A stretch of 64,000 bases of DNA from Microtetraspora malaysiensis. GTDB lineage: Bacteria > Actinomycetota > Actinomycetes > Streptosporangiales > Streptosporangiaceae. Shown here one piece after another: positions 1 through 64,000 of this stretch. Within the stretch, counting starts at the first letter, position 1; every line of letters begins with the position of its first letter. The notes beneath the pieces are model-generated. The model worked only from the letters and a program-made list of their open reading frames with translations, had not been told where the DNA came from and ran no database searches. The stretch lies in contig NZ_BBYJ01000017.1 of the NCBI RefSeq assembly GCF_001528665.1, positions 38,828-102,827 on the forward strand, in the 5' to 3' direction. The position numbers and the translations under genes were made by a program.

Positions 1-150
1 CGACAAGACCGAGCCGGACATCAAGCCGGACGACAAGACCGAGCCCGACGGCAAGCCGGACGATAAGACCGAGCCGGACATCAAGCCGGACGACAAGACC
101 GAGCCGGACAACAAGCCGGACGACAGGACCGAGCCCGACAACGAGGCTCG
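1..150 (+). repeat. 30-bp coding tandem repeat, about 4.6 units, cut by the window edge
   Basis: The 30-bp unit encodes the decapeptide DKTEPDxKPD, seen four times with mainly third-base and one-residue variation (I, G, I, N at the variable place) before it decays into DRTEPDNEAR. It lies inside the giant protein and probably forms a stiff charged linker. The array may extend left of the window. Confidence 0.9.
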
Positions 151-3100
151 GACCGACGACGAGGCGAAGACCGACACGGACACGGCGCCGGGGGAGGCCA
201 CACCGACCAAGCTCGCCCAGGAGGAGGCGAGCCGCCACCTGGCTCGGAGCAGGGAAGCGGTCTTCCAGGCGGTGCTCAACGGGCATCCGAATGCCGTTCT
301 GCTGCCTGACGGCGGCCTCATCGTGCCGCTTCATGGAGCCGACGTCGTCGTCCCGCCCGCCGCCGTGGCACGGGTCATCAACGAAGTCGGGCGGCGTTCG
401 ACGCAGGTGGAGGAGGACGAGGCGCTGCAGGCGGAGGCGGCGGCCCTGCTCAACGAGCAGCTCGCCGCCGACACCGCGCCCGAGGACACGTACGCGGCCG
501 ACCTCGCCTCCGGGCAGCCCGTCGGCCTGCGCGCGAACGCCGCGCTCGACTACGCGCTGAACCGCCTCGCGCCGGGGGCCGTCCTGCTGGCGGACGGCGG
601 GCATCTCGTGTCCGACGGGTCCGGCCACTACGTGATCACGCCGAGGATGCTGCTCGCGGTCCGTTCGGTCCTTGAGGCCGCCGCCGTCAACGGCCAGGAC
701 GCCGCCGCGCTGCGCAGCCGCGCGCTCCTGGTCATGAGCCAGGCCATGGCCGTCAGCCAGGAGACCTCGCCGGCCCCCGAGCCGGTCACCAGCCGCCCCG
801 GCACTGTCACGTCCCGGCCGATCGACGGCACCCGGTTCGTCCCCGACGGCCGCCCGAACCAGCGCCTCACCGCCGACGAGGTCAGCGCCGAGGTCGAGAA
901 GCTCCTGGCGTCCAAGTTCATGATCGACGAGGTGGAGAGCTGGGCCTGGTCCCGCAGCGAGGAGACCCTGGTGGTGCATACCAGGGACCACGGCACGCAG
1001 CGCTTCCGGTTCGTGGTCGGCGGCCTCGACTCCCGTCTCATGGCGGAGACCCACGTGAACCGCGAGGGCGGCGACCAGATCATCCACCTGGCGCCGCACA
1101 TGGCCCCGGACCAGATCGCTCGTGTCACGCTGCACGAGATCACCGACACCGTCCGGGACCTGAGCCGGCCCGAACCGGGTGTCATCCGCAAGACGCTCTT
1201 CCGCCGGAGCAGACGGCAGAACAAGCTCGACGGATGTGTGCCGGCCCGGCTCAACGAGCACGCCTGGCTGGTCCACGAGTGGCAGAATGCGACGTCCCCG
1301 GGCGAGCGCTTGAGCATCCAGGTCGATCTCGACGGTGTCGCCCGTGACCTCCGGGAGCACGGGCAGACGCCTCCGCCGGCGCCCTGGGGTGTGACACCTC
1401 CCGTGCGCCAAGCCCACGCGCCCGCCGTGGCGGACGCGGCGTTGGCCGCGCTGCGGGGGCTGGTCGAGGATCCCGCCGGGGTGAGGACGGAGCTTGCGAA
1501 GCTGGCCGAGCCGCACCTGGCGGAGCTGGGTCGCGTCGTCGAGGATCTGACCCGGGCCGAGGAAGAGCTCAAGAAACAGAAAGAGTCGCACGAAGACACC
1601 GCGCGCAAGGCGGAGGAGGCGGCGAACGCCGCCAAGGACAAGGCCGGCGAAATCGCCGCGATGCGCGACCGGGGCAAAGAGGCGCGCAAGGCGAATCAGG
1701 AGAAGGAGGAGGCGCAGAACCGCGCCAAGCAGGCCAGGCATCTGCGGATCGCCGAGGCGTACGCGAAGGCGAGCGAGAGAGCGGAGGCGGCGCGGAAGGC
1801 CTACGTGCAGGTGGCCGGCCTCGTAAGACTGGTCGCGACGTCGTCGAACCCCCAGGAGACGTCCCTGGCCACGTCGCGGCTGAACAGCCTGCTGGCGGAC
1901 GCCAGTACGCGCCACGATGAGTACCTGAATTCGGTGAAGACGGCCCTCCCGCCGGAGGTGTCGCTGCCCTCGGCGCTGCCGACCGGCAACCTGGCGCACC
2001 TGACGCCGCTGACCGACGCGATCAACAAGGTGCTCGCCGAGAACGGCTCCCCGCGCCGGTTCACTCCCCGGAAACTGGAGCACATCCTCCGGGCCGACTT
2101 CCGGAAGGTCGTCTCCCCGGACGGCGCGATCCTCCGCATCGGCACCGGCAGGACGGCGGTGGAGCTGAAGATCCGGCTCAGCCTCTCCGACATGGTCCAG
2201 ATCATCAATCCGGAGATCGTGGCCTCGGAGATCATGCTCGGTGTCATGCCGCAGGGAGGCCGGTCGACCCGGACCAGCGAGGCCGGCAGTGGCGGCCTGA
2301 CGGTGCCGATCGGCCCCGGGCTGATCGCCCCCGCGCTCCCCGAGGGGAGCATCCGAGCCGCGCTCGAAGCCATGGCCGCTGCAGGGCTCGGGGGCAGCCT
2401 CTCCTTCGGGCGCTCGTGGTCGCGCGGCCCCGGTGCCGCCGACTTCGCCCTCGGGGGGGCGGTCGAGGACAACCGGGGAGAGTCTCTGCTGTTCGACGCC
2501 GCGGCCACCTGGACGGTGAGCGTGCGCACCCCCCGGCAGAACACCTGGCAGCACGTGGCGACGATCGACTCCGGGGCGCCGGGGGACGCTCCCTCACAGC
2601 GGATCTGGGTCTCGCACGCCTACACCGTCGGGCCTCCCGCGAACACGGAAACGATCCACCCGAGCAAGGCGAGCGGCCAGCTGCCCGAGCACTTCGCCAA
2701 CGGCCTGACCGGGCTGGACCAGCTCGCCGACGACGTCATCGGACGCCTCCACGAGGGGCTGGGAAGGGTCCGCAGCCGGACGGGAGTGGATGCGCTCCAC
2801 GAGAGGGAGACGAGGATCGGCCGGATCACCCGGCAGCAGATCCTCACGATGATCACCGACGAGCTGCCCGGCAGGCTCAGGGAGGCGACCGATCCCGACC
2901 ACGGGATGACTCGTGTGATCACGGACCGGCGCGGCCGGCCGGTCGCCACCGTGACGATCAAGACAACGGTGCAAAAGGAAAGCGCCGTCCTGATCGGGCA
3001 GGCGAGTCGTGACCACTGGCAGGAACGGCTGCGGGTGGGCAACTCCAACGCCACCGGCAGCGAGTCGTTCAACGGATCCCTCTCCGCATCGCTCAACGCA

Positions 3101-6100
3101 CTTCCCATTCCCGTCCTCAACGACATGATCGGCGGGCTCCCGGTTCCCGACGGTTACAACGATGTCGACGTATCCGCCGGGGGCGGGCGCGGAGTCTCCC
3201 GCTCGCAGTCATCGTTCGTGAACGGGAACGCCATCCATCCCAGCGTCCAGCGCTACACGGGACACACCCAGGGATACCAGCTCACGCTGAAGCACGAGGT
3301 CACCATCGTTCTGGCCGATGGCAGGGTGCTGAAAACGGAGGGCACGGGCGAGGGACTGTTCCGGATGCCGGAGACCGATGCCTACCGGTACGGCCTGCCG
3401 GTCGATGCGGAGGCGCTGCTCAAACTGCCCAACGGCAAGCCACGGCGGGATCGGCAGGGCAACCAGATACTCAGAGGGGACCCGGAAGGATCGCGGCCGC
3501 CGGGCCGGAAGAAGGAGCTGCCGACCTGGCTCCGGCCGCCGAAGCTCGGGCACCGTGGGATGGCAGCCACGAACCAGACCGCCACGGACCTGGACCTGAT
3601 GCGCGGTGCGGGACCGGCGCTGGTCCAGCGGCTGTCCGGCGTGGACGAGGTCAGGAAGCAGGTCCTGGAGAAGCTCGCCGACCTCGGCCTCGTCCCGAAG
3701 TTCGAGAACGGCGTCCCGCAGTACTCCCGGCTCCCGCTACAGCGGGCCGGACAGATGGCGAACCTGCGCGAGGTGCTCGAACAGCTCTCGCCGGAGCGCC
3801 TGGAGACCGGGTACGACCAGGCGGCCCAGGACGGCATCCCCATCGCCCTGACCCGCGACGGCTTCGGCCGGTCGTCGCGGACGTACACGCTGCTCGTCCG
3901 GCTGGAGCAGGACCACGACGCGGCGACCTATCTCGGGCGCACCGACACCGAGGCCGTGGTCAACCTCGACATCGGCTCCGACACCGCCGGCCGCGGCAGC
4001 GGCCGGAACTGGTCCGGCAGTGTGGACGTGCCGTACAAGACGTCGGACGGGCCGCACAAGGGGGAGGATGGGGGGACGCGATCGCACGAGCGCGACAAGG
4101 GCGGCAACTACGGCCGCTCGACCGGTTCCAGCGTCGGCGGCACCGTCAACCGGGTGACGCTCGTGGAAAGCGGTGGAGAGGTCGCTCTCTTCGACGTGCC
4201 CCATAAGCTGGCGGTCGACATCATCGTGGGCGACAGGGTCGTGGATCAGGCGTCGGCGGACGGCAGCGCACGGCTGGTCTTCGCGACCGACCTGCTCCCC
4301 GTGGACACGCCCAAGCAGCCGCACAAGGTGGGCCGGCTGTCGGAGGAGGTGCTCAGCCGGGCGACGCTGCTGCACATGGACACGACGGGCATGCTGGAGC
4401 GGGTGCGGCAGGTGCTGCCGCGCAGCATGCGTCGCGACTCCGCCGCGTATCACCACTTCGCGGCGTTCAGCAATGTGCGCAACCTCATCGCGCATCCGGA
4501 GTGGCGCAACTCGCCGTACTTCACCGGAGTCGGCGTCCGGCCGCAGGGCGCTCTACCGACGGAGGCGTCGCTGACGATTGAGGGCAGCTTCGGTGAGGCG
4601 TCCCTGCTCGGAGTCGCCGACCTCGTCGTCGGTGACATCAACTTCACCATGGGCAGCGCCGGTGTGAACTGGGGCCAGAGCTCCGGCCGCTCCGGCGGCT
4701 CGACGAACGGTATCTCCAACACGGAGGGTCACGACACCGTCCACCATGGTGGCAGCGGTGGCCACACGGGCTCGCGCGGCCGTTCCCGATCTCACGGCCA
4801 GCTCGACATCTGGGGCCGGGAACAGCTCGTCATCGAAACCGGCAAACAGTACATATTCCGCGGCACCGTCGACTTCACCCTGGAGGGCAACGAAAGCGTC
4901 CCCGACTTCACCGAACTCGGCGGCAGCGCGAAGGCCACGCCCCACAACGCATCGTTGAACGGCCGTCCCGTCGTCTACTCGCTTCCGGAGTACGACGCGC
5001 TGACCTTCTACACCGAGGGCAAGCTCGACCTGCCGCTGAGCCAGGTGGCCGACGCGGTGGAGAGGTTCCGGAACGGCAGCCTGACCCTCGACCGGACCCT
5101 CGCGACCTCGCTGCTCCAGAAGTACCTGGTCGAGCTGAAGCAAGCCCGCGACGCGGGGCAGAACGTCTCGTTCGCCGACGAACACACCGCCGACTCCCTG
5201 CTGCCGGCGCTGATCAAGGTGAGCGGCCTGGAGCAGGTGGACATCGACCCGAAGGGCCTGGCGGAGCAGGAGCGGCTCGATCGCGCGCTGAGCGAAGCGG
5301 CCGACATCACCCGGCAACTGCGTCAGGTCAGGCTGGCCCCGGAGTACGAGGGGACCGTGGGGTTCGGCGCGGTGGAGAGCTTCGCCGTGACGGACGGCAC
5401 CAAACCTGTCACCGTGCGGGACGCGGTGCACACCGCGATCGACGAGGCGGCGCCCGGCGCGATCGACAGCAGCCCCGTCATGCGCCGGAGCATCGATATC
5501 GACTTCGCCGGAGACCGGGTCCGGGGGCACGTCAACGAGATGCTCAGTCCGCGGGGCTACGTCAAGACCTACGAGGCCCTGGCCGACCCGTCGTCCGGCC
5601 GGGCCGAGCTGGTGACGGTCCGGGCCAAACTGGTTCCGGTGTCGGACAGCGCCGAACTCGTCGGCCGCACCTACGACGCCGGCCTGATCCAACAGGACTA
5701 TCTCTACCGGGAGGTCTCCGACTCAGGTTCGTACAGCGGCTCGCAATCCTTCAGAGTGTCGGGCTCGGAGGACGAGTCCGGCGAGGGTGCCGACGGCGGC
5801 GTCAGCACCGACCGGGGCCGTTCGTACGAGGCCGCCAGCAAGGAGCAGGTCGCCAGGCTGCAGCGCATCGCGCAGTTCGGCGGGGTGGACCGGGTCCAGC
5901 AGCGGTACCAGCTGGTGATCGAGGTGGAACGCACGCCGGTGCGGACGGGACCGGTGCGTAGCCCGGTGCGTCGTGGCCTCGACCGGGCGCATCGCGTCCT
6001 GCACCGCATCGGAGGCGACGGCCGGTCCACGACAACGTTCGACGCCACTCTGGTCCGGCGTATACCGACCGGCATGACCAGGCCGGTCAACGACAACACG

Positions 6101-8857
6101 CCGGAGCCGGACCGGATCACCGACACCAGGCGGACGGAGCTGCCGCCCGCCCACTACGTCAGGTCGGTGCTGAACGCCCAGGACGGCCGCCCCAGCCTGT
6201 ACGCCGCGATCGAGAAGCAGTTGTCCTCGATGCTGGGCGCCGCCGCGGCCCGGGAACAGAAGGCGCAACTGGAGGCCCGGCTCTCGCCCATGGCGGTGGC
6301 CGCCGCCTTCGGGCAGCTGGCCGCCCCCGGCGGGCACGAGCTGGTTTCGACGATCCGTAAGGGAGCCCCGACCCAGGGGGTGGACCGCACGGGGAACATG
6401 AGCCAGGGCGTGGACGTCCGCGTCGAGGCCCATCTGTCCGACCTTCAGGTGGTGTCCGGCCCCGTTGAAGCCGAGCTCGGCGTGGTCGATCGCGTCATGC
6501 GCACCTCGTCCATCTCGACCTCTCGCGGCCGGCTGGCCCCGATCAGCAGCTCAGTGGGCGGGAAGACGGAGTATGGCCACCTCTCGGCGAGTGTGGGAGA
6601 CCAGGCATCGGACGGTGTCTCCGACACCAGCGGCCTGCGCAATGAAGCCAGCACGTTCGAGAAGGCGAAGACCGTCACCGTCCGGGTCCGGGTGGACTAC
6701 GACCTCACGTTCCAGCACAAGATGCGGTTGGCCGACGGCACCGAGGCTCCCTTCAGGGGCCCGGTGAGGTTGCCCTCCGCCGCCTCCGGCGAGGCGTACG
6801 TGACCATGTTCGAGGCCGATTTCAAGGAGCTGCAGGCCCGGATGGAGGCCGGGGCCCAGGCGCGACCCGGATGGGATTTCACCGACGAGTCGCAGCCGAG
6901 ATCCGCGCTCAAACGACCGAACGGCCCCCACCAACAACTGGATCCCACGGATCTGCTCGGGCACGCCGCCAGGGCGAGGCAGCAGGCCAGGGACGAGGGT
7001 CACGTCGTCCGGTTCACGGTACGCGACGGGCAGAATGTCAATGCCTATCTGGCGGCCCCGGACGGCTCGCTGCACAGCGTGAAGCCGGACGGCGGGTTCG
7101 CCGAGGCGGTCGGCACGCTGCCGCCCCACGTGCTGGACGCGGCCGCGGCGGCAGACCTCGACCTCCAACAGATCTTCACGGAGCCGCAGCAGTCGGGCAC
7201 GGACCCGCAGAGGTCGGACGACCAGGCCCGCACCTTGACCGACAGGGTGAGGGACGCGCTGGCCGACCAGAACGTCCAGCCGGCGCCGCCGGCGCAGGTC
7301 TGGCCGGTGGCGGAGGCCGCCACGCCCGGCGCCGCGACACAGGGCGGCAGCGTAGGACAGAGCGCGGCCGGGGCGCCGTCGCCGGCGCTGCCGGGCACGC
7401 CGTTCGACACCCAGGCCCGGCCGGCCGGGGTGCCCGACCTGACCGTGACGGAGGTGGTCGGCCAGAACATCGCGGTCGCCGACTTCGGCGGCGGGGTCAC
7501 CGCGCTCGACTGGACCACCGACCAGGGCGTTCCGATCGCGCCGGACGCGCCGCCCGCCAACCTGGACGGCGCGGTCGTCGCCGTCACCACGCCGGCGAAC
7601 GGCGTGCAGCACGCCCGCGTCGTCGTCGGCGACCCCGGGGAGGGCCGGATCGGCTACACGTCGTACCGTTCCGGCACGCCCGAGGACCCGCACATCATCA
7701 CGATCGCCCCGCGTACGCACCCGGTCGTGGTCTCCTCGGTCCTGGTGCACGAGATCTCGCACGTCGCCGACCAGCACGCGGCGGAGGAGGCGGGCGCGCC
7801 GCAGGGGGTGATCCGGCCCTCGCTGCCGGAGCACACGCACGAGGAGGGCACCGACCACTGCCTCACCCCGCGCCTCAACGAGCACGCGCATCTTTCCCGC
7901 AAGTGGAGCGAGACCACCGATCCGGCGGCCAGGGCCCGCATCGCCGAGGCGATCGAGGCCATCGCGGACGACATCACGCAGCGCGGGCACACCCCGCCTG
8001 CGCCGCCCTGGCAGGCGGCGGATACCTCGACGGAGGCGAGACCCAAGCCGTCGATCGCGGACCTGCTCAACGGTGACGCCTCACCCGTCCCCGCCGCGCC
8101 GCAGGCGGCCCAGACCCGGCCGGTCACGTTGCCGGAGCGGGCCACCGCCGACGCGGCGGAGCGGGCCGCCGCCGACATGGGCGCGAGCGTACGGCGGCTG
8201 GGCGGCGGCCTGCTGGAGGTCACCGCGCCGGGCGGGGCGACCGTCACGGTGCGGGTGGGGTCCACCCCGGATGCGGACGCGGCGGCGGACGTCGACGTCC
8301 AGGTCCGGCCCTACCTCACGATCGGGGCCAATCAGCGGGCCGCGGCGGCGGCCGTGGCCGGAGCGGTGGCCGAGGCGTCCGGCCTGCCCACCAGCCCCAC
8401 GGTCCTGTCCGGCGACCCCAATGCAGACGCGCTGACCGTCGCCGACGCCCGTGTCCTCGCCGAGCTGGGCGAGGCCGTACGCCAGGTGGACACGGCGACG
8501 CCTCAGCAGCGCGCCGCGCGGCAGCGGGTGCTGAGCGAAATCGCCGGGCGGCTGGGGCTGCAAGCGGGCGGGGCCGAGCGGTTCCGGGGGCTCGCGCCCG
8601 ACCCGCTCCTTGACCGGATCGCCGCCCTGGTGGACGGCCCCCAGCCCTCGCGCGTACGGGAGTTCCTGGAACGGGGACGCCGCATCAGCAACATCACCGG
8701 CTGGCAGCCGCCCGAGGAGGACGACGACGAGGACAAGTGGCTTCCGCCGGACGACGGCGAGATCTGGGATCCGCTGAAGAACGACGTCTGCCGGTGCCCG
8801 GCTGAGGGGCCCTGCGTCTGCGGCCGGCGGGACGAGGCGGTCCTGGCCGAGGCATGA
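1..8857 (+). CDS. giant multidomain repeat protein, 3' part (start lies left of the window)
   Basis: The frame is open from base 2 to the stop at 8855-8857, so at least 2951 residues belong to a protein that begins outside the window. In order it shows an Asp/Pro/Lys decapeptide repeat (1-150), a first HExxH-like domain (about 950-1400, motif HEITD at 1133-1147), a Lys/Glu/Ala coiled coil (about 1510-1815), six loosely similar Ser/Gly-rich beta modules (near 2390, 3070, 3990, 4580, 5720 and 6505), a second, intact HEISH domain (7748-7762), and an acidic tail with a CxC-type cysteine cluster (about 8790-8825). Size, modular repeats, a metalloprotease-like motif and two small downstream genes recall polymorphic-toxin or giant secreted proteins of actinomycetes, but no named family was recognised. 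Function is inference only. It could equally be a structural surface protein. Confidence 0.85.
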   Translation, partial: DKTEPDIKPDDKTEPDGKPDDKTEPDIKPDDKTEPDNKPDDRTEPDNEARTDDEAKTDTDTAPGEATPTKLAQEEASRHLARSREAVFQAVLNGHPNAVLLPDGGLIVPLHGADVVVPPAAVARVINEVGRRSTQVEEDEALQAEAAALLNEQLAADTAPEDTYAADLASGQPVGLRANAALDYALNRLAPGAVLLADGGHLVSDGSGHYVITPRMLLAVRSVLEAAAVNGQDAAALRSRALLVMSQAMAVSQETSPAPEPVTSRPGTVTSRPIDGTRFVPDGRPNQRLTADEVSAEVEKLLASKFMIDEVESWAWSRSEETLVVHTRDHGTQRFRFVVGGLDSRLMAETHVNREGGDQIIHLAPHMAPDQIARVTLHEITDTVRDLSRPEPGVIRKTLFRRSRRQNKLDGCVPARLNEHAWLVHEWQNATSPGERLSIQVDLDGVARDLREHGQTPPPAPWGVTPPVRQAHAPAVADAALAALRGLVEDPAGVRTELAKLAEPHLAELGRVVEDLTRAEEELKKQKESHEDTARKAEEAANAAKDKAGEIAAMRDRGKEARKANQEKEEAQNRAKQARHLRIAEAYAKASERAEAARKAYVQVAGLVRLVATSSNPQETSLATSRLNSLLADASTRHDEYLNSVKTALPPEVSLPSALPTGNLAHLTPLTDAINKVLAENGSPRRFTPRKLEHILRADFRKVVSPDGAILRIGTGRTAVELKIRLSLSDMVQIINPEIVASEIMLGVMPQGGRSTRTSEAGSGGLTVPIGPGLIAPALPEGSIRAALEAMAAAGLGGSLSFGRSWSRGPGAADFALGGAVEDNRGESLLFDAAATWTVSVRTPRQNTWQHVATIDSGAPGDAPSQRIWVSHAYTVGPPANTETIHPSKASGQLPEHFANGLTGLDQLADDVIGRLHEGLGRVRSRTGVDALHERETRIGRITRQQILTMITDELPGRLREATDPDHGMTRVITDRRGRPVATVTIKTTVQKESAVLIGQASRDHWQERLRVGNSNATGSESFNGSLSASLNALPIPVLNDMIGGLPVPDGYNDVDVSAGGGRGVSRSQSSFVNGNAIHPSVQRYTGHTQGYQLTLKHEVTIVLADGRVLKTEGTGEGLFRMPETDAYRYGLPVDAEALLKLPNGKPRRDRQGNQILRGDPEGSRPPGRKKELPTWLRPPKLGHRGMAATNQTATDLDLMRGAGPALVQRLSGVDEVRKQVLEKLADLGLVPKFENGVPQYSRLPLQRAGQMANLREVLEQLSPERLETGYDQAAQDGIPIALTRDGFGRSSRTYTLLVRLEQDHDAATYLGRTDTEAVVNLDIGSDTAGRGSGRNWSGSVDVPYKTSDGPHKGEDGGTRSHERDKGGNYGRSTGSSVGGTVNRVTLVESGGEVALFDVPHKLAVDIIVGDRVVDQASADGSARLVFATDLLPVDTPKQPHKVGRLSEEVLSRATLLHMDTTGMLERVRQVLPRSMRRDSAAYHHFAAFSNVRNLIAHPEWRNSPYFTGVGVRPQGALPTEASLTIEGSFGEASLLGVADLVVGDINFTMGSAGVNWGQSSGRSGGSTNGISNTEGHDTVHHGGSGGHTGSRGRSRSHGQLDIWGREQLVIETGKQYIFRGTVDFTLEGNESVPDFTELGGSAKATPHNASLNGRPVVYSLPEYDALTFYTEGKLDLPLSQVADAVERFRNGSLTLDRTLATSLLQKYLVELKQARDAGQNVSFADEHTADSLLPALIKVSGLEQVDIDPKGLAEQERLDRALSEAADITRQLRQVRLAPEYEGTVGFGAVESFAVTDGTKPVTVRDAVHTAIDEAAPGAIDSSPVMRRSIDIDFAGDRVRGHVNEMLSPRGYVKTYEALADPSSGRAELVTVRAKLVPVSDSAELVGRTYDAGLIQQDYLYREVSDSGSYSGSQSFRVSGSEDESGEGADGGVSTDRGRSYEAASKEQVARLQRIAQFGGVDRVQQRYQLVIEVERTPVRTGPVRSPVRRGLDRAHRVLHRIGGDGRSTTTFDATLVRRIPTGMTRPVNDNTPEPDRITDTRRTELPPAHYVRSVLNAQDGRPSLYAAIEKQLSSMLGAAAAREQKAQLEARLSPMAVAAAFGQLAAPGGHELVSTIRKGAPTQGVDRTGNMSQGVDVRVEAHLSDLQVVSGPVEAELGVVDRVMRTSSISTSRGRLAPISSSVGGKTEYGHLSASVGDQASDGVSDTSGLRNEASTFEKAKTVTVRVRVDYDLTFQHKMRLADGTEAPFRGPVRLPSAASGEAYVTMFEADFKELQARMEAGAQARPGWDFTDESQPRSALKRPNGPHQQLDPTDLLGHAARARQQARDEGHVVRFTVRDGQNVNAYLAAPDGSLHSVKPDGGFAEAVGTLPPHVLDAAAAADLDLQQIFTEPQQSGTDPQRSDDQARTLTDRVRDALADQNVQPAPPAQVWPVAEAATPGAATQGGSVGQSAAGAPSPALPGTPFDTQARPAGVPDLTVTEVVGQNIAVADFGGGVTALDWTTDQGVPIAPDAPPANLDGAVVAVTTPANGVQHARVVVGDPGEGRIGYTSYRSGTPEDPHIITIAPRTHPVVVSSVLVHEISHVADQHAAEEAGAPQGVIRPSLPEHTHEEGTDHCLTPRLNEHAHLSRKWSETTDPAARARIAEAIEAIADDITQRGHTPPAPPWQAADTSTEARPKPSIADLLNGDASPVPAAPQAAQTRPVTLPERATADAAERAAADMGASVRRLGGGLLEVTAPGGATVTVRVGSTPDADAAADVDVQVRPYLTIGANQRAAAAAVAGAVAEASGLPTSPTVLSGDPNADALTVADARVLAELGEAVRQVDTATPQQRAARQRVLSEIAGRLGLQAGGAERFRGLAPDPLLDRIAALVDGPQPSRVREFLERGRRISNITGWQPPEEDDDEDKWLPPDDGEIWDPLKNDVCRCPAEGPCVCGRRDEAVLAEA

Positions 8858-8882
8858 TGGGGATCCCAAGGAGAGGACGGCT

Positions 8883-9410
8883 ATGACGTTCGCGGTCGCG
8901 CGGACCAGGGACGAGGCGCATCTCTACCTCGACCTGCATCCGTGCAAGCAGTGCGGTTCCGTGGAGACGACCTGGGACAGGGGCCTGTCCAGCGTGGACG
9001 GCGCGCTCGTCGACCGCTACGCCGGCGCGTGCGAGGACTGCGGCGCGGAGCGCGAGTTCCTGTTCGGGCTGCCGGAGCGGCCGGTCGCGTCGGCGGGCTA
9101 CCCGACGTTCGGCGGACCGGAGCCCTCCCAGCTCCTCGACGCGGGCGAATGGATGTGGGTGGCCGACCTGACCGCCGGGAACGTGCCGGTCGGCGATCGG
9201 GCCGAGGCGCGCCGCACGCTGTCGATCGCGACGGCGGCGGTCGAGGAGATCGTCAAGTTCATCCCGCCGGGCGAGGAGGAGGTCCCGGACGACGGGTTCT
9301 GGTCCGCGCGCGGACAGCAGGTGCGCGCGGCGGAGCCGGGCCGCTTCCAGCTCGACCGGCTGCTGATCGTCCGCGACACCTACCGCGACCTGGTCGCCCA
9401 GCATGGCTGA
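8883..9410 (+). CDS. small protein with two CxxC motifs; candidate partner of the giant protein
   Basis: Encodes 175 residues. The ATG follows an AAGGAGAGG Shine-Dalgarno (8868-8876) and begins 25 nt after the giant gene stops, so co-transcription is likely. The N-terminus has YLDLHPCKQCG and later CEDCG, two CxxC knuckles that could bind zinc. The C-terminal half has KFIPPGEEE, an FW pair and EPGRFQLDR. The same landmarks occur in the next gene, so the two are paralogues. Small genes right after a giant toxin-like gene are often immunity proteins, and that role is inferred here only from position. No named family was recognised. Confidence 0.8.
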   Translation: MTFAVARTRDEAHLYLDLHPCKQCGSVETTWDRGLSSVDGALVDRYAGACEDCGAEREFLFGLPERPVASAGYPTFGGPEPSQLLDAGEWMWVADLTAGNVPVGDRAEARRTLSIATAAVEEIVKFIPPGEEEVPDDGFWSARGQQVRAAEPGRFQLDRLLIVRDTYRDLVAQHG

Positions 9411-10035
9411 CCACGAGAGCCCCGCCGACCCGGGGGAGCAGGGCGCGGCGGCGCACCCCGACGGACCGGGGCTCCCCGGCGGCGGCCTGGCCCGCTCGCT
9501 GGTCGAGGCGTACGTCTACCTGGACCTGGGGGCCGGCCCCGGCGGCGGCCGGGCGGCCGAGCGCGCGGTGCTGTCCGAGGAGGCGGACGGCTGGCGGGTC
9601 ACGCTCGACGACGCCGAGGTCGTCGTCCCGTACGTCGCGGAGGCGGAGGCGCGGCGCGAGGACCTGACGTTCGGCTCGGGTGTCTCCGAGCTGATCGACC
9701 CCGGCCAGTGGGTGCTGATCGCCACCACATACGCGCGCCGGGCGCTGGAGGCGGCGCTCTTCTTCGCCGCCGACCCCTCGTCCGACGAGCGGTACACGCA
9801 GATCGTCGCGGACTGGCGGTTCGCGGCCGACGCGGTGGCGGAGGCGCTGAAGTTCGTCCCGGACGACGCCGACGCGCTGCCCGAGGCGTCGTTCTGGACG
9901 GAGGCGGGGCGGGAGGCCCACGAGCGCGAGCCCGCCCGCTTCACCCGCATCCGGATGGAGAGCGACCTCGCCTACTATCGGGCCGCCCTCGACGACTTCG
10001 TCCGCCTGCACGCCGGGGCCGACGACCGCCCCTGA
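9403..10035 (+). CDS. cysteine-free paralogue of the preceding small protein
   Basis: Encodes 210 residues. Its ATG lies inside the end of the previous gene (8-nt overlap), so translation is probably coupled. It shares YVYLDL at the N-terminus, a D-x-G-x-W segment (DPGQW against DAGEW), A-V-A-E-A-L-K-F-V-P (against AVEEIVKFIP), an FW pair and EPARFTRIR near the C-terminus with its neighbour, but contains no cysteine at all and has a longer Pro/Gly-rich N-terminus. It ends 8 bp from the convergent gene. It is a likely duplicated partner of the giant protein. Immunity or chaperone activity is inference. Confidence 0.8.
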   Translation: MADHESPADPGEQGAAAHPDGPGLPGGGLARSLVEAYVYLDLGAGPGGGRAAERAVLSEEADGWRVTLDDAEVVVPYVAEAEARREDLTFGSGVSELIDPGQWVLIATTYARRALEAALFFAADPSSDERYTQIVADWRFAADAVAEALKFVPDDADALPEASFWTEAGREAHEREPARFTRIRMESDLAYYRAALDDFVRLHAGADDRP

Positions 10036-10043
10036 TCCCCGAC

Positions 10044-12896
10044 CTAACGGTCGAGCAGGACCGCGACGGCGGTGGCGGTCTCGGGATGCCGGGCCAGCAA
10101 CGCGCCCGCCTCCCCGGGGTCGCCGCCGTCGGCGATCTCCTGCCATCCGCCGTCGCATCCGAGCAGGGCGGCGACGGCGTCGCACGCCGCCCGGTGGCCC
10201 GCCAGCAGCTCGGCCGCCGGCCCGCCGACCGGCCCGCCGACCGGCGCGGTCCCCGGCCTCGCCTTCGCCGCGCCTGACGGCCGCCCCAGCCACGGCGGCA
10301 CGAACGTGTCCAGGGACGGCAGGGCCGCCGGGAACGTGCGGCCCGCCTCGCGTACGAGCACGGGCACCAGCTCGCCCGCCTGGTCCCGCAGCGTGGTGAT
10401 CAGCTTGGGCAGCCACGGGAGCAGGACCGCGTCCGGCAGCCGCGCGAACGCCTTGGACAGCAGCTCGACCACGAACGGCGCCAGCGCGGGAGCGGGTTCG
10501 AGCGCCTGCACGAACCCGCTCAGGTACATCGGGAACGACGGGACCACGAGAGGGTTGGCGAGCAGCCCGTCGCACCGCTCCCGCAGCTCGGCCATCGGCA
10601 GCAGGCCGAGCTGGGACCGGGCCGCCCACAGCAGCGCCACCTTGGCGGGCGCCTCAGGGTGTGACTGCAGCACCGCGAGTTCGAGCTGGGCGCGGTCGCA
10701 GCCCAGGGCCAGCGCGAGGCTCTCCATGCTGAACAGGAAGCCGAGCATCGCGGCCACCTGGCGTACGCCGGTCTCCTCGTCCACGAAGGCGGTCGGCAGC
10801 AGGGTGCAGTAATGCGCGTACCCGGCGGTGACGAACGCCTCGCACCACTCCGGCAGCGCCGGCTCCGTGGCGCGATAGTAGGCGAGCAGGCGGCGGATCC
10901 GGCGGAGCACCTCGGGGGCGTCGTCCACCGTGCGCTCGGCGGACAGCAGCTCGACCGCACGCGCCCCCAGCTCGGCGGCGAACCGGCCGCCGCCCAGGTA
11001 CAGGACGGCGTCCTCCACGGCCTCGAGCGCGACGGCCGCGGTCGCCTTGGGATCCCACACCATACGGCGGAGCCGCTGTTCGAGCGCCTGCTCGACGGTG
11101 ATGGCCTCGTAGCCCAGCTCGATGATCGACCGCTGGTGGCGGCCGATCGCGAGGTCCCAGCTCTCCTGGATGGACCGCTCGCCCAGCCGTCGCTCGCCCA
11201 TGATGGGACGCACCGCGTCCTCCGGCAGCAGGCGGCGCAGGATCCACAGCAGGTCCGAGCAGCCGGTGAGCTCCGGGTTCGCGGTGAGGTCGAGCAGCGC
11301 CCGCTGGATGGTGCGCTTCTCCAGGTCCACGCCGAGGGGCGCGAGGCGGTCGTACACGTCGCGGGCCAGCGGCGGCAGGGCCTCGTACCCCACCTGGCCG
11401 ATCCGGTCGCCGCCGAGGAGGATCTCGCACAGGTGGCGGACGTCGCGGCGGCCGGGCACCACGTCCTTCTCGATGCAGGTGACGGCCGCGTCCTGGAAGT
11501 CGTACGGCGTGGGCCTGGCCCGGTTGCGCATCCCGGCGAGCAGGACGGACGTCTCGAAGACGGCGATGGCGTCCGCGGTGCTGGCGAGGTAGCCGTTGCG
11601 GCGGGCCAGCCGGACGATGTCCACGCACCAGCCGAGCAGCTCGGCCTCGTCGAGGCCGTCCAGTGCCGGAGGGCTCGACAGGAAGCCGGACAGCCGATCG
11701 GCGACCGGCGCCGCCGGCGTCGAGGGCGGCGGCAGCGCGGGGCGCTTGGCCCGCTTCGCGGCCCCCTTCTGGCCGTCCAGCCGGAACGGCGTGTCACGGA
11801 AGCGGGTCACCGCCTTGCTCCAGGTGGCGGCGGCGATCGACACCGAGCCGGAGGCGAGGCCGAACTGCGCCTCGATCGCGGAGTGGCTGGACGGGATCAG
11901 CCCGTACAGCCAGCGCGTCCCGGTCCGGGGGCTGATCTCGTACGGCGCGTCCGACGCCAGCCCGAACTGCTCGACCCGGCTCGCGGCGTGGTAGGCGCCG
12001 CACACGTACAGGCAGTCGGCCGGGTCGGCGCCGGACGCGGCGAGGTGCTCGCGCATCCGGGTCCACATGTAGCGCTCGCGCTCCTCGTCGCGCGACACCC
12101 GCTCGTCCTCCGACGGCCGCAGCCGCCGGAACAGGCTGCCGATCAGCACCATGACCTGGCGATAGGCGTCGTAGTCCGCGCCGGTGAGCGGCTGCTCGAC
12201 GTACTGGTCCCACCACTCGGACCAGTGCCGCACCTTGCCGTGGTGCAGCAGGTGCGCCTCCAGCTCGGCGAAACGCGGGCGCAGGTCACCGATCTCGATG
12301 CCGACGGCGTCGCCGTGCAGAGCCGCCTCCTCGGCGCGTTCCGCGACGTCGGCGTCGGCGTCGCCGTCGGACGGCGCGGGCCGAGCGGACTCGGCGGGCT
12401 CGGCCGGCAGCCACTGGAAGACGTGGTCGGTCGAGCGGTCCACCAGCACCAGCTCGACGCCCGGCGTGTCCAGCGCGTACGCGATGGCCTGGTACTCGGC
12501 GGACGCCTCCGTGATGGGGGCGACGACGCTCAGCGGCCCCACGCCGGGCGGGAAGCCGTCGAGGTCGGACGCGAAGGCCTGCAACGCCACGGGCAGGCGG
12601 CAGTTGCGCAGCTCGTCGAGCAGCGGCCGCAGGTCCTCGCACAGCTCCAGGTAGACGACCTTGGGCTGCTTCTCGCGCAGGCGGCGCACCATGGCCAGGG
12701 CCGAGGCCGGCGAGTGGTGGCACACCGGGAAGATCTCCAGCTCCTCGGCCAGCGCCCGGTCGACGTCGTCCACGATGCCCGACAGGATCCCCGCCAGCGC
12801 GTCGGACGCGTCCGCGGCGGTCCCGGTTGTGGGGGCGAAGGTCCTGGCGGCGTCGAGGAGCTGCCCGCGGAGCGCGTCGAAGGTGTCCGGAGTCAT
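10044..12896 (-). CDS. DUF5682-like protein, last gene of the SWIM-MoxR-VWA cluster
   Basis: Encodes 950 residues. The N-terminal region (about 55-130) carries PVCHHSPASALAMV and VVYLELCEDL, the His-His-Ser-Pro plus strand pattern of the DUF5682 family (a ChaN/TraB-like fold is likely). The rest is mostly helical, including AERAEEAALHGDAVGIE-type segments and a long alpha-solenoid-like C-terminus. No signal peptide or membrane segment is evident, so it is cytoplasmic. It follows the MoxR gene by 49 nt with GGAGATTCC before its ATG and is the fifth gene of the leftward operon. DUF5682 genes are known neighbours of MoxR and VWA genes. Their biochemical role is not established. Confidence 0.75.
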   Translation of the reverse strand: MTPDTFDALRGQLLDAARTFAPTTGTAADASDALAGILSGIVDDVDRALAEELEIFPVCHHSPASALAMVRRLREKQPKVVYLELCEDLRPLLDELRNCRLPVALQAFASDLDGFPPGVGPLSVVAPITEASAEYQAIAYALDTPGVELVLVDRSTDHVFQWLPAEPAESARPAPSDGDADADVAERAEEAALHGDAVGIEIGDLRPRFAELEAHLLHHGKVRHWSEWWDQYVEQPLTGADYDAYRQVMVLIGSLFRRLRPSEDERVSRDEERERYMWTRMREHLAASGADPADCLYVCGAYHAASRVEQFGLASDAPYEISPRTGTRWLYGLIPSSHSAIEAQFGLASGSVSIAAATWSKAVTRFRDTPFRLDGQKGAAKRAKRPALPPPSTPAAPVADRLSGFLSSPPALDGLDEAELLGWCVDIVRLARRNGYLASTADAIAVFETSVLLAGMRNRARPTPYDFQDAAVTCIEKDVVPGRRDVRHLCEILLGGDRIGQVGYEALPPLARDVYDRLAPLGVDLEKRTIQRALLDLTANPELTGCSDLLWILRRLLPEDAVRPIMGERRLGERSIQESWDLAIGRHQRSIIELGYEAITVEQALEQRLRRMVWDPKATAAVALEAVEDAVLYLGGGRFAAELGARAVELLSAERTVDDAPEVLRRIRRLLAYYRATEPALPEWCEAFVTAGYAHYCTLLPTAFVDEETGVRQVAAMLGFLFSMESLALALGCDRAQLELAVLQSHPEAPAKVALLWAARSQLGLLPMAELRERCDGLLANPLVVPSFPMYLSGFVQALEPAPALAPFVVELLSKAFARLPDAVLLPWLPKLITTLRDQAGELVPVLVREAGRTFPAALPSLDTFVPPWLGRPSGAAKARPGTAPVGGPVGGPAAELLAGHRAACDAVAALLGCDGGWQEIADGGDPGEAGALLARHPETATAVAVLLDR

Positions 12897-12945
12897 GGAA
12901 TCTCCTTGAGCGTGGAGCCCCCCGGCCTCGGCCGTGGGAAGGGGG

Positions 12946-14061
12946 TCACGAGAGCGTCGCGATGGCCTCGCGGCCGCCTTCGAGGAACTCCTGCCACTCC
13001 CCGCCGTCCTGCTTGCCGCGCGGCTCGACGACGCCGTGCCAGTACTTGTTCAGGATGGCCAGGTCCTCGGGGTTGCGGCGGGCGAGCGACCCCACGAGCG
13101 AGCCGGCGAGCGTCTGCGCCCGCAGCGTGCGGTCGCCGAAGAAGTGGCTGTGCAGGATGGCGTCCTCCAGCACGCCGATCTGCTCGGCGGTGGACAGCGC
13201 CGACTCCAGCCTCTCGTCGTCGCTGGTCGCCGAGGCGGCGGCGGCGCGCAGGTCGGCGAAGCTCTGCAGCAGGATGTCCAGCAGCGTGGGCGGCAGGTCC
13301 AGGTCGATGTGGTGCCGGCGGAGCAGCTCGGTGGTGCGGAACCGCACGATCTCCGCCTCGCTGCGCCGGCTGGTCACCACCGGGATGCGGACGAAGTTGA
13401 ACCGCCGCTTCAGGGCCGAGGAGAGGTCGTTCACGCCGCGGTCCCGGCTGTTGGCCGTGGCGATGATCGAGAAGCCGGGCTTGGCGAACACGATGTTGTC
13501 GTCGTCCAGCTCGGGGATCGACACGTACTTCTCGGAGAGGATCGAGATCAGCGCGTCCTGCACGTCGCTGGTCGACCGGGTCAGCTCCTCGAAGCGCCCG
13601 ACCACGCCCTGCTCCATCGCCGTCATGATCGGCGACGGGATCATCGACTCGCGGGACTGGCCCTTGGCGATCACCATCGAGACGTTCCACGAGTACTTGA
13701 TGTGGTCCTCGGTGGTGCCCGCGGTGCCCTGCACGACGAGGGTCGAGTTGCGGCAGATCGCCGCGGAGAGCAGCTCGGCGAGCCAGCTCTTCCCGGTGCC
13801 CGGGTCGCCGATCAGCAGCAGCCCCCGGTCGGACGCCAGGGTCACGATGCTGCGTTCGACGAAGCTGCGGTCGCCGAACCACTTCTGGGAGATCTCACGG
13901 TCGAGCCCGTCCGAGCGCTCGGACCCGAGCACGAACAGCCGCACCATGCGCGGGCTCAGCCGCCACGAGAACGGCTTGGGGCCGTCGTCGATCGACTCCA
14001 GCCAGTCGAGCTCTTCTGCGTACTTGACCTCGGCGGGGGCACGCAACATGTCGTCGGTCAT
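12946..14061 (-). CDS. MoxR-type AAA+ ATPase
   Basis: Encodes 371 residues. The Walker A motif GDPGTGKS lies at 85-92, a Walker B-like GRFEELTR follows, then the sensor-1 segment ATANSRDRGV and an arginine-rich stretch SSALKRRFNF. MoxR ATPases are chaperone-like remodelers that act with VWA proteins, often in metal insertion or complex assembly. The VWA gene sits directly upstream (9-nt gap), so the two products probably work as a pair. Walker B reads FEE rather than the usual hydrophobic-DE, a common MoxR variant. Cytoplasmic; same operon as the flanking genes. Confidence 0.93.
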   Translation of the reverse strand: MTDDMLRAPAEVKYAEELDWLESIDDGPKPFSWRLSPRMVRLFVLGSERSDGLDREISQKWFGDRSFVERSIVTLASDRGLLLIGDPGTGKSWLAELLSAAICRNSTLVVQGTAGTTEDHIKYSWNVSMVIAKGQSRESMIPSPIMTAMEQGVVGRFEELTRSTSDVQDALISILSEKYVSIPELDDDNIVFAKPGFSIIATANSRDRGVNDLSSALKRRFNFVRIPVVTSRRSEAEIVRFRTTELLRRHHIDLDLPPTLLDILLQSFADLRAAAASATSDDERLESALSTAEQIGVLEDAILHSHFFGDRTLRAQTLAGSLVGSLARRNPEDLAILNKYWHGVVEPRGKQDGGEWQEFLEGGREAIATLS

Positions 14062-14070
14062 CGCGGTCTC

Positions 14071-15441
14071 CTAGGTGAGGAAGTTCTTGAGCTCGAACAC
14101 GAGTTTGCGGATGTGGCCCGAGATCACGGGCGTGCCCAGGTCCTTGAACCGCTGGCGGAACCACGGGTCCACGCTCTGGTGGCCGGAGCTGTTCACCGAA
14201 CCGACCGGGATGAACCGCACGCCCGACTGGTGCACGGCCCGGATGCCGTCGAACAGTGGCTGGGACCGGTCGAACTCGTAGAAATCGGAGATCCACACCA
14301 TCGCCGTGTTGCGCGGATCGGCGATCTTCTGCCGGGCCAGGGCCATCGCGACGGGGCCGTCGTTGCCGCCGCCGAGGTTCGTCCGCAGCAGCACCTCGAA
14401 CGGGTCGTGCACCCACGGGGTCAGGTCGAGCGCCCGGGTGTCGAACGCGATCAGGTGCACGTCCACCTTGGGAAGCCCGGCGAAGATGGACGCCAGGATG
14501 GTGCAGTTCACCATCGAGTCGACCATCGAGCCCGACTGGTCGACGACCACGATCAGCCGGGCCGGCGTGGTCCGCCTGGCGGTCTGCCGGTAGTACAGCC
14601 GGTCCACATAGAGCCGCTGGTCGTCCGCGTTCCAGTTGGTGAGGTTCTTCCAGATCGTGCGCTCGATGTCGAGGTTGCGGAACACCCGCTTCGGCGGCAC
14701 GGACCTGTCGATGGAGCCGACGGTCGTCTTCTCGACCTGGGTGCGCAGCACCTCGGCGACCTCGTCCACGTACCTGCGGATCAACGCCTTGGCGTTGGCC
14801 AGCGCGACACCGGACAGGTTGGCCTTGTCCCGGAGGAGCTGCTCGATGAGCGACATGCTCGGCGTGAGCCGCCGCGCGAGAGCCGGGTCGGCCAGCACCT
14901 CGCGCAGCCGCATCCGGCGGACCAGGTCGCCCTCCAGGCCGGCCAGTACGCCGGCCAGCTCCTCGCCGCCCGGCCGGGAGCGCAGTTGTCCCGGCTCGCA
15001 GCCGAGCCCGCGCTGGAACCAGGCGGCGTCCTGCTGCCAGTCGGCGAGCTGGGTGGCGGTCACGCTGCCCGTCCCGGTCGAGAACACGTTGAGCAGCAGC
15101 TTCGACACCAGGGCGGCCCGGCGGACCTCGTCCGCGCCGACCCGCTCGGGGGCGGGCGCGGCGGTGTCGTCCGGCTCCGCCATCAGGTTCCGCAGCTCAT
15201 CGCCCAGCTCGGGGAAGCGCTGCACGAGGTTGTCCACCGACACGGAGGGGTCGAGCAGCGCGGGCGGCAGCCCGAGATCTCCGGCGACGGCGACGCTCGC
15301 CGCCTCAAGCGCCGGCTGCTCCTCCGGGTCGAACAGCCGGGCCAGCAGCCGCCAGTAGAGCACCTGCCGCCGGTTCTCGTCGGCGTTGACCTCCGGCGAG
15401 GCGGGCGTCTGGGCCGGGGGCGTCGTCACGGGGTCGCTCAT
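14071..15441 (-). CDS. VWA-domain protein with altered MIDAS, partner of MoxR
   Basis: Encodes 456 residues. The start ATG overlaps the upstream stop (ATGA), which sets the start although the frame stays open further upstream. The N-terminal 270 residues are helical. The VWA domain begins around residue 292 with VVVDQSGSM (D301, S303, S305 of the metal-ion-dependent adhesion site). The loop that normally supplies a threonine reads LGGGND, with Asn at 360, and WISDFYE supplies D386. VWA proteins of this type bind clients by Mg2+-dependent contacts and hand them to MoxR ATPases. Cytoplasmic, no export signal. The Thr-to-Asn change may weaken metal binding. Confidence 0.9.
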   Translation of the reverse strand: MSDPVTTPPAQTPASPEVNADENRRQVLYWRLLARLFDPEEQPALEAASVAVAGDLGLPPALLDPSVSVDNLVQRFPELGDELRNLMAEPDDTAAPAPERVGADEVRRAALVSKLLLNVFSTGTGSVTATQLADWQQDAAWFQRGLGCEPGQLRSRPGGEELAGVLAGLEGDLVRRMRLREVLADPALARRLTPSMSLIEQLLRDKANLSGVALANAKALIRRYVDEVAEVLRTQVEKTTVGSIDRSVPPKRVFRNLDIERTIWKNLTNWNADDQRLYVDRLYYRQTARRTTPARLIVVVDQSGSMVDSMVNCTILASIFAGLPKVDVHLIAFDTRALDLTPWVHDPFEVLLRTNLGGGNDGPVAMALARQKIADPRNTAMVWISDFYEFDRSQPLFDGIRAVHQSGVRFIPVGSVNSSGHQSVDPWFRQRFKDLGTPVISGHIRKLVFELKNFLT

Positions 15442-16847
15442 CGCCGCAGCAGCCGTCCGGCCCGCTCGCGCAGCACGGCGACCGAGTCGCCGGCCTTGGC
15501 CTCCGCCTTCATGACCTTCGGATCTGTCGGGCCGAGCGCCCAGTCTCCGTTGTGGGCGGTGACCGGCTTGCGCTTGACCATCGCCTGTACGGCGAGGGGC
15601 TGCAGCGCCCACCTGCCGCCGTCCCAGCGGACCAGGCCGACGCACGCCGTGGAGGCGGCCACCAGCTCGGGCGTGAGCGGTCCGCAGGACGGCAGCCGCT
15701 CGACGTCGACCGCCAGCGCCTGCCCGCCGAGGTCGAACGTGACCTCGCCGCCGTCGGTCGTCGCCGTGTACCCCTCCACCAGCACGGGTTCGGATATCCG
15801 TACCGGATGGCGGTCGAGGGGCGGCACCGCCGGGGCGAGCGCGCCGCCGAGCAGGACGCGTGCGGTGGTGAACGGGTCGGCGGGCTCGCCCGCCTCGGCC
15901 CGGTCGTCGTGCCACACCAGGTCGCCGCTGTCGAGGAGCGGCTGGTCCGTGATGTCCAGGCTGCGGTGCTCGGCCAGCGCGCCCAGCAGCACCGGGTGCC
16001 ACTGGAGCAGCCGCCACAGGGCGGGGCCGACGATGGTGTCCACCTTCGGCGCGGCGACGCTCGCCCGCACCAGCCGGGACGTGCCGCCGCCCGCGGGCTC
16101 CAGCACGGCGTGGACCTGGATCTGCACCGCCGTGGCGTGCTCGTGGACGTCCACACCGAGGATCAGCAGCCGTCCCGACACCGTCGCCGCCGGCTGCGGG
16201 GCGCCGGCCGGGGCGCCGGGCTGCGACAGCAGCAGGGCGCGGGTCCACAGGTCCGCCCACCGCCGCGCGGGCAGCCGTTCCATCGTCGCGATAGGGCTCG
16301 ATGCCCGCAGCTCGGCCGCCAGGCCGTCGAGCAGAACCGCCGTCCTGCGCAGCTCGGGTACGGCGAGCAGCGCCTCGATCGTCTGGTCGGCCGCGGAGAC
16401 GAGGTCGTGGTCGACGCCGCGCCAGCCCGCGATGGCCAGCTCGTGCAGCCAGGACCGGCACCCGGCGAGCAGGTTGTCCGCGCCGGGGGAGGCCGCGGAC
16501 GGCGACGCCTCCCACGGACCTCTGGCCCGTCCCAGCGCGCCGTCGAGGCGACCGAGCAGGGCGTCGTGCACCGCGCCGAACAGCGCCGCCCGGCCTCCCG
16601 CCAGCACGCTCAGGTGCTCGTCGGCGACCGAACCGGCGGCGATCTTCTCGGCCGCCTCGCCCGCCCGTACGCCGAGGGGGCCGGCCGCCAGCGCGCCGGC
16701 CAGGGCGGCCAGGGCGGCGGCGCGGTCCTCGCCCAGCCGGGAGAGTCCGTGGACGAGGGCGTCGTCGAAGCCCGCGACCAGGTCGAGGGCCTCCTCGACC
16801 CCGGGGAGGGGGCCGTCGAGCAGCTCGGAAAGGTTCACAGCGAGCAT
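15438..16847 (-). CDS. uncharacterised protein of the SWIM-MoxR-VWA cluster
   Basis: Encodes 469 residues from an ATG that overlaps the SWIM gene stop (TGATG). The open frame extends further upstream, but that part is the shadow of the SWIM gene. The protein is Leu/Ala-rich and helical in its first 240 residues, then has a beta-rich half with HEHATAVQIQVHAV and a tryptophan-containing PALWRLLQWHP segment. It ends in a basic RERAGRLLRR. No known domain was recognised with confidence. A DUF5691-like family is possible because such genes occupy this place in related clusters. Stop-start overlaps on both sides show it belongs to the operon. Confidence 0.75.
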   Translation of the reverse strand: MLAVNLSELLDGPLPGVEEALDLVAGFDDALVHGLSRLGEDRAAALAALAGALAAGPLGVRAGEAAEKIAAGSVADEHLSVLAGGRAALFGAVHDALLGRLDGALGRARGPWEASPSAASPGADNLLAGCRSWLHELAIAGWRGVDHDLVSAADQTIEALLAVPELRRTAVLLDGLAAELRASSPIATMERLPARRWADLWTRALLLSQPGAPAGAPQPAATVSGRLLILGVDVHEHATAVQIQVHAVLEPAGGGTSRLVRASVAAPKVDTIVGPALWRLLQWHPVLLGALAEHRSLDITDQPLLDSGDLVWHDDRAEAGEPADPFTTARVLLGGALAPAVPPLDRHPVRISEPVLVEGYTATTDGGEVTFDLGGQALAVDVERLPSCGPLTPELVAASTACVGLVRWDGGRWALQPLAVQAMVKRKPVTAHNGDWALGPTDPKVMKAEAKAGDSVAVLRERAGRLLRR

Positions 16848-17356
16848 CAGCGGGTCGCCCCCAGGGCCGGGAACCAGTGCATCTCGGGGATGGGCGTGGT
16901 CGTGTCCGGGATCTCGAGGTAGTTCAGGTGGCGGAGGAACCGGCTGAACACCGTGGCCGCCGGCGCGCGTTCGACCTGGCCGTTCATGCTGTGCACGAGT
17001 TCGGCGCCCGTGGCGGCGTCGTCGTCGATGTCGACGCGGAGATAGCGGGCGACGCGGTCGATGCCGTACTGCAGTACCGCCTCGGTGGCGAGCAGGTGCA
17101 GGTGCTTGCACGGCGAGCTGCCTGACGGCAGGGCGCCGCACGGCCGGTTGTTGTTGGTGCTGCAGCTGTACGCGTGGGTGCCGGTGGTGAACGACGAGAC
17201 GTACACCCGCTCGATGTCCGAGCCGCTCGACACGACGCCCTGCAGCCGCCCGTCGGCCAGCTCGACGAAGGGGACCTTCGCCAGCTTGCGCGGCCGGACG
17301 GGCGGGACGACCCGCACCGTGCTCCGCCGCTCCCATGCGGAAGTCTCCGCGTTCAC
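16847..17356 (-). CDS. SWIM-type zinc-finger protein, first gene of the leftward operon
   Basis: Encodes 169 residues. I place the start at the GTG of 17356 because GGGAGG lies 9 nt upstream. A longer frame runs to 17740 but its extra part has no family-like features. The C-terminal half contains YSCSTNNNRPCG and SPCKHLHLL: three cysteines and a CxH end, close to the SWIM pattern CxC...CxH except that the first pair is spread out (C-x7-C). SWIM domains chelate zinc and bind DNA or protein, and are known neighbours of MoxR/VWA genes. This gene probably leads a five-gene transcription unit reaching 10044. Confidence 0.75.
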   Translation of the reverse strand: MNAETSAWERRSTVRVVPPVRPRKLAKVPFVELADGRLQGVVSSGSDIERVYVSSFTTGTHAYSCSTNNNRPCGALPSGSSPCKHLHLLATEAVLQYGIDRVARYLRVDIDDDAATGAELVHSMNGQVERAPAATVFSRFLRHLNYLEIPDTTTPIPEMHWFPALGATR

Positions 17357-17884
17357 GCCCTTCGACCTCCCGCTCGACGGCTCGCGGACGCCGGCCGGTA
17401 CGGCGGCGCGTGCGGTGGCACGTGCGCGAACGGCCGATTCATGATCGGCCAACCTACCCCATCGTTTCGCCCTGCCTCCGGCATTCACGATATATCCGCA
17501 TATGCGGCTGGAAGTGCCCCGTGCGGCGGTCTCCGACGCAGGGTCCGGATGGGCGGGGCGTGATGGCGAAAGGGTCCTTAGACGGCTCTCGCGGCCGATC
17601 CGGTGCCGCGAGTTCGGTGTGATTTGCACCACATGCTGAATGCTCCCTGACAGGTCGCCGAACGGCGGGTCCGGACAGCCGGAAACCCGCGGTGACCTGG
17701 AGGCGCTCGGCGTTCCGGGGTCGCGTCCATGCCTGGTCACGAAATGATAACGGCCATTTACCTGGGAAAACGCTGTGGATCACGACCCTTACGAACCCCC
17801 CGGACCCTCTGTAGTTTCTTGATCTGTCCTTTACTGACGGATGGGGCGCAATGACGTCCCACGACAGCGCAAGGAGCATCCCCC
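17357..17884. promoter_or_regulatory. 528-bp divergent control region between the SWIM operon and the secreted protease
   Basis: No credible gene lies here. It must hold promoters in both directions. A perfect 12-bp palindrome CCGCATATGCGG (17496-17507), preceded by ATAT, sits 140 bp upstream of the SWIM start and could be an operator. The protease side has an AAGGAG Shine-Dalgarno (17871-17876) and a less GC-rich stretch around 17740-17830. No exact -35/-10 pair is clear. Confidence 0.45.
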
Positions 17885-19441
17885 TTGAAGCGCACCCTCG
17901 CCATCGGCGGAACCCTCGCCGCCGCCGCCGGCCTCCTCGCTACCGCCATGGTGTCCACCCCGGCCCAGGCGGCGAACAACTACAAGGTCAAGGAGACCCT
18001 CGCCGGGACCTCCAATGTGGCCCAGCAGGTCGCGTTCTTCTGGTCGTCCAAGACGCTGGAGGAGGCGACGCCGTACAACGTCGAGCCCGTGGTCTCGGCC
18101 AAGCACGTCTCCACCGGCGGCTTCGCCGGCAACTCGAAGCCGGGCGTCGTCCCCGCCATCGGCGACGAGAAGAAGACCGTCTCGAAGTCGAAGAACGTCA
18201 ACCTCCCGCTGAACATCGGCAAGGTGTTCTTCCTCGGAGCCGACGGCAAGCCGCACTGGTGCACCGGCACCTCCGTGCAGTCCAAGTACCGCAACCTGGT
18301 CGCCACCGCCGGCCACTGCGCGTACGACACGAAGAGCAGCAAGGCCACGCTCGACAAGTGGATCTTCGTCCCGGGCTACTACAAGGGCAAGGCGCCCTGG
18401 GGCATCTACGTCGGCAAGCAGGCGTTCACGCACTACGACTTCGACGTGTACGAGGACGGCGACCGCGACTACGCGTTCGTCACCGTGTACAACGGCATCA
18501 ACATCGGTGGCGACAAGGCCGTCGACAAGAAGGCCTACGACGCCTACACCGGTGACAAGCAGATCATCTCCCAGGAGGTGACCGCCGCGGAGTTCGCCGA
18601 GAAGTACACCGAGGACGGTCCGTACTGGAAGGAGACCGTCCCCGGCGGCACCCAGGTGGACCCGCCGGCCGACGCCGTCGCCAAGCGCTGGGAGTACATC
18701 AAGAAGGGCATCGACGGCGTCAAGCTGACCGCCGAAGAGGTCACCGGCGCCCAGTACAAGGCCGCCCCGAACTCCTCCGCCGCCCTGAAGAACGGCGAGA
18801 AGTGGGGCTTCCGCGGCGACGACTGGGTCCGCATCTCCCTGCGTGAGTACCACGAGCTGTCCAAGGCCAAGAAGGCCGGCACGTTCAAGGGCGACCTGCA
18901 GGTCAAGCGCGGCAAGCGCGTCATGGAGGCGTTCAAGAAGCAGTACTTCGTGAAGAAGTGGGTCAAGGACGCCGCGGAGAAGTACTACAAGGACACCTAC
19001 ATCATCCACGAGATCACCGACGCGGGCCGCCTGGGCGACCGGGTCGGCGGCCAGGGCATGGCCTACAACCAGAAGCTCGGCAAGAACGTGTTCATGTTCG
19101 GCTACCCGAGCGGTTCGCACCCCGACGGCACCAAGCCGTTCACCGGCCAGGTGGCGAAGTGGACCTACGGCAAGACCTTCGGCGCCACCGCGCCCTCGAT
19201 GAAGGCCGAGGAGCTGCAGGGCCTGAAGTCCGCCTTCACCGGTGAGGGCTCCATGGGCTCGGCCTGGCTGCTCAACTACAGCAACGCCCGTCGCCTCGGC
19301 TACCTGAACGGCGTGACCATCGCCCTCGCCGACCGCGACAACAACCAGCGCATCGACACCAGCCTCTCGCCGTACTTCGACGGTGAGACCTACGGCGTGT
19401 ACGCGCAGGCCGCGAACGTCTGGTCCGGCTCGATCCTTTAG
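17885..19441 (+). CDS. secreted trypsin-fold serine protease with a large Lys-rich insertion
   Basis: Encodes 518 residues from a TTG 8 nt after AAGGAG. A Sec signal peptide (KR, then an Ala/Leu core, cleavage near AQA-A at 30) directs export. Catalytic residues appear as VATAGHC (H144), RDYAFVTV (D195) and GSMGSAWL (S459). The serine context is GSMGSAW instead of the usual GDSGGP. About 240 residues between the Asp and Ser are a charged, Lys/Glu-rich mostly helical region absent from ordinary chymotrypsin-fold enzymes. Codon choice is very uniform (AAG, GTC, CTG), suggesting high expression. A strong terminator follows. Substrate unknown. Confidence 0.85.
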   Translation: MKRTLAIGGTLAAAAGLLATAMVSTPAQAANNYKVKETLAGTSNVAQQVAFFWSSKTLEEATPYNVEPVVSAKHVSTGGFAGNSKPGVVPAIGDEKKTVSKSKNVNLPLNIGKVFFLGADGKPHWCTGTSVQSKYRNLVATAGHCAYDTKSSKATLDKWIFVPGYYKGKAPWGIYVGKQAFTHYDFDVYEDGDRDYAFVTVYNGINIGGDKAVDKKAYDAYTGDKQIISQEVTAAEFAEKYTEDGPYWKETVPGGTQVDPPADAVAKRWEYIKKGIDGVKLTAEEVTGAQYKAAPNSSAALKNGEKWGFRGDDWVRISLREYHELSKAKKAGTFKGDLQVKRGKRVMEAFKKQYFVKKWVKDAAEKYYKDTYIIHEITDAGRLGDRVGGQGMAYNQKLGKNVFMFGYPSGSHPDGTKPFTGQVAKWTYGKTFGATAPSMKAEELQGLKSAFTGEGSMGSAWLLNYSNARRLGYLNGVTIALADRDNNQRIDTSLSPYFDGETYGVYAQAANVWSGSIL

Positions 19442-19498
19442 CGGGACCAGCGACCGGGGAATGAGGGACTTCGGTCTCTCTGGGGAACACCCTTGGTC

Positions 19499-19535
19499 GG
19501 GGCCCGGCGGTGACGCCGGGCCCCTCTCCTTTTCC
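19499..19535 (+). terminator. rho-independent terminator after the protease gene
   Basis: A perfect 11-bp stem (arms 19499-19509 and 19514-19524) with loop GTGA, followed by the pyrimidine run TCTCCTTTTCCC. It lies 58 bp after the protease stop and separates that gene from the next. Confidence 0.9.
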
Positions 19536-19603
19536 CCAACGGTTTTCCCTAACCCTTTTGGCGAGGTTTGAGCCGATCGGTCTTCCGGTACGTCCAAGGA
19601 AGT

Positions 19604-20035
19604 ATGAGAATCTGGCGAATCACGCTTCTGGCGGCACTCGTCCTGATCGTGGGTGTCACGACCATCGGCCCTGAGCCGGCAGCGCAGGCGGCGACCGCGC
19701 GGAAGAAGGTGCTGGTCCAGCTCAGCGAGCAGGGCGGCTTCGCGGGCATCGACGACCGCGTCACCGTGTACACCGACGGATGCGTGCGGCTGAGCCGCCG
19801 CACCGGAACGGTCGTGCGGAAGTGCCTCACCGACGCGGAAATGCGCGGGCTGCGCCGCGACCTCGCCGGCCTGCGGCTCGGCGGCTCCCAGGCCCAGCCG
19901 CCGGGCGCCGACTTCATCAAGTACACGCTCACCTACCGCGGCCACCGCACCGTCCGCTACACGCTCCCCTCCTCCTGGACCCCGGTGGTGCGGCGGCTGG
20001 AGAAGATCCTCCAGAACTACTGGACGCATTCCTGA
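19604..20035 (+). CDS. small secreted protein resembling emfourin protease inhibitors
   Basis: Encodes 143 residues from the ATG at 19604, preceded by AAGGA (19596-19600). An earlier in-frame TTG at 19568 has no ribosome site. The signal peptide is MRIWRITLLAALVLIVG with cleavage near AAQAA. The mature part starts VLVQLSEQGGFAGI and has a central helix (TDAEMRGLRRDLAGL) and a closing strand-helix (YTLPSSWTPVVRRLEKIL). The QGGFAGI strand followed by Leu-rich helix matches my memory of the protealysin-inhibitor emfourin fold, but the match is weak. Its place after a secreted protease fits an inhibitor or regulator role (inference). Confidence 0.7.
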   Translation: MRIWRITLLAALVLIVGVTTIGPEPAAQAATARKKVLVQLSEQGGFAGIDDRVTVYTDGCVRLSRRTGTVVRKCLTDAEMRGLRRDLAGLRLGGSQAQPPGADFIKYTLTYRGHRTVRYTLPSSWTPVVRRLEKILQNYWTHS

Positions 20036-20077
20036 CGGCGATGCAACAGATCCGGACGGTCGGACGTCCCTGGGATC

Positions 20078-20560
20078 GTGGACGACACCTTTGACGAATT
20101 CGTCCGGGCACGGAGCGGCGCCCTGTTCCGCTACGGCGTCGCGCTGACGGGCAACGCGCACGACGCGGCCGACCTCGTGCAGGAGGCGCTGCTGCGCCTC
20201 GGCGACGCCTGGCGGCGCGTCGTCCGTAAGGACGACCCCGAAGGCTACGTCCGGACGGTGATGGCCCGCCAGCACATCAGCTGGTGGCGGCGCAGGCGGC
20301 GCGAGCACCTCGTGGCGGACACGCCCGAGGACGGCTACACCGACCCGCTGCTCGACGGCGACACCGGGCTGTGGAAGGAGGTCGCCGGGCTGCCGCCGAA
20401 ACAGCGGGCGGTGCTCGTGCTGCGCTACTACGAGGACCTCCCGGACGCCGAGATCGCGCGCATCCTCGGCATCTCCCAGGGCACCGTACGCAGCCAGGCC
20501 TCGCGCGCCCTCGACAAGTTGCGGATCCAGCGCCGCGCGATCCGGATGGAGGAAGTGTGA
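20078..20560 (+). CDS. SigE-family (group 4, ECF) RNA polymerase sigma factor
   Basis: Encodes 160 residues from GTG. Region 2 is seen in FRYGVALTGNAHDAADLVQ and YVRTVMARQHISWWRRR. Region 4 is seen in LPPKQRAVLVLRYYEDL and the helix-turn-helix ILGISQGTVRSQASRAL. Length and the SWWRRRRRE motif match the short SigE-like sigma factors of actinomycetes. It directs RNA polymerase to a small regulon. The next gene overlaps by 4 nt (GTGA) and encodes a membrane protein, the usual place of an anti-sigma or sensor partner. Autoregulation is likely but no promoter was identified. Confidence 0.93.
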   Translation: MDDTFDEFVRARSGALFRYGVALTGNAHDAADLVQEALLRLGDAWRRVVRKDDPEGYVRTVMARQHISWWRRRRREHLVADTPEDGYTDPLLDGDTGLWKEVAGLPPKQRAVLVLRYYEDLPDAEIARILGISQGTVRSQASRALDKLRIQRRAIRMEEV

Positions 20561-21912
20561 GAACGGAACATGAACTCGCCGAGGCGCTGAAGAACGCCGC
20601 GAACGGCGTGTCCGTCCCGGCCGACCTCGAACGGGGCATCGCGGATCGCCGCAGGCGCAGGACGCGCCGCCGCCACGGGTCGCTCCTGGCCGCCGCCGCG
20701 GTCGTCGCCGTGGTCCTCGGCGGCACGGCCGTCGTACGCGGCGGCCACGTCCCGCCGAGCGCCGACCCGGTGGCCTCGGCCGCCGCCGGCGCGCCCGACG
20801 TCGACGACGTCGCCGCCGCCCGCGCGGACCAGGTGCCACGGGCTCGCGAGGTGTGGCCGGAAGCGGTCGCCACGTACCCCAAGAAGGCCGCGGACGGCTT
20901 CAAATACCGGCCCGTCACCGCGCTCGGCCCCACGGAGATCCTGCTCATCGCCGAGAGGTCGTTCGAGAAGGCCGGCCGGCTGGAGGTCTACGACACGCGG
21001 ACGCGGGCGTCCCGGGTGCTCGCCACGATGTCCCCTGGCGGGAAGGGCTACTATCCGCAGGACTTCGAGGTGGGCCGCGACTACATCGCCTGGTACGGCA
21101 CCACCCCGAACGACGACCGGAAGTGGGCGGACTTCTGGGTCGTCCCCCGGCAGGGCGGAGAGCCGACCCGGGTCGGCGAGGTGACCGGGGATCTGGCCCT
21201 GGTGGACCGGATCGGGGCCACCGGCGATCACATCGTCTGGTCGCCCCAGTCCGGTGGGGTGTACCGGATGCCGATCACCGGAGGGGAGCCCGAGAAGGTC
21301 GAGGGATCCGACGGGCTGTGGCTGGACTCCTGGCCGTGGGCGCGTGACGTGCCGGGCGACCCCGTCACCGCCGAAAAGTGGCGGAACACCAACCAGGCAT
21401 TGCTGGTCGATCTGGAGAACGGCACGCGACGGACGATCACCCCGCCTCCCGGCGTGACCGGCCTGCGCTGCTCGACCGAGTGGTGTCTCGGCACGTCGGG
21501 CGAGAAGGCGCTCTCCATGCGGATCGACGGCACGGACGTCCGCCGCCCGACCGGGTTCTCGCACATGGGGGAGGAGATCTACGGGGGCCGCTTCGCCGAG
21601 TCCGAGGACGGGCCCGCCATCTACGACCTCGCCACGGGGAAGGCGGGTGCCATCGGCGCCGCCAGTGCGGACGGGGTCCGCGGAGGATGGGGGCGGGGCG
21701 TCTCGTCCTCGTCCACCCGAGTCTTCTACTGGAACGCCCATGGGGTCGAGACCAAGGAGACCTGCGGCCCTATGCCGGAACGGCAGCGCAAGGCCCTGGC
21801 CGCGGAAGGGGCCGCCCCCTCGCCGGGCGCCACGGTGTGTATGACGGAGACAGTCGAGCCGGGGGACGAGAACGAGATCCTCAACCTGGCCGCCGTCCCG
21901 CCCGCCGGCTGA
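20557..21912 (+). CDS. single-pass membrane protein with extracellular beta-propeller-like domain, partner of the sigma factor
   Basis: Encodes 451 residues. The GTG start overlaps the sigma-factor stop. An N-terminal cytoplasmic segment (about 1-40, with RRRRRTRRR) is followed by one membrane helix (LLAAAAVVAVVLGGTAVV) and a large outside domain with repeated strand pairs (IAWYGTTP, HIVWSPQSGGVYRMPITGG, RVFYWN) like a beta-propeller. Two cysteine pairs near the end may form disulfides. Such proteins sit after SigE-like sigma factors and may hold or sense for them. No canonical zinc anti-sigma motif HxxxCxxC is present, so direct anti-sigma activity is unproven. Confidence 0.8.
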   Translation: MRTEHELAEALKNAANGVSVPADLERGIADRRRRRTRRRHGSLLAAAAVVAVVLGGTAVVRGGHVPPSADPVASAAAGAPDVDDVAAARADQVPRAREVWPEAVATYPKKAADGFKYRPVTALGPTEILLIAERSFEKAGRLEVYDTRTRASRVLATMSPGGKGYYPQDFEVGRDYIAWYGTTPNDDRKWADFWVVPRQGGEPTRVGEVTGDLALVDRIGATGDHIVWSPQSGGVYRMPITGGEPEKVEGSDGLWLDSWPWARDVPGDPVTAEKWRNTNQALLVDLENGTRRTITPPPGVTGLRCSTEWCLGTSGEKALSMRIDGTDVRRPTGFSHMGEEIYGGRFAESEDGPAIYDLATGKAGAIGAASADGVRGGWGRGVSSSSTRVFYWNAHGVETKETCGPMPERQRKALAAEGAAPSPGATVCMTETVEPGDENEILNLAAVPPAG

Positions 21913-21939
21913 CACGGCGGCTGACACGGCGGGCTCCGC

Positions 21940-23307
21940 TCAGCCGGGCACGCGGTGGGCGGCGAGATGGGCGAGGACCGCCTGGTTGGCCTCCCAGCCG
22001 TCCGGGAACTTGACCGGCTCGTTCAGCCGCACCCGCCCGGTGCTCGGGTGGGCGTCCAGAAGCTCGGGGATCCCGGCGCGGGCCACGACGACGCAGGCGT
22101 GCCGGTGGCGCGAGGTCAGCACGCACAGGCGGCCCGACTCCAGGTGGAAGGCGGTGGCGTCGCGCCGCCCGGACAGCGGGTGCAGGACGATCGTCACGTC
22201 GTACTCGCGGCCCTGCAGCCGGTTCGCGGTGTCCACGGTGACGCCGTCCGGGACCCCGGCGGCCCGGATGGCGGCCACCTGGTCGTTGTGCGCGGCGCCG
22301 ATGGCGATGCGCGCGGCGTTCACGCGATGGGAGCCGTGCTCATCGTGGGCGACCGCGCCGCGCTCCACCAGCCGGGTCGCCAGCCCGGCGCACGCCCGCA
22401 CCGCGTCGGCGTCGGTCCGGATCGTGTGGCGGCTGGGCAGCTCGTGCAGCGCCCAGCCGGTCGCCGCGGCCTCCTCAAGCGCGCGGTCCCAGGCGGCGGG
22501 GGTCCCGGTGACGGGCGATCCGGGGCCGGCGAGTTCGAGGACCCGCTCACCCGGCCCGGTGCCCGACCGGAACGGTGTAAACGGATAGAACGCCTCCGAG
22601 ACGAGCGGTGCGGCCGAGGCCGGAAGCCGCCAGGAGACGGGCAGCCGGTGGACCGGCAGGTCGTTGAGCCGCGCGGTGACGGCCACCGCGCTCTGCAGGG
22701 GATCCCAGGCGAGGCCCGCCCAGCGCTCGGTGTCCACCACGGAGAACGGGTCGAGCTGGCCGGGGTCGCCGACGAAGAGCGCCCGCTCGAACAGCGCGGC
22801 GATGGCCAGCAGCTTGTCCGAGCGCATCTGGTACGCCTCGTCGATGATCGCCCACTGCCAGGTATGGCCGGACACGTAGGCCCACTTGTCCGCGGTGGCG
22901 AGGACCACCGAGCAGGAGGCCACGTCGTCGATCTTCTTGGACGCCCGGACACCGGGGTGCCGGATCACCCGCTCGGGCACCTGGAAGCCGTCCTTGTGCA
23001 GGCGGCCGATCGTGAGCGACGGGTCGCGCGTGGCGATCTTGTCGGCCAGGTCGTCCACCTGCTCGTTGGTCTGCGCCACGATCATCAGCCGCTCGCCGGC
23101 CCCGGCCAGCTCCAACGTGGTGGCCACGACCAGGGTGGACTTGCCCGCCCCCGGCGGAGAGTCGACGATGACGCCCCGGTGCGCGCCGCCGGTGAAGTCG
23201 GCGAGGATCGCGGCGGTGGCGCGGGCCGCCGCCTCCGCCGGGCCGTCCTCCGGCCAGGGGCCGGCGGGCGCGGGGCCGAGCGGATCGGGGAAGGGGGCGA
23301 CGGTCAC
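21940..23307 (-). CDS. superfamily 1 (Dna2/UPF1-like) helicase, third gene of a nuclease-helicase trio
   Basis: Encodes 455 residues. The GTG start overlaps the upstream stop by 4 nt. Helicase motifs in order: Walker A PPGAGKST (51-58), Ia MIVAQTNEQV, II WAIIDEAYQ (D156, E157), III LFVGDPGQLDPF, IV VSWRLPASAAPLVSEAFY, V VDTANRLQGREYDVT and VI VLTSRHRHACVVVAR. This order and the FY after motif IV are those of 5'-3' SF1B enzymes such as Dna2, IGHMBP2 and UPF1. At 455 residues it holds the two RecA cores only. The barrel and nuclease seem to be supplied by the two genes upstream. Role in DNA repair or phage defence is inference. Confidence 0.88.
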   Translation of the reverse strand: MTVAPFPDPLGPAPAGPWPEDGPAEAAARATAAILADFTGGAHRGVIVDSPPGAGKSTLVVATTLELAGAGERLMIVAQTNEQVDDLADKIATRDPSLTIGRLHKDGFQVPERVIRHPGVRASKKIDDVASCSVVLATADKWAYVSGHTWQWAIIDEAYQMRSDKLLAIAALFERALFVGDPGQLDPFSVVDTERWAGLAWDPLQSAVAVTARLNDLPVHRLPVSWRLPASAAPLVSEAFYPFTPFRSGTGPGERVLELAGPGSPVTGTPAAWDRALEEAAATGWALHELPSRHTIRTDADAVRACAGLATRLVERGAVAHDEHGSHRVNAARIAIGAAHNDQVAAIRAAGVPDGVTVDTANRLQGREYDVTIVLHPLSGRRDATAFHLESGRLCVLTSRHRHACVVVARAGIPELLDAHPSTGRVRLNEPVKFPDGWEANQAVLAHLAAHRVPG

Positions 23308-24749
23308 GACCAGTCCTCCTTGGCGTCCTCGTCGGTCGGCACGTACGCGGCGGGCGGCCCGCCGTGGGTCCAGGGCGTCTCCTCCGCGGCGGGGAAGCCG
23401 GGCCGGATCCGCCCGCCGAGGTCCAGCTCGGTGAAGCAGACCGCGTCGCCGACGCCCGGCACGCCCGCGCCCTTGGCCAGCTGGTCGTTCAGCTGCACCA
23501 CGACGAGGTCGCCGTCCAGCTCGATGACCTCGCCCGACTGCCTGCGGCGGTGCGCGGAGAACACCTTCTTGCCCGGCGCGAGCCGTACCGGGTCGGCGGT
23601 GCGGACGGTGACCAGCGGTCGCGACACCGGCTTCTTCCCCCCGGGCAGCAGGATCGTCCGCTCCCGGTCCACGTGGACCACCTCGCCGGCGAACGCCTTG
23701 CCGGTCGCGCGATGCTCGGCCATCACCAGCGGGTCGTCGTAGGCGCGCTGCGCGTCGTACGACTGCCGCGCCGACTCCATGTCCCACAGCCGGGCCGCGG
23801 CGGATCCGGCCTGGTCGCGGCGGCCCCGGGGAGGGCCGCCCTCGGCCACGCGGGCGACCTCGCGGGTGTACCGGTCCCGGTCGGCGGCCCACCGATCGCC
23901 GACGCTCGCCGCCTCGGGCCGGCCGCGCAACAGCTCGACGGCCTGCCACATGAGCCGCCAGGTCGGCTCCAACTGGCCGCGCAGGGCTTCGCGGACCGGC
24001 TCCGGCGAACCGGACGCGTCGTACGCGTCGATCGCCGGCCGCAGCACCCGCGCGTCGAAGCCCGGATCGGTGTCCGGACCGGCCGGAGGCCACCGGACGG
24101 GGTCCTCCGCGGCGGCCGCCGCCTCCTGCCCGGTGTGGCCGGGCGGCGGGCAGATCCACGCCAGCAGCGTGGCCAGGTTCGCGTCCTCCATCGGGCTCTG
24201 CCCGGTCGCCCAGTGCAGGGAGAGCGCCTCGGTCATCGGGACCAGCGCCGACGACCCGGCGAACTCGGTCCGCTCATACAGGAAGGTCAGCCACTGGCCG
24301 AGGACGGGAACGGCCGGATCGACGGGGTAGGGGCCGTCGGCGCTGCGGAACCGGGTGGAGCGGCCCAGCAGCCGGACGAACTCGACCGCGCCCCGTCCGG
24401 GCACGATGACCTGCGGCGCGTCCAGATAGCGCTCGCGCTCGTTCTTCCCCGGGACCGTCTCGGTCGCCGCGGCCCGGCCCTCGATGTACGGAAGCATGAT
24501 CCGGGCCAGCTCGGCCATGAAGGCGAACCGCAGGTCGCGGTTGCGCGGTTGCGGGACGACCAGCAGGTGGGGGCGGGCCGGGTGGCTGCCCACCATCGCG
24601 CCCAGCGGCGCGGCGGCCTCACCCGCGAGCCTGAGCGGGATGAAGACCAGGGGGTCGGCCGCCAGGTGCAGGTGCCGGACGGTCGCGACCGGCTGCGCCC
24701 GGCCTTCGCGGACGGCCAGCGCCCGGGCGTACGACGTCACGACACTCAC
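23304..24749 (-). CDS. middle protein of the nuclease-helicase trio with a C-terminal beta-barrel-like region
   Basis: Encodes 481 residues. The GTG start at 24749 overlaps the nuclease stop, and the end overlaps the helicase start. The N-terminal 330 residues are of unknown fold (ELARIMLPYIEG, GQWLTFLYERTEF). From about 340 on, beta-strand segments with alternating turns (GKAFAGEVVHVDRERTI, PLVTVRTADPV, GEVIELDGDLVVVQLN) look like the 1B/OB-type barrel that precedes or inserts into Dna2/UPF1-like helicases. It may therefore clamp DNA or bridge nuclease and helicase. No known family was recognised for the whole protein. Confidence 0.8.
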   Translation of the reverse strand: MSVVTSYARALAVREGRAQPVATVRHLHLAADPLVFIPLRLAGEAAAPLGAMVGSHPARPHLLVVPQPRNRDLRFAFMAELARIMLPYIEGRAAATETVPGKNERERYLDAPQVIVPGRGAVEFVRLLGRSTRFRSADGPYPVDPAVPVLGQWLTFLYERTEFAGSSALVPMTEALSLHWATGQSPMEDANLATLLAWICPPPGHTGQEAAAAAEDPVRWPPAGPDTDPGFDARVLRPAIDAYDASGSPEPVREALRGQLEPTWRLMWQAVELLRGRPEAASVGDRWAADRDRYTREVARVAEGGPPRGRRDQAGSAAARLWDMESARQSYDAQRAYDDPLVMAEHRATGKAFAGEVVHVDRERTILLPGGKKPVSRPLVTVRTADPVRLAPGKKVFSAHRRRQSGEVIELDGDLVVVQLNDQLAKGAGVPGVGDAVCFTELDLGGRIRPGFPAAEETPWTHGGPPAAYVPTDEDAKEDWS

Positions 24750-25876
24750 GCGACCACCGCCTCGGCCGCGGTGTGCGCGCGATAGATCGCGTGGACGTGG
24801 CGGAGCTGCTCGGCTATCTCGTCGTGTTCCGACGCGGTGCGGCGGTCGTCCGCGGCGAGATCGAGCACCGCGTCCACCGAGTCGAGGCCGCCGAGATCGT
24901 CGCGGGTGACCCGGCCGAGCACCTCCAGCGAGCCGCACTCGCGGGCGTCGGAGCGGCAGAAGTACGCCATCTCGCAGGTGGACAGGCACTCGGGCGCGTA
25001 CCTGGCCTCGGCCGCGCGGACCGCCCGGGCCAGCTCGGCGGGCGACTGCTCCAGGCTGAACGTGAGGTCGGGCGGCAGCCGGTCGAGGATCCGGTCGATG
25101 CGGGTGAGCCGTGACAGCTGCCGCCTGAGCGCGGCGAGCTGCAGGCGCACGTCGAGCAGGGTCGCGGTGGGGTGGTTGGCGAAGTCTTTGGGGCAGACCA
25201 GCACGACCTCGTGCGACACCAGCCCGGGGTCGATGCCCTCGGCCGCGAACATCGCCTTCAACGCGTACACGTAGACCGCGGAGAGCCGGGAGGCGGCGGC
25301 GACCTGCGCCGAGTCGGCGGCGCCGTCGATGACCGCGAACGACTTGATCTCGACGATGTGGAACCGGCTCCCGGCCTGGACGGCGAGGACGGCCGGATCC
25401 AGGTAGACCTCGTGGCCCGCGACCGGCAGCGTGAACAGCGGGTGGTCGACCAGCGTGCCGTCGCCGGAGCCGTCTCGGACCGCGCTTTCGGCGGCCTGAC
25501 GCAGCTCCTTGCGGGTGCGGGCGTGCCGCAGCTCGCGGGTGGCCTGGCCGCCCGCCTGCGGGATGTCGAGGTACGCGATCGCGGGGATCGGCAGGCCGAG
25601 CGCCTCGCGCAGCAGCCGCAGCAGGTGCGCGCAGCGGTCGGCCTTCACCAGCTCCTCGAAGGACCTCGCCCGGGCCAGGGCGAACGGCGACTGCCCGAAG
25701 GGAGCGGGGTGGCCGAGGTGGACGGCGGTGTCCCGCTTGCTGATCCCGGCCGCGTCGAGCACCGCTCGCCGGTCGCACCCGGGGTTGCCGGCCAGGGCGG
25801 CGACGGTGCGGGCGTTGTGGTCGACGGGCGCGGCGCCGCCTCGCAGGGCGTCGAGCCGCTCGGTGGACGTGCTCAC
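24746..25876 (-). CDS. PD-(D/E)XK nuclease with a cysteine cluster (Cas4/AddB/Dna2-like), first gene of the trio
   Basis: Encodes 376 residues. Nuclease core: YLDPAVLAV (motif II Asp), VEIKS (motif III) and a following Gln/Tyr helix (SAQVAAASRLSAVYVYAL). After it comes ECLSTCEMAYFC with one more Cys six residues on (C-x3-C-x5-C-x6-C), and an earlier Cys in KADRCAHLL. A Cys before the core plus a C-terminal cluster is the layout that holds a 4Fe-4S cluster in Cas4, AddB and Dna2. Predicted role: DNA end processing, coupled to the helicase encoded two genes on. The three genes overlap by 4 nt each, so stoichiometric synthesis is likely. Confidence 0.83.
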   Translation of the reverse strand: MSTSTERLDALRGGAAPVDHNARTVAALAGNPGCDRRAVLDAAGISKRDTAVHLGHPAPFGQSPFALARARSFEELVKADRCAHLLRLLREALGLPIPAIAYLDIPQAGGQATRELRHARTRKELRQAAESAVRDGSGDGTLVDHPLFTLPVAGHEVYLDPAVLAVQAGSRFHIVEIKSFAVIDGAADSAQVAAASRLSAVYVYALKAMFAAEGIDPGLVSHEVVLVCPKDFANHPTATLLDVRLQLAALRRQLSRLTRIDRILDRLPPDLTFSLEQSPAELARAVRAAEARYAPECLSTCEMAYFCRSDARECGSLEVLGRVTRDDLGGLDSVDAVLDLAADDRRTASEHDEIAEQLRHVHAIYRAHTAAEAVVA

Positions 25877-26072
25877 TCGGTCCTCGCGGTCGTTTCTCGA
25901 GTCGGTCGTACGGCCGGGTCGGGGCTCGTGGGGAAGCCCATATGGAGGCCGTCCGGGGTGGTCGTTGGGGCGGCAGCCTAACAGCGAGGGCCGTCAAAAC
26001 CGCGTGCTCGCCGTTTCCCCTCGCGCCCGTTTCCCCCTCGCGCCCGTCTCCTCCTGTGTCCGCCGCACGCGT

Positions 26073-26106
26073 GAGGCCGCCGCACCCCGCGGGGTACGGC
26101 GGCCTC
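26073..26106 (-). terminator. long GC-rich hairpin after the chitinase gene
   Basis: Arms GAGGCCGCCG (26073-26082) and CGGCGGCCTC (26097-26106) are perfect complements, and the enclosed ACCCCGCGGGGT is itself a palindrome, giving an extended stem of over 30 nt. It lies about 60 nt after the leftward chitinase stop and 200 nt before the nuclease trio, so it likely ends chitinase transcription. There is no U-run, as is common in actinomycetes. Confidence 0.65.
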
Positions 26107-26112
26107 GACGTA

Positions 26113-26164
26113 GGACCGGCCGGGAGATGTGGACCGGCCGGGAGATGTGGACCGGCCGGGAAAC
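26113..26164. repeat. 18-bp tandem repeat, 2.9 copies
   Basis: The unit GGACCGGCCGGGAGATGT occurs at 26113-26130 and 26131-26148, with a third, partial copy to 26164, between the chitinase stop and the hairpin. Each unit contains the palindrome CCGGCCGG. No function is evident. Slipped-strand expansion is likely. Confidence 0.85.
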
Positions 26165-26166
26165 GG

Positions 26167-27909
26167 TCAGGTGATGGAGAAGTCGTCCGCGTAGACGTCG
26201 CCCTGGCCGTACCAGCCGTTGACGTAGACGGTCACCGTGCCGGACGCGCCGGTGGTGAAGGGCACGGACAGCTCCTTCCAGCCGCTCGACGACGTCCAGG
26301 TGCTCCCGGTGGCGCCGCCGGAGACGCCGACGAAGGCGTAGTTCCCCTGCACCCAGGCCTTGAGCGTGTAGCTGTGGTTGGGCGTGAGCGTCACCGACTG
26401 CGTGCACTGCCCGTTCTGGCTCCCGCTGGGCGAGACCCGCAGCGCGTACGCGCCGGAGTGGACCGGGGAGCCGGCGACCGCACTGCCGTTCTGGCAGGTC
26501 CACGGATTGAGCGCGCCCGACTCGAAGCCGGGGTTGCCCATCGTTTCGCCGCCCGGTCCGTTGATCTTCAAGGTGTAGGTCGCGATGTGGCTGCCCGCGG
26601 GCGAGGTGCCGGTGACAGTGATCGGATAGCTGCCGGGTTGCGCCGCCGAGGTGGTGGCCAGCGTCAGCGTCGAGCTGCCGCCGGTCGTGACCGAGGCCGG
26701 GCTGAGGGTCGCGGTCACCCCGGAGGGCGCGCCGGTCGCGGTCAGCGTGACCGTCTGCGCGTTCCCGCCGGTCAGCGTGGTGCTGACGGTCGCGGTAGCG
26801 GTGGCGCCGGGATCGACGGAGCCGGACGCCGGTGAGACGGCGAGCGAGAAGTCGTCACCCGGTGGCTGGCCGTCGCCGGAGAACGGCGCGAACGTCTGGC
26901 TGAAGTACCAGGTGCTCTGCGCGATGCCCGAGCAACTGTCGGAGCCGCCGACGCCGGGGCAGCCTCCGTTGTCCCGCTGGAGTGCCCAGAACGAGATCAT
27001 GGCGAGGCCCTTGGACGTCGCCCAGTTGAGTACGGGCGCCGCGTCCGCGGTGGTGAACGTCTCGGCGGGGCCGTAGTCGTCGATGCCGATCATCTCGATG
27101 ACGCCGATCATGTTCCAGATCTGCGCCGACGTCTTGTCCGGATACAGCGTCGCGAGCTGGTCGTGCAGCCCGGTCGTCGCGGTCTGGGTGTCGTTCGCCA
27201 TGTTGTGGTTCGCGCCGTCGTAGTAGTCGAACGTCATGATGTTGACGATGTCGACCTTGGCGTTGTTGGTCTTGGCGTTCCGCAGCACGGCCAGGCCGCT
27301 GTCGGCGAGGCCGTGCGTGGTCGTCGGCAGCGTGTAGGAGAACTCGATCGTCTTCCCGTTGGCCGCGGCCCAGTCCTGGGTCAGCTTGATCGCCTTGTTG
27401 CGGCGGTCTATCCCGGCGCTGTTGGTCAGCGAATTGTCCTCGATGTCGAGATCGATCCGGGTGGCGCCGTAGGTGTTGATCACGCTCTGGAAGACGGCGG
27501 CGATCGAGTCGACGTTCGTGCAGCTGTCGGCGATCTCGGTGCCGGTGTTGGTGGCGGTGTAGCCGCCGAAGGACGGGATGACGTCGCCGCCCGCGTTCCG
27601 GATCTTGGTGATGGACGCGCCGAAGGTCGAGGCCGCGATCGGCATGTCGGTGTCGCCGTTCCAGTAGGCCGTGCACGACCCGCGGGTCGCGGCCTGGAGG
27701 AACGCCATGGTCAGGTGCTTGGCCCCGGACTGCTGGGAGAGCGTGGCCGGGTCCTCGCCCGTCCACGCCTCGAAGTATGGGGCGAACACGTGCGGGGGCA
27801 GGGCGGCCGTTGCCTGCGCGGTGGCGGGCTGGGTCGCGGTGAGGGTGAGCGTCGCGGCGGCGGTGGCGAACAGCGCCAGCGTCGCGCGCAGCAGTGTGCG
27901 TGGTCGCAT
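26167..27909 (-). CDS. secreted GH18 chitinase with Ig-like and carbohydrate-binding domains
   Basis: Encodes 580 residues from an ATG preceded by CAGGAG. A signal peptide runs to about residue 35 (TATQPATAQA). The GH18 barrel (about 38-355) has RIDLDIED with catalytic E157, IMTFDYYDG and ISFWALQRD, the layout of endo-acting bacterial chitinases. An Ig/fibronectin-like domain follows (about 370-460), and a C-terminal CBM (about 490-580: NPGFESGALNPWTC, YADDFSIT) probably binds chitin. It hydrolyses beta-1,4-linked N-acetylglucosamine polymers outside the cell. Its promoter and leader match those of the second chitinase at 30937-32511, so the two are probably co-regulated. Confidence 0.93.
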   Translation of the reverse strand: MRPRTLLRATLALFATAAATLTLTATQPATAQATAALPPHVFAPYFEAWTGEDPATLSQQSGAKHLTMAFLQAATRGSCTAYWNGDTDMPIAASTFGASITKIRNAGGDVIPSFGGYTATNTGTEIADSCTNVDSIAAVFQSVINTYGATRIDLDIEDNSLTNSAGIDRRNKAIKLTQDWAAANGKTIEFSYTLPTTTHGLADSGLAVLRNAKTNNAKVDIVNIMTFDYYDGANHNMANDTQTATTGLHDQLATLYPDKTSAQIWNMIGVIEMIGIDDYGPAETFTTADAAPVLNWATSKGLAMISFWALQRDNGGCPGVGGSDSCSGIAQSTWYFSQTFAPFSGDGQPPGDDFSLAVSPASGSVDPGATATATVSTTLTGGNAQTVTLTATGAPSGVTATLSPASVTTGGSSTLTLATTSAAQPGSYPITVTGTSPAGSHIATYTLKINGPGGETMGNPGFESGALNPWTCQNGSAVAGSPVHSGAYALRVSPSGSQNGQCTQSVTLTPNHSYTLKAWVQGNYAFVGVSGGATGSTWTSSSGWKELSVPFTTGASGTVTVYVNGWYGQGDVYADDFSIT

Positions 27910-27915
27910 GAAAGT

Positions 27916-27955
27916 CTCCTGCACCAGGAGCGATCGGAGCCGTCGGCGCCGATCG
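27916..27955 (-). promoter_or_regulatory. chitinase leader: ribosome-site-hiding hairpin plus inverted repeat
   Basis: In the mRNA sense CTCCTG-GTG-CAGGAG forms a perfect 6-bp stem (27916-27930) in which CAGGAG is the Shine-Dalgarno, 6 nt before the ATG. Just upstream an inverted repeat CGATCGG/CCGATCG (27931-27937 and 27949-27955) can form a second stem. The same two elements occur before the other chitinase gene. Translation control or protein binding is inferred. Confidence 0.6.
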
Positions 27956-28061
27956 TGGGGGGTGGTGGTGCACCGGCTTCGTCGCCGGTGGGCTTCCTCA
28001 GCAGCGAACTGCTGGACGAGCACACGGATCCGCGTCCCTCTATCGTCGAGATCGGTAACCT

Positions 28062-28087
28062 ATCTGTCAAGTTTCTTAACAAATAAC
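28062..28087 (-). promoter_or_regulatory. chitinase promoter element containing TTGACA
   Basis: Read on the minus strand, a 26-nt element GTTATT-x-GTTAAGAAAC-TTGACAGAT is shared with 32658-32683, differing at one base. It contains a perfect -35-like TTGACA, and the AAGAAACTT core is a short inverted repeat (AAG-AAA-CTT) that could be an operator. The -10 is not certain (a GATAG-like hexamer lies 18-20 nt on). Confidence 0.65.
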
Positions 28088-28136
28088 CTCGCCAGCAGCA
28101 CCGATGGCCCGGCCTGTCTGGCGGATCGGCGGCGGA

Positions 28137-28154
28137 GCCCGGTGTCCACCGGGC
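28137..28154 (-). terminator. hairpin after the GNAT gene
   Basis: GCCCGGTG-TC-CACCGGGC (28137-28154) is an 8-bp inverted repeat 46 nt beyond the leftward acetyltransferase stop. There is no U-run. It may insulate the downstream chitinase promoter. Confidence 0.45.
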
Positions 28155-28200
28155 CCCTCGCCCTCGTACGGCGGAGGCCGGGCCGGGCGGCGGCGCGAGA

Positions 28201-28659
28201 TCACATCCGGTCCAGCACGAACATGATGTGCTCGTTCTCGTCGTGCATGATCGTGCCGGACGACCAGAAGCCGCACTTCTCCAGCAGGCGCACCGAGCCC
28301 GTGTTCCCCTTGTAGGGGTCCGCGTACAGCGGGCGGACCTGCTCCAGCTCCAGGAAGAGCGTCAGGGCCGCGGTACCGATGCCGCGGCCCCAGAACGGGC
28401 GGCCGAAGACGTACCCGATGAAGCGCCGGTCCCCCTCCCACCAGGCCCCGAGGTTGCCCGCCGTCTCGCCGTTCACGGTGACCGTGCGGGTCAGGTTGGT
28501 GGGGTCGCCCAGGACCCTGGTGCGCCAGTGGGTCATGAACCTCTCCCGCTCGCGGGGCGGGAACTTCGACCGCCGCACCGTCTCGGGGTCGTGCTCGTGC
28601 TCGAAGAACAGCTCCAGGTCGGCTTCTTCGACGGCTCTCAGCCGCACGTCGTCGGTCAT
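28201..28659 (-). CDS. GNAT-family N-acetyltransferase
   Basis: Encodes 152 residues from ATG 28659. The frame is open further upstream but the family's N-terminus (VRLRAVEEADLELFFEHE) begins here. The acetyl-CoA pyrophosphate loop is GRPFWGRGIGTAAL (R/Q-x-x-G-x-G/A), and RLLEKCGF with the upstream YKGNTGSVR is the classic motif B/N-S pattern of the RimJ/RimL branch. It acetylates an amine on a small molecule or protein; the acceptor is unknown. It is divergent from the asparaginase gene. Confidence 0.85.
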   Translation of the reverse strand: MTDDVRLRAVEEADLELFFEHEHDPETVRRSKFPPRERERFMTHWRTRVLGDPTNLTRTVTVNGETAGNLGAWWEGDRRFIGYVFGRPFWGRGIGTAALTLFLELEQVRPLYADPYKGNTGSVRLLEKCGFWSSGTIMHDENEHIMFVLDRM

Positions 28660-28789
28660 TGGGCGAGTCTGGCAGTAGGCACCGACAATTCCGCGCCGGG
28701 CCCGGAGGCGGGGCCTGTCATGCTCGCCCCGTCCCTGGGTAGGGGCCGACCACGCGCCGTAAACCGCGTCGGCAATGGGGGGCTCCGGC

Positions 28790-29812
28790 ATGACCAGGGA
28801 CGACGGCCTCGACGGCGGGCTCGGCGACGTGCCCGCGGCCGTCGCGCGCGTCGTTGTGATCGCGACCGGCGGGACCATCGCCTCAAGCAGCGACCCCGGA
28901 GGCGCGGCGGTGGCGCGCCGGACCGTGGCGCAGCTCCTCGGCGCCGCCGGCTACGGAGACGTCGAGGTCGAAGGGCGCGATCTGCTCAACCTCGGCTCCT
29001 ACCTCCTCGGCCATCGGGAGCTGCGCGTCATCGCCGAGGCCGTGATGGCCGAGCTGGCCCGCGACGAGGTGACCGGCGTCGTGGTGAGCCACGGCACCGA
29101 CACCATGGAGGAGACCGCGTTCCTCCTGGACCTCGTTCACGACAGCGGCAAACCCGTCGTCCTCACCGGCGCGCAGCGGGCGGCGGACCAGCCCGACAGC
29201 GACGGGCCGCGCAACCTCCGGGAGGCGGTCGCCGTCGCCGCGTCCCCCGAGACGCGCGGGTGCGGCGCGCTCATCTCGTTCGCCGGGCGGATCTTCTCCC
29301 CCCGGCGTACCCGCAAGCATCACACTGTCGCGGCCGAGCCGTACCGGACCGCGGACGGCGGGCCCATCGGGCGGATCGGCGCGTCCGGGGTCGTGATCAC
29401 GGCGCTGCCGGTACGCCCGGCGCCGCTCATCCGGCCAGGTCCGCGCTTCGACGGCACCCGGGTGGACATCGTGACCGTCCACCCCGGGGCCGACGCGGCG
29501 CTCGCGCGAGCCGCCGTCCGCGCCGGCGCCCAGGCGGTCGTGCTCGCCGGGACCGGCGTCGGCAACGCCAACCACGCCCTGCTGGAGTGGGTGTCCGAGG
29601 CGGTGGCGGCGGGAACCGTCGTCGGGCTGTCCACCCGGGTGGCCGAGGGGCCGGTCGTGCCCGTGTACGGCAACGCCGGAGGGGCGGACCTGGTGCGCGC
29701 CGGCGCGCTCAGCATGGGCGCGCTGCCCCTCTACCACGCGAGGCTGCTGCTGGCGCTGCTCATCTCCGAGGGCGTCGCCGTCACCGGGCGGACCCTCGCG
29801 CCCTACGTCTGA
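28790..29812 (+). CDS. L-asparaginase family enzyme
   Basis: About 340 residues. I chose ATG 28790, with GGGGGG 7 nt upstream, over ATG 28775. The two signature motifs are present: VIATGGTIAS near the N-terminus (nucleophile Thr) and VVSHGTDTMEETAF. The C-terminal dimer contact VLAGTGVGNAN also fits. The enzyme hydrolyses asparagine to aspartate and ammonia. There is no signal peptide, so it is probably cytoplasmic. The CE4 deacetylase gene follows after 48 nt and may share its transcript. Confidence 0.93.
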   Translation: MTRDDGLDGGLGDVPAAVARVVVIATGGTIASSSDPGGAAVARRTVAQLLGAAGYGDVEVEGRDLLNLGSYLLGHRELRVIAEAVMAELARDEVTGVVVSHGTDTMEETAFLLDLVHDSGKPVVLTGAQRAADQPDSDGPRNLREAVAVAASPETRGCGALISFAGRIFSPRRTRKHHTVAAEPYRTADGGPIGRIGASGVVITALPVRPAPLIRPGPRFDGTRVDIVTVHPGADAALARAAVRAGAQAVVLAGTGVGNANHALLEWVSEAVAAGTVVGLSTRVAEGPVVPVYGNAGGADLVRAGALSMGALPLYHARLLLALLISEGVAVTGRTLAPYV

Positions 29813-29860
29813 CCCCTGTCACATCACGTCCGTGAACGAAGCCGGGAGAGAGGACGCGCC

Positions 29861-30742
29861 GTGGCCAAGGAGATCTTCGTGGCGTTCGGGATCGACGTCG
29901 ACGCCGTCGGCGGCTGGCTCGGCTCCTACGGGGGCGAGGACTCGCCGGACGACATCTCGCGCGGCGTCTTCGCCGGGGAGGTGGGCGTTCCCCGGCTCAA
30001 CGCCCTGCTGGAGAAGTACGGCCTGCCGGCGACCTGGTTCTGGCCCGGCCACTCCATCGAGACCTTTCCCGAGCAGTTCGACCAGGTCGTGGCCGCCGGG
30101 CACGAGATCGGCCTGCACGGATACAGCCACGAGAACCCGATCGCGATGAACCGCGAGCAGGAGTCCGCGGTCCTCGACCACTGCGTCGAGCTCATCGAGA
30201 GGCGCGCCGGCCGGCGCCCCACCGGATATGTCGCCCCATGGTGGGAGTTCTCGCCGATCACCAACGAGCTGCTCATCGAACGCGGCATCACGTACGACCA
30301 CTCGCTCATGCACCGCGACTTCGAGCCCTACTACGTCCGGGTCGGGGACACCTGGACGAAGATCGACTACGCCGAGGACGCCCGCGCGTGGATGAAACCG
30401 CTCGTGCGCGGGCAGGAGACCGACCTCGTCGAGATCCCGGCGAGCTGGCACCTCGACGACCTGCCGCCGATGATGTTCATCAAGGCCAGCCCGAACAGCC
30501 ACGGGTTCGTCAACCCTCGCGACATCGAGCAGATGTGGCGGGACCAGTTCGACTGGGTCCACCGCGAGTCGGAGTACGCCGTCTTCCCGCTGACGATCCA
30601 CCCGGACGTCTCGGGCCGCCCGCATGTCCTGCTCATGCTGGAGCGCCTCATCGAGCACATCAGCGGGCACGAGGGCGTCCGGTGGGCCACATTCGACGCG
30701 ATCGCGGACGACTTCCGGGCGCGCCGCCCCCGTGCGAGCTGA
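29861..30742 (+). CDS. CE4 polysaccharide deacetylase-like protein (PuuE/HpPgdA branch)
   Basis: Encodes 293 residues from GTG with GGGAGAGAGG upstream. The NodB fold is seen in AFGIDVDAV (base and metal Asp), LHGYSHENP (His-x3-His metal pair), PTGYVAPWW (RxPxW-like) and FPLTIHPDV (catalytic His). No signal peptide, and the FW-rich ATWFWPGHS resembles the intracellular allantoinase-like/peptidoglycan deacetylase branch rather than exported chitin deacetylases. Metal-dependent removal of an acyl group is expected, substrate unknown. It is close to the asparaginase gene, so a role in amide metabolism is possible. Confidence 0.88.
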
Positions 30743-30891
30743 TCGAGCACGCGCTCGCCTGTCCACGGCCCTTCGCCGAGTGCGAGCACGCCCGCGGTCA
30801 GATCGCGGCCCGGATTCCCCCCGCGAAGGGCGCGGACACCGGCGAAGCGGACGGGGCCGAGACCCTCCAGGGGTGAATGCGCGCACCCGCG

Positions 30892-30929
30892 ACGGGGACC
30901 GCTCCCGGGCGGACGGGAGCGGCCCCCGC
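30892..30929. terminator. bidirectional terminator between convergent genes
   Basis: CCGCTCCCG (30899-30907) and CGGGAGCGG (30914-30922) form a perfect 9-bp stem with a 6-nt loop, extended by flanking GGGG/CCCC. It lies between the deacetylase and the convergent second chitinase and could stop both. Confidence 0.8.
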
Positions 30930-30936
30930 GTACAGG

Positions 30937-32511
30937 TCAGCGACCCTGCAGCGCCTTGACGTTGTCGCCGAAGGTCCAGCCCTTCGACCCGTCCCAGTTG
31001 ATGGACCAGGTCATCAGGCCCTTGAGGTTGCCGCTGAAGGCGTTCCAGCTCTGGCTCACCAGCGAGGGCGCCATGTAGCCGCCACCGGCTCCGGGCTGGG
31101 CGGGCAGGCCGGGGACCTGCTTGTCGTACGGGACCCGGATGGTGGTGCCCTGAATGATGAGACCCTTGTCCAGGCAGGTGGTCTGGGCGGTGAAGCCCTG
31201 CACGGTGCCCGCGGAGTAGGAGTCGCCGGAGCAGCCGTACATGCTGCCGTTGTAGTACTGCATGTTCAGCCACCAGAGGCGGCCGTTGTCGGCGTACTTC
31301 TTGATGATCGGCAGGTACGCGCCCCAGATGGAGCCGTAGGTGACGCTGCCGCCGGTCACGTACGCCGTCTCGGGGGCCATGGTGAGGCCGAAGTTCGAGG
31401 GCATCTGGGCGAGCACGCCGTCGATGATCCGGATGAGGTTGGCCTGCGACGGCGAGAGCTGGTTGATGCTGCCGCTGCCGCTCAGACCGGTCTCGATGTC
31501 GATGTCGATGCCGTCGAAGTTGTACTGCTTGAGGATCGGCACGACGGTTGCGACGAAGCGGTCGGCGACCGTGCTGGAGCTGAGGTCGATGCCCGCGGCG
31601 GCCCCGCCGATGGACATCAGGATCGTCGCGCCGGCGGCCTTGGCCTGGCACATCTCGGCGGGGGTGGCGACCTTGACGGTGGAGTCCATGCCGTCCTCCC
31701 ACAGGACGGTGCCGTCGGAGCGGATGACCGGGAACGCCGCGTTGATGACGTTGTAGCCGTGCGCCTGGATGCGTGAGTCGGTGATCGGGATCCAGCCGAG
31801 CGGCGGGTGCACGCCGTTCGACGCGCCGTCCCAGTTCTCCCAGTACCCCTGCACGACCTTGCCGGCCGGCCGGGACTTCACCGGGCACGTCGTGCCCGTG
31901 GGCGACGTCGAGGGTGAGGGCGACGGAGACGGAGACGGGGAGGCGGACGGTGAGGCCGACGGAGACGGCGACGCCGAGGGCGAGGCGGAGGGGGACGCCG
32001 AAGGAGACGCCGATGGGGACGGGCCGCCGGGGCCGTCGAAGCTCACGTCGTCGGCGTAGTAGGTGCCCTGGCCGTACCAGCCGTGCAGGTAGATGACGGC
32101 GGAGGTCTGCCCGGCCGCGGTGGTGAAGGAGACGGTGAGCTGCGTGTACGCCGACGGCGACGAGGTCCAGGTGGAGCCGCCGCCGTTCACGCCTAGGTAG
32201 ACATAGCCGCCGCGGACCCAGGCGGACAGGGTGTACGCGGTGCTCGGCCGGACGGACACGGACTGGCTGCACTCGGCGGTGTCGGACGCGCTCGCCGCGC
32301 CGGCCAGCGCCTTGGCGCCGGAGTGGACCGGGGTGTCGACCACCGACCCGAGCCCGCCGGTGCAGGACCAGGGGGAGAGGGTTCCGGTCTCGAAGTCCGG
32401 ATTCACGAGCAGGTTGGCCGCGCTGGCCGAGGTTTGGGTGACGAGGGCGCCCAGGGCGGCGAGCAGGAGTGCCACCGCCAGCGTCAGCAGGCGCGGTGTT
32501 CGGTTTCGCAT
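30937..32511 (-). CDS. secreted GH18 chitinase with N-terminal CBM and Ser/Pro linker
   Basis: Encodes 524 residues. Signal peptide to about 32 (LGALVTQTSASA-A). The N-terminal CBM (33-155: NPDFETGTLSPWSC, YADDVSFDG) is homologous to the C-terminal CBM of the other chitinase. Then comes a PSPSAS-rich linker (about 160-205) and a GH18 barrel with VVQGYWENWDG, ILMSIGGAAAG and FDGIDIDIETG, whose E340 is the catalytic acid. WSINWDG closes the barrel. The layout is that of ChiC/ChiD-like chitinases of actinomycetes. Exported; degrades chitin. It shares promoter and leader with the chitinase at 26167-27909. Confidence 0.94.
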   Translation of the reverse strand: MRNRTPRLLTLAVALLLAALGALVTQTSASAANLLVNPDFETGTLSPWSCTGGLGSVVDTPVHSGAKALAGAASASDTAECSQSVSVRPSTAYTLSAWVRGGYVYLGVNGGGSTWTSSPSAYTQLTVSFTTAAGQTSAVIYLHGWYGQGTYYADDVSFDGPGGPSPSASPSASPSASPSASPSPSASPSASPSPSPSPSPSTSPTGTTCPVKSRPAGKVVQGYWENWDGASNGVHPPLGWIPITDSRIQAHGYNVINAAFPVIRSDGTVLWEDGMDSTVKVATPAEMCQAKAAGATILMSIGGAAAGIDLSSSTVADRFVATVVPILKQYNFDGIDIDIETGLSGSGSINQLSPSQANLIRIIDGVLAQMPSNFGLTMAPETAYVTGGSVTYGSIWGAYLPIIKKYADNGRLWWLNMQYYNGSMYGCSGDSYSAGTVQGFTAQTTCLDKGLIIQGTTIRVPYDKQVPGLPAQPGAGGGYMAPSLVSQSWNAFSGNLKGLMTWSINWDGSKGWTFGDNVKALQGR

Positions 32512-32517
32512 GGGGGT

Positions 32518-32556
32518 CTCCCGAACCAGGAGCGATCGGAGTCGTCGCGCCGATCG
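32518..32556 (-). promoter_or_regulatory. second chitinase leader with the same two hairpins
   Basis: In mRNA sense CTCCT-GGTTC-GGGAG (32518-32532) can pair five bases (one U-G) and hides the GGGAG ribosome site that lies 6 nt before the ATG. The inverted repeat CGATCGG/CCGATCG (32533-32539 and 32550-32556) sits immediately upstream, as in the other chitinase. Confidence 0.6.
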
Positions 32557-32657
32557 AGGGGGGTGAGGGCACGGGTGAGTGGCGCGCGGCGACGTCGTCG
32601 GCGCGCTGCTGGATGGGTGAACGGATCCGCGCCTACATCGTCGGGAGCGCGTCCATC

Positions 32658-32683
32658 ATCTGTCAAGTTTCTTAACTAATAAC
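32658..32683 (-). promoter_or_regulatory. second copy of the chitinase promoter element
   Basis: Identical to 28062-28087 at 25 of 26 positions, including TTGACA and the GTTAAGAAAC block, about 147 nt before the chitinase ATG (153 nt in the other gene). The matching distance supports a shared regulator. Confidence 0.65.
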
Positions 32684-32744
32684 TCTCCTGCCAGCCAGGA
32701 AACCCGCCGAAGGTCTGCGATGGGCGCGGCGGTGTCTGGACTGA

Positions 32745-32854
32745 AGGCGCCCCGAGCCCGCGCGAGCGAAGCGAGCGCAAATAGACGCAGTGACGAGGGC
32801 ACGAGCAGACTTCAGGCGCCCCGAGCCCGCGCGAGCGAAGCGAGCGCAAATAGA
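32745..32854. repeat. 41-bp direct repeat, period 69 bp, at the end of the nucleotidyltransferase gene
   Basis: A 41-nt block beginning AGGCGCCCCGAGCCCGCG lies at 32745-32785 and again at 32814-32854. The right copy is the 3' end of the leftward gene at 32812-33582. The left copy lies just after its stop, so the end of the gene was duplicated. Both contain GCGAGCGAAGCGAGCGC. Confidence 0.9.
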
Positions 32855-33582
32855 GCCGCGGCCTCGTCGATCGCCCGGGTCAGGGCCTCCGGCTCCGGCC
32901 GCAATGCCGCGACGATCGTGTCGACGTCACGCAGTCCGGCTCGGTGCAGCAGCCGCTTCTCGTTGGTCACCCACTCGCCGCGTGCGGCGAGGATCGCGTG
33001 GGCGGTCTGCGTCGCCGCGACGGCGATGGCCCCCGCGATCTCGGTGACCTGGCCGCGCTCGGCGTAGGCGGACCTGGCGTACTGGAGCGTCAGGTCCGCC
33101 CGGCCCCGCCACATCGGCGGGGCCGCCGCGCGCAGCGGCTCAGGGTAGCCGGGACGGGGCAGCGAGCCGCGGAGCACCCGGTTGACGGCCAGCTCGGCCA
33201 CCACCAGATAGCTGGGGATGCCGGCCAGGTGGAACATGAGCGGCTCCCAGTGGAAGCGTCCCTGCTCCGCCTCGGTGAGCTCGTGCTCGACGACGTCGAG
33301 GTCGCGGTAGTGGACGTCCACGCGGCGGCCGTCGATGTCGAGCCACGCGCCGCCGTTGAAGACGCCCCCGCCCCAGCCGCCGATCTCGGAGACCGTGCCC
33401 TCCCAGCCGACGGCGCGCAGGTCGGCCGGGTCGAAGCCGCCGCGGTAGTAGAGGGCGAAATCCCAGTCGCTGGACGGGGTGTGGGTGCCTTGGGCGCGGG
33501 AGCCGCCCAGCGTGACGGCGCGTACGGCGGGCAGGGCGGCGAGGTGGTCGGCGACGTGGTCGAGGAATGTCTGGTCAGTCAA
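32812..33582 (-). CDS. nucleotidyltransferase-domain protein
   Basis: About 256 residues. A TTG at 33582 is the likely start because the family-like N-terminus (LTDQTFLDHVADHLAAL) begins there; upstream sequence in frame is unlike the family. The pol-beta-type active site is TLGGSRAQGTHTPSSDWDFALYY (shown in part: GGSRAQG and SDWDFAL, i.e. GS...DxD), with a third carboxylate in RRVDVHYRD. It probably transfers a nucleotide to a small molecule or protein. The helical C-terminus (about 150-250) would carry the substrate site. Its end is the source of the 41-bp repeat. Confidence 0.8.
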   Translation of the reverse strand: MTDQTFLDHVADHLAALPAVRAVTLGGSRAQGTHTPSSDWDFALYYRGGFDPADLRAVGWEGTVSEIGGWGGGVFNGGAWLDIDGRRVDVHYRDLDVVEHELTEAEQGRFHWEPLMFHLAGIPSYLVVAELAVNRVLRGSLPRPGYPEPLRAAAPPMWRGRADLTLQYARSAYAERGQVTEIAGAIAVAATQTAHAILAARGEWVTNEKRLLHRAGLRDVDTIVAALRPEPEALTRAIDEAAALFALASLARARGA

Positions 33583-33851
33583 CGAAGGCGCTCTTTCGGA
33601 AGTGGATGACAGGGACACGGTCAGACCGACGCCGGAGCATGGCTCGTACGGCGTCGGGGCGCGGGGGTGGCGCGTCGTCACTTCACGGGACCAGAGCCTA
33701 CCTCCGGCCTTCGATCACGGAAATGGCCGGGCTTGCTCACCTGGGTGGTGCGGGCGTTCGCGGACGCGGTGGAAACGTCGGTCGGCATGGCTACGATCTG
33801 TGCTTGCTTGATCTCTCTTTGTGATTTCCGCTGGCCTTCCTGGAGGGGCTG

Positions 33852-36152
33852 ATGGTGCTGTCATCCCGGGCGTCGTCCGGCGGGGCGCCGCCCGCGTCGC
33901 ACGCGGACGCCCGATCGGGGCGCCGCACGGTCTGGCGGTGGCTGGGGGAGGCGGTGGCCCGCCGTCACCGGGCGGTGCTGGCCGTGTGGCTGGTGCTGCT
34001 GGCCGCCTCGGCCCTGATGGCGCCCGGTCTGCTCCAGCGGGCCGTCGCGCCCGCCGTGCGGGTGAACGGCTCGCCCTCGGTGACGGGGGCGAGCCTTCTG
34101 GAGAACGGCTTCGCCGGGCTGGGCACCGAGCAGATGCTGCTCATCTTCGCCTCGGCGACGCTGTCGAGCGGCGACGAGACATACCAGCGCGCGCTCCAGG
34201 CCGGGGTGCGCGCGGTGTCGGCCCAGCCACAGGTCGGCGGGGTGCAGCTGCTGCCTCCGGTGCGCGGCCAGGACCGGCGGCGGGCGTACGCGATCGTCGG
34301 CCTGAACGGGGACCAGGCGGCCCGCCAGGCGGCTCTGCCGCCGCTGCGCGACGCCGCCCAGCGCGCCGTACAGGAGGCGTCCGGCCCTCTCGTGGACGCG
34401 CACATCGTGAGTGAGACCGCCATGCTCGCGGAGGCCAAGCACGCCGACCTGGCCGACCTGCAACGAGCCGAGCTGGTGGCGGTCCCGGTCGCGCTGCTGG
34501 CGCTGCTGATCGGCCTGGGGGCGGCCGGCGCCGCCCTGGTGGTGCTGGCGACGGCCCTGACGGTCATGGTGACGGCCCTGGGAGTGCTCGCGGCGGCGAG
34601 CCTGCTCGGCACCGAGACGGACACTTTCATGCTGGCGGTGGCGGCGACCGTCGGGATGGGCCTCGGGCTGGACTACGCGCTGCTGATCCTCCTGCGCTAC
34701 CGCCGCGCCCGTGGCATGGGGCACGAGCGAGTGCACGCCGCCGGGGTCGCCACGAGCACCGCGGGGCGGACGGCGGGCTGGTGCGCCCTGGCGGTCGCGC
34801 TGACGGCGGCGGCGCTGCTCGTGGTGCGCATGTCGATGATCCGCACGATGGCGGCGGCGGTGGGCATCGCGGCCGTGGTCGCCGCGACGGCGGCCCTGAC
34901 GTTGCTGCCCGCCGCGCTGGTGGCCGCCGACCGGTGGCTGGGCTGTGTCTCGGTTCGCCGGGGGCGGCTGAGACGGTCACGTCCACGGCGCACCGCCGGG
35001 CGTCGGCGGCGCGTTCACCCCGGCCGGCCGGAACGCGACGGAGACGGCGCCGGCGGGTGGAGCCGGTGGGCGCGCCACCTGATGCGCCACCCCATCGCGT
35101 ACACGCTGGCCTGCGTCGGCGTGCTCGCGGTCGCGGCGGCGCCGGCGGCCGGCCTGCGCCTGGGCTTCGACCTGGACCGCGCCTCGATCGCCCAGACTGA
35201 TCTCGGGCGCGGGCTGGCGTACATGGAGGCCGACGGGGTCTCGTCCGCGCTGGCCGTGGTGCTGCCCCACCCGGCGGGAGCGCCGCCGGTCGACACCGGC
35301 GCGCTGGTCGCCGCGCTCGGCGCGGACCCGCGGGTCGCTCTGGCGGCCCCCTTGGACAACGGCCGCGACCTGACGGTCATCCTCGTCGTGGGGCGCACGC
35401 CGATCGACGATCCGGCGATCACGGCCCTGGCGCGGCGGCTCACGGATCACGACGCTCCGGCCCTGCTGCCGCCCGGCCAGCGCGTCCTGGTGACCGGGCC
35501 CAACGCGATCTTCTCCGAGCTGGTCGAGGAGAGCACCGCCCAGCTCGGCACGGTGATCGCGCTCGTGCTCGGCTGCTCGCTGGTCTTCCTGCTGGTGACC
35601 TTCCGCAGCGTCCTGCTGCCGATCAAGGCCGTCGTGATGAATCTGCTCGCCGTCACCGCGGCGTTCGGCCTGCTGACCCTGGCCACCCGCCATTTCCCGC
35701 AGATCGTCGGCCACCAGGTCAACACGCTGATCCCGCTGCTGGCCTTCACGCTGGTGTTCGGCCTCTCGATCGACTACGAGATGTTCCTCATCCACCGCAT
35801 CGCCGAGCACTACCAGGTCAGCGGGGACAACACCGATGCCGTGGTCCACGGCCTGCGCCACACCGCCCGCCCCATCACCGTCGCCGCGGCCGTCATGGTC
35901 ACCACGTTCGGCGCGCTGCTCACCGCGCACCGCCATGAGCTGGCCCAGCTCGGCCTGGCCATCGCCACCGCGATCACCCTGGACGCCACCGTGATCAGGT
36001 TGGCCCTGGTCCCGGCCCTGATGCGCATCCTCGGCGCGCGCAACTGGTGGCTGCCCGGCGGGCTGGCGCGGCTGCTGCCCGCGCCACGCGGCGGCCCCGG
36101 CGCCGCGCCCCGCGAGACCGCCGCCATCCCCGACCCCTCGGACGTCACGTGA
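33852..36152 (+). CDS. MMPL-family RND transporter
   Basis: Encodes 766 residues. Two homologous halves, each with a membrane helix, an outside domain and a helix bundle: the first has GMGLGLDYALLILLRYR, the second VFGLSIDYEMFLIHRI, the paired Gly/Asp-Tyr motifs of MMPL proton-driven exporters. A basic cytoplasmic loop (RRGRLRRSRPRRTAGRRRR, about residues 350-375) joins the halves. Likely exports a lipid or hydrophobic metabolite. The neighbouring isoprenoid-type gene is convergent (18-bp gap), so a substrate link is only suggestive. Confidence 0.92.
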   Translation: MVLSSRASSGGAPPASHADARSGRRTVWRWLGEAVARRHRAVLAVWLVLLAASALMAPGLLQRAVAPAVRVNGSPSVTGASLLENGFAGLGTEQMLLIFASATLSSGDETYQRALQAGVRAVSAQPQVGGVQLLPPVRGQDRRRAYAIVGLNGDQAARQAALPPLRDAAQRAVQEASGPLVDAHIVSETAMLAEAKHADLADLQRAELVAVPVALLALLIGLGAAGAALVVLATALTVMVTALGVLAAASLLGTETDTFMLAVAATVGMGLGLDYALLILLRYRRARGMGHERVHAAGVATSTAGRTAGWCALAVALTAAALLVVRMSMIRTMAAAVGIAAVVAATAALTLLPAALVAADRWLGCVSVRRGRLRRSRPRRTAGRRRRVHPGRPERDGDGAGGWSRWARHLMRHPIAYTLACVGVLAVAAAPAAGLRLGFDLDRASIAQTDLGRGLAYMEADGVSSALAVVLPHPAGAPPVDTGALVAALGADPRVALAAPLDNGRDLTVILVVGRTPIDDPAITALARRLTDHDAPALLPPGQRVLVTGPNAIFSELVEESTAQLGTVIALVLGCSLVFLLVTFRSVLLPIKAVVMNLLAVTAAFGLLTLATRHFPQIVGHQVNTLIPLLAFTLVFGLSIDYEMFLIHRIAEHYQVSGDNTDAVVHGLRHTARPITVAAAVMVTTFGALLTAHRHELAQLGLAIATAITLDATVIRLALVPALMRILGARNWWLPGGLARLLPAPRGGPGAAPRETAAIPDPSDVT

Positions 36153-36170
36153 CAGGGAGGCGGTGGACGG

Positions 36171-38441
36171 TCATTCGTCGAGGTAGCGCTGGGCGGCGTA
36201 GATGCCGAGGGCGCGGATCATGACCGTGTGCCGGTTGAGGGGCAGCAGGTCCTGCAGCGGCTTCCACGCCTGGTCGATCACCTGGCGGGCGTCGGCGAGC
36301 GCCGCCGCGACGGCGCCGCAGTCCCGCAGGGCCTCGGCGACGCGGACCGCGGCGACCGGGTCGGCGCCGCCCGCGCGGACGACCTCCCAGACCTCGCGCA
36401 GCCGGGGCTGGGGCAGGCGGGCGACGGCGTGGGCCAGGGGCAGGGTGACCTTGGCCTCGCGGATGTCCTCGCCGGCGACCCGGGCGACCCGGGCGGTGGC
36501 GTCGCCGGGGGAGGCGAGCAGGCCGAGCAGGTCCGCGATGTCGTCGTTGATCTGGTAGGCGAGCCCCACGGCCTCGTAATACGCGCTGATCGCGGCGAAC
36601 CGTTCGTCGTCCGCGCCGCCCAGGACCGCCCCGAACTCTCCCACTCCGCGCACCACTCCGCCGGTCTTCAGCCGGTGCGTGGTCCGCACCCTCTGCAGCA
36701 CCGTGCCGGCGTCCCCCGTGGCGACGGCGGCGTCCATGGCGTCGTGGTGTCCGATGATGTCCAGCGCCTGCCCGGCGTGGCTGCGGCGCAGTCCGCCCAG
36801 GTAGGCCTCATACAGGCGCAGCCGCTGTCGCGGGTCGTCGGGCAGCAGCCTCCGGACGACCTGGTCGAAGACGAAGTAGGCGTGCGTCCCCGCGTTGATC
36901 GCGATTGCCGGGCCGAACACGGTGTGAACCGCGGGCCGTCCCCGGCGGGTCGGGGCGCTGTCCTCCACATCGTCCACGATGAGACTGGCCGTGTGCAGCA
37001 GCTCGACCAGCGCCGTCAGCTCCTGGTACGGCCGGCTGTCCACGCCCAGCATCTCCATCGCGGCGAGCGCGGCGTAGCTGCGCCAGCCCTTGCCCATGGC
37101 GTCGGCCATGTGCCGGACCGGCACGACCAGCGAGCGGTGCAGCGGGTCGGCGACGAGGTCGACGGGCCACCCCTCGTCCGGGTCCATCCCGGTCAACGCC
37201 GCGATCGCCGCAGGTTCCGGAGTGTCCGGATATACGCGGACAAGCTCGGCGTGGGTGATCTCGCGCAGCCGCTCCATGTGGCGTTCGAAGTCGCGGATGC
37301 GGGTAACCGGCAGCACCTCCAGCCATCCGCTGCCGCGGACCGGCCGGCCGTGCAGCGTGCCCTCCGCCGTGGCGCCTCCGTCCAGCTGAGAGCCCAGGCC
37401 GAAGACGACATGCCGTTCCTGCTCGGGGAAGCGGGCGCGTGCCCGCAGCGAGAGGCCCGCCTGGGGTGATTCGATCCGCCACTCGGTGGGATAGAAGTTC
37501 AGCGTCGTCATCGAGCCCCAGGACGCGGAACCTGTGAGCCGCGCCGGAGCCTCGTGGCGGGTGCCGTCCGGCGCCACGAGCACCACCGACGCGGGCCGGT
37601 CGGCCACGCCGCCGACGAGGTCCGCCGTCCGGGAGTGGACGGCCACCACCTCCCAGCCGTTGTCCAGGTGCAGTCCGGCCCACGTCCGGCTGTGGTCGAT
37701 CGGCGGGTGGGCGTCGGCCTGGGGAAGCTCGGCGGCGCCGAAGGCGTGCCGGTACATCGCCTCGCCGAACATCGCTGCGTCCCGCCGTCCCGGCCGGCTC
37801 CGCGTCGCCTCGACCGCCAGACGGGGCACGACGTACGTGTAGCACGCCTCGTCCACGCTGAGCGGCGCCCCCAGCCGCACCGATTCCGTCACGGCGGGCT
37901 TGAGGGGGCGCAGCCGCAGGAGCCAGCTCTCCCGGTCGCCGCGCAGGACGATCCGGTAGGTGCCGTCGGCGTCTCCGGACAGCTCGGCGATCCCGCCGAA
38001 ATCGAGACGCAGCGCACCGGCGGCGAGCCGGACCGGGCCGGGGAACACCTGGTCGGGGGCGATCGGCTGCCCGCCGGAGCAGGCCTCCCACACCGCCTCG
38101 GCCACGCTGGGGTCGCAACTTCTGGACGCGTCCAGACAGGTCAGCTCGACCGCGCCGACGTCACGCCAGGTCTCGGCGCGGTAGGTGGCGCCGTCCGCGG
38201 TGCTCCAGGAACACCCGTACGAGGTCAACGGGCTGCCGTCCGGCCTGGTGGTCCGGTGGCTCAGGAAGGTGACCAGGAGCTGGAGCTCCTCCCCGTCGTC
38301 GTCGCGCAGGTCGGCGGCGAACCGCCACGACTCCGTCCCGCAGTCGAGGTGCGGCCGGTCCTGCACCGGCGCATCGACCGGCTCGCCCGGTCCGGGCCAG
38401 CTCGCCATCCACTCCGCCGGGACCTCCCGCTCGGCCACCAC
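36171..38441 (-). CDS. fusion of a CrtC/AttH-like lipocalin domain with a trans-prenyl diphosphate synthase
   Basis: Encodes 756 residues from GTG with AAAGGGGGG upstream. The N-terminal 390 residues resemble hydroxyneurosporene synthase (CrtC)/AttH: HLDCGTESWRF, LQLLVTFLSHR, YGCSWSTADG, HLDNGWEVVAVHSR and RGSGWLEVLP. The C-terminal half is a prenyl synthase: FARM motif DDVED (490-494) followed by RRGRPAVH, and SARM NDDIAD (633-637). Both aspartate motifs are intact, so prenyl-chain elongation is expected. The lipocalin half may hydrate, protect or bind the prenyl product. This is an unusual single-chain combination. Substrate unknown, cytoplasmic or membrane-attached. Confidence 0.85.
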   Translation of the reverse strand: MVAEREVPAEWMASWPGPGEPVDAPVQDRPHLDCGTESWRFAADLRDDDGEELQLLVTFLSHRTTRPDGSPLTSYGCSWSTADGATYRAETWRDVGAVELTCLDASRSCDPSVAEAVWEACSGGQPIAPDQVFPGPVRLAAGALRLDFGGIAELSGDADGTYRIVLRGDRESWLLRLRPLKPAVTESVRLGAPLSVDEACYTYVVPRLAVEATRSRPGRRDAAMFGEAMYRHAFGAAELPQADAHPPIDHSRTWAGLHLDNGWEVVAVHSRTADLVGGVADRPASVVLVAPDGTRHEAPARLTGSASWGSMTTLNFYPTEWRIESPQAGLSLRARARFPEQERHVVFGLGSQLDGGATAEGTLHGRPVRGSGWLEVLPVTRIRDFERHMERLREITHAELVRVYPDTPEPAAIAALTGMDPDEGWPVDLVADPLHRSLVVPVRHMADAMGKGWRSYAALAAMEMLGVDSRPYQELTALVELLHTASLIVDDVEDSAPTRRGRPAVHTVFGPAIAINAGTHAYFVFDQVVRRLLPDDPRQRLRLYEAYLGGLRRSHAGQALDIIGHHDAMDAAVATGDAGTVLQRVRTTHRLKTGGVVRGVGEFGAVLGGADDERFAAISAYYEAVGLAYQINDDIADLLGLLASPGDATARVARVAGEDIREAKVTLPLAHAVARLPQPRLREVWEVVRAGGADPVAAVRVAEALRDCGAVAAALADARQVIDQAWKPLQDLLPLNRHTVMIRALGIYAAQRYLDE

Positions 38442-38582
38442 AGCATGCCCCCCTTTGTCGTCACCGTTAGCGATTGATTGATCGCGAACTGTAATGATGG
38501 GGGATCTGAGACCCGTCGGCTACCTGATCGGGAGGACTAGGGGCGGGCCGGCTTCCCGTGGGCGACGGCAGTGGGCACCTCA

Positions 38583-39605
38583 CTACTCGGGGAGCTCGGC
38601 TCTGACGCCCAGCAGCCGCACCGGCCGCCGTTCGGCGAAGCGGTCGAGCGCGGCGATCGCCGCCTCCTCGATCGCCGCCGGCTCGGCGGTCGGCGTCTCC
38701 AGGGCGTGGCCGTGGGTGTGGGTGACGAACGGCGCGTAGCGCACCTTGACCACGACGCGGACGGCGGGTCGTCGCTCGGCGGCCACGTCGCCGGCCACCC
38801 GCCGGGCCAGCCGTACCACCTCGTGCCGCACCTCGTCCCAATCGTCGAGGTCGTGCTGGAAGGTGGTCTCACGGCTGCGCGAACGCGGCACGTACGGCGT
38901 GCCGACCACCGGCGACGTGTCCTGGCCGCGCGCGAGCCGGACCAGCCACGGCCCGATCGTGGGGCCGAACCGTTCGGCGAGGACGCGCGGATCGGTGCCC
39001 GCCAGCTCGGACACGGTGCCGATCCCCAGGGCGGCGAGCCGCCGGGCGGTCTTCGGCCCCACTCCCCACAGGGCGTCCGTCGGCCGGTCGCCGAGCACGT
39101 CGAACCATGTCTCGCCGGTCAGCCGGAAGACGCCCGCGGGCTTGCCGAAGCCGGTCGCCAGTTTGGCCTGCAGCTTGTTCCGCCCGATGCCGACCGTGCA
39201 GTCGAGGTCCGTGGACTCCCGTACCCGCCGCTGAATCAGCCGGGCGGTCTCCTCGGGATCGTCGTCGACGACGCCGAGGAACGCCTCGTCCCAGCCGACC
39301 ACCTCGACCACGGCCTCGAACTCCCGCAGCGTCGCCATCACCTGGGCCGACGCCGCCTCGTACGCCTCCCGGTCCACGGGCAGGAACACCGCGTCCGGGC
39401 ATCGCCGCGCCGCCGTGCGCAGCGGGAGGCCGGAGTGCACGCCGTACGGACGCGCCTCGTACGAGGCCGTGCTCACCACGCCGCGCTTGGTCGGGTCCCC
39501 GTCCCCTCCGACGACCACCGGACGGCCGCGCAGCTCGGGACGGCGCAGCAACTCGACGGCGGCGACGAACTGGTCGAGGTCGACGTGCAGCACCCATCGG
39601 GCCAC
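38583..39605 (-). CDS. dinB: Y-family DNA polymerase IV
   Basis: Encodes 340 residues from GTG. Y-family hallmarks: HVDLDQFVAAVE (catalytic Asp and steric-gate Phe), STASYEARPYGVHSGLPL, VVGWDEAFLGV (second acidic motif, usually S-x-DEA), TVGIGRNKLQAKLATGFGKPAG and the little-finger region RSRSRETTFQHDL. Performs translesion synthesis. It lacks an obvious C-terminal beta-clamp QL motif (ends GVRAELPE), so recruitment may differ. Possible secondary DinB copy, as is common in actinomycetes. Confidence 0.92.
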   Translation of the reverse strand: MARWVLHVDLDQFVAAVELLRRPELRGRPVVVGGDGDPTKRGVVSTASYEARPYGVHSGLPLRTAARRCPDAVFLPVDREAYEAASAQVMATLREFEAVVEVVGWDEAFLGVVDDDPEETARLIQRRVRESTDLDCTVGIGRNKLQAKLATGFGKPAGVFRLTGETWFDVLGDRPTDALWGVGPKTARRLAALGIGTVSELAGTDPRVLAERFGPTIGPWLVRLARGQDTSPVVGTPYVPRSRSRETTFQHDLDDWDEVRHEVVRLARRVAGDVAAERRPAVRVVVKVRYAPFVTHTHGHALETPTAEPAAIEEAAIAALDRFAERRPVRLLGVRAELPE

Positions 39606-39720
39606 ATTTCATTGTGTGCCCCGGCGTCCCGCCGAGCATGAGTCAGGGGCCGCGGCGACGCCGAAGGCCGAGTACGGAAAGCCGGTCGGCCGCCCCCGGT
39701 TTGGAGTAGCGTGGCCCGCC

Positions 39721-40434
39721 GTGACCGACTTCATCTCCCTCCCCTTCTATGACCTTTTCCATGAAAAAGGGCATGTGCCGGAGATTCAGGAGAAGCTCCC
39801 CCCGCTCCTCACGGACGTACGGCGCAGCATCCTGGAGATCGGCGCGGGGACCGGCCTGATCACCACGTCGCTGGCCGACTGGACGCCCGCCGAGATCTTC
39901 GCGCTGGAGCCCTCGACCGGCATGCGCGCGGTGCTGCTGTCCCGGCTGTGCGCGCGCCCGGAGCTGTTCGACCGGGTGACCGTGCTCCCCTGCGACGCGC
40001 TGAGCGTGGCCCTGGACGAGCCGGTCGAGGCCATGGTGATGATCAACGTGATGTACGCCCTGGAGCCGGACTACCGCAAGCGGCTCTGGCCGGTGCTGGC
40101 GGACCGGCTGGAACCCGGCGGGCTGCTGGTCTTCACCTGGCGCGACGGCGGCGCCCCGTCGGAGCGCCCCCTCAAGGAGCTGGCGTCGCGTCAGGTCGGC
40201 CGGCACACCTACACGGTCTTCTCCGAGATCCTCGAGTCGGACGGGCCGGAGGGGGAGGCGTGTAAGGCCCGCTACCTCTACCAGATCACCCAGGACGGCA
40301 GGCTGATCAGCGAGGAGGAGATCGTCGGCCACTCCTACCGTCCGGTGTGGGAGACGCTCGAAGGCGAGCTGGTCGGCGCCGGGTTCGTGCAGACCGAGGC
40401 GCCCGAGGGGCTGCTCGCCTGGCGGCTCGCCTGA
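39721..40434 (+). CDS. class I SAM-dependent methyltransferase
   Basis: Encodes 237 residues from GTG 39721. An open frame extends upstream but is the shadow of the polymerase gene and its spacer. SAM-binding motif I is ILEIGAGTGLITTSL. Motif II ALEPSTGM and the post-motif VMINVMYALEPDYRKRL follow, and LEPGGLLVFTWR closes the core. Small-molecule methyltransferase, acceptor unknown. It is separated from its neighbours by little space and is convergent with the LLM oxidoreductase. Confidence 0.85.
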   Translation: MTDFISLPFYDLFHEKGHVPEIQEKLPPLLTDVRRSILEIGAGTGLITTSLADWTPAEIFALEPSTGMRAVLLSRLCARPELFDRVTVLPCDALSVALDEPVEAMVMINVMYALEPDYRKRLWPVLADRLEPGGLLVFTWRDGGAPSERPLKELASRQVGRHTYTVFSEILESDGPEGEACKARYLYQITQDGRLISEEEIVGHSYRPVWETLEGELVGAGFVQTEAPEGLLAWRLA

Positions 40435-40457
40435 AGGACCCCGCCGTGATCCGCCGC

Positions 40458-41372
40458 CTAGCCGTTTTCCTTCGCGATCGCTTCGCGTACGGCCGGGACG
40501 ATCTCTGTGGCCCAGCGGCTGAGGGAGACGAGGTCCGGAGTCCCGCCTTCGGGTGAGAAGAGCGTGAACCCGGACGCGCGATGCTCCAGTACGGCCCCGG
40601 TCAGTTCCTCGATCCACTGGTCCACCGAACCGCCGATCCAGCGGCCTTCGCGGTTGCGGGTGGCGGACAGCGACCGGTCGGTGATGCGCCCGGGGAAATT
40701 GAAGACTGTGCGGATCTCGTGCGGATCGCGGCCCACGGCCTCCGCCGCCCGGTCGATGATCGGTCGCGAGGTCCGGTATCGGTCGCTGAGCCAATCCGCC
40801 GCGTGGCCGGGGATCCAGCCGTCGGCCACCCGGCCGGCGGCGGCCAGGGATTTCGGGCCGACCGATCCGGTCCACACGGGGGGCGCGGCCACGGGAGCGG
40901 GCTCGATCTGGTCAACCTGGTAGTGGCGGCCCTGGTAGGTGACCGGTGGTCCGCCACCCGACAGCTTCTTGACCAGGGTGATCGCTTCTTCGAAGGCGTC
41001 CACGGCATCGGCCGGCGACAGCCGTGGCACTCCCATGTCGGAGATCCGATCCCACAACCCGCCCGCGCCCATGCCCAGCACGACGCGACCGCCGGACAGC
41101 GCCGACAGCGACGTCACCATCCGCGCCAACATCGGAGCGGGCCGGGTCGGCAGGTTGGTCACGTTGGCGAAGCCCGAGATCTGCCGCGTGCGTCCAAGGA
41201 TGAATCCAATGGAGGCGTAGGCGTCCAGCCGCCCGCCAATGTAGGGATGGTCCGACTGCGAGAAGAGGTCGAGCCCGTCACGGTCGGCCTGTTCGACCAT
41301 GCGCAGCAGCTCCGGCCCGTCGTCGATCCTGCTGTGCGCCCCGAATCCGAAGACGACTTTCTGTACAGACAA
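40458..41372 (-). CDS. LLM-class F420-dependent oxidoreductase
   Basis: Encodes 304 residues. The TTG at 41372 is preferred over GTG 41399 because AAAGGCAGAG lies just before it. TIM-barrel luciferase-like signatures: VVFGFGAHSR, LFSQSDHPYIG, ISGFANVTNLPTRPAPMLARM, VVLGMGAGG and VADGWIPGH. These match F420-using enzymes rather than FMN luciferases. Oxidises or reduces a small molecule using coenzyme F420, which actinomycetes make. No operon partner; the shortened FAD enzyme gene starts 90 bp away on the same strand. Confidence 0.9.
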   Translation of the reverse strand: MSVQKVVFGFGAHSRIDDGPELLRMVEQADRDGLDLFSQSDHPYIGGRLDAYASIGFILGRTRQISGFANVTNLPTRPAPMLARMVTSLSALSGGRVVLGMGAGGLWDRISDMGVPRLSPADAVDAFEEAITLVKKLSGGGPPVTYQGRHYQVDQIEPAPVAAPPVWTGSVGPKSLAAAGRVADGWIPGHAADWLSDRYRTSRPIIDRAAEAVGRDPHEIRTVFNFPGRITDRSLSATRNREGRWIGGSVDQWIEELTGAVLEHRASGFTLFSPEGGTPDLVSLSRWATEIVPAVREAIAKENG

Positions 41373-41462
41373 TGCTCTGCCTTTCGTTAGATGGGCCACG
41401 GTGCCAGTTAGTCCCGCTGTAGCCGGTGTGTCGGCCTTCGGCGGGCTCGTCAGGCGAGCTCT

Positions 41463-42134
41463 TCAGGCGGTGGGGCCGAACTGTCCGATGAAACGGCCGG
41501 TGAACAGGTCAGCGCCCTTGAACTCGGAGACCATCGACGCCGGGGCGACGAACGGGCCCTCGGGAGAGGGCAGCTGTCCGACACCGCCGTTCGGGCCGAG
41601 CGGGAGCAGGATCATGGGGTAGGGCAGGGGCTGGTAGGTGGCCGTGGGCGGCTCACCGTTCAGCTGGGCGGTGATGTTCTTGGCGACCACCTCGGCGTGC
41701 TGCATCGCGTAGCCGGCCATCTTGGCCTCCGCGACGTCGGTGATGTCGCCGACCGCGTAGACGTGGTCGTACCCCTCGACGTTGAGGAACTCGGTCACGG
41801 GCACCTGGCCCCGCGAGTTGAGAGTCGTGAGCCTGCCGTCGGCGAGGTAGCCGCTGTTGGTGCTCACCCCGTAGGCGCGGAACCAGATGTCGGCGGTGAT
41901 CTCCTCGCCGTCGGTGGTGGTGACGGTGAACGCGTCGGCCTGGCCGGGTTCGGTGCTCGGCAGCGCCGCCAGGCTGGTGCCCGGGCGCACCTCGATGCCC
42001 CGGGCGTCGAGCTGGCCGTGCAGATCCTCGACCACCTCCGGCTGGAAGCCGGAGAGCAGCTTCTCGGCCGGGTCGACGATGGTCACGTGCTTGTCCGGCC
42101 AGACCTCCTTGATCTCCCCGGCTGTGCGACTCAT
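41463..42134 (-). CDS. N-terminally shortened FAD/NAD oxidoreductase (AIF/NDH-2-like)
   Basis: Encodes 223 residues. The ATG at 42134 has GAGGAG upstream and the protein begins MSRTAGEIKEVWPDKHVTIV. In full-length relatives AGEI follows a GGGPTGVEL-type NAD loop and about 130 residues of FAD domain. All of that is missing here, including both GxGxxG motifs. The remaining part is intact: EITADIWFRAYG, VYAVGDITDVAEAKMA and QPLPYPMILLPLG. It is therefore either a degenerate gene given a new start or a stand-alone domain. Its promoter holds three MarR-type operators, and the marR gene lies just upstream. Confidence 0.7.
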   Translation of the reverse strand: MSRTAGEIKEVWPDKHVTIVDPAEKLLSGFQPEVVEDLHGQLDARGIEVRPGTSLAALPSTEPGQADAFTVTTTDGEEITADIWFRAYGVSTNSGYLADGRLTTLNSRGQVPVTEFLNVEGYDHVYAVGDITDVAEAKMAGYAMQHAEVVAKNITAQLNGEPPTATYQPLPYPMILLPLGPNGGVGQLPSPEGPFVAPASMVSEFKGADLFTGRFIGQFGPTA

Positions 42135-42161
42135 GATTTCGCGCTCCTCAGAGAAAGTAGA

Positions 42162-42220
42162 GTTCGTGCCACGAACCGTTTGGGTTCGTGCCACGAACCA
42201 TATTAGTTCGTTGCACGAAC
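42162..42220. promoter_or_regulatory. three phased 15-bp palindromic operators
   Basis: GTTCGTGCCACGAAC at 42162-42176 and 42184-42198 and GTTCGTTGCACGAAC at 42206-42220, spaced exactly 22 bp start to start. A fourth related site lies at 42766-42780 before the marR gene. This is the expected arrangement for dimers of the neighbouring MarR protein stacked on one face of the DNA. Confidence 0.85.
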
Positions 42221-42252
42221 CACAACTCTTCTCGGGAACGCGATGTCGCGCG

Positions 42253-42735
42253 TCAGTGCTCGCGAGCGGCGGGACCCCCCTCGTCCGGCTCCAGGAAGAC
42301 CACGGGAACCTCGTTGTCCAGCACGACGCGGCCCAGCAGGTCGGCGAGCGTGCCGCGGTCGGCCGGGCTGAGACTCCCCGGCAACTCCTCGATCCGCCGG
42401 CACGTCTCGGTGTAGAACTCCCTCGCTACCTTGCTGCCCTGCGCGGTAAGCGCGACCTGCACCGCGCGCGCGTCATGCGGATCCGGTTCGCGCCGAACCA
42501 GGCCGTTGCGCTCGGTGCGGTCCACCAGGCCGGTGAGGCTCGACTTGGCCAGCTTCAGCATCGCCCCCAGCTCACTCATGCCATGCGGCCGCGCCATCAG
42601 CACGCACAGCAACTGCCCCTGCTGCGGAGTCAGTCCGTGCTCCCGCCCCGATTCGGCGTACACGGCATTCACCAAGAACGAGGAGCGCACCAGCGCGGCC
42701 ACAACTCCGATCTGGCCATCATCAGGTTTATCCAT
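42253..42735 (-). CDS. MarR-family transcriptional regulator
   Basis: Encodes 160 residues. The winged helix is GLTPQQGQLLCVLMARPHGMSELGAMLKLAKSSLTGLVDRTERNGLVRREPDPHDARAVQVAL in outline: LTPQQGQLL, MSELGAMLKLAKSSLTGLVD and RREPDPHDARAV (wing). Binds DNA as a dimer, likely the GTTCGTG-n-CACGAAC palindromes on both sides of the gene, so it should repress itself and the neighbouring FAD gene. Ligand unknown, but phenolic or oxidant signals are usual for this family. Confidence 0.9.
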   Translation of the reverse strand: MDKPDDGQIGVVAALVRSSFLVNAVYAESGREHGLTPQQGQLLCVLMARPHGMSELGAMLKLAKSSLTGLVDRTERNGLVRREPDPHDARAVQVALTAQGSKVAREFYTETCRRIEELPGSLSPADRGTLADLLGRVVLDNEVPVVFLEPDEGGPAAREH

Positions 42736-42765
42736 TCGTCCAGGATAACAGCGGACACCCTCTTA

Positions 42766-42780
42766 ATTCGTGCGACGAAC
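42766..42780. promoter_or_regulatory. fourth MarR-type operator upstream of marR
   Basis: ATTCGTGCGACGAAC matches the 15-bp palindromes at 42162-42220 with changes at the first base and centre, 31 bp before the marR ATG. This suggests autoregulation. Confidence 0.7.
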
Positions 42781-42897
42781 TATGCGCGTAACGGGCGTGG
42801 AGAGGTGACCGGGTGCGGCACGCCGGTCGAGATCGGCGTCGATCTTGGGCGTGCTTGGGAGTGTTTGGGCGGAACCCCGATCGCCGTCCTGTCCCCG

Positions 42898-43590
42898 TCA
42901 CCGAGTTGAGAGACGGGCGTAGAGGATGACGTTGTCGGTGTAGTGGCCGCGCCGGCGGTCGAACACGCCGCCGCAGGTCACCAGGCGCAGGCCCGCGTGG
43001 TCCAGCGGGCCGTACACGCGGCGGGTGGGGAACCGGCTCTTCGGCACCAACTCCACCGACTCGACCACGAAGGTGGCCACCGAGCCGTCGGCGCGGCCGA
43101 CCTCGACGGTGTCCCCGGTCCGCATGCGGCCGAGGTCGTAGAAGACGCCCTTGCGGCCCGCGCCGTCGACGTGGCCGAGGATGACCGCCGCCCCGCGCTC
43201 GCCCGGGGTCGCCCCGTGCGCGTACCAGCCGGCCTCCTCGGGGTGGTCCACCGGCGGGATCTGCACGGTGCCGTCGGGGTTGAGCCCGAGCCGGCCGAGC
43301 GCCACGTGGACGCCGATCTTCGCGATGTCCAGGCGGCGCGGCTCGGACGGCCGGAGCGCGGGCGCCGCGGTGGAGGAGATCCGCTCCGCCGCGGCGGCCG
43401 TTCCCTCGGCGGTCGCCGCGGTCGCCGCGGTCACGGGCGGCGGGGCCGGAGGGGTGTCCGCCGGGAGAACCCCGCAGCCCACGAACACGGCGCCGGTCAC
43501 AACGACGGCGGCGGCCGCCACGCCCAGGGCGCGACGACCGCCGTCCGTCCTCGCGCCCGGCATGTCAGGCGCTGAATCAGGCACCGGCAC
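42898..43590 (-). CDS. class F sortase
   Basis: About 230 residues. Start taken as GTG 43590, overlapping the preceding gene by 14 nt. GTG 43584 or ATG 43563 are alternatives. One membrane anchor (LGVAAAAVVVTGAVFVGCG), then a Pro/Ala-rich stalk, then the sortase barrel with the three catalytic residues in ILGHVDG (His), LRLVTCGG (Cys) and DRRRGHYTDNVI (Arg). Class F sortases attach proteins to the cell wall. The overlapping upstream gene encodes a small protein with a sorting-like signal and is the obvious substrate. Confidence 0.92.
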   Translation of the reverse strand: MPVPDSAPDMPGARTDGGRRALGVAAAAVVVTGAVFVGCGVLPADTPPAPPPVTAATAATAEGTAAAAERISSTAAPALRPSEPRRLDIAKIGVHVALGRLGLNPDGTVQIPPVDHPEEAGWYAHGATPGERGAAVILGHVDGAGRKGVFYDLGRMRTGDTVEVGRADGSVATFVVESVELVPKSRFPTRRVYGPLDHAGLRLVTCGGVFDRRRGHYTDNVILYARLSTR

Positions 43591-43912
43591 GCGACCTGCG
43601 GCGCAGCGCCAGCACGCCCATCCCGGCCCCCGCGGCGAGAAGTGCGGCGCCCGTCGGAACCAGCACGCTCGCGGTGTCCGAGGGGCCGCCGCCGGTCTCC
43701 GGGGCGCCGCGCGGCACGACCCGAGGGCGCGGAGTCGGGGCGGCCTTCTTCTCGCCCGGGGACTCCGGCGCGGCCGACGGCACGGGCGAGGGGAAGAGCG
43801 AGGGCTTGGCGGCCGCCGGCTGGGCGTCCGCCATGGCGGTGGAAGCCATGGGCGCGGCCAGTACGGCGATGCCGAGCGCCGAGGCGGCCAGCGCGGTACG
43901 GATGAATCGCAT
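43577..43912 (-). CDS. small exported wall-anchored protein, likely sortase substrate
   Basis: Encodes 111 residues from ATG 43912 with AAGGAGGA. Signal peptide to about 29 (APMASTAMA), a Pro/Ser/Lys-rich middle (PSLFPSPVPSAAPESPG, PRPRVVPRG), then APETGGG, a membrane helix (ASVLVPTGAALLAAGAGMGVLAL) and RRRSR. This is the order of a cell-wall sorting signal, with A-P-E-T-G in place of the usual L-P-x-T-G. It overlaps the sortase start, so the two are co-translated. The surface part has no recognisable domain. Confidence 0.8.
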   Translation of the reverse strand: MRFIRTALAASALGIAVLAAPMASTAMADAQPAAAKPSLFPSPVPSAAPESPGEKKAAPTPRPRVVPRGAPETGGGPSDTASVLVPTGAALLAAGAGMGVLALRRRSRAGA

Positions 43913-44012
43913 GTGTCCTCCTTGCGCGGCGGCGTGGCGGGAGGATCCCCGCAGCGCGCGCCGGTCGTTGATCAGGAACGACGTCGATGCTGGCAGGGGA
44001 ATGTCCGCCGAC

Positions 44013-44030
44013 CATGACCGGAATGTCATG
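44013..44030. promoter_or_regulatory. inverted repeat in the divergent region before the response regulator
   Basis: CATGAC-CGGAAT-GTCATG, two perfect 6-bp arms with a 6-nt spacer, in the 178-bp gap between the sortase substrate (leftward) and the response regulator (rightward). A binding site for the regulator itself is possible. Confidence 0.5.
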
Positions 44031-44090
44031 AGCATGTAATGGATGTCGGCATTCGCAGGGAGAAGAACCGGCGTACCGGATACTTGACGA

Positions 44091-44783
44091 GTGGCCCGGG
44101 TAATGCTGATCGAGGACGACCACTCCGTACGGGAGAGCCTGCGTCTGTCGTTGGGCCGGAACGGGCACGACGTCGAGGCCGCGCGGACCGGCGAGGAAGG
44201 ACTTCGCCGCCTGTCCGCCGCCCCCGCCGACATCGTGGTGCTCGATCTCATGCTTCCCGGGCTCGACGGATTCGAGGTGTGCCGCCGCATCCGCGCCGGG
44301 GGTTCCACGCCGATCGTCATGCTCACCGCCCGCGGCGACGACCTCGACGTGGTCAGCGGCCTGGAGGCGGGCGCCGACGACTACGTGGTGAAGCCGGTCC
44401 GGCCGCGCGTGCTGGAGGCGCGGATCCGCGCGGTGCTGCGGCGCGGAGGGCCCGCCGCGGCGGAGGCCGCCGCCTCGGCCGGGCCGGAGACCCACGGTGA
44501 CCTGACCATCGACCGGGGCGCCCTCACCGTGTTCAGGGCCGGGGTCCCGATCGCTCTGCCTCCGACGGAGCTGCGGCTGCTGCTGGAGCTGTCGGCGGCC
44601 TACAACCAGGTGTTCAGCCGCCAGCAACTTCTGGAGTCGGTCTGGGAACTCGACTTCCTCGGCGACTCCCGGCTGGTGGACGCGTGCGTGCAGCGGCTGC
44701 GCGCGAAGATCGAGGACGTCCCCTCCAAGCCCCGGTACATCCAGACGGTGCGCGGGTTCGGATACCGGTTCGGCCCCCTGTGA
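44091..44783 (+). CDS. OmpR/PhoB-type response regulator (CseB-like)
   Basis: Encodes 230 residues from GTG. A GATACT box just upstream with no ribosome site hints at a leaderless mRNA. Receiver domain: LIEDDHSV acidic pair, phospho-acceptor Asp in VVLDLMLPGLDG, MLTARGD, and VKPVRPRV. A C-terminal winged helix (about 130-230: PTELRLLLELSAAYNQVFSRQQLLESVW) binds DNA. The overlapping kinase gene (GTGA) is its partner. Order regulator-kinase-lipoprotein recalls CseB, CseC and CseA, which signal cell-envelope stress. Confidence 0.92.
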   Translation: MARVMLIEDDHSVRESLRLSLGRNGHDVEAARTGEEGLRRLSAAPADIVVLDLMLPGLDGFEVCRRIRAGGSTPIVMLTARGDDLDVVSGLEAGADDYVVKPVRPRVLEARIRAVLRRGGPAAAEAAASAGPETHGDLTIDRGALTVFRAGVPIALPPTELRLLLELSAAYNQVFSRQQLLESVWELDFLGDSRLVDACVQRLRAKIEDVPSKPRYIQTVRGFGYRFGPL

Positions 44784-46267
44784 GGCGAGATCGCGGGAAC
44801 GGCCGGCTCCCCGTCTGGGTGCGCGGGCTGCGCCCCCGGCTGATGATCGTCTGCGTGCTCCTCGCGGTGCTCAGCGCCGTGACCGCCGCCGGGCTGGTGT
44901 ATCGCCAGGCGCGCGACCTCATGCTGGCCCGTACGGAATGGTCGCTCGTCAACGAGTTCCGGCTGCGTGTCGCGACGCTCACCGAGAACATGCAGCACCC
45001 GCCGGACCGGCCGGCGCTACAACGGCTGGCCAACGGCGTCGCGCCCTCGTTCCTGGAGGCGACCGGGGCCGCCGCCTACCGGGGCGGGGGACTGGTCGCC
45101 TCGGGCGACGACACGGGCGCGATCACGTCCGAGCTGCGCCGGACCGTCCTCGACCGCGACCGTCTCTTCTACCAGCGCGTCGTCAGGTCCGGCACGCCGT
45201 ACCTGGTGGTCGGCACGCCGGTGATGCTCGGCAAGCAGGCCACCTCGTCGGGCGTCGAGGTGTACCTCGTGGTCTCCCTCGCCAAGGAACAGAGAGAGGA
45301 GGAGCTCCTGGTCACGGCCGCGAGGAACGGGGCGATCCCTGTCGCGCTGCTCGCCGTGGCGCTCGCCCTGGTGGCGGCGCGCGGGGTCCTGCGCCCGGTC
45401 CGCGACCTCGACCGGGCGGCGCGCAGGCTCGGCGCCGGCGAACTGGACACGCGCCTGAAGGCGACCGGCGGCGACGAGCTGGCGCGGCTGGTCAAAACGT
45501 TCAACGCCACGGCCGCCGCCCTGGAGGCGAACGTCTCGGAACTGCGGACCATGGAGGTCCAGGCCCGCCGGTTCGTCGCCGACGTGTCGCACGAGCTGCG
45601 CACCCCGCTGGCGTCCATCCTCGCGATGGCCGACGTGTTCGAGGAGGAGGCCGGCCACCTGGAGGGCGACCTGGAGCAGGCGGCCCGCCTGATGAACCTC
45701 GAAGTCGGCAGGCTGGTCCGGCTCGTCGAGGACCTCATGGAGATCTCCCGGTTCGACGCCGGCGCGGCGAAGCTGGTCCTGGACGACGTCGACACGGCGG
45801 ACGCGATCCGCGCCTGCCTGCGGACCCGCGGCTGGACCGGACAGGTGGGCCTCGATCTGCCCGCGGGTGTACGGATCCGGCTGGATCCGCGCCGGTTCGA
45901 TGTGATCATGGCGAACCTCGTGGGCAACGCCCTCCGCCACGGCGCGCCCCCGGTCACCGTACGGCTCCGCGCCGAGGGCGAGACCGTCGTCATCGAGGTG
46001 CGGGACGCGGGCGACGGGGTGGACCCGCGCATCCTTCCGCACGTCTTCGACCGTTTCTCCAAGGCCGACGAGGCGCGGACCAGGTCGGACGGAAGCGGCC
46101 TCGGGCTCGCCATCGCCCGCGAGAACGCCCGCCTGCACGGCGGCACGATCGAGGTGGCCAACCCGCCGGAAGGAGGAGCCGTGTTCACCCTCACGCTGCC
46201 CCGCCACCCGCGGCCGCCCCAGAGCGACCCCGGCGACGCCTCACCGATCGGGAGGGGCGAACGGTGA
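44780..46267 (+). CDS. membrane sensor histidine kinase (CseC-like)
   Basis: Encodes 495 residues. The GTG overlaps the regulator stop. Two membrane helices (LMIVCVLLAVLSAVTAAGLVY and IPVALLAVALALVAARGVL) flank a 150-residue outside sensor. HAMP follows, then the H-box FVADVSHELRTPLAS, N-box LVGNALRHGAPP, G1 VRDAGDGVDP, F-box VFDRFSKAD and G2 RSDGSGLGLAIA. It phosphorylates the preceding response regulator. The next gene overlaps again by 4 nt, so a three-gene operon is translated in coupling. Confidence 0.93.
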   Translation: MRRDRGNGRLPVWVRGLRPRLMIVCVLLAVLSAVTAAGLVYRQARDLMLARTEWSLVNEFRLRVATLTENMQHPPDRPALQRLANGVAPSFLEATGAAAYRGGGLVASGDDTGAITSELRRTVLDRDRLFYQRVVRSGTPYLVVGTPVMLGKQATSSGVEVYLVVSLAKEQREEELLVTAARNGAIPVALLAVALALVAARGVLRPVRDLDRAARRLGAGELDTRLKATGGDELARLVKTFNATAAALEANVSELRTMEVQARRFVADVSHELRTPLASILAMADVFEEEAGHLEGDLEQAARLMNLEVGRLVRLVEDLMEISRFDAGAAKLVLDDVDTADAIRACLRTRGWTGQVGLDLPAGVRIRLDPRRFDVIMANLVGNALRHGAPPVTVRLRAEGETVVIEVRDAGDGVDPRILPHVFDRFSKADEARTRSDGSGLGLAIARENARLHGGTIEVANPPEGGAVFTLTLPRHPRPPQSDPGDASPIGRGER

Positions 46268-46803
46268 TCTTCCGTACCCGCCGCGCGGCGGCGGCCCTCG
46301 CGGTGGTCGTCGTGTCGTCGATGGCGGCGGCCGGCTGCGGCATCGCCCCGACCGGCGTCAGGGACGGAGGCGAGCCCGCGGTGGGGTTCCGCCCGAGCGT
46401 CCGGCTGTACTTCGTGGCGGGCGCGCGGCTCCGGGCCGTGACCCGCCCCATCCCGTCGCTAACACTGAAGGAGACCCTCGACCTGCTGCTCGACGGGCCG
46501 AGCGCCGACGAGCGCAAACGAGGGCTGCGCACCGACCTGATCGCCGATGTACAGGGGCCGCTGAAGGCCAGCGCGGGCCGCGCGAGGGTCGTGATCACGC
46601 TCCCGTCGCCCAAGCCGCCGTATCCGACGCCACGGCCGGAACTCCTCTCCACCGACCTGTCGATGGGGCAGCTCACCTGCACCGCCGCGGGCGCCGTCGC
46701 CGCGCGCGAGAACATCGACCTTGACGCGGTCACCGTCGTCTTCCGGCGCGGGAAGATCGGCCGGCCCGAGTCGTTCCACTGCTCGGAATTCCCCCGAGGC
46801 TAG
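46264..46803 (+). CDS. GerMN-like lipoprotein of the two-component operon
   Basis: Encodes 179 residues from GTG. Signal sequence with lipobox AAGCG puts it on the outer face of the membrane. The rest (VRLYFVAGARLRAVTRP, LTLKETLDLLLDGPSADERKRGL, ARVVITLP) resembles a GerMN domain. A lipoprotein in this operon position is CseA in the Cse system, which dampens the sigma-E pathway. By analogy it may modulate the kinase. Confidence 0.8.
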   Translation: MIFRTRRAAAALAVVVVSSMAAAGCGIAPTGVRDGGEPAVGFRPSVRLYFVAGARLRAVTRPIPSLTLKETLDLLLDGPSADERKRGLRTDLIADVQGPLKASAGRARVVITLPSPKPPYPTPRPELLSTDLSMGQLTCTAAGAVAARENIDLDAVTVVFRRGKIGRPESFHCSEFPRG

Positions 46804-46916
46804 CCCCCGCCCTTTTCTCATTCACCCGGAACGGACCGGCGCGAGAGCCTTCCCGAGGATGTTCAGGAACGGGAGGATGAGGGTCACGCCAAAAGAGCAT
46901 TCGGGAGGACAGCCCC

Positions 46917-47408
46917 GTGTCTATCGCTCCACCGGACGAAGCCCCTGAAACGACGGAAGGGGGGAACGGAAGGCGGCGACGGGTACGCGTGGCGGCAGCG
47001 GTCGTGCTTTTCCTCCCCCTGCTCTTCGGCGTCGGCAAGATGCCGGAGTGGATTCACAATCGTCAGATGGACGAACTCGCCGACCGATTCCTGAGTTATC
47101 CCCTGCCCCCGGAGACAGGAATCGACTCGGCGGATTTCCACGGCTCGGTGGCGGCGTACGGCATGAAGGACATGTGCACCTACCGGCTCCGTTTCGACCT
47201 GAACACCGAGTTGTCGGTAGAGGAGATCGCCCGGTACTACGAGACGGCGAACATCGCGCCGAACGACGGAGGGAGCGGAATCCTTGAGATCAGGGTGTGG
47301 ACGACTCCCCAATCGCCGTCCTCTTCCGACGCGTCCGGGAGGATTCCGGTCATCGTCGAGATCCAGGACCGCGACCACGGCTCACTCTGGGATCTCCGCT
47401 GCATGTGA
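46917..47408 (+). CDS. small single-pass membrane protein, unknown function
   Basis: Encodes 163 residues from GTG with GGGAGGA upstream. A basic N-terminus (GRRRRVR) precedes one membrane helix (VAAAVVLFLPLLFGVGKMP), then a 115-residue outside domain with DMCTYRLRFDLNTELSVEEIARYYE and a final Cys. The two cysteines may pair. No family was recognised. Confidence 0.75.
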   Translation: MSIAPPDEAPETTEGGNGRRRRVRVAAAVVLFLPLLFGVGKMPEWIHNRQMDELADRFLSYPLPPETGIDSADFHGSVAAYGMKDMCTYRLRFDLNTELSVEEIARYYETANIAPNDGGSGILEIRVWTTPQSPSSSDASGRIPVIVEIQDRDHGSLWDLRCM

Positions 47409-47455
47409 CCGCCCTGCCCGTCGGCTGGAAATCACGCGGACGACCGTGGCGGGGT

Positions 47456-47480
47456 CACGCCGCTTCGGTTAAGCGGCGTG
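47456..47480. terminator. bidirectional terminator hairpin
   Basis: CACGCCGCTT-CGGTT-AAGCGGCGTG: a perfect 10-bp stem with a 5-nt loop between two convergent genes (47408 and 47491). Confidence 0.85.
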
Positions 47481-47490
47481 CCTACGGCGG

Positions 47491-48558
47491 TCACTCGCAG
47501 CAGGTGCAGCAGTTACAGCAGGTGCAACACTCGCAGCAGCTGCCGTCGCGCAGGTAGCAGCGCTCCTCGCAGGGGCGGCCCTTGCGCTTGCTCCACCGCG
47601 GCCGCCACAGACCGCAGGTGAAGAAAGTGCCCACGCCGGCCGATGACTTGCGCACCCAGCCCGGCTGCTCGTAGGAGGCCGTCGCGGCATGGTCGCCGAA
47701 GGTCCGCTCGATCGCCCGCCGTACCTCGGTGTCGAGCAGCACGTCCACCAGGTGCCGGTCGGCCAGGCCCACCTCGCGCAGCGCCAGGGCCAGGCCGTGC
47801 GCGGCGTCGTCGCACAGCCGCCGCGCCTCGGCGCGACCGGTGCCGGTGGCGGTCAGCGGGTTGAACGCGCCCCGGGCGTCGTCCTCGTCCTGGTCGGCGA
47901 CCGCGTCCAGCAGGTGGGCGATGCGGCCGAAGAAACCGCCCGCCTCGGCCAGCGCCGCGGCGTTGCCCGGCCGTTCGGCCAGCACCGCCGTGTGGGCGAA
48001 CGCCGCCGCGACGGCCTGCTCGGTGGGGGCGGTCAGCTCCAGCAGCCCGATCGGCCGCCCGTCGAGCGGGAAAGCCGACCCCGCCTGGCGCTCCAGCTCC
48101 AACTGGCGGTCCACGGTCGAGGTCAGCACGCCGACGTCGAACCCGACCCCGGCGGCCAGCCGGGCGCCGCCCTTCTGCCACCGGGCCGCCAGTCTCGTAC
48201 GCGCCGCGACCGTGGCGGCGGCGACGTCTCCGTCGGCCACCTGGTCGCGCATCCGGCTCGCGGCCAGCACCAGCGAAACCCCGGCGGCGAGCCGGGCGCC
48301 CCGCGCTCGCGCGTCCACCACGTCAGCCGTACGGAATCCCCGCAGCGCGCACGGACCGGCGGTCCGATGCGGCGAGGCCGAAGGAAGCTGCGCCTCGGCG
48401 AGCACCGAGATGATCAGCGTGTCGTAGTTGGTGGCCAGCCGGGCCGCGTGACTCTGGCCATCCCGCAAGGTGAGGCACAGCCCGCAGAGGTGTGCCCGCC
48501 ACGCCTCGTGCAGCGAAGGACAGGAGTGCGTGCTGCACGGGCGAATGATTCCGAACAA
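47491..48558 (-). CDS. DUF5685 family protein with Cys-rich tail
   Basis: Encodes 355 residues from TTG. N-terminal CSTHSCPSLHEAWRAHLCGLC and ARLATNYDTLIISVLAEAQL are the DUF5685 signature (metal-like Cys/His cluster). A helical middle with FFGRIAHLLDAVADQDEDD follows. The tail reads CCECCTCCNCCTCC, a run of cysteine pairs. The family is common in actinomycetes, often near antibiotic-type enzymes, and its chemistry is unknown. The cysteines may bind a metal or a cluster. Confidence 0.85.
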   Translation of the reverse strand: MFGIIRPCSTHSCPSLHEAWRAHLCGLCLTLRDGQSHAARLATNYDTLIISVLAEAQLPSASPHRTAGPCALRGFRTADVVDARARGARLAAGVSLVLAASRMRDQVADGDVAAATVAARTRLAARWQKGGARLAAGVGFDVGVLTSTVDRQLELERQAGSAFPLDGRPIGLLELTAPTEQAVAAAFAHTAVLAERPGNAAALAEAGGFFGRIAHLLDAVADQDEDDARGAFNPLTATGTGRAEARRLCDDAAHGLALALREVGLADRHLVDVLLDTEVRRAIERTFGDHAATASYEQPGWVRKSSAGVGTFFTCGLWRPRWSKRKGRPCEERCYLRDGSCCECCTCCNCCTCCE

Positions 48559-48675
48559 GGGGCCTCGCCGGGTTTGGAATGCTATAACCGCGTAACCGCA
48601 GGAATATACACCCGTGCCGATCGTTCACGGCGGGTTCCGGCGCGAACGATTACCGCCTTCGGACATGGTGAACCC

Positions 48676-49557
48676 ATGAGCGTTTTGGCCCGTCTCAGGG
48701 GCATGAGAGGCATCTGGCTCGCCGCCGTGCTCGTGGCACTCGCCACCTGCGGGACGGCCTCGGCCGCGATCGTGCCCAAATTGCGGTACCAGGCCGACGG
48801 GATGGTGCTCTCCAACCCGAAGCACGGCCCCCAGCTCTGCGCGGCGTTCAATGCATCCATGCCGCCCCAGTGCGGCGGCCCCGACGTCATCGGGTGGGAC
48901 TGGGACGCGGTCGAGCACTCCGCCCAGCGCGGTGTGCGCTGGGGCGAATACGACGTGGTCGGCACCTGGGACGGGACGAGCCTGACGCTCACTGAGCCTC
49001 CGCGCCCCGCCAAGCCGCGCCCGGCCCGGAGCGATCGGCCCGACTTCACCACACCGTGTCCGACGCCCGAGGGCGGCTGGCGTCCGGTCGCACCGGAGAA
49101 GGCCACCGACAAGGCGTTGCACGCGGCGATCGACAGAGCCCACAAGCTCCCCGGATACGCGGCCGGCTGGCTGGACCAGGGCTACCTGGACGAGATCGAC
49201 GGCTATGACTCCAACGACCCGCGTTATGTGGAGCGATACGCCAACGACCCCAGACGGCTCGTGCTGAACCTGCGGTTCACCGGCGACGCGACCGCCCGCG
49301 AGTCCGCGATCCGCGAGGTTTGGGGTGGCCCGCTGTGCCTGAGCCGGGCTCCGCACAGCGAGAAGGAACTCCAAGTCGTTGAAGGAAGGGCGTTGAAGGA
49401 GATCAAGGGCGTGTTCTCCGCCGGGGTGGACGGGCAGGCGGGCCACGTCTCGATCGGGGTCTGGGCGGTCACGCCCGAGCTCCAGCGTGAGATCGACGAG
49501 AAGTACGGCAAGGGCCTGGTGGTTCTCCACGCCTACCTGAAGCCGGTGCGCTCCTGA
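48676..49557 (+). CDS. secreted protein, unknown function
   Basis: Encodes 293 residues from ATG 48676. Signal peptide MSVLARLRGMRGIWLAAV with cleavage near TASAA. The mature protein has several Cys (LCAAFN, PQCGGPDVIGWDWD, PCPTPEGG, PLCLSRAP), a repeated DWDAVEHSAQRGVRWGEY-type segment and a helical part. No catalytic motif was recognised. The C-terminus (VSIGVWAVTPELQREIDEKYG) resembles small secreted-domain proteins of the order. Divergent from the DUF5685 gene. Confidence 0.7.
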   Translation: MSVLARLRGMRGIWLAAVLVALATCGTASAAIVPKLRYQADGMVLSNPKHGPQLCAAFNASMPPQCGGPDVIGWDWDAVEHSAQRGVRWGEYDVVGTWDGTSLTLTEPPRPAKPRPARSDRPDFTTPCPTPEGGWRPVAPEKATDKALHAAIDRAHKLPGYAAGWLDQGYLDEIDGYDSNDPRYVERYANDPRRLVLNLRFTGDATARESAIREVWGGPLCLSRAPHSEKELQVVEGRALKEIKGVFSAGVDGQAGHVSIGVWAVTPELQREIDEKYGKGLVVLHAYLKPVRS

Positions 49558-49627
49558 ACCCCGCAGCGAGACTCGGCGGTCTCGACCGGCGCTGTTGGAT
49601 CGTGGGGCAGCCGGGGAGGGCGCCTGG

Positions 49628-50086
49628 TCAGGACGTTTGCTGCTCCTCGAACACGGCGACCATGGCGCGCAGCCGGCCAAGCGCGCCGTACGTGCCGAAG
49701 ACGTCCATGTAATCCCGCATGTCGATGATCTTTCCGTCCCTGACCCGGCCCAGCAGCAGTCCTGTGGCGCGGAACGGCCGGCCGTCCGGGTTCAGGGAGC
49801 CCACGCCGACCCATTCCCCGACGATCACCTCGGGGTCGGCTGCGGGGTGGACGACCACGTCCTCGATCTTCGTCAATCGCACCGGGCTGTCGCCCCAGGC
49901 GGCCCGGTAGAACGCGCGTACCTCTTCACGCCCGTCAAGGCGTTCCGGCGCTCCGGGGACGCGGAACGGGAACGCGTGAGCGGCGTCGTCGGCGTACAGG
50001 TCGGCGAGGTCGTCGGCCGATCTGTCGATCATCGCCTGGTGGTAGCGGGCCAGAACCTCGCGCGGGGTAAGGCAGGTCGACGGCAT
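49628..50086 (-). CDS. SnoaL-like (NTF2-fold) protein
   Basis: Encodes 152 residues from ATG 50086, with GGAG upstream. The cone-shaped fold is seen in EVLARYHQAMIDRSADDLADLYADDA, VRAFYRAAW and IIDMRDYMDVFG. Such proteins act as isomerases or cyclases or simply bind small hydrophobic molecules. It is divergent from, and probably controlled by, the TetR gene 52 bp away. Confidence 0.85.
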   Translation of the reverse strand: MPSTCLTPREVLARYHQAMIDRSADDLADLYADDAAHAFPFRVPGAPERLDGREEVRAFYRAAWGDSPVRLTKIEDVVVHPAADPEVIVGEWVGVGSLNPDGRPFRATGLLLGRVRDGKIIDMRDYMDVFGTYGALGRLRAMVAVFEEQQTS

Positions 50087-50103
50087 GGTCGTGCTCCATT
50101 CGC

Positions 50104-50117
50104 TCAACACTTGTTGA
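50104..50117. promoter_or_regulatory. inverted-repeat operator between SnoaL and TetR genes
   Basis: TCAAC-ACTT-GTTGA with a further CTCAACGAG half-site just to the right, in the 51-bp gap between the divergent genes. Likely bound by the adjacent TetR protein. Confidence 0.6.
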
Positions 50118-50137
50118 CTCAACGAGCGTAGAGCGAA

Positions 50138-50737
50138 ATGGCGCAGCGGGTCAACGTAAAGTCGGTGACCGTGAAGGACGAGCCGACGGCACGTGCCCAG
50201 CGCAGGCGTCAGACGGAGGAGCGCATCCTGTCCAGCGCTCGGCGCGCGTTCGCGCAACGAGGGTTCGAGCGCGCCACGATCAGGGCGATCGCGGCCGAGG
50301 CCGAGGTCGACCCGGCCCTGGTCATCCAGTACTTCGGGTCGAAACAGGAGCTCTTCCAGCGATCCGTGCAGTTGGGGTCGGTCCCGCCGCTGTCGGGAGA
50401 CGTGGACGAGCTCGTCGAGGCCGTGCTCGCCAGGATCGGCATGAAGATCGGATCACTCCCGCAGGCGACGCTGGCGATGATGCGGTCGATGCTCACCCAC
50501 CCCGAGGCCGCCGATCAGGCTCGGGCCACGCTCGACGGCCAGGTGGTGGAGCTCGGTTCGGCGATCGAGGCCGAGGACGCGGATCTCCGTGCCGCCTTGA
50601 TGGTCAGCACGATGCTCGGTGTGACGATCGCCCATCAGCTGCTCGACCTGACCGCGCTGCGCGGAGCGTCCCCGCAGAAGATCGCCGAGCTGCTCCGTCC
50701 GGGGCTGCGCGCGGTGGCCGGAGTCGATCCGCAGTAG
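50138..50737 (+). CDS. TetR-family regulator
   Basis: Encodes 199 residues. The helix-turn-helix is ATIRAIAAEAEVDPALVIQYFGSKQELF (in part: AIAAEAEVDPALVIQYFG). The C-terminal ligand domain (about 75-195) is helical and includes MMRSMLTHPEAADQARATL. It probably represses itself and the divergent SnoaL-like gene through the TCAAC/GTTGA site. Ligand unknown. Confidence 0.9.
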   Translation: MAQRVNVKSVTVKDEPTARAQRRRQTEERILSSARRAFAQRGFERATIRAIAAEAEVDPALVIQYFGSKQELFQRSVQLGSVPPLSGDVDELVEAVLARIGMKIGSLPQATLAMMRSMLTHPEAADQARATLDGQVVELGSAIEAEDADLRAALMVSTMLGVTIAHQLLDLTALRGASPQKIAELLRPGLRAVAGVDPQ

Positions 50738-50884
50738 TCCGCGCCGCGGCGGCGTCCGGCCGGTGGAGTCGTGCGCCGGGTCAAACCAGGGGCGAAGCGC
50801 GGGCGGGTGCCACTTTCGGCGGCGAAAGCCGCAAATTACGGACTATTTCCCGAAGCCACGAAGCGTGTCACGATAAGTGGTCAA

Positions 50885-50900
50885 CATCGGTTAGCCGATG
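50885..50900 (+). promoter_or_regulatory. hairpin next to the FHA-gene ribosome site
   Basis: CATCGG-TTAG-CCGATG, a perfect 6-bp stem whose last base abuts GGAGAAGGG, the ribosome site. It could modulate translation of the FHA-flavin gene. An earlier TTTCG-GCGG-CGAAA inverted repeat lies at about 50813-50826. Confidence 0.4.
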
Positions 50901-50916
50901 GAGAAGGGTGCAGCCC

Positions 50917-52881
50917 ATGCCGCCTGCGATCGTCGGGCATGAAGGTCCTCTCGCCGGACAGCGGTTCCCGATCAGCGACAAACCGATCACCTTCGGTCGC
51001 AGGGGCGACAACAGTGTGGTGATCACGAGCGAAAGGGCGTCGCGCTTTCATGCCGAAGTGCGGCGCGAGGCCGACGACTATGTCGTGCACGACCGCGGAA
51101 GCCGCAACGGCACGCTGGTCAACGGACAACGTGTCACCTCCCACGTGCTCCGCCCCGGCGACACGATCACCATCGGCGGGGAGACGTTCCGGTTCGAGGC
51201 GTTCGACGAATCGGAGACGGTCATGGACGCCTCGCTGCTCCAGACGGTCGTCGGGTCCGTGCCGAGCGTCGAACCGGGCCAGGTCCTGCGCGTCACCGTT
51301 TCGGGTGGCGGCCCCGTCGGCTTGGGCCTCGCCCTGCTGCTCGACCACCTCATGGGGCAGCGGGTGGCCATCACGATGTACGACGGCCGCTGGATCCAGG
51401 ACGGATCACGTGTCGTCTGGAAGAACGCGGCACAGGGCAACAACCGGCGGCAGCAGGTCGTGACGGTCCAGAGCCGCCAGTACCTGAACCTTCCGGAGGA
51501 GGTCCAGGCGCGGCTGTTCACCGCCGGCTCCTACACGGAGATGTGGCCGGCCGGTCCCGATTCGATTCGCGGCTACAGCCCGCGGAACATCCGGATCGCG
51601 TACGTCGAGGACACGCTGCTCGAGATGGCGAACGAGAAAGCCGGCCGCATCCGCCTGATCCCCGCCAACTTCGATCCGGAGAAACACCACGAGGCCGTGG
51701 CGGGGGACCACGTGCTGGCCATCTGCGAGGGAGGGCGCTCGCGTACCCGCGAGCATTTCACCGACAAGTTCGGCAAGGCCGACAAATCGATCTACTCGCT
51801 GGACGGCACGCACGTACAGGACGTCGTGCTGGGGCTACGGGTGAAGTCCGGCCTGTCGGACCCCATGACCGTCCTGCTGACCGTGGCCCAGAATCGTTTC
51901 CTCCTGAACGCGCTGCGCGGCGAGGGATTCCTGAACATGCGCCTCACCGACGAGGAGGCCAAGGAAGTCGTCGGCATCGACCCCGTCCGGCACGTGTTCG
52001 AAGAATGCATCGCCTCCAGCCCGTGCCTGATGGCGCGCAACGAAGACGGCGACTTCCACTGCTCGACGCACCGGACGCTTTTCCTGCCCGCCCTGATCAG
52101 GGGATCGGCGTTGTGGAAGCGGGCGAAGGAAGGGCTGGTGCTCTTCGGCATCACGGAAGACGACGTGAGCGCGGTCACCGCGTTCCGGCTGGACATGGTG
52201 CAGCGGCCGCGTTTCACGGCGCAGTTGTACTCCCCGACGTCGACCACGCCCGGAACGTACGGGTTCCTTCTTGGGGACGCGGCCAACGCGATCCACTTCT
52301 GGCCGGGGCGCGGACTCAACAGCGGGTTGGCGTCGGCCATCTCGCTGGCGCGGTCGCTCAACCGCAACTGGCGCGGCCGGCCGCTCCGCGACGCGGACTT
52401 CATCCGGCACGAAGCGGCGATGTCGATGCTGCAGTACCGGCACAAGAGCCGCGCGTGGAACGCGATGGTGACGACCGACGAGAACGGGGTCACCCGGGCG
52501 ATCAAAGACACGATCGTCCAGGGCATCGACGAGGGCGACGCCGGTTCGGACAAGGACGCGGACATCGACGCCCTGACAGAGCGACTGCACCGGATCCGCG
52601 CTCGCCTGTCGCCGCGGATCCCCGGCATGCCGGACGACGCGACCCTCGTCGAGCACCTGCGCAAGCTGAAGAGCGAGACCATGCGGACCCTGCTGGTCAG
52701 CGGCGCCTGGGACACGTTGGTCGTCGGAGGCGAAGAGGTCGACATCGACATCTTCGACCGGCCGGTCTCGCCGGACCCGCCCCCGCCCGACAAGCGCCTG
52801 GTCTCGTCGCGCGGCGAGGGGCCGCACAGGCGGACCACGGCGGTCTCGGGCGGATCCGGCGACGCGGTGCCGCCCGGATGA
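50917..52881 (+). CDS. FHA domain fused to an FAD monooxygenase-like domain
   Basis: Encodes 654 residues from ATG 50917, 8 nt after AGAAGGG. The FHA domain (1-95) carries FGRRGDNSVVI, RFHAEV and DRGSRNGTLVNG, the phospho-Thr-binding residues. The rest is a flavin monooxygenase-like enzyme: dinucleotide loop SGGGPVGLGL (129-138), and GDAANAIHFWPGRGLNSG (D454 region), which is like the FAD-binding GD motif of MICAL/UbiH-type hydroxylases (the FWP-G-G-N pattern recalls MICAL). A Pro-rich tail follows. A phospho-threonine-directed oxidoreductase is plausible, with the substrate likely a protein (inference). Confidence 0.85.
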   Translation: MPPAIVGHEGPLAGQRFPISDKPITFGRRGDNSVVITSERASRFHAEVRREADDYVVHDRGSRNGTLVNGQRVTSHVLRPGDTITIGGETFRFEAFDESETVMDASLLQTVVGSVPSVEPGQVLRVTVSGGGPVGLGLALLLDHLMGQRVAITMYDGRWIQDGSRVVWKNAAQGNNRRQQVVTVQSRQYLNLPEEVQARLFTAGSYTEMWPAGPDSIRGYSPRNIRIAYVEDTLLEMANEKAGRIRLIPANFDPEKHHEAVAGDHVLAICEGGRSRTREHFTDKFGKADKSIYSLDGTHVQDVVLGLRVKSGLSDPMTVLLTVAQNRFLLNALRGEGFLNMRLTDEEAKEVVGIDPVRHVFEECIASSPCLMARNEDGDFHCSTHRTLFLPALIRGSALWKRAKEGLVLFGITEDDVSAVTAFRLDMVQRPRFTAQLYSPTSTTPGTYGFLLGDAANAIHFWPGRGLNSGLASAISLARSLNRNWRGRPLRDADFIRHEAAMSMLQYRHKSRAWNAMVTTDENGVTRAIKDTIVQGIDEGDAGSDKDADIDALTERLHRIRARLSPRIPGMPDDATLVEHLRKLKSETMRTLLVSGAWDTLVVGGEEVDIDIFDRPVSPDPPPPDKRLVSSRGEGPHRRTTAVSGGSGDAVPPG

Positions 52882-52884
52882 CCC

Positions 52885-53640
52885 TCAGAAGGGCACGGGC
52901 TGGGTGAGCAGCCCGGTTCCTTCGCCTCGGCCGGAGAGGATCCGGCAGAACTCGACGGCGTCCAGCGTGATCTCCTCGCCGTCGCCGTCGCCGCCGATGA
53001 AAGCGCCTCCCGCCGGACCGTGCAGATGGAGCCGGAACGGCCGGCCGTGCCGCCGCGCCCACTCGGCCACCACGTCCGCCACGATCCGGCCGTCATGGTC
53101 CGGCGTGAGCACCGACGGACGACCCGTCGCCCGGGCGATGTCGACGCGGTGCATCCACGTGTCGCGGGTGTAGATGACGTCGTACAGGAAGCCCAGCGCC
53201 CAGGTCTCCGTCACTCCCGCGACGTCCGACTTGAACGGCAACCGGCGCAGCGGCGCCGGCAGTCTGCGCCGGGCCCGGGCGGCGCGCGGCGCGGTGGCGA
53301 CGAGCCGTTCGACCAGCAGGGACGTGCTCAGGTGGGCCCGCTCGGCGACCTGCACCTCGGTCATGCCGTCGATGAGCGGACGGCCGCCCGCCGCCCGGCC
53401 GCCCGCCCGGATCTGGTGGACCAGCTCACGCGGGGAGACGATCGACTCCATCGCGCCCAGGACGTGCGCGACCATGGCCCGCACGTCCCAGGCCGGGCAG
53501 TCGGTCGGCCTGGTCCAGTCATCGGCGTCCAGCGACCGGACCAGGTCGACGAAACGCTCGTTCTCGGCCGCCGCCAGCGAGGCGGCCTGTGGGCGATCGA
53601 GTAACGACACCGACTCGATCGTCGTCGCGCTGTCGGGCAT
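52885..53640 (-). CDS. mycothiol-dependent maleylpyruvate isomerase family protein
   Basis: Encodes 251 residues. Its ATG overlaps the TetR stop (TGATG). The DinB-like four-helix bundle is visible: WTRPTDCPAWDVRAMVAHVLGAM, and DTWMHRVDIARATG supplying the metal His and Asp. A C-terminal MDMPI domain follows (HGRPFRLHLHGPAGG). These enzymes use mycothiol as a co-substrate. Controlled by the adjacent TetR gene. It is convergent with the FHA gene, 3 bp apart. Confidence 0.85.
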   Translation of the reverse strand: MPDSATTIESVSLLDRPQAASLAAAENERFVDLVRSLDADDWTRPTDCPAWDVRAMVAHVLGAMESIVSPRELVHQIRAGGRAAGGRPLIDGMTEVQVAERAHLSTSLLVERLVATAPRAARARRRLPAPLRRLPFKSDVAGVTETWALGFLYDVIYTRDTWMHRVDIARATGRPSVLTPDHDGRIVADVVAEWARRHGRPFRLHLHGPAGGAFIGGDGDGEEITLDAVEFCRILSGRGEGTGLLTQPVPF

Positions 53641-54260
53641 CAGCGGACCTTTCTCCTCGTACGGGTGTTCATGTGGGCGAGGAACATCTCCATGGCCTCG
53701 TCGACGAGCTTGAGCCAGCGATCGCCGCCCGGGTCGTTGGAGATCTGCTGGTCGGCCAGGCCGGTGGTGAGCGCGGTGAGCATGTCCAGCGCTCCGGGGG
53801 CGGTGATGCCGATCTTCACCAGCGCCGCCCGCAGTGACTCGAGCGCCTCGACGGCCAGGGCGTACGACTCGGCGGACGGCTCGAACCCGGGGACCGTCCG
53901 CTGGAACATCAGCTGGTAGCGGGCCGGGTCCTCGACGCAGAAGTCGATGAACATCCGGGCGCCGGCCCGTAGATCGGTCAAGGCGTCGCCGGTGAGGTCG
54001 AGCCGCGACACCCGCCCGAGGAACTCCCGGCAGCCCTGGGCGTACATGGCGTCGTAGACGGCGTGCTTGGACGCGAAGTAGGAGTACACCGACGGCGGGC
54101 GCATCCCCACCTTGCGCGCCACGTCCCGCAGCGTCAGCCCGGCCAGGCCGTCGGCGCGGGCGACCTCCCAGGCGGCGTCCAAGATCTCGGTCTTCGTCCG
54201 CTCATGCCGTTCGGCTCTTCTATCGCGAGTCGGTTCTCCTAACACGATTAGGACTATCAC
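53640..54260 (-). CDS. TetR-family regulator
   Basis: About 206 residues. GTG 54260 or GTG 54245 could start it. Neither has a ribosome site, so the mRNA may be leaderless. The helix-turn-helix is LTLRDVARKVGMRPPSVYSYFASK. The C-terminal TetR_C_33-like domain is helical. It overlaps the isomerase gene and likely represses both. Three half-sites of its probable operator lie over the start. Confidence 0.85.
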   Translation of the reverse strand: MIVLIVLGEPTRDRRAERHERTKTEILDAAWEVARADGLAGLTLRDVARKVGMRPPSVYSYFASKHAVYDAMYAQGCREFLGRVSRLDLTGDALTDLRAGARMFIDFCVEDPARYQLMFQRTVPGFEPSAESYALAVEALESLRAALVKIGITAPGALDMLTALTTGLADQQISNDPGGDRWLKLVDEAMEMFLAHMNTRTRRKVR

Positions 54261-54273
54261 ACGGCGTTAGGAG
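54236..54273. promoter_or_regulatory. half-site array over the TetR start
   Basis: CTCCTAAC (54236-54243) and GTTAGGAG (54266-54273) are perfect complements, and CCTAA-CACGA-TTAGG (54238-54252) is nested inside. This looks like a TetR-type operator covering the promoter and start of the gene. Confidence 0.65.
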
Positions 54274-54439
54274 ATGGTCAAGAGTCGCCGGTGGCGCCGC
54301 GGTCGGTTTTCCACGTCAGGTCAACGCGCCCACCGGCATGACCTGATGTGCCGACCCCAAGGCCGGTCAGAGGATCGGCGACGCGGTGCGGAACGACGGC
54401 GCCTTCACCTGCCGCTGAGATGCCTCGCGCGGGCGAGGG

Positions 54440-56794
54440 TCACGTCGTGGCGCGGACCACCAGACGGGTGGGGAGCACGACGGAAGTGGTGTGCCGGCCG
54501 TCGAGGCGGGACAGGAGCAGGCGGGCCAGGGCCAGCGCCTGCTCCGTGGTGGGCACCCGGACGGTGGTGAGCGGCGGGGTCGTGCAGGAGGCGGCGTGGA
54601 CGTCGTCGAAGCCCACGATCGCCAGGTCCCGGGGCACCTGGAGCCCCGCCTCGCGCGCCGCCTCCAGCGCGCCGATCGCCAGCTCGTCGGAGGTGGCGAA
54701 CACCGCGTTCAGGTCGGGATGGCCGGACAGGAGCTCGCGGGCCGCCGCGCCGCCCGACTGTCTGTCCAGACCGGCGAGCGCGATCGCCGGCCGCAGCCCG
54801 TCCTCGTGGAGCGCGGCCAGGTGTCCGGCGAGGCGGTCCTGCACGGCGACGAGATCCATCGGCCCGCAGATCACGCCGATGCGGCGGCGTCCCCGGTCGA
54901 GGAGGTGCCGGGTCGCGGCCTTCGCGCCGCCCGCGTTGTCCACGTCCACGTACGGCACGAGGGAGGCGATGGCGGGTCGGCCGAGCAGCACGACCGGCAC
55001 ACCGGTACGCGCGAGCCGCTCGGCCAGCGGGTCGGGACCGTCCGGGGGGACGAGGACGACTCCGTCCACCTGCCCCGCCTCCACGTGCCTGATGATGCGC
55101 CGATGGCTCTCGGCAGTGTCGGCGAGCATCAGCGTGATCTGCTTGCCCGCCCCCTCCAGGACGCCGGTGACGTACTGGACGACGGCGGAGATCAGCGCGT
55201 CGCCGCCGTTCCTGGGGACGGACAGGACGAGCGCGACCGAGTCCGTCCGCTGGGTGACGAGGCTCCTGGCGGCGGCGTTCGGCACGTAGCCCAGCTCCTG
55301 GACCGCGCGCAACACGACGGCGCGTGCCTCGGGGCTGACCGACGCCTCGCCGTTGACGACCCGCGAGACCGTGGCCCGGGAGACGCCCGCGCGGGCGGCG
55401 ACGGTCTCCAGCGTGGGCCGTTTCGGCCGCTCCGCGCCGAGGCCGTTGCGCTTGATGACGTCGCGGTACCACAGGGCGCTGTCCTTGAGCAGCCGCCGCT
55501 GGGTGGCGAAGTCGACGTGGACGATGCCGAACTTGCGCCGGTAGCCGTCCGCCCATTCGACGCAGTCGAGCAGTGACCACAACAGGTAGCCGCGGACTCG
55601 GGCGCCCTCGTCGAGCGAGGCGCGAAGCGCGCGCAGATGCTCCTCCAGGAAGCTCATCCGCTCGATGTCGTGGACGCCGTCGCCGGCCACGACGTCGACG
55701 AAGTCGGCGCCGTTCTCGGTGATCATCACGTCGGTCTCGGGGTACTCCTCCGACAGGCGCCGCAGGACCAGGGAAAGGCCGCTCGGCATGATGGGCCAGC
55801 CCATCGCGGTGACGGCCGTGGGCACGCTGCAGAAGAGGACGCCCTCGCTGCCCGGGAAGGCCGGGTCGGCCGGAGCGCCGGGCTGGGCCCGCACCACGAT
55901 GGGCGTGTAGTAGTTGACGCCCAGCAGGTCGATGGGCCCGCCGATGACGTCGAGGTCCCCGTCGTGGATGTGGTCGAGCCCCGCGACCTTCTCGACCAGA
56001 GGCAGCAGATCGGCAGGGTAACGGCCCCGCAGCACCGGCTCCAGGAACTGCCGATTGTTCAGGGCGTCGATCCGCGCCACCGCCTCGGCGTCCTCCTCCG
56101 GAAGATCGAGGGACACGTCGCCGAGCTGCGCGGGAGTAAGGACGGGCGAGAGGTTCAGCACGACACCGGCCCTGGCGGCGCCCCGCGCGCGCAGCGCCTC
56201 CAGGCCCAGCCCGTGCGCGAGCAGCATGTGGTGGGCGCTGACGAAGGCGTCCGCCGCCGACCGCCGGCCCGGGGCGTGCACGCCCGAGGCGTGGCCGAGG
56301 AAGGCGGCCACCTGCGGCTCGTTGAACGTGAACCACGTGTCCACGCGGTCGCCGATCCTGTCGTACACGACGCCGGCGTAGTCGGCGAAGTGGCGGGCCG
56401 TGTCACGCGAGGTCCACCCCCCGCCGTCGTGGAGCGCCTGCGGCAGGTCCCAGTGGTACAGGGTGGCGTACGGGGCGATGCCCGCCCGCAGCAACTCGTC
56501 CACGAGCCTGTCGTAGAAGTCGAGCCCCGGGCCGTTGACCCGGCCGTGCCCCTCCGGAAGCACCCGTGACCAGCTCACCGAGAACCGGTAGGCGGCGACG
56601 CCCAGGTCCTGCATGAGCCGGACGTCGTCGGCGTAGCGCCGGTAGTGATCGCAGGCCGGGTCGCCGTACGCCCCGCCCGCGAAGGTGTCCCAGATGGAGG
56701 GGCCCCGGCCGTCCTGGTCGGTGGCGCCCTCGATCTGGAACGCGGACGTGGACACTCCCCAGACGAAACCCTCCGGGAACGAAGCGGTGCGCAT
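54440..56794 (-). CDS. in-frame fusion of a GH1 beta-glucosidase and a LacI-family repressor
   Basis: Encodes 784 residues. Residues 1-447 are a GH1 enzyme: N-terminal FPEGFVWGVSTSAFQIEGA, acid/base E159 in TFNEP, nucleophile E360 in MITENGAD. Residues 455-784 are a LacI regulator: helix-turn-helix TLETVAARAGVSRATVSRVV (461-480), LGYVPNAAARSL hinge helix, and a sugar-binding core ending VGFDDVHAASCTTPPLTTVR. The joint (about 55425-55440) has no stop, no ATG, GTG or TTG nearby, so the repressor has no usual start of its own. In other actinomycetes the two are separate adjacent genes. Hydrolyses beta-glucosides and may report the product to the DNA-binding half (inference). Confidence 0.88.
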   Translation of the reverse strand: MRTASFPEGFVWGVSTSAFQIEGATDQDGRGPSIWDTFAGGAYGDPACDHYRRYADDVRLMQDLGVAAYRFSVSWSRVLPEGHGRVNGPGLDFYDRLVDELLRAGIAPYATLYHWDLPQALHDGGGWTSRDTARHFADYAGVVYDRIGDRVDTWFTFNEPQVAAFLGHASGVHAPGRRSAADAFVSAHHMLLAHGLGLEALRARGAARAGVVLNLSPVLTPAQLGDVSLDLPEEDAEAVARIDALNNRQFLEPVLRGRYPADLLPLVEKVAGLDHIHDGDLDVIGGPIDLLGVNYYTPIVVRAQPGAPADPAFPGSEGVLFCSVPTAVTAMGWPIMPSGLSLVLRRLSEEYPETDVMITENGADFVDVVAGDGVHDIERMSFLEEHLRALRASLDEGARVRGYLLWSLLDCVEWADGYRRKFGIVHVDFATQRRLLKDSALWYRDVIKRNGLGAERPKRPTLETVAARAGVSRATVSRVVNGEASVSPEARAVVLRAVQELGYVPNAAARSLVTQRTDSVALVLSVPRNGGDALISAVVQYVTGVLEGAGKQITLMLADTAESHRRIIRHVEAGQVDGVVLVPPDGPDPLAERLARTGVPVVLLGRPAIASLVPYVDVDNAGGAKAATRHLLDRGRRRIGVICGPMDLVAVQDRLAGHLAALHEDGLRPAIALAGLDRQSGGAAARELLSGHPDLNAVFATSDELAIGALEAAREAGLQVPRDLAIVGFDDVHAASCTTPPLTTVRVPTTEQALALARLLLSRLDGRHTTSVVLPTRLVVRATT

Positions 56795-57015
56795 CTACGC
56801 GAAACCCCCAGGCGACTCGGTGCGCCTAGTCTGCCACCGGGCGTCGCCCGCGGATACGGCGACCGACCGGGGGCGACGGCCCGACAGTTCGCACCGCACC
56901 CCTTTCGGGTCGACGGGTCGCGTCTGTACCGGTCCGGTGACCGTGTGCGGTGGCGGCCGGATGGTGAAGCGCCCCGGGTTGGCTGGAGGCTCCCAAGGTT
57001 GGAAAGCCGGGAGGC
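56795..57015. other. intergenic region left of the IS3 fragment
   Basis: The promoter of the leftward GH1-LacI gene must lie here. I see no LacI-type palindrome. The right part (about 56930-57015, with GGTTGGCTGGAGGCTCCCAA) looks like the non-coding left end of an IS3-type element, since it directly precedes the transposase fragment. Confidence 0.35.
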
Positions 57016-57108
57016 ATGGTGGCCCCGAGGACATACACCCCTGAGATGCGTGAGCGCGCTGTGAAGATGGTGTTCGAGCTGCGCAAGAGCGCCACCACCC
57101 ACCCCTAG
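57016..57108 (+). pseudogene. fragment of an IS3-family transposase OrfA
   Basis: A 30-residue open frame beginning MVAPRTYTPEMRERAVKMVF and ending ELRKSATTHP before TAG. It matches the first helix-turn-helix part of IS3/IS911 OrfA (usually about 100 residues). The rest of the element is missing, and the MFS gene starts 10 bp further on. It marks an old insertion and deletion at this place. Confidence 0.7.
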
Positions 57109-57118
57109 GGTGGATCAG

Positions 57119-58351
57119 ATGCCCCCCGTTTTCCGTCGTTACGTCACCGCCGACGGCCTCAGCCAGTTCGGCACCCAGGTCACGCGCGTGGCCCTCCCGC
57201 TGGTCGCGCTGCTGGTGCTCGGCGCGGGCCCGTTCCAGCTCGGCCTGCTCAGCGCCGCCGAGATGATCGGCTTCCTCCTCTTCGGGCTGCCCGCCGGCGT
57301 GTGGGTCGACCGGTTGCGCAGGAAGCCCATCCTGGTGACGGCCGACGTGCTGCGCGCGGTCGCCCTGGCCTCCATCCCGATCGCCGCGCTGTTCGAGGCG
57401 CTCACGCTGGTGCAGCTCTACGTGGTCGCCGTGATCGTCAGCATCGGCACGGCCTTCTTCGACGTCGCCCACCTGAGCTTCCTGCCCTCCATCGTGACCA
57501 AGGAGCAGCTGCCCAAGGGCATGGGGACCCTGGAGTCCGTGCGCAGCCTCGCCGTGCTCTTCGGCCCCGGGCTCGGCGGCTGGCTCGTGCAAGCGCTCAC
57601 GGCGCCCATCGCCATCGTGGCCGACGCGGTCAGCTACATGATCTCCGCCACCCTGCTGGCGACCGTCAAGGCCGAGGAGACCCCCTCCGGGGGGCGCGTG
57701 AGCCTCATGGAGGGCCTGCGCTACGTGCTCGGCCACCCCATCCTGCGCCTGATCGGCCTCGTCGGCGCCATGAACATGTTCATCAACGGCATCTGGGCCA
57801 TCGTCCAGCCGTTGTACCTGGTCGACGAGCTGGGCGTGAGCGCGACGGCCTACGGCCTGATGATCTCGGGCGCGGGGGCCGGCGGCCTGCTCGGCGCGCT
57901 CCTCGCGCCACGCGTGATCGCCCGCTACGGTCACGGCCCCACGATGTACGGCACAGCCGTCCTCATCATCCCGCTCAACGTGCTCGTCGCCTTCACCGGA
58001 CCAGGCTGGCGGCTCGCCCTCTACCCGATCGGCATGGCGCTCATCTTCCTGGTCGCGGTCATGTACAACGTCGCTCAGGGCAGCTACCGCCAGGCGATCT
58101 GCCCAGAAGCCCTGCGCGGCAGGATGAACGCCAGCCTCCGCTTCCTCATGTGGGGTTCGCTGCCGCTCGGCGGTGTCGTCGGCGGGCTGCTGGGCGAGGC
58201 CGTCACCGTTCACCAGCTCCTGTGGATCGCCTGCCTCGGCACCGCGGCGGCCAACCTACCCTTCGTGCTGGCTCCCGCCGTACGAAAGCTCAAGATCACG
58301 GACGACGGCGGCCGTGTGGACGCCGACGCCAAGGAGGACAGCCGCGCGTAG
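57119..58351 (+). CDS. MFS transporter
   Basis: About 410 residues from ATG 57119 (AGGG 8 nt upstream; GTG 57110 is an alternative). Twelve-helix major-facilitator pattern: GLSQFGTQVTRVALPLVALLVL, GVWVDRLRRKP (loop 2-3 motif), SFLPSIVTKEQLPKGMG and GLMISGAGAGGLLGALLAP. This is the macrolide/multidrug exporter branch (enterobactin-EntS-like). Exports a small molecule by proton antiport. No operon partner; the AT-rich region follows. Confidence 0.9.
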   Translation: MPPVFRRYVTADGLSQFGTQVTRVALPLVALLVLGAGPFQLGLLSAAEMIGFLLFGLPAGVWVDRLRRKPILVTADVLRAVALASIPIAALFEALTLVQLYVVAVIVSIGTAFFDVAHLSFLPSIVTKEQLPKGMGTLESVRSLAVLFGPGLGGWLVQALTAPIAIVADAVSYMISATLLATVKAEETPSGGRVSLMEGLRYVLGHPILRLIGLVGAMNMFINGIWAIVQPLYLVDELGVSATAYGLMISGAGAGGLLGALLAPRVIARYGHGPTMYGTAVLIIPLNVLVAFTGPGWRLALYPIGMALIFLVAVMYNVAQGSYRQAICPEALRGRMNASLRFLMWGSLPLGGVVGGLLGEAVTVHQLLWIACLGTAAANLPFVLAPAVRKLKITDDGGRVDADAKEDSRA

Positions 58352-58489
58352 GTCGTCGGGGGTGTCGACGTCGCGCCTGACCCGCCACAGGAAGGTGGCC
58401 CTCCCGTTGACTGCGTACGTCGCGGGACATGGACGTCTGGCTGCTCGCGTCCAGACGCTCACGGGGCCGGCCGGTGCGCACGAGACCGG

Positions 58490-58745
58490 GATATAAATCC
58501 ATAAATATCGCGAAATTTGCCGCATTTCGCATCACTATCGGGGCAGCGCTGGGCTGCGCTGGGACGCGAATCGCCGGGATATTTCAGACTTTATGGCATC
58601 TATTCTGTTCGCCTGGCATTGGTGGCATTTTGGGATGTAAAGGGGAATCGTGCTACGAACGCGCGGGTAATTTTTTGGCATGGTATTTTCCAGTCGGAAT
58701 CCCGATCGCGGGTTCCATTTCTGCTGGCGACCAAAGAAAGGCGAC
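58490..58745 (+). promoter_or_regulatory. AT-rich control region with two inverted repeats upstream of the EF-hand gene
   Basis: The stretch is clearly richer in A+T than the rest of the window (for example GGATATAAATCCATAAATAT at 58489-58508). It holds GCGAAAT-n7-ATTTCGC (58510-58530, perfect 7-bp arms) and GGAA-t-CCCG-ATCG-CGGG-TTCC (58696-58716, one bulge) 35 nt before the ATG. The surrounding 400 bp (58352-58750) contains no other gene. Foreign origin or a strong promoter region are both possible. Confidence 0.55.
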
Positions 58746-58750
58746 AAGAG

Positions 58751-59281
58751 ATGCGGCAGGCGGCTCTCGATCGAGTAAAGCTCATCTTCACCCTGCTCGA
58801 CGCCGACGGCACCGGCAGCCTCGAAGCCGAGGACTTCGAGCTCATGGCCACCCGCGTGGTGGCCGCGTCCCCCAACTCCGGCGAAGCAGCCAAGGCGGCC
58901 ATGCTCGCCGCCTTCCGGCGCTACTGGACAACCCTGGCCGCCGAACTCGACGCCAACCGCGACGGCCGGATCACGTTCGAGGAGTACACCGCGTGTGTGC
59001 TCTCCCCGGAGCGTTTCGACGCGGCGCTCACCGACTTCGCCGAGGCGCTGGCCGCGCTGGGCGACCCGAACGGTGACGGCCTCATCAGGCGGGGCCTCTT
59101 CGTGGCGCTCATGGTGGCCATCGGCTTCGAGCGGGCGAACATCGACGCGCTCTTCGACGCGTTCCAGCCGTCCGACGACGACCAGATCGAGGTCTCGGTC
59201 TGGGCCGCGGGCATCAAGGACTACTACAGCCCGGACAAGGCGGGCATCCCGGGCGACCACCTGGTCGAGGTCCGGGGCTGA
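58751..59281 (+). CDS. calerythrin-like EF-hand calcium-binding protein
   Basis: Encodes 176 residues from ATG 58751 with AAAGG upstream. Calcium loops: DADGTGSLEAED (17-28), DANRDGRITFEE (67-78) and DPNGDGLIRRGL (105-116, last position Leu so weak), plus a degenerate fourth around 136-147. Length and four-hand layout match calerythrin of Saccharopolyspora. Cytoplasmic calcium buffer or sensor. It leads a likely transcript with the dehydrogenase-like and methyltransferase genes (gaps of 47 and 43 nt). Confidence 0.9.
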   Translation: MRQAALDRVKLIFTLLDADGTGSLEAEDFELMATRVVAASPNSGEAAKAAMLAAFRRYWTTLAAELDANRDGRITFEEYTACVLSPERFDAALTDFAEALAALGDPNGDGLIRRGLFVALMVAIGFERANIDALFDAFQPSDDDQIEVSVWAAGIKDYYSPDKAGIPGDHLVEVRG

Positions 59282-59328
59282 TCGCCGGCCGCCGCCCCGA
59301 CGCATCGGCTTTCAACAAAGGAGTACAG

Positions 59329-60399
59329 GTGGAACCAGTCATCGGACTCGCCGTCGGCGGGGGAACGGGCCCCGAACTCGCGGCCGTCTTCGAGCGCGCT
59401 CTGGGCCGGATCGCCGACGTGTATTCGGTGGAGATCGGCATCACGCGGTCGGAAAGGGTTTACCACTCGTATTCGTCGTTGAAGGCCGACGCGGGGATCG
59501 AGCAGATCCGCGAGCTCACCCGCGAGGACGCCGACCACTACGCGGAGTTCTGCCGCGCGCAGGCCGCTCTCGGCGTCCCGGCCATATTCCGTACGGCGAT
59601 CAACGCCCAGTCGCTCTACCTGGTGCGCCGGCGCTTGCAGGCGGTGAAAGTCGACGCCATCACCGCCCCGAACGCGTCGCTGCTGCTGGTCCGCGACGAG
59701 GCCCAGGGCTTCTACACCGGGGAGAACACCCACGTTCCCGGCGCGCTCATCCGCACCATGTCGTTCAGCCGGGAGATCACCGAGAAGGTCATCGCCTTCG
59801 CGATACGGCGCGCCCGGCAGCAGTGGCCGGACGGCGAAATCGACGAGATCGTCATGGCCTACAAGTTCCACCTGCTCGACGGCGCTCTGGACGAGTGGGT
59901 GGCCGAGAGCGCCGCGCGGCACGGCGTCGAGATCCGCCTGTCCCAGCCGGACACGGTGAACCGCAACCTGATCGAGCGCGGTCCGCGCCCCCGCACGGTG
60001 ATCATCGCGGGCAACGAATGGGCCGACATCATGCACGTGGTCCTGCTGGACCGCTTCGGCGCCGAGCGCCAGGAGAACCGCTGCACCGAGAACGTCTACC
60101 TGCACTTCGAGGTGGCCGGTCTGGTCGAGTACCAGACCGTGCACGGCTCGGCCGACGACCTGGAGGGGAAGGACACCGTCAACCCGGTGGCGACCGTACG
60201 GGCGGCGGCGATGATCGCCGAGCGGCACGCGGGCTGCGCCGGGGCGGTGCGGTTGGTGGAGGGCGGCCTCGAAACACTCCGCCGTCGCGGCATCGGCACC
60301 CCGGACCTCGGCGGACGGCACTCGACCACCGACGTGGTGGACGCGCTGCTCGACGTGCTGGAGCCGGAGGGGCAGCGGATCCTGGTGACGGAGCCGTGA
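59329..60399 (+). CDS. divergent isocitrate/isopropylmalate dehydrogenase-family protein
   Basis: Encodes 356 residues from GTG with AAAGGAG. Family traits: GLAVGGGTGPELA (usually GDGIGPE), VRDEAQGFYTGENT (usually RENTEG), FSREITEKVIAFAIRRAR, and the well-kept QTVHGSADDLEGKDTVNP (usually PVHGSAPDIAGKGIANP). VMAYKFHLLDG replaces the HKxNVLK motif. The NAD- and metal-binding scaffold is present but the substrate region is altered, so it probably acts on an unusual hydroxyacid. Gene context with an EF-hand protein and a methyltransferase hints at a small-molecule pathway. Confidence 0.8.
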   Translation: MEPVIGLAVGGGTGPELAAVFERALGRIADVYSVEIGITRSERVYHSYSSLKADAGIEQIRELTREDADHYAEFCRAQAALGVPAIFRTAINAQSLYLVRRRLQAVKVDAITAPNASLLLVRDEAQGFYTGENTHVPGALIRTMSFSREITEKVIAFAIRRARQQWPDGEIDEIVMAYKFHLLDGALDEWVAESAARHGVEIRLSQPDTVNRNLIERGPRPRTVIIAGNEWADIMHVVLLDRFGAERQENRCTENVYLHFEVAGLVEYQTVHGSADDLEGKDTVNPVATVRAAAMIAERHAGCAGAVRLVEGGLETLRRRGIGTPDLGGRHSTTDVVDALLDVLEPEGQRILVTEP

Positions 60400-60442
60400 C
60401 ATCCGTGGAGAGCACGGCGCCGCCCGCGGAAGAGGAGGACGC

Positions 60443-61336
60443 GTGCCGGCCGCACAGCACACCGGTGTCGAAGACGGCGTCGGCCTGACCGCCCTCATGG
60501 TCGCCGCCGCGCGGGCGATCGAGACCCACCGGCCCGACGCCCTGGCCCGCGACACCTACGCCGAGCACTTCGTCCGCGCGGCCGAGGCGTCCGCGGCCTG
60601 GCCGGTCCGCCCGGCGGAGGTGCCGGACGGCGACGCGAACCCCTTGTGGGGCAGGCTGGGGCGGTACTTCGGGCTGCGTACCCGGGTCCTCGACGACTTT
60701 CTCGTCCGCTCGGCTCACGCGGGCGTCCGGCAGGTCGTTCTGCTCGGCGCGGGCCTCGACACGCGGGCGTTCCGGCTCGACTGGTCGCCGGACCACACCG
60801 TCTACGAGATCGACCGCGACGGCGTCCTGGCGTTCAAACACGACGTGCTCGACGGCCTCGCCGCCGTCCCGACGGCCATGCGCCGTCCGATCGCGGCCGA
60901 TCTGTGCGGGGACTGGGCCGCCTCGCTGGTGAGCGCGGGCTTCGACCCGGCCGCGCCGGCCGCCTGGCTGGCCGAGGGCCTGCTGCTCTATCTCCCGTCG
61001 GCCGCCGAGCGGCGGCTCATCGACACCGTGGACCACCTGAGCGCCGCCGGCAGCTCGCTGGCCTTCGAGGTCAAGCTCGGGACGGAGTCCCCGGAGGTCC
61101 GCGCCAGCCCCGTCTACGCGGCGACCCGGCGGCAGATCGGCGTCGACCTGCTCGCCCTGTTCGACGGGGAGCCGCGCCCCGACTCCGTCGCCTCGCTGAA
61201 GGCGCGGGGCTGGTCCACCGCCGTCGCCACCCCCTTCGACTTCACCCGCCACCTCGGTCGCGGTCCACTCCCCGAGCCGGACGACGCCCTGGCAAGCAAC
61301 CGCTGGGTGTTCGCGTACAAACCCGGCGACCGCTGA
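60443..61336 (+). CDS. SAM-dependent methyltransferase (TIGR00027/leucine-carboxyl type)
   Basis: Encodes 297 residues from GTG with GAGGAGG upstream. Family marks: TALMVAAARAIETHRPDAL near the N-terminus, SAM loop VVLLGAGLDTRAFRLDW, EIDRDGVLAFK and WLAEGLLLYLPSAAERRL. These O-methyltransferases act on carboxylates or polyketides in actinomycetes. Probably methylates the product of the preceding dehydrogenase-like enzyme (inference). Confidence 0.88.
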   Translation: MPAAQHTGVEDGVGLTALMVAAARAIETHRPDALARDTYAEHFVRAAEASAAWPVRPAEVPDGDANPLWGRLGRYFGLRTRVLDDFLVRSAHAGVRQVVLLGAGLDTRAFRLDWSPDHTVYEIDRDGVLAFKHDVLDGLAAVPTAMRRPIAADLCGDWAASLVSAGFDPAAPAAWLAEGLLLYLPSAAERRLIDTVDHLSAAGSSLAFEVKLGTESPEVRASPVYAATRRQIGVDLLALFDGEPRPDSVASLKARGWSTAVATPFDFTRHLGRGPLPEPDDALASNRWVFAYKPGDR

Positions 61337-61448
61337 ATCGCCCTGCGCGGTGCAGGCTGAGATGGCCGCCTGCAGCAGGTTGGCCCAACTACGCGACTAC
61401 GAAATGGCTCTGTCCTGATGGTGACGTCCTGGTCTTAGATCATTTTTC

Positions 61449-62378
61449 ATGAATTCTCTTTCGATGCGTCTCATCGCCGTCGGTGCCTTCGTGGCGATGG
61501 CCGCGGCGGCGACTCCCGCGTACGCCGCTGCGCCCGCCGGCGACCTCGTGGTCAACGGCTCGCTGGACAACGGGGTCAAGGGCTGGTGGGCCTCCAAGAA
61601 CACCCCGATCAACGTGACGGGCGGGCGATTGTGCGCCCAGGTCCCCGCGGGGGGTGACAACGTGTGGGCCGCGATGATCGGGCAGAGCGACATCGCCGTG
61701 GAGGCCGGGAAGACCTACCAGTTGAGCTTCGAGGCGACCGCTACGAAGACGACGAGGATCAGGTCGGTGGTCCAGGGCAGCGGCGAGAAGCCCGCCGCGA
61801 TCGTGGACGGCTACCCAGAGGTCGGCGGAAGCCCGAAGAAGTTCACCTACGCGGCCACGGCCAAGGTGTCGGACTCGAAGGCCCAGGTGTTGTTCCAGGT
61901 GGGCGGTGCGGACGCGCCGTACACGCTGTGCCTGGACAATGTCTCCCTCGTGCCCCTGCACCAGAGCGTGGTGAACGGCTCGTTGGACAACGGGGTCAAG
62001 GGCTGGTGGGCCTCCAAGAACACCCCGATCAAGGTGACGGGCGGGCGGTTGTGCGCCCAGGTCCCCGCGGGGGGTGACAACGTGTGGGCCGCGATGGTCG
62101 GGCAGAGCGGCATCGCCGTGGCGGCCGGGAAGACGTACCGGCTGAGCTTCAAGGCGTCGGCGACTCGGACGGCGAAGATCAGGTCGGTGGTCCAGGGCAG
62201 CGGTGAGACGCACACTGCGATCGTGGACGGCTACCCCGAGGTCGGCACCGGGTCCAGGACCTACGCCTACCAGAACACCGCCAAGACCTCGGACCGGGAG
62301 GCCCAGGTGTTGTTCCAGTTGGGCGGTGCGGACGCGCCGTACACGCTGTGCCTGGACGACATCCTGCTCACCGACTAG
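61449..62378 (+). CDS. secreted protein of two near-identical carbohydrate-binding-like modules
   Basis: Encodes 309 residues. Signal peptide to about 28 (ATPAYA-A). Each module (about 36-172 and 176-309) reads VVNGSLDNGVKGWWASKN near its start, then GGRLCAQVPAGG, YxLSFxAxATxT, RSVVQGSGE, IVDGYPEVG and APYTLCLD, the CBM4/9-type jelly roll. Two Cys in each may pair. The modules differ at only a few places. Likely binds a polysaccharide outside the cell. No catalytic domain is present. Confidence 0.85.
   Translation: MNSLSMRLIAVGAFVAMAAAATPAYAAAPAGDLVVNGSLDNGVKGWWASKNTPINVTGGRLCAQVPAGGDNVWAAMIGQSDIAVEAGKTYQLSFEATATKTTRIRSVVQGSGEKPAAIVDGYPEVGGSPKKFTYAATAKVSDSKAQVLFQVGGADAPYTLCLDNVSLVPLHQSVVNGSLDNGVKGWWASKNTPIKVTGGRLCAQVPAGGDNVWAAMVGQSGIAVAAGKTYRLSFKASATRTAKIRSVVQGSGETHTAIVDGYPEVGTGSRTYAYQNTAKTSDREAQVLFQLGGADAPYTLCLDDILLTD
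61551..62370 (+). repeat. 420-bp tandem duplication inside the CBM gene
   Basis: Bases 61551-61960 and 61971-62380 align at a constant 420-bp offset, with long identical runs, e.g. around 61574-61600 against 61994-62020. It is a recent in-frame duplication. Confidence 0.9.
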
Positions 62379-62560
62379 AACGCCGGGCGCAGCGGTCCGG
62401 CCGTCCTGGCGCAAGCCCCGGCGGACCGCTGCGTCATCCACGTTCCCCGTTCGGCTTCCAGGGACTCGTGCCGAGTGGCCTGCCGGAAGTTGTCGCGCAG
62501 AACGGTTCCTTCGGCGCGGGTACGTCGTCCGTAGAGCATGCGGTTCGAAGTCGGGCTTTC

Positions 62561-63352
62561 TTATATCGCGGGTGCGGGGTCGTCGGTCCAGCCCAGCCGT
62601 TTGACCACGTATGCCGTGAATGTCGCGCCCGTGCCAGACAGCTCCTTCTGGATGGCGAGGAGTTCGCCGCTGTCCCGGTCGATGATGATCTGCTCGCGGG
62701 TGGGCGCCTTGCCGTATGTCAGTGCGATCCCGGTGCGGCCGTCGATGTCGATGACGTTGTCCTCTACACGTACGCCTGGCAGGCCGGCGAGGACCCGGTA
62801 GAGCGCCGCCCTGGTGGCCGGGGTGGTCTCGGCGTGGAGGAGGAGCCATGGGCTGGCGCCCCAGATCCACGTCTCCGGGGTGTCCTTTAGGCTGGCGCCC
62901 CAGACCGCCTCCGGGAGGTCCTTGTCGTTTTGGGGGACGTAGACGCTCAGCAGCTTGGCCTTGAGCGCCTTCGGTTCGGCGGGCAGCTCCACCGCGGGAC
63001 TCACCGTCAGCTTGAGCGGGGTGAAGTACCCGCCGACCATCTCGCAGCGGTCGCACAGATCGGGCGAGCCCGCGTTCCTCCACGCCTGTTCATCGGCGGA
63101 CGTGCGCGGTTTGGCGGAGATTTTTGCTTGCTGCGTCCGCGCCCCATGCTCTCGGCTCAACCAGAGCACATCCCTGCGCCGGCGCTCGACGGTATAGGCC
63201 GGGGTTCTGGTCCACTCCACCTGCGTCATGTCCCGCCGCCACCAAGCACCGGTACCCGGGGGTTGTGCGGCCAGCCGGTCCGCCGCCGCGGCGTCGAAGA
63301 GGGCGGAGAATCGCTCGGGATCGGCGACCGCTCCGTCGAGGAACGTGGTCAT
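62561..63352 (-). CDS. CU044_5270-like protein
   Basis: Encodes 263 residues from ATG 63352. The C-terminal half (ATRAALYRVLAGLPGVRVE, IDIDGRTGIALTYG, IIIDRDSGELLAIQ) matches the CU044_5270 family, usually encoded next to a sigma factor and carrying an N-terminal membrane helix. No such helix or sigma factor is seen here. A CDRC pair lies in the middle. Possibly a shortened member. Function unknown. Confidence 0.7.
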   Translation of the reverse strand: MTTFLDGAVADPERFSALFDAAAADRLAAQPPGTGAWWRRDMTQVEWTRTPAYTVERRRRDVLWLSREHGARTQQAKISAKPRTSADEQAWRNAGSPDLCDRCEMVGGYFTPLKLTVSPAVELPAEPKALKAKLLSVYVPQNDKDLPEAVWGASLKDTPETWIWGASPWLLLHAETTPATRAALYRVLAGLPGVRVEDNVIDIDGRTGIALTYGKAPTREQIIIDRDSGELLAIQKELSGTGATFTAYVVKRLGWTDDPAPAI

Positions 63353-63451
63353 GCAGGGTCACTCTCGCCGGGAACGTCTGAACACCAGTGATTGCCCGCT
63401 CCCGGCCGACCCTTCCATCCGGGGATCACAGGAGTCTGAGATGCCCGTTCC

Positions 63452-64000
63452 TCAGGAGCGGGGGGACGCCGGGTCGCGGCCTTCCTGCCGGTCCTCGGCG
63501 GGAAACACGATCGCGCTGGCCAGGTGAGGGGTGCGGCCCGGCGCGGGCGCGTTGCCCCACCTGGCCGCGAGGACCTCGCGCAGGTCGGCCATCATCTCCG
63601 CGAGTTCGTCGTGGCTGAGCCAGAGCACGAGCTGCCGGTAGCCCACCAGATCGGCGGTCGGGTCGGCTCCGTCCCGGTCCAGGTAGGCGTTGAACTCGGC
63701 GTGCAACGCGGCCATGGCGGAGGTGAACCCCTGGCGGTGGTCGTCCAGGGACATCGACGCGGCTGTTTCGGCGTCGATCGTCGTCCGTTTCTGGCGGAGC
63801 CGGTAGTGGCGTTCGACGGCGCCGTGCACGCGCTGCTCGTCGACGACCTCCAGAACTCCCGCGTCGGCCAGGAGGCCGACGTGCCGGTACACGGAGGTTT
63901 TCGGGATGTCGGACATGCGGGCGCACAGGTCGGCGGTGGTGCGGACGCGCCCGCCGGACATGGCGTGCACGATACGCAGCCGGACCGGGTGGAGAAGCAG
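63452..64000 (-). CDS. winged helix-turn-helix regulator, start beyond the right edge
   Basis: The frame runs to the window edge: ten more codons (LLLHPVRLRIV in reading order) precede the GTG at 63970, so the start is outside and the protein is partial. The helix-turn-helix is TTADLCARMSDIPKTSVYRHVGLLADAGVLEVVDE. The C-terminal half includes LVLWLSHDELAEMMADLREVL. An ArsR/PadR-like type used in many actinomycetes. Gene target unknown. Confidence 0.8.
   Translation of the reverse strand: MLLHPVRLRIVHAMSGGRVRTTADLCARMSDIPKTSVYRHVGLLADAGVLEVVDEQRVHGAVERHYRLRQKRTTIDAETAASMSLDDHRQGFTSAMAALHAEFNAYLDRDGADPTADLVGYRQLVLWLSHDELAEMMADLREVLAARWGNAPAPGRTPHLASAIVFPAEDRQEGRDPASPRS

What the first reader, a model, noticed from the sequence alone, without database searches (positions are those of the whole stretch)
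21940..25876. Three overlapping genes look like Dna2 split into nuclease, barrel and helicase
An Fe-S-type PD-(D/E)XK nuclease (VEIKS plus Cys cluster), a protein ending in a beta-barrel-like region, and an SF1B helicase core are joined by two GTGA overlaps. In Dna2 these are domains of one chain. The set may be a repair complex or an undescribed phage-defence system.
Basis: partly seen in the sequence, partly recalled or inferred. Interest (0 to 1): 0.75.

Follow-up and report, generated by a model that had tools for sequence, protein, structure and literature searches.

The report
Dna2-like enzyme split into three genes
Three overlapping bacterial genes encode, one after another, the DNA-cutting, linking and DNA-unwinding parts that human Dna2 carries in one chain, and this set recurs as a unit in many actinobacteria, where its job in DNA repair or virus defence is unknown.

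Summary
Genes A (24746-25876), B (23304-24749) and C (21940-23307) lie on the minus strand, joined by two GTGA overlaps. A has an Fe-S nuclease layout: Cys34 (117 of 120 rows, 3 gaps) and Cys297/301/307 (120 of 120). Its predicted model best matches Cas4 and EXO5, with AddB and Dna2 lower. B's C-terminus (310-450) matches the stalk plus beta-barrel of IGHMBP2 and Dna2, its N-terminus (31-331) a family-B polymerase exonuclease fold. C is a UPF1-like SF1B helicase whose best PDB sequence match is Dna2. The three tile Dna2 in order. B's extra domain sits where fused bacterial TM0106/COG2251 enzymes carry an RNase H-like domain.

All 34 A-positive genomes among 120 also have B. In nine Micromonospora-group loci C is encoded away from A-B. 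A fourth gene, Z, usually precedes A but is absent here.

Caveats: the window's nuclease lacks conserved Asp162 (108 of 120) and Gln198. Subunit contact, activity and role were not tested. Repair and defence both remain open. I rate it a new, split variant of a known enzyme kind.

The parts
24746..25876 (-). Gene A (376 aa): Fe-S-type PD-(D/E)XK nuclease
   Evidence: AF2 mean pLDDT 92.8; VIA-align: Cas4 7mi5 Z 9.8, EXO5 7lw8 Z 9.1, AddB 4cei Z 7.2, Dna2 5eaw Z 6.4; PDDEXK_1 weakly in 7 of 57 aligned members, none for the window's own A
25775..25777 (-). Cys34 of A, likely first Fe-S ligand
   Evidence: Cys in 117 of 120 rows, 3 gaps
24956..24988 (-). Cys297, Cys301, Cys307 of A (C-x3-C-x5-C), likely Fe-S ligands
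   Evidence: each Cys in 120 of 120 rows
25391..25399 (-). A residues 160-162: PD motif, DPA here instead of the usual EPD
   Evidence: Asp at 162 in 108 of 120 rows, Ala here
25343..25351 (-). A residues 176-178: E-I-K of the nuclease motif
   Evidence: E176 106 of 120, K178 118 of 120
23304..24749 (-). Gene B (481 aa): central protein, RNase H/PolB-exo-like domain + stalk + beta-barrel
   Evidence: AF2 mean pLDDT 90.9
24012..24659 (-). B residues 31-246: RNase H/PolB-exonuclease-like fold, canonical D-x-E not found (domain end is my estimate from the helices)
   Evidence: VIA-align KOD pol 7omg Z 9.9, 182 aligned, 3.7 A, model 31..331; P38 in 116 of 119, E44 in 118 of 119
23706..23822 (-). 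B residues 310-348: stalk-like helices
   Evidence: inside the 310-450 match to IGHMBP2 4b3f, Z 9.4
23421..23702 (-). B residues 350-443: UPF1/Dna2-type beta-barrel
   Evidence: IGHMBP2 4b3g Z 9.3, 86 aligned, 2.1 A; Dna2 5eaw Z 7.8, 329..443 to 460..567
21940..23307 (-). Gene C (455 aa): UPF1-like SF1B helicase core, too short before Walker A to hold a barrel
   Evidence: motifs conserved
23137..23157 (-). Walker A region of C (PPGAGKS)
   Evidence: G53, G55 and K56 in 40 of 40 rows
22831..22842 (-). Walker B / motif II of C (DEAY)
   Evidence: D156, E157, A158 in 40 of 40 rows, Y159 in 38 of 40
24746..24749 (-). GTGA overlap A/B
23304..23307 (-). GTGA overlap B/C

Best explanation
The three genes encode a split, three-subunit version of the bacterial Dna2-like (Bad / TM0106-COG2251) helicase-nucleases. 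A is the iron-staple PD-(D/E)XK nuclease. B is the hub: an N-terminal RNase H/PolB-exonuclease-like domain, probably without catalysis, followed by the stalk and beta-barrel that join nuclease to helicase in Dna2. C is the UPF1-like 5'-to-3' helicase core. By analogy with Dna2, B docks A onto C, a 5' single-stranded end threads through A and the barrel to C, C translocates, and A cuts the strand. Shown here: gene order, conservation, predicted fold of A and B, family of C. Inferred: that they form one complex, thread DNA and cut it. The most likely role is processing of DNA ends, flaps or forks in chromosome maintenance, with lineage-specific use in defence; this last step is the weakest.
For: Order and overlaps. 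Four Cys ligands conserved. Fold matches of A and B; A, B and C cover Dna2 about 31-411, 440-572 and 647-807 in order, and the Dna2 structure paper describes nuclease, stalk/beta-barrel and helicase in that order (passages). Fused TM0106-type proteins have the same order with an RNase H domain in the middle; profile comparison aligns A with their nuclease part, first Cys included (P 3.6e-4), and B with their middle part (P 0.0023; 0.015). In the window's family (73 genomes, counted from handle numbers, as not all rows were printed) 31 have A, 17 have a fused TIGR03491 protein above cut-off, none has both (Fisher P 1.5e-5, not corrected for phylogeny). All 34 A-positive of 120 genomes have B. 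A/B/C distances correlate at 0.94-0.95 over 107 rows, duplicates included (co-inherited genes would also correlate). SbcD-SbcC (Mre11-Rad50 family) lies next to Z-A-B-C in 3 of 108 distinct loci, in two arrangements.
Against: Foldseek gave no hit at E <= 0.001 for A or B, and VIA-align Z below 8 can be a common arrangement; F1-ATPases and riboflavin synthases also match the barrel at Z 7-8. A and B have no Pfam, NCBIfam, PHROGs or PADLOC hit at E <= 1, and profile searches of the PDB gave no relative. In the wider draw of 396 genomes there is no exclusion with TIGR03491 (3 with both, P 0.43). The window's nuclease lacks Asp162 and Gln198. C is encoded elsewhere in nine Micromonospora-group loci and in G204. 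Subunit contact is untested.
Confidence: 0.62

Rival explanations
1. An undescribed anti-phage or anti-plasmid defence system: the split helicase-nuclease degrades invading DNA, with Z as a sensor or adaptor.
For: Several loci sit beside restriction or candidate defence genes: type I HsdM (L141), type I R protein (L137), type II methylase (L108), type III restriction (L140), an N6/N4 methylase plus Res protein with endonuclease domain (L241), a GmrSD_N protein between B and C (L136, and its homologue in L141), RhuM between B and C (L131). Distribution is patchy: 34 of 120 relatives. A and B match two Streptomyces plasmid records (C not checked there). The Bad authors suggested a new class of restriction enzyme.
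Against: In Actinomadura, Streptosporangium and the unnamed family f3 (probably Streptomyces, my inference) most loci keep the same ordinary neighbours, as inherited chromosomal genes do. No PADLOC system is matched. The neighbours were picked by eye, with no control rate. A and B have no match in the phage collection. In the window the nearest genes are a GH18 chitinase and, by my reading of the ORFs, secreted and sigma-factor-like proteins.
Confidence: 0.35
2. In the window's own strain the nuclease is degenerate and the complex now works as a helicase or DNA-binding machine only.
For: Ala at 162 and Leu at 198; the closest relative, L070, shares both; 11 of 120 rows (7 distinct loci, the rest duplicates) lack Asp162.
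Against: E176, K178 and all four Cys are kept; residue 160 is acidic (Asp here, Glu in 116 of 120) and might serve instead; frames are intact and C is 95% identical to that of L070.
Confidence: 0.3
3. Three unrelated activities that merely share an operon.
For: No direct evidence of contact; C can be encoded elsewhere.
Against: A-B co-occurrence, in-order tiling on Dna2, C too short to hold its own barrel while B has one, parallel divergence.
Confidence: 0.07
4. An RNA-directed complex: UPF1-like helicases and their barrel also act on RNA.
For: B's barrel scores highest with IGHMBP2, with Senataxin and Sen1 also listed.
Against: A's top matches are DNA nucleases, though RNA-linked chains occur low in the list; C's best PDB sequence match is Dna2.
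Confidence: 0.06

Closest known systems
Dna2 (eukaryotic nuclease-helicase; PDB 5ean, 5eaw, 5eax)
   Same: Fe-S PD-(D/E)XK nuclease, then stalk and beta-barrel, then UPF1-like SF1B helicase, in the same order
   Different: Here three chains; B has an extra RNase H/PolB-exo-like domain; C-x3-C-x5-C after the core, against C-x2-C-x5-C in Dna2 (Dna2 spacing recalled)
TM0106-type RecB-like fused proteins (TIGR03491, COG2251)
   Same: Cas4-like nuclease, RNase H-like domain, then SF1 helicase, collinear with A-B-C
   Different: One chain (1128-1267 aa in three of those read); its RNase H domain keeps a D-x-E motif (invariant in the 13 rows) that B lacks; A, B and C are not detected by the TIGR03491 model
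Bad, bacterial DNA2-like enzyme of Geobacillus (PMC7430649)
   Same: Fe-S nuclease plus SF1B helicase with a central conserved domain of unknown structure
   Different: Single chain; its central domain was not compared here, as no Bad sequence was fetched
UPF1-like helicases IGHMBP2, Senataxin, Sen1
   Same: Stalk plus barrel of B; helicase core of C for IGHMBP2 (SMUBP-2), NAM7 and UPF1
   Different: Those have barrel and core on one chain and no nuclease (recalled, and for IGHMBP2)
Cas4 and EXO5 Fe-S nucleases
   Same: Top fold matches of A
   Different: A is tied to B and usually C; no Pfam match of A at E <= 1

Membership tests
Dna2/Bad Fe-S helicase-nucleases | One Cys before and three Cys after the nuclease core (iron staple) | tested here: met
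   C34 in 117 of 120 rows (3 gaps); C297, C301, C307 in 120 of 120. The cluster itself cannot be shown by sequence
Dna2/Bad Fe-S helicase-nucleases | PD-(D/E)XK catalytic residues, in the family of A | tested here: met
   D162 108, E176 106, K178 118 of 120
Dna2/Bad Fe-S helicase-nucleases | PD-(D/E)XK catalytic Asp, in the window's own copy | tested here: not met
   Ala162; Asp160 two residues before
Dna2/Bad Fe-S helicase-nucleases | Stalk and beta-barrel between nuclease and helicase | tested here: met
   B 310-450 to IGHMBP2 Z 9.4 and Dna2 Z 7.4-7.8
Dna2/Bad Fe-S helicase-nucleases | C-terminal UPF1-like SF1B helicase | tested here: met
   AAA_11 over and AAA_12 at cut-off; Dna2 best PDB sequence match, E 1.3e-5
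Dna2/Bad Fe-S helicase-nucleases | Nuclease and helicase fused in one polypeptide | tested here: not met
   Three ORFs with 4-nt overlaps. It is therefore filed as a split variant, not as Dna2
Dna2/Bad Fe-S helicase-nucleases | ssDNA-dependent ATPase, 5'-3' unwinding, 5'-flap cleavage | not testable with these tools
   needs biochemistry
TM0106/COG2251 (TIGR03491) | Score above the family's curated cut-off | tested here: not met
   No TIGR03491 hit for A, B or C at E <= 1
TM0106/COG2251 (TIGR03491) | RNase H-like domain between nuclease and helicase | tested here: inconclusive
   Fold level in favour: PolB exonuclease is the top match of B, and COG2251 RNase H domains group near PolB exonucleases in PMC3985635 (passages). 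Against: no PF13482 hit in B
RecBCD/AddAB/AdnAB | UvrD-type SF1A helicase subunits | tested here: not met
   C matches AAA_11/AAA_12/AAA_30; no UvrD family among its 12 Pfam rows
Known defence systems (PADLOC-DB 2.0.0) | Match of the system's proteins over most of their length | tested here: not met
   A and B none; C only best stretches of about 40-50 residues of helicase models

The most novel reading that the evidence does not exclude
A multi-subunit DNA-end processing machine (Z-A-B-C, at times encoded with SbcD-SbcC) that is a bacterial counterpart of the Mre11-Rad50/Dna2 resection route, in which a dead exonuclease-like subunit replaces the active RNase H domain of fused relatives and acts as a clamp or sensor.
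Probability: 0.2. Interest if true: 0.85.

Novelty: new variant of a known kind. Interest (0 to 1): 0.66.

Why it matters
The Bad paper calls its bacterial DNA2-like enzymes rare, of unknown role, and with a central domain of completely unknown structure and function. It makes the role of Dna2-like enzymes in bacteria directly testable.

Tried and rejected
Direct homology of A and B by library searches gave nothing; the profile search of the PDB gave only two designed proteins for A and one weak hit for B, all disregarded. Z has no match beyond a coiled coil: PDB hits to rabenosyn-5; it was not folded. The first hhalign of A against TM0106 was weak and partial (E 0.028); the wider profile did better. 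The global-mode run for B failed (P 0.9). No Z-like ORF was found in the fetched fused-TM0106 loci (0 of 1938 ORFs at E <= 1; the same model finds 81 genes in the A-B-C loci). Promoter and terminator scans found nothing. Cas4 proper, RecBCD/AddAB and known defence systems were considered and set aside (see membership test). PolB-exo matches were read as fold only, not as a polymerase link. Literature searches listed no description of this trio; the library holds only open-licence PMC papers. Papers: PMC7430649 passages and the Discussion section; PMC4716839, PMC5704561, PMC3985635, PMC10693628 and PMC11090510 passages only; all others as search listings.

Limits of counts: my own simple gene caller set gene starts in relatives, so overlap counts and neighbour maps are approximate; rows include 11 duplicated loci (108 distinct for B). 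The nineteen neighbour proteins were chosen by eye.
Full report
OBSERVATION. On the minus strand, A (25876-24746, 376 aa), B (24749-23304, 481 aa) and C (23307-21940, 455 aa) overlap by GTGA at each joint. The locus is single-copy in its 8.8-Mb genome: one full DNA match, the other five short and weak; one protein match each for A and B.

EACH PROTEIN. Library searches found nothing for A or B at E <= 1 (Pfam, PADLOC, NCBIfam, PHROGs); 7 of 57 aligned members of A touch PDDEXK_1 weakly, best E 0.0048, the window's own A not. C reaches Pfam cut-offs for AAA_11, AAA_12 (just), AAA_19 and AAA_30, and its best PDB sequence match is Dna2, C 48-200 to residues 647-807 of the 5eax chain sequence, E 1.3e-5. 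AlphaFold2 models from alignments of 57 and 59 sequences are confident: A pLDDT 92.8, B 90.9. Foldseek gave no E <= 0.001 for either, though Dna2 5ean ranked first for B (E 6.8e-3, low TM-score), and ACE1, MGME1, RecE and Dna2 were among the first six for A (E 0.013-0.034). VIA-align 2 on the Foldseek list: A to Cas4 7mi5 Z 9.8 (194 aligned, 4.9 A), EXO5 Z 9.1, AddB Z 7.2, Dna2 Z 6.2-6.4. B splits in two: residues 31-331 to the KOD polymerase region 135-347 Z 9.9 (182 aligned, 3.7 A; that this is the exonuclease domain is recalled), and 310-450 to IGHMBP2 Z 9.4 (122 aligned, 4.2 A), or 342-443 Z 9.3 (86 aligned, 2.1 A), Dna2 Z 7.4-7.8. Generic barrels (riboflavin synthase, F1-ATPase) also reach Z 7-8, so the case for a UPF1/Dna2 barrel rests on the top Z and on the stalk being included.

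TILING. A covers Dna2 31-411, B's C-terminal part 440-572, C from 647 (the last in chain-sequence numbering). The Dna2 structure paper describes nuclease, stalk and barrel, helicase in this order (passages). B's N-terminal domain is extra compared with eukaryotic Dna2. Fused bacterial TM0106/COG2251 proteins have an RNase H domain there; PMC3985635 reports COG2251 with a DUF83 nuclease and frequent tandem AAA domains, its RNase H family strongly connected to the PolB exonuclease cluster (passages), which agrees with B's top match. The Bad paper calls the central domain of its enzymes completely unknown in structure and function; I did not compare it. In B the D-x-E of motif I is absent (Pro at 38 in 116 of 119 rows), while E44 is in 118 of 119, so B's domain is probably non-catalytic; this is an inference. 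Profile comparison with fused proteins is weak but collinear: A P 3.6e-4 with the first Cys aligned; B P 0.0023 and 0.015. A first run for A gave E 0.028 on a partial stretch, and a global-mode run for B failed.

ACTIVE SITE. Four Cys are conserved (C34 117 of 120 with 3 gaps; C297, C301, C307 120 of 120). D162 108, E176 106, K178 118, Q198 108 of 120. The window and its closest relative L070 have Ala162 and Leu198. Whether the window's nuclease is active is therefore doubtful, although Asp160 could stand in.

GENE ORDER. In 80 genome-contig loci, Z-A-B-C is contiguous in 55 and A-B-C without Z directly before it in 8; 17 differ: four are cut by contig ends (L094, L133, L152, L155), four have an insert between B and C (L131, L136, L141, L147), and nine Micromonospora-group loci have A-B and no C nearby. 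Genomes of those nine loci and G204 all have a C homologue (12 of 12 searched); in G204 it is 37 kb away among genes I read as ordinary. Z overlaps A by 4 nt in 46 of 61 pairs, A overlaps B by 4 nt in 31 of 77, B-C by 4 nt in 19 of 64 with 36 other overlaps. Two distant relatives at 24-34% identity (L068 and L069) keep the order and both 4-nt overlaps (same genomes as L240 and L241). Z has hits in 28 of 120 genomes, with A in all but two fragmentary assemblies, G424 and G431; the window's genome has none.

COMPLEMENTARITY. In the window's family, 31 of 73 genomes have A, 17 have a fused TIGR03491 protein above cut-off, none has both (P 1.5e-5; the 73 is counted from handle numbers). Over all 120 relatives 34 and 28, 1 with both (P 5.6e-4). 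In 396 phylum-wide genomes 16 and 48, 3 with both, and there is no exclusion (P 0.43). Two of those three (G165, G252) have short TIGR03491-like frames; in G252 that gene directly follows A-B-C. Phylogeny was not corrected, so the family-level pattern may reflect few events.

ROLE. For repair: shared ordinary neighbours, as in vertical descent, in Actinomadura, Streptosporangium and the unnamed family f3 (probably Streptomyces), DNA-nuclease and Dna2 relations, and SbcD-SbcC beside the operon in 3 of 108 distinct loci in two arrangements. For defence: restriction genes near several copies (chosen by eye, no control), patchy presence, and A and B matches on two Streptomyces plasmid records (a third record, 11.85 Mb long, is of chromosome size). 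I lean to DNA-end processing and keep defence as a strong rival.

Recounting changed wording, not odds: the B fragment of G424 without A, the unnamed status of family f3, the plasmid evidence, the identity range of the distant relatives, and a positive control for the Z search were added or mended; the RNase H membership row was lowered to inconclusive.

Noticed in passing
directly upstream of A in 61 of 80 genome-contig loci (e.g. L093:5149-5916) and in 20 of 41 loci: Gene Z (about 255 aa): N-terminal coiled-coil-like stretch and a conserved domain of unknown fold; found only with A-B-C apart from two fragmentary assemblies; absent from the window's genome.
   Followed up: partly
window 10044-17356: Minus-strand row of genes with DUF5682, an AAA_5 ATPase, a CoxE-type VWA protein and two proteins without Pfam match at E <= 0.001; looks like a cassette of its own.
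   Followed up: no
window 272-8857: A 2861-aa ORF with a high coding score in my gene caller and no Pfam match at E <= 0.001.
   Followed up: no
L240:4559-6253: A 564-aa RNase_H_2 / TIGR03491-like protein overlapping the end of C in one row A-B-C-D.
   Followed up: partly
L241:2625-9921: A-B-C faces a UvrD helicase-PDDEXK_1 fusion and lies near an N6/N4 methylase and a Res-type protein with endonuclease domain; the Bad gene is also reported next to a type III-like methylase.
   Followed up: partly
L131, L136, L141 between B and C: RhuM or GmrSD_N-type genes inserted inside the operon.
   Followed up: partly
L133, L136, L137, L141, L097 upstream of Z: Divergent SMC/RecF-like ATPase of about 800 aa (shorter call in L097), with a small partner gene in four of the five.
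   Followed up: partly
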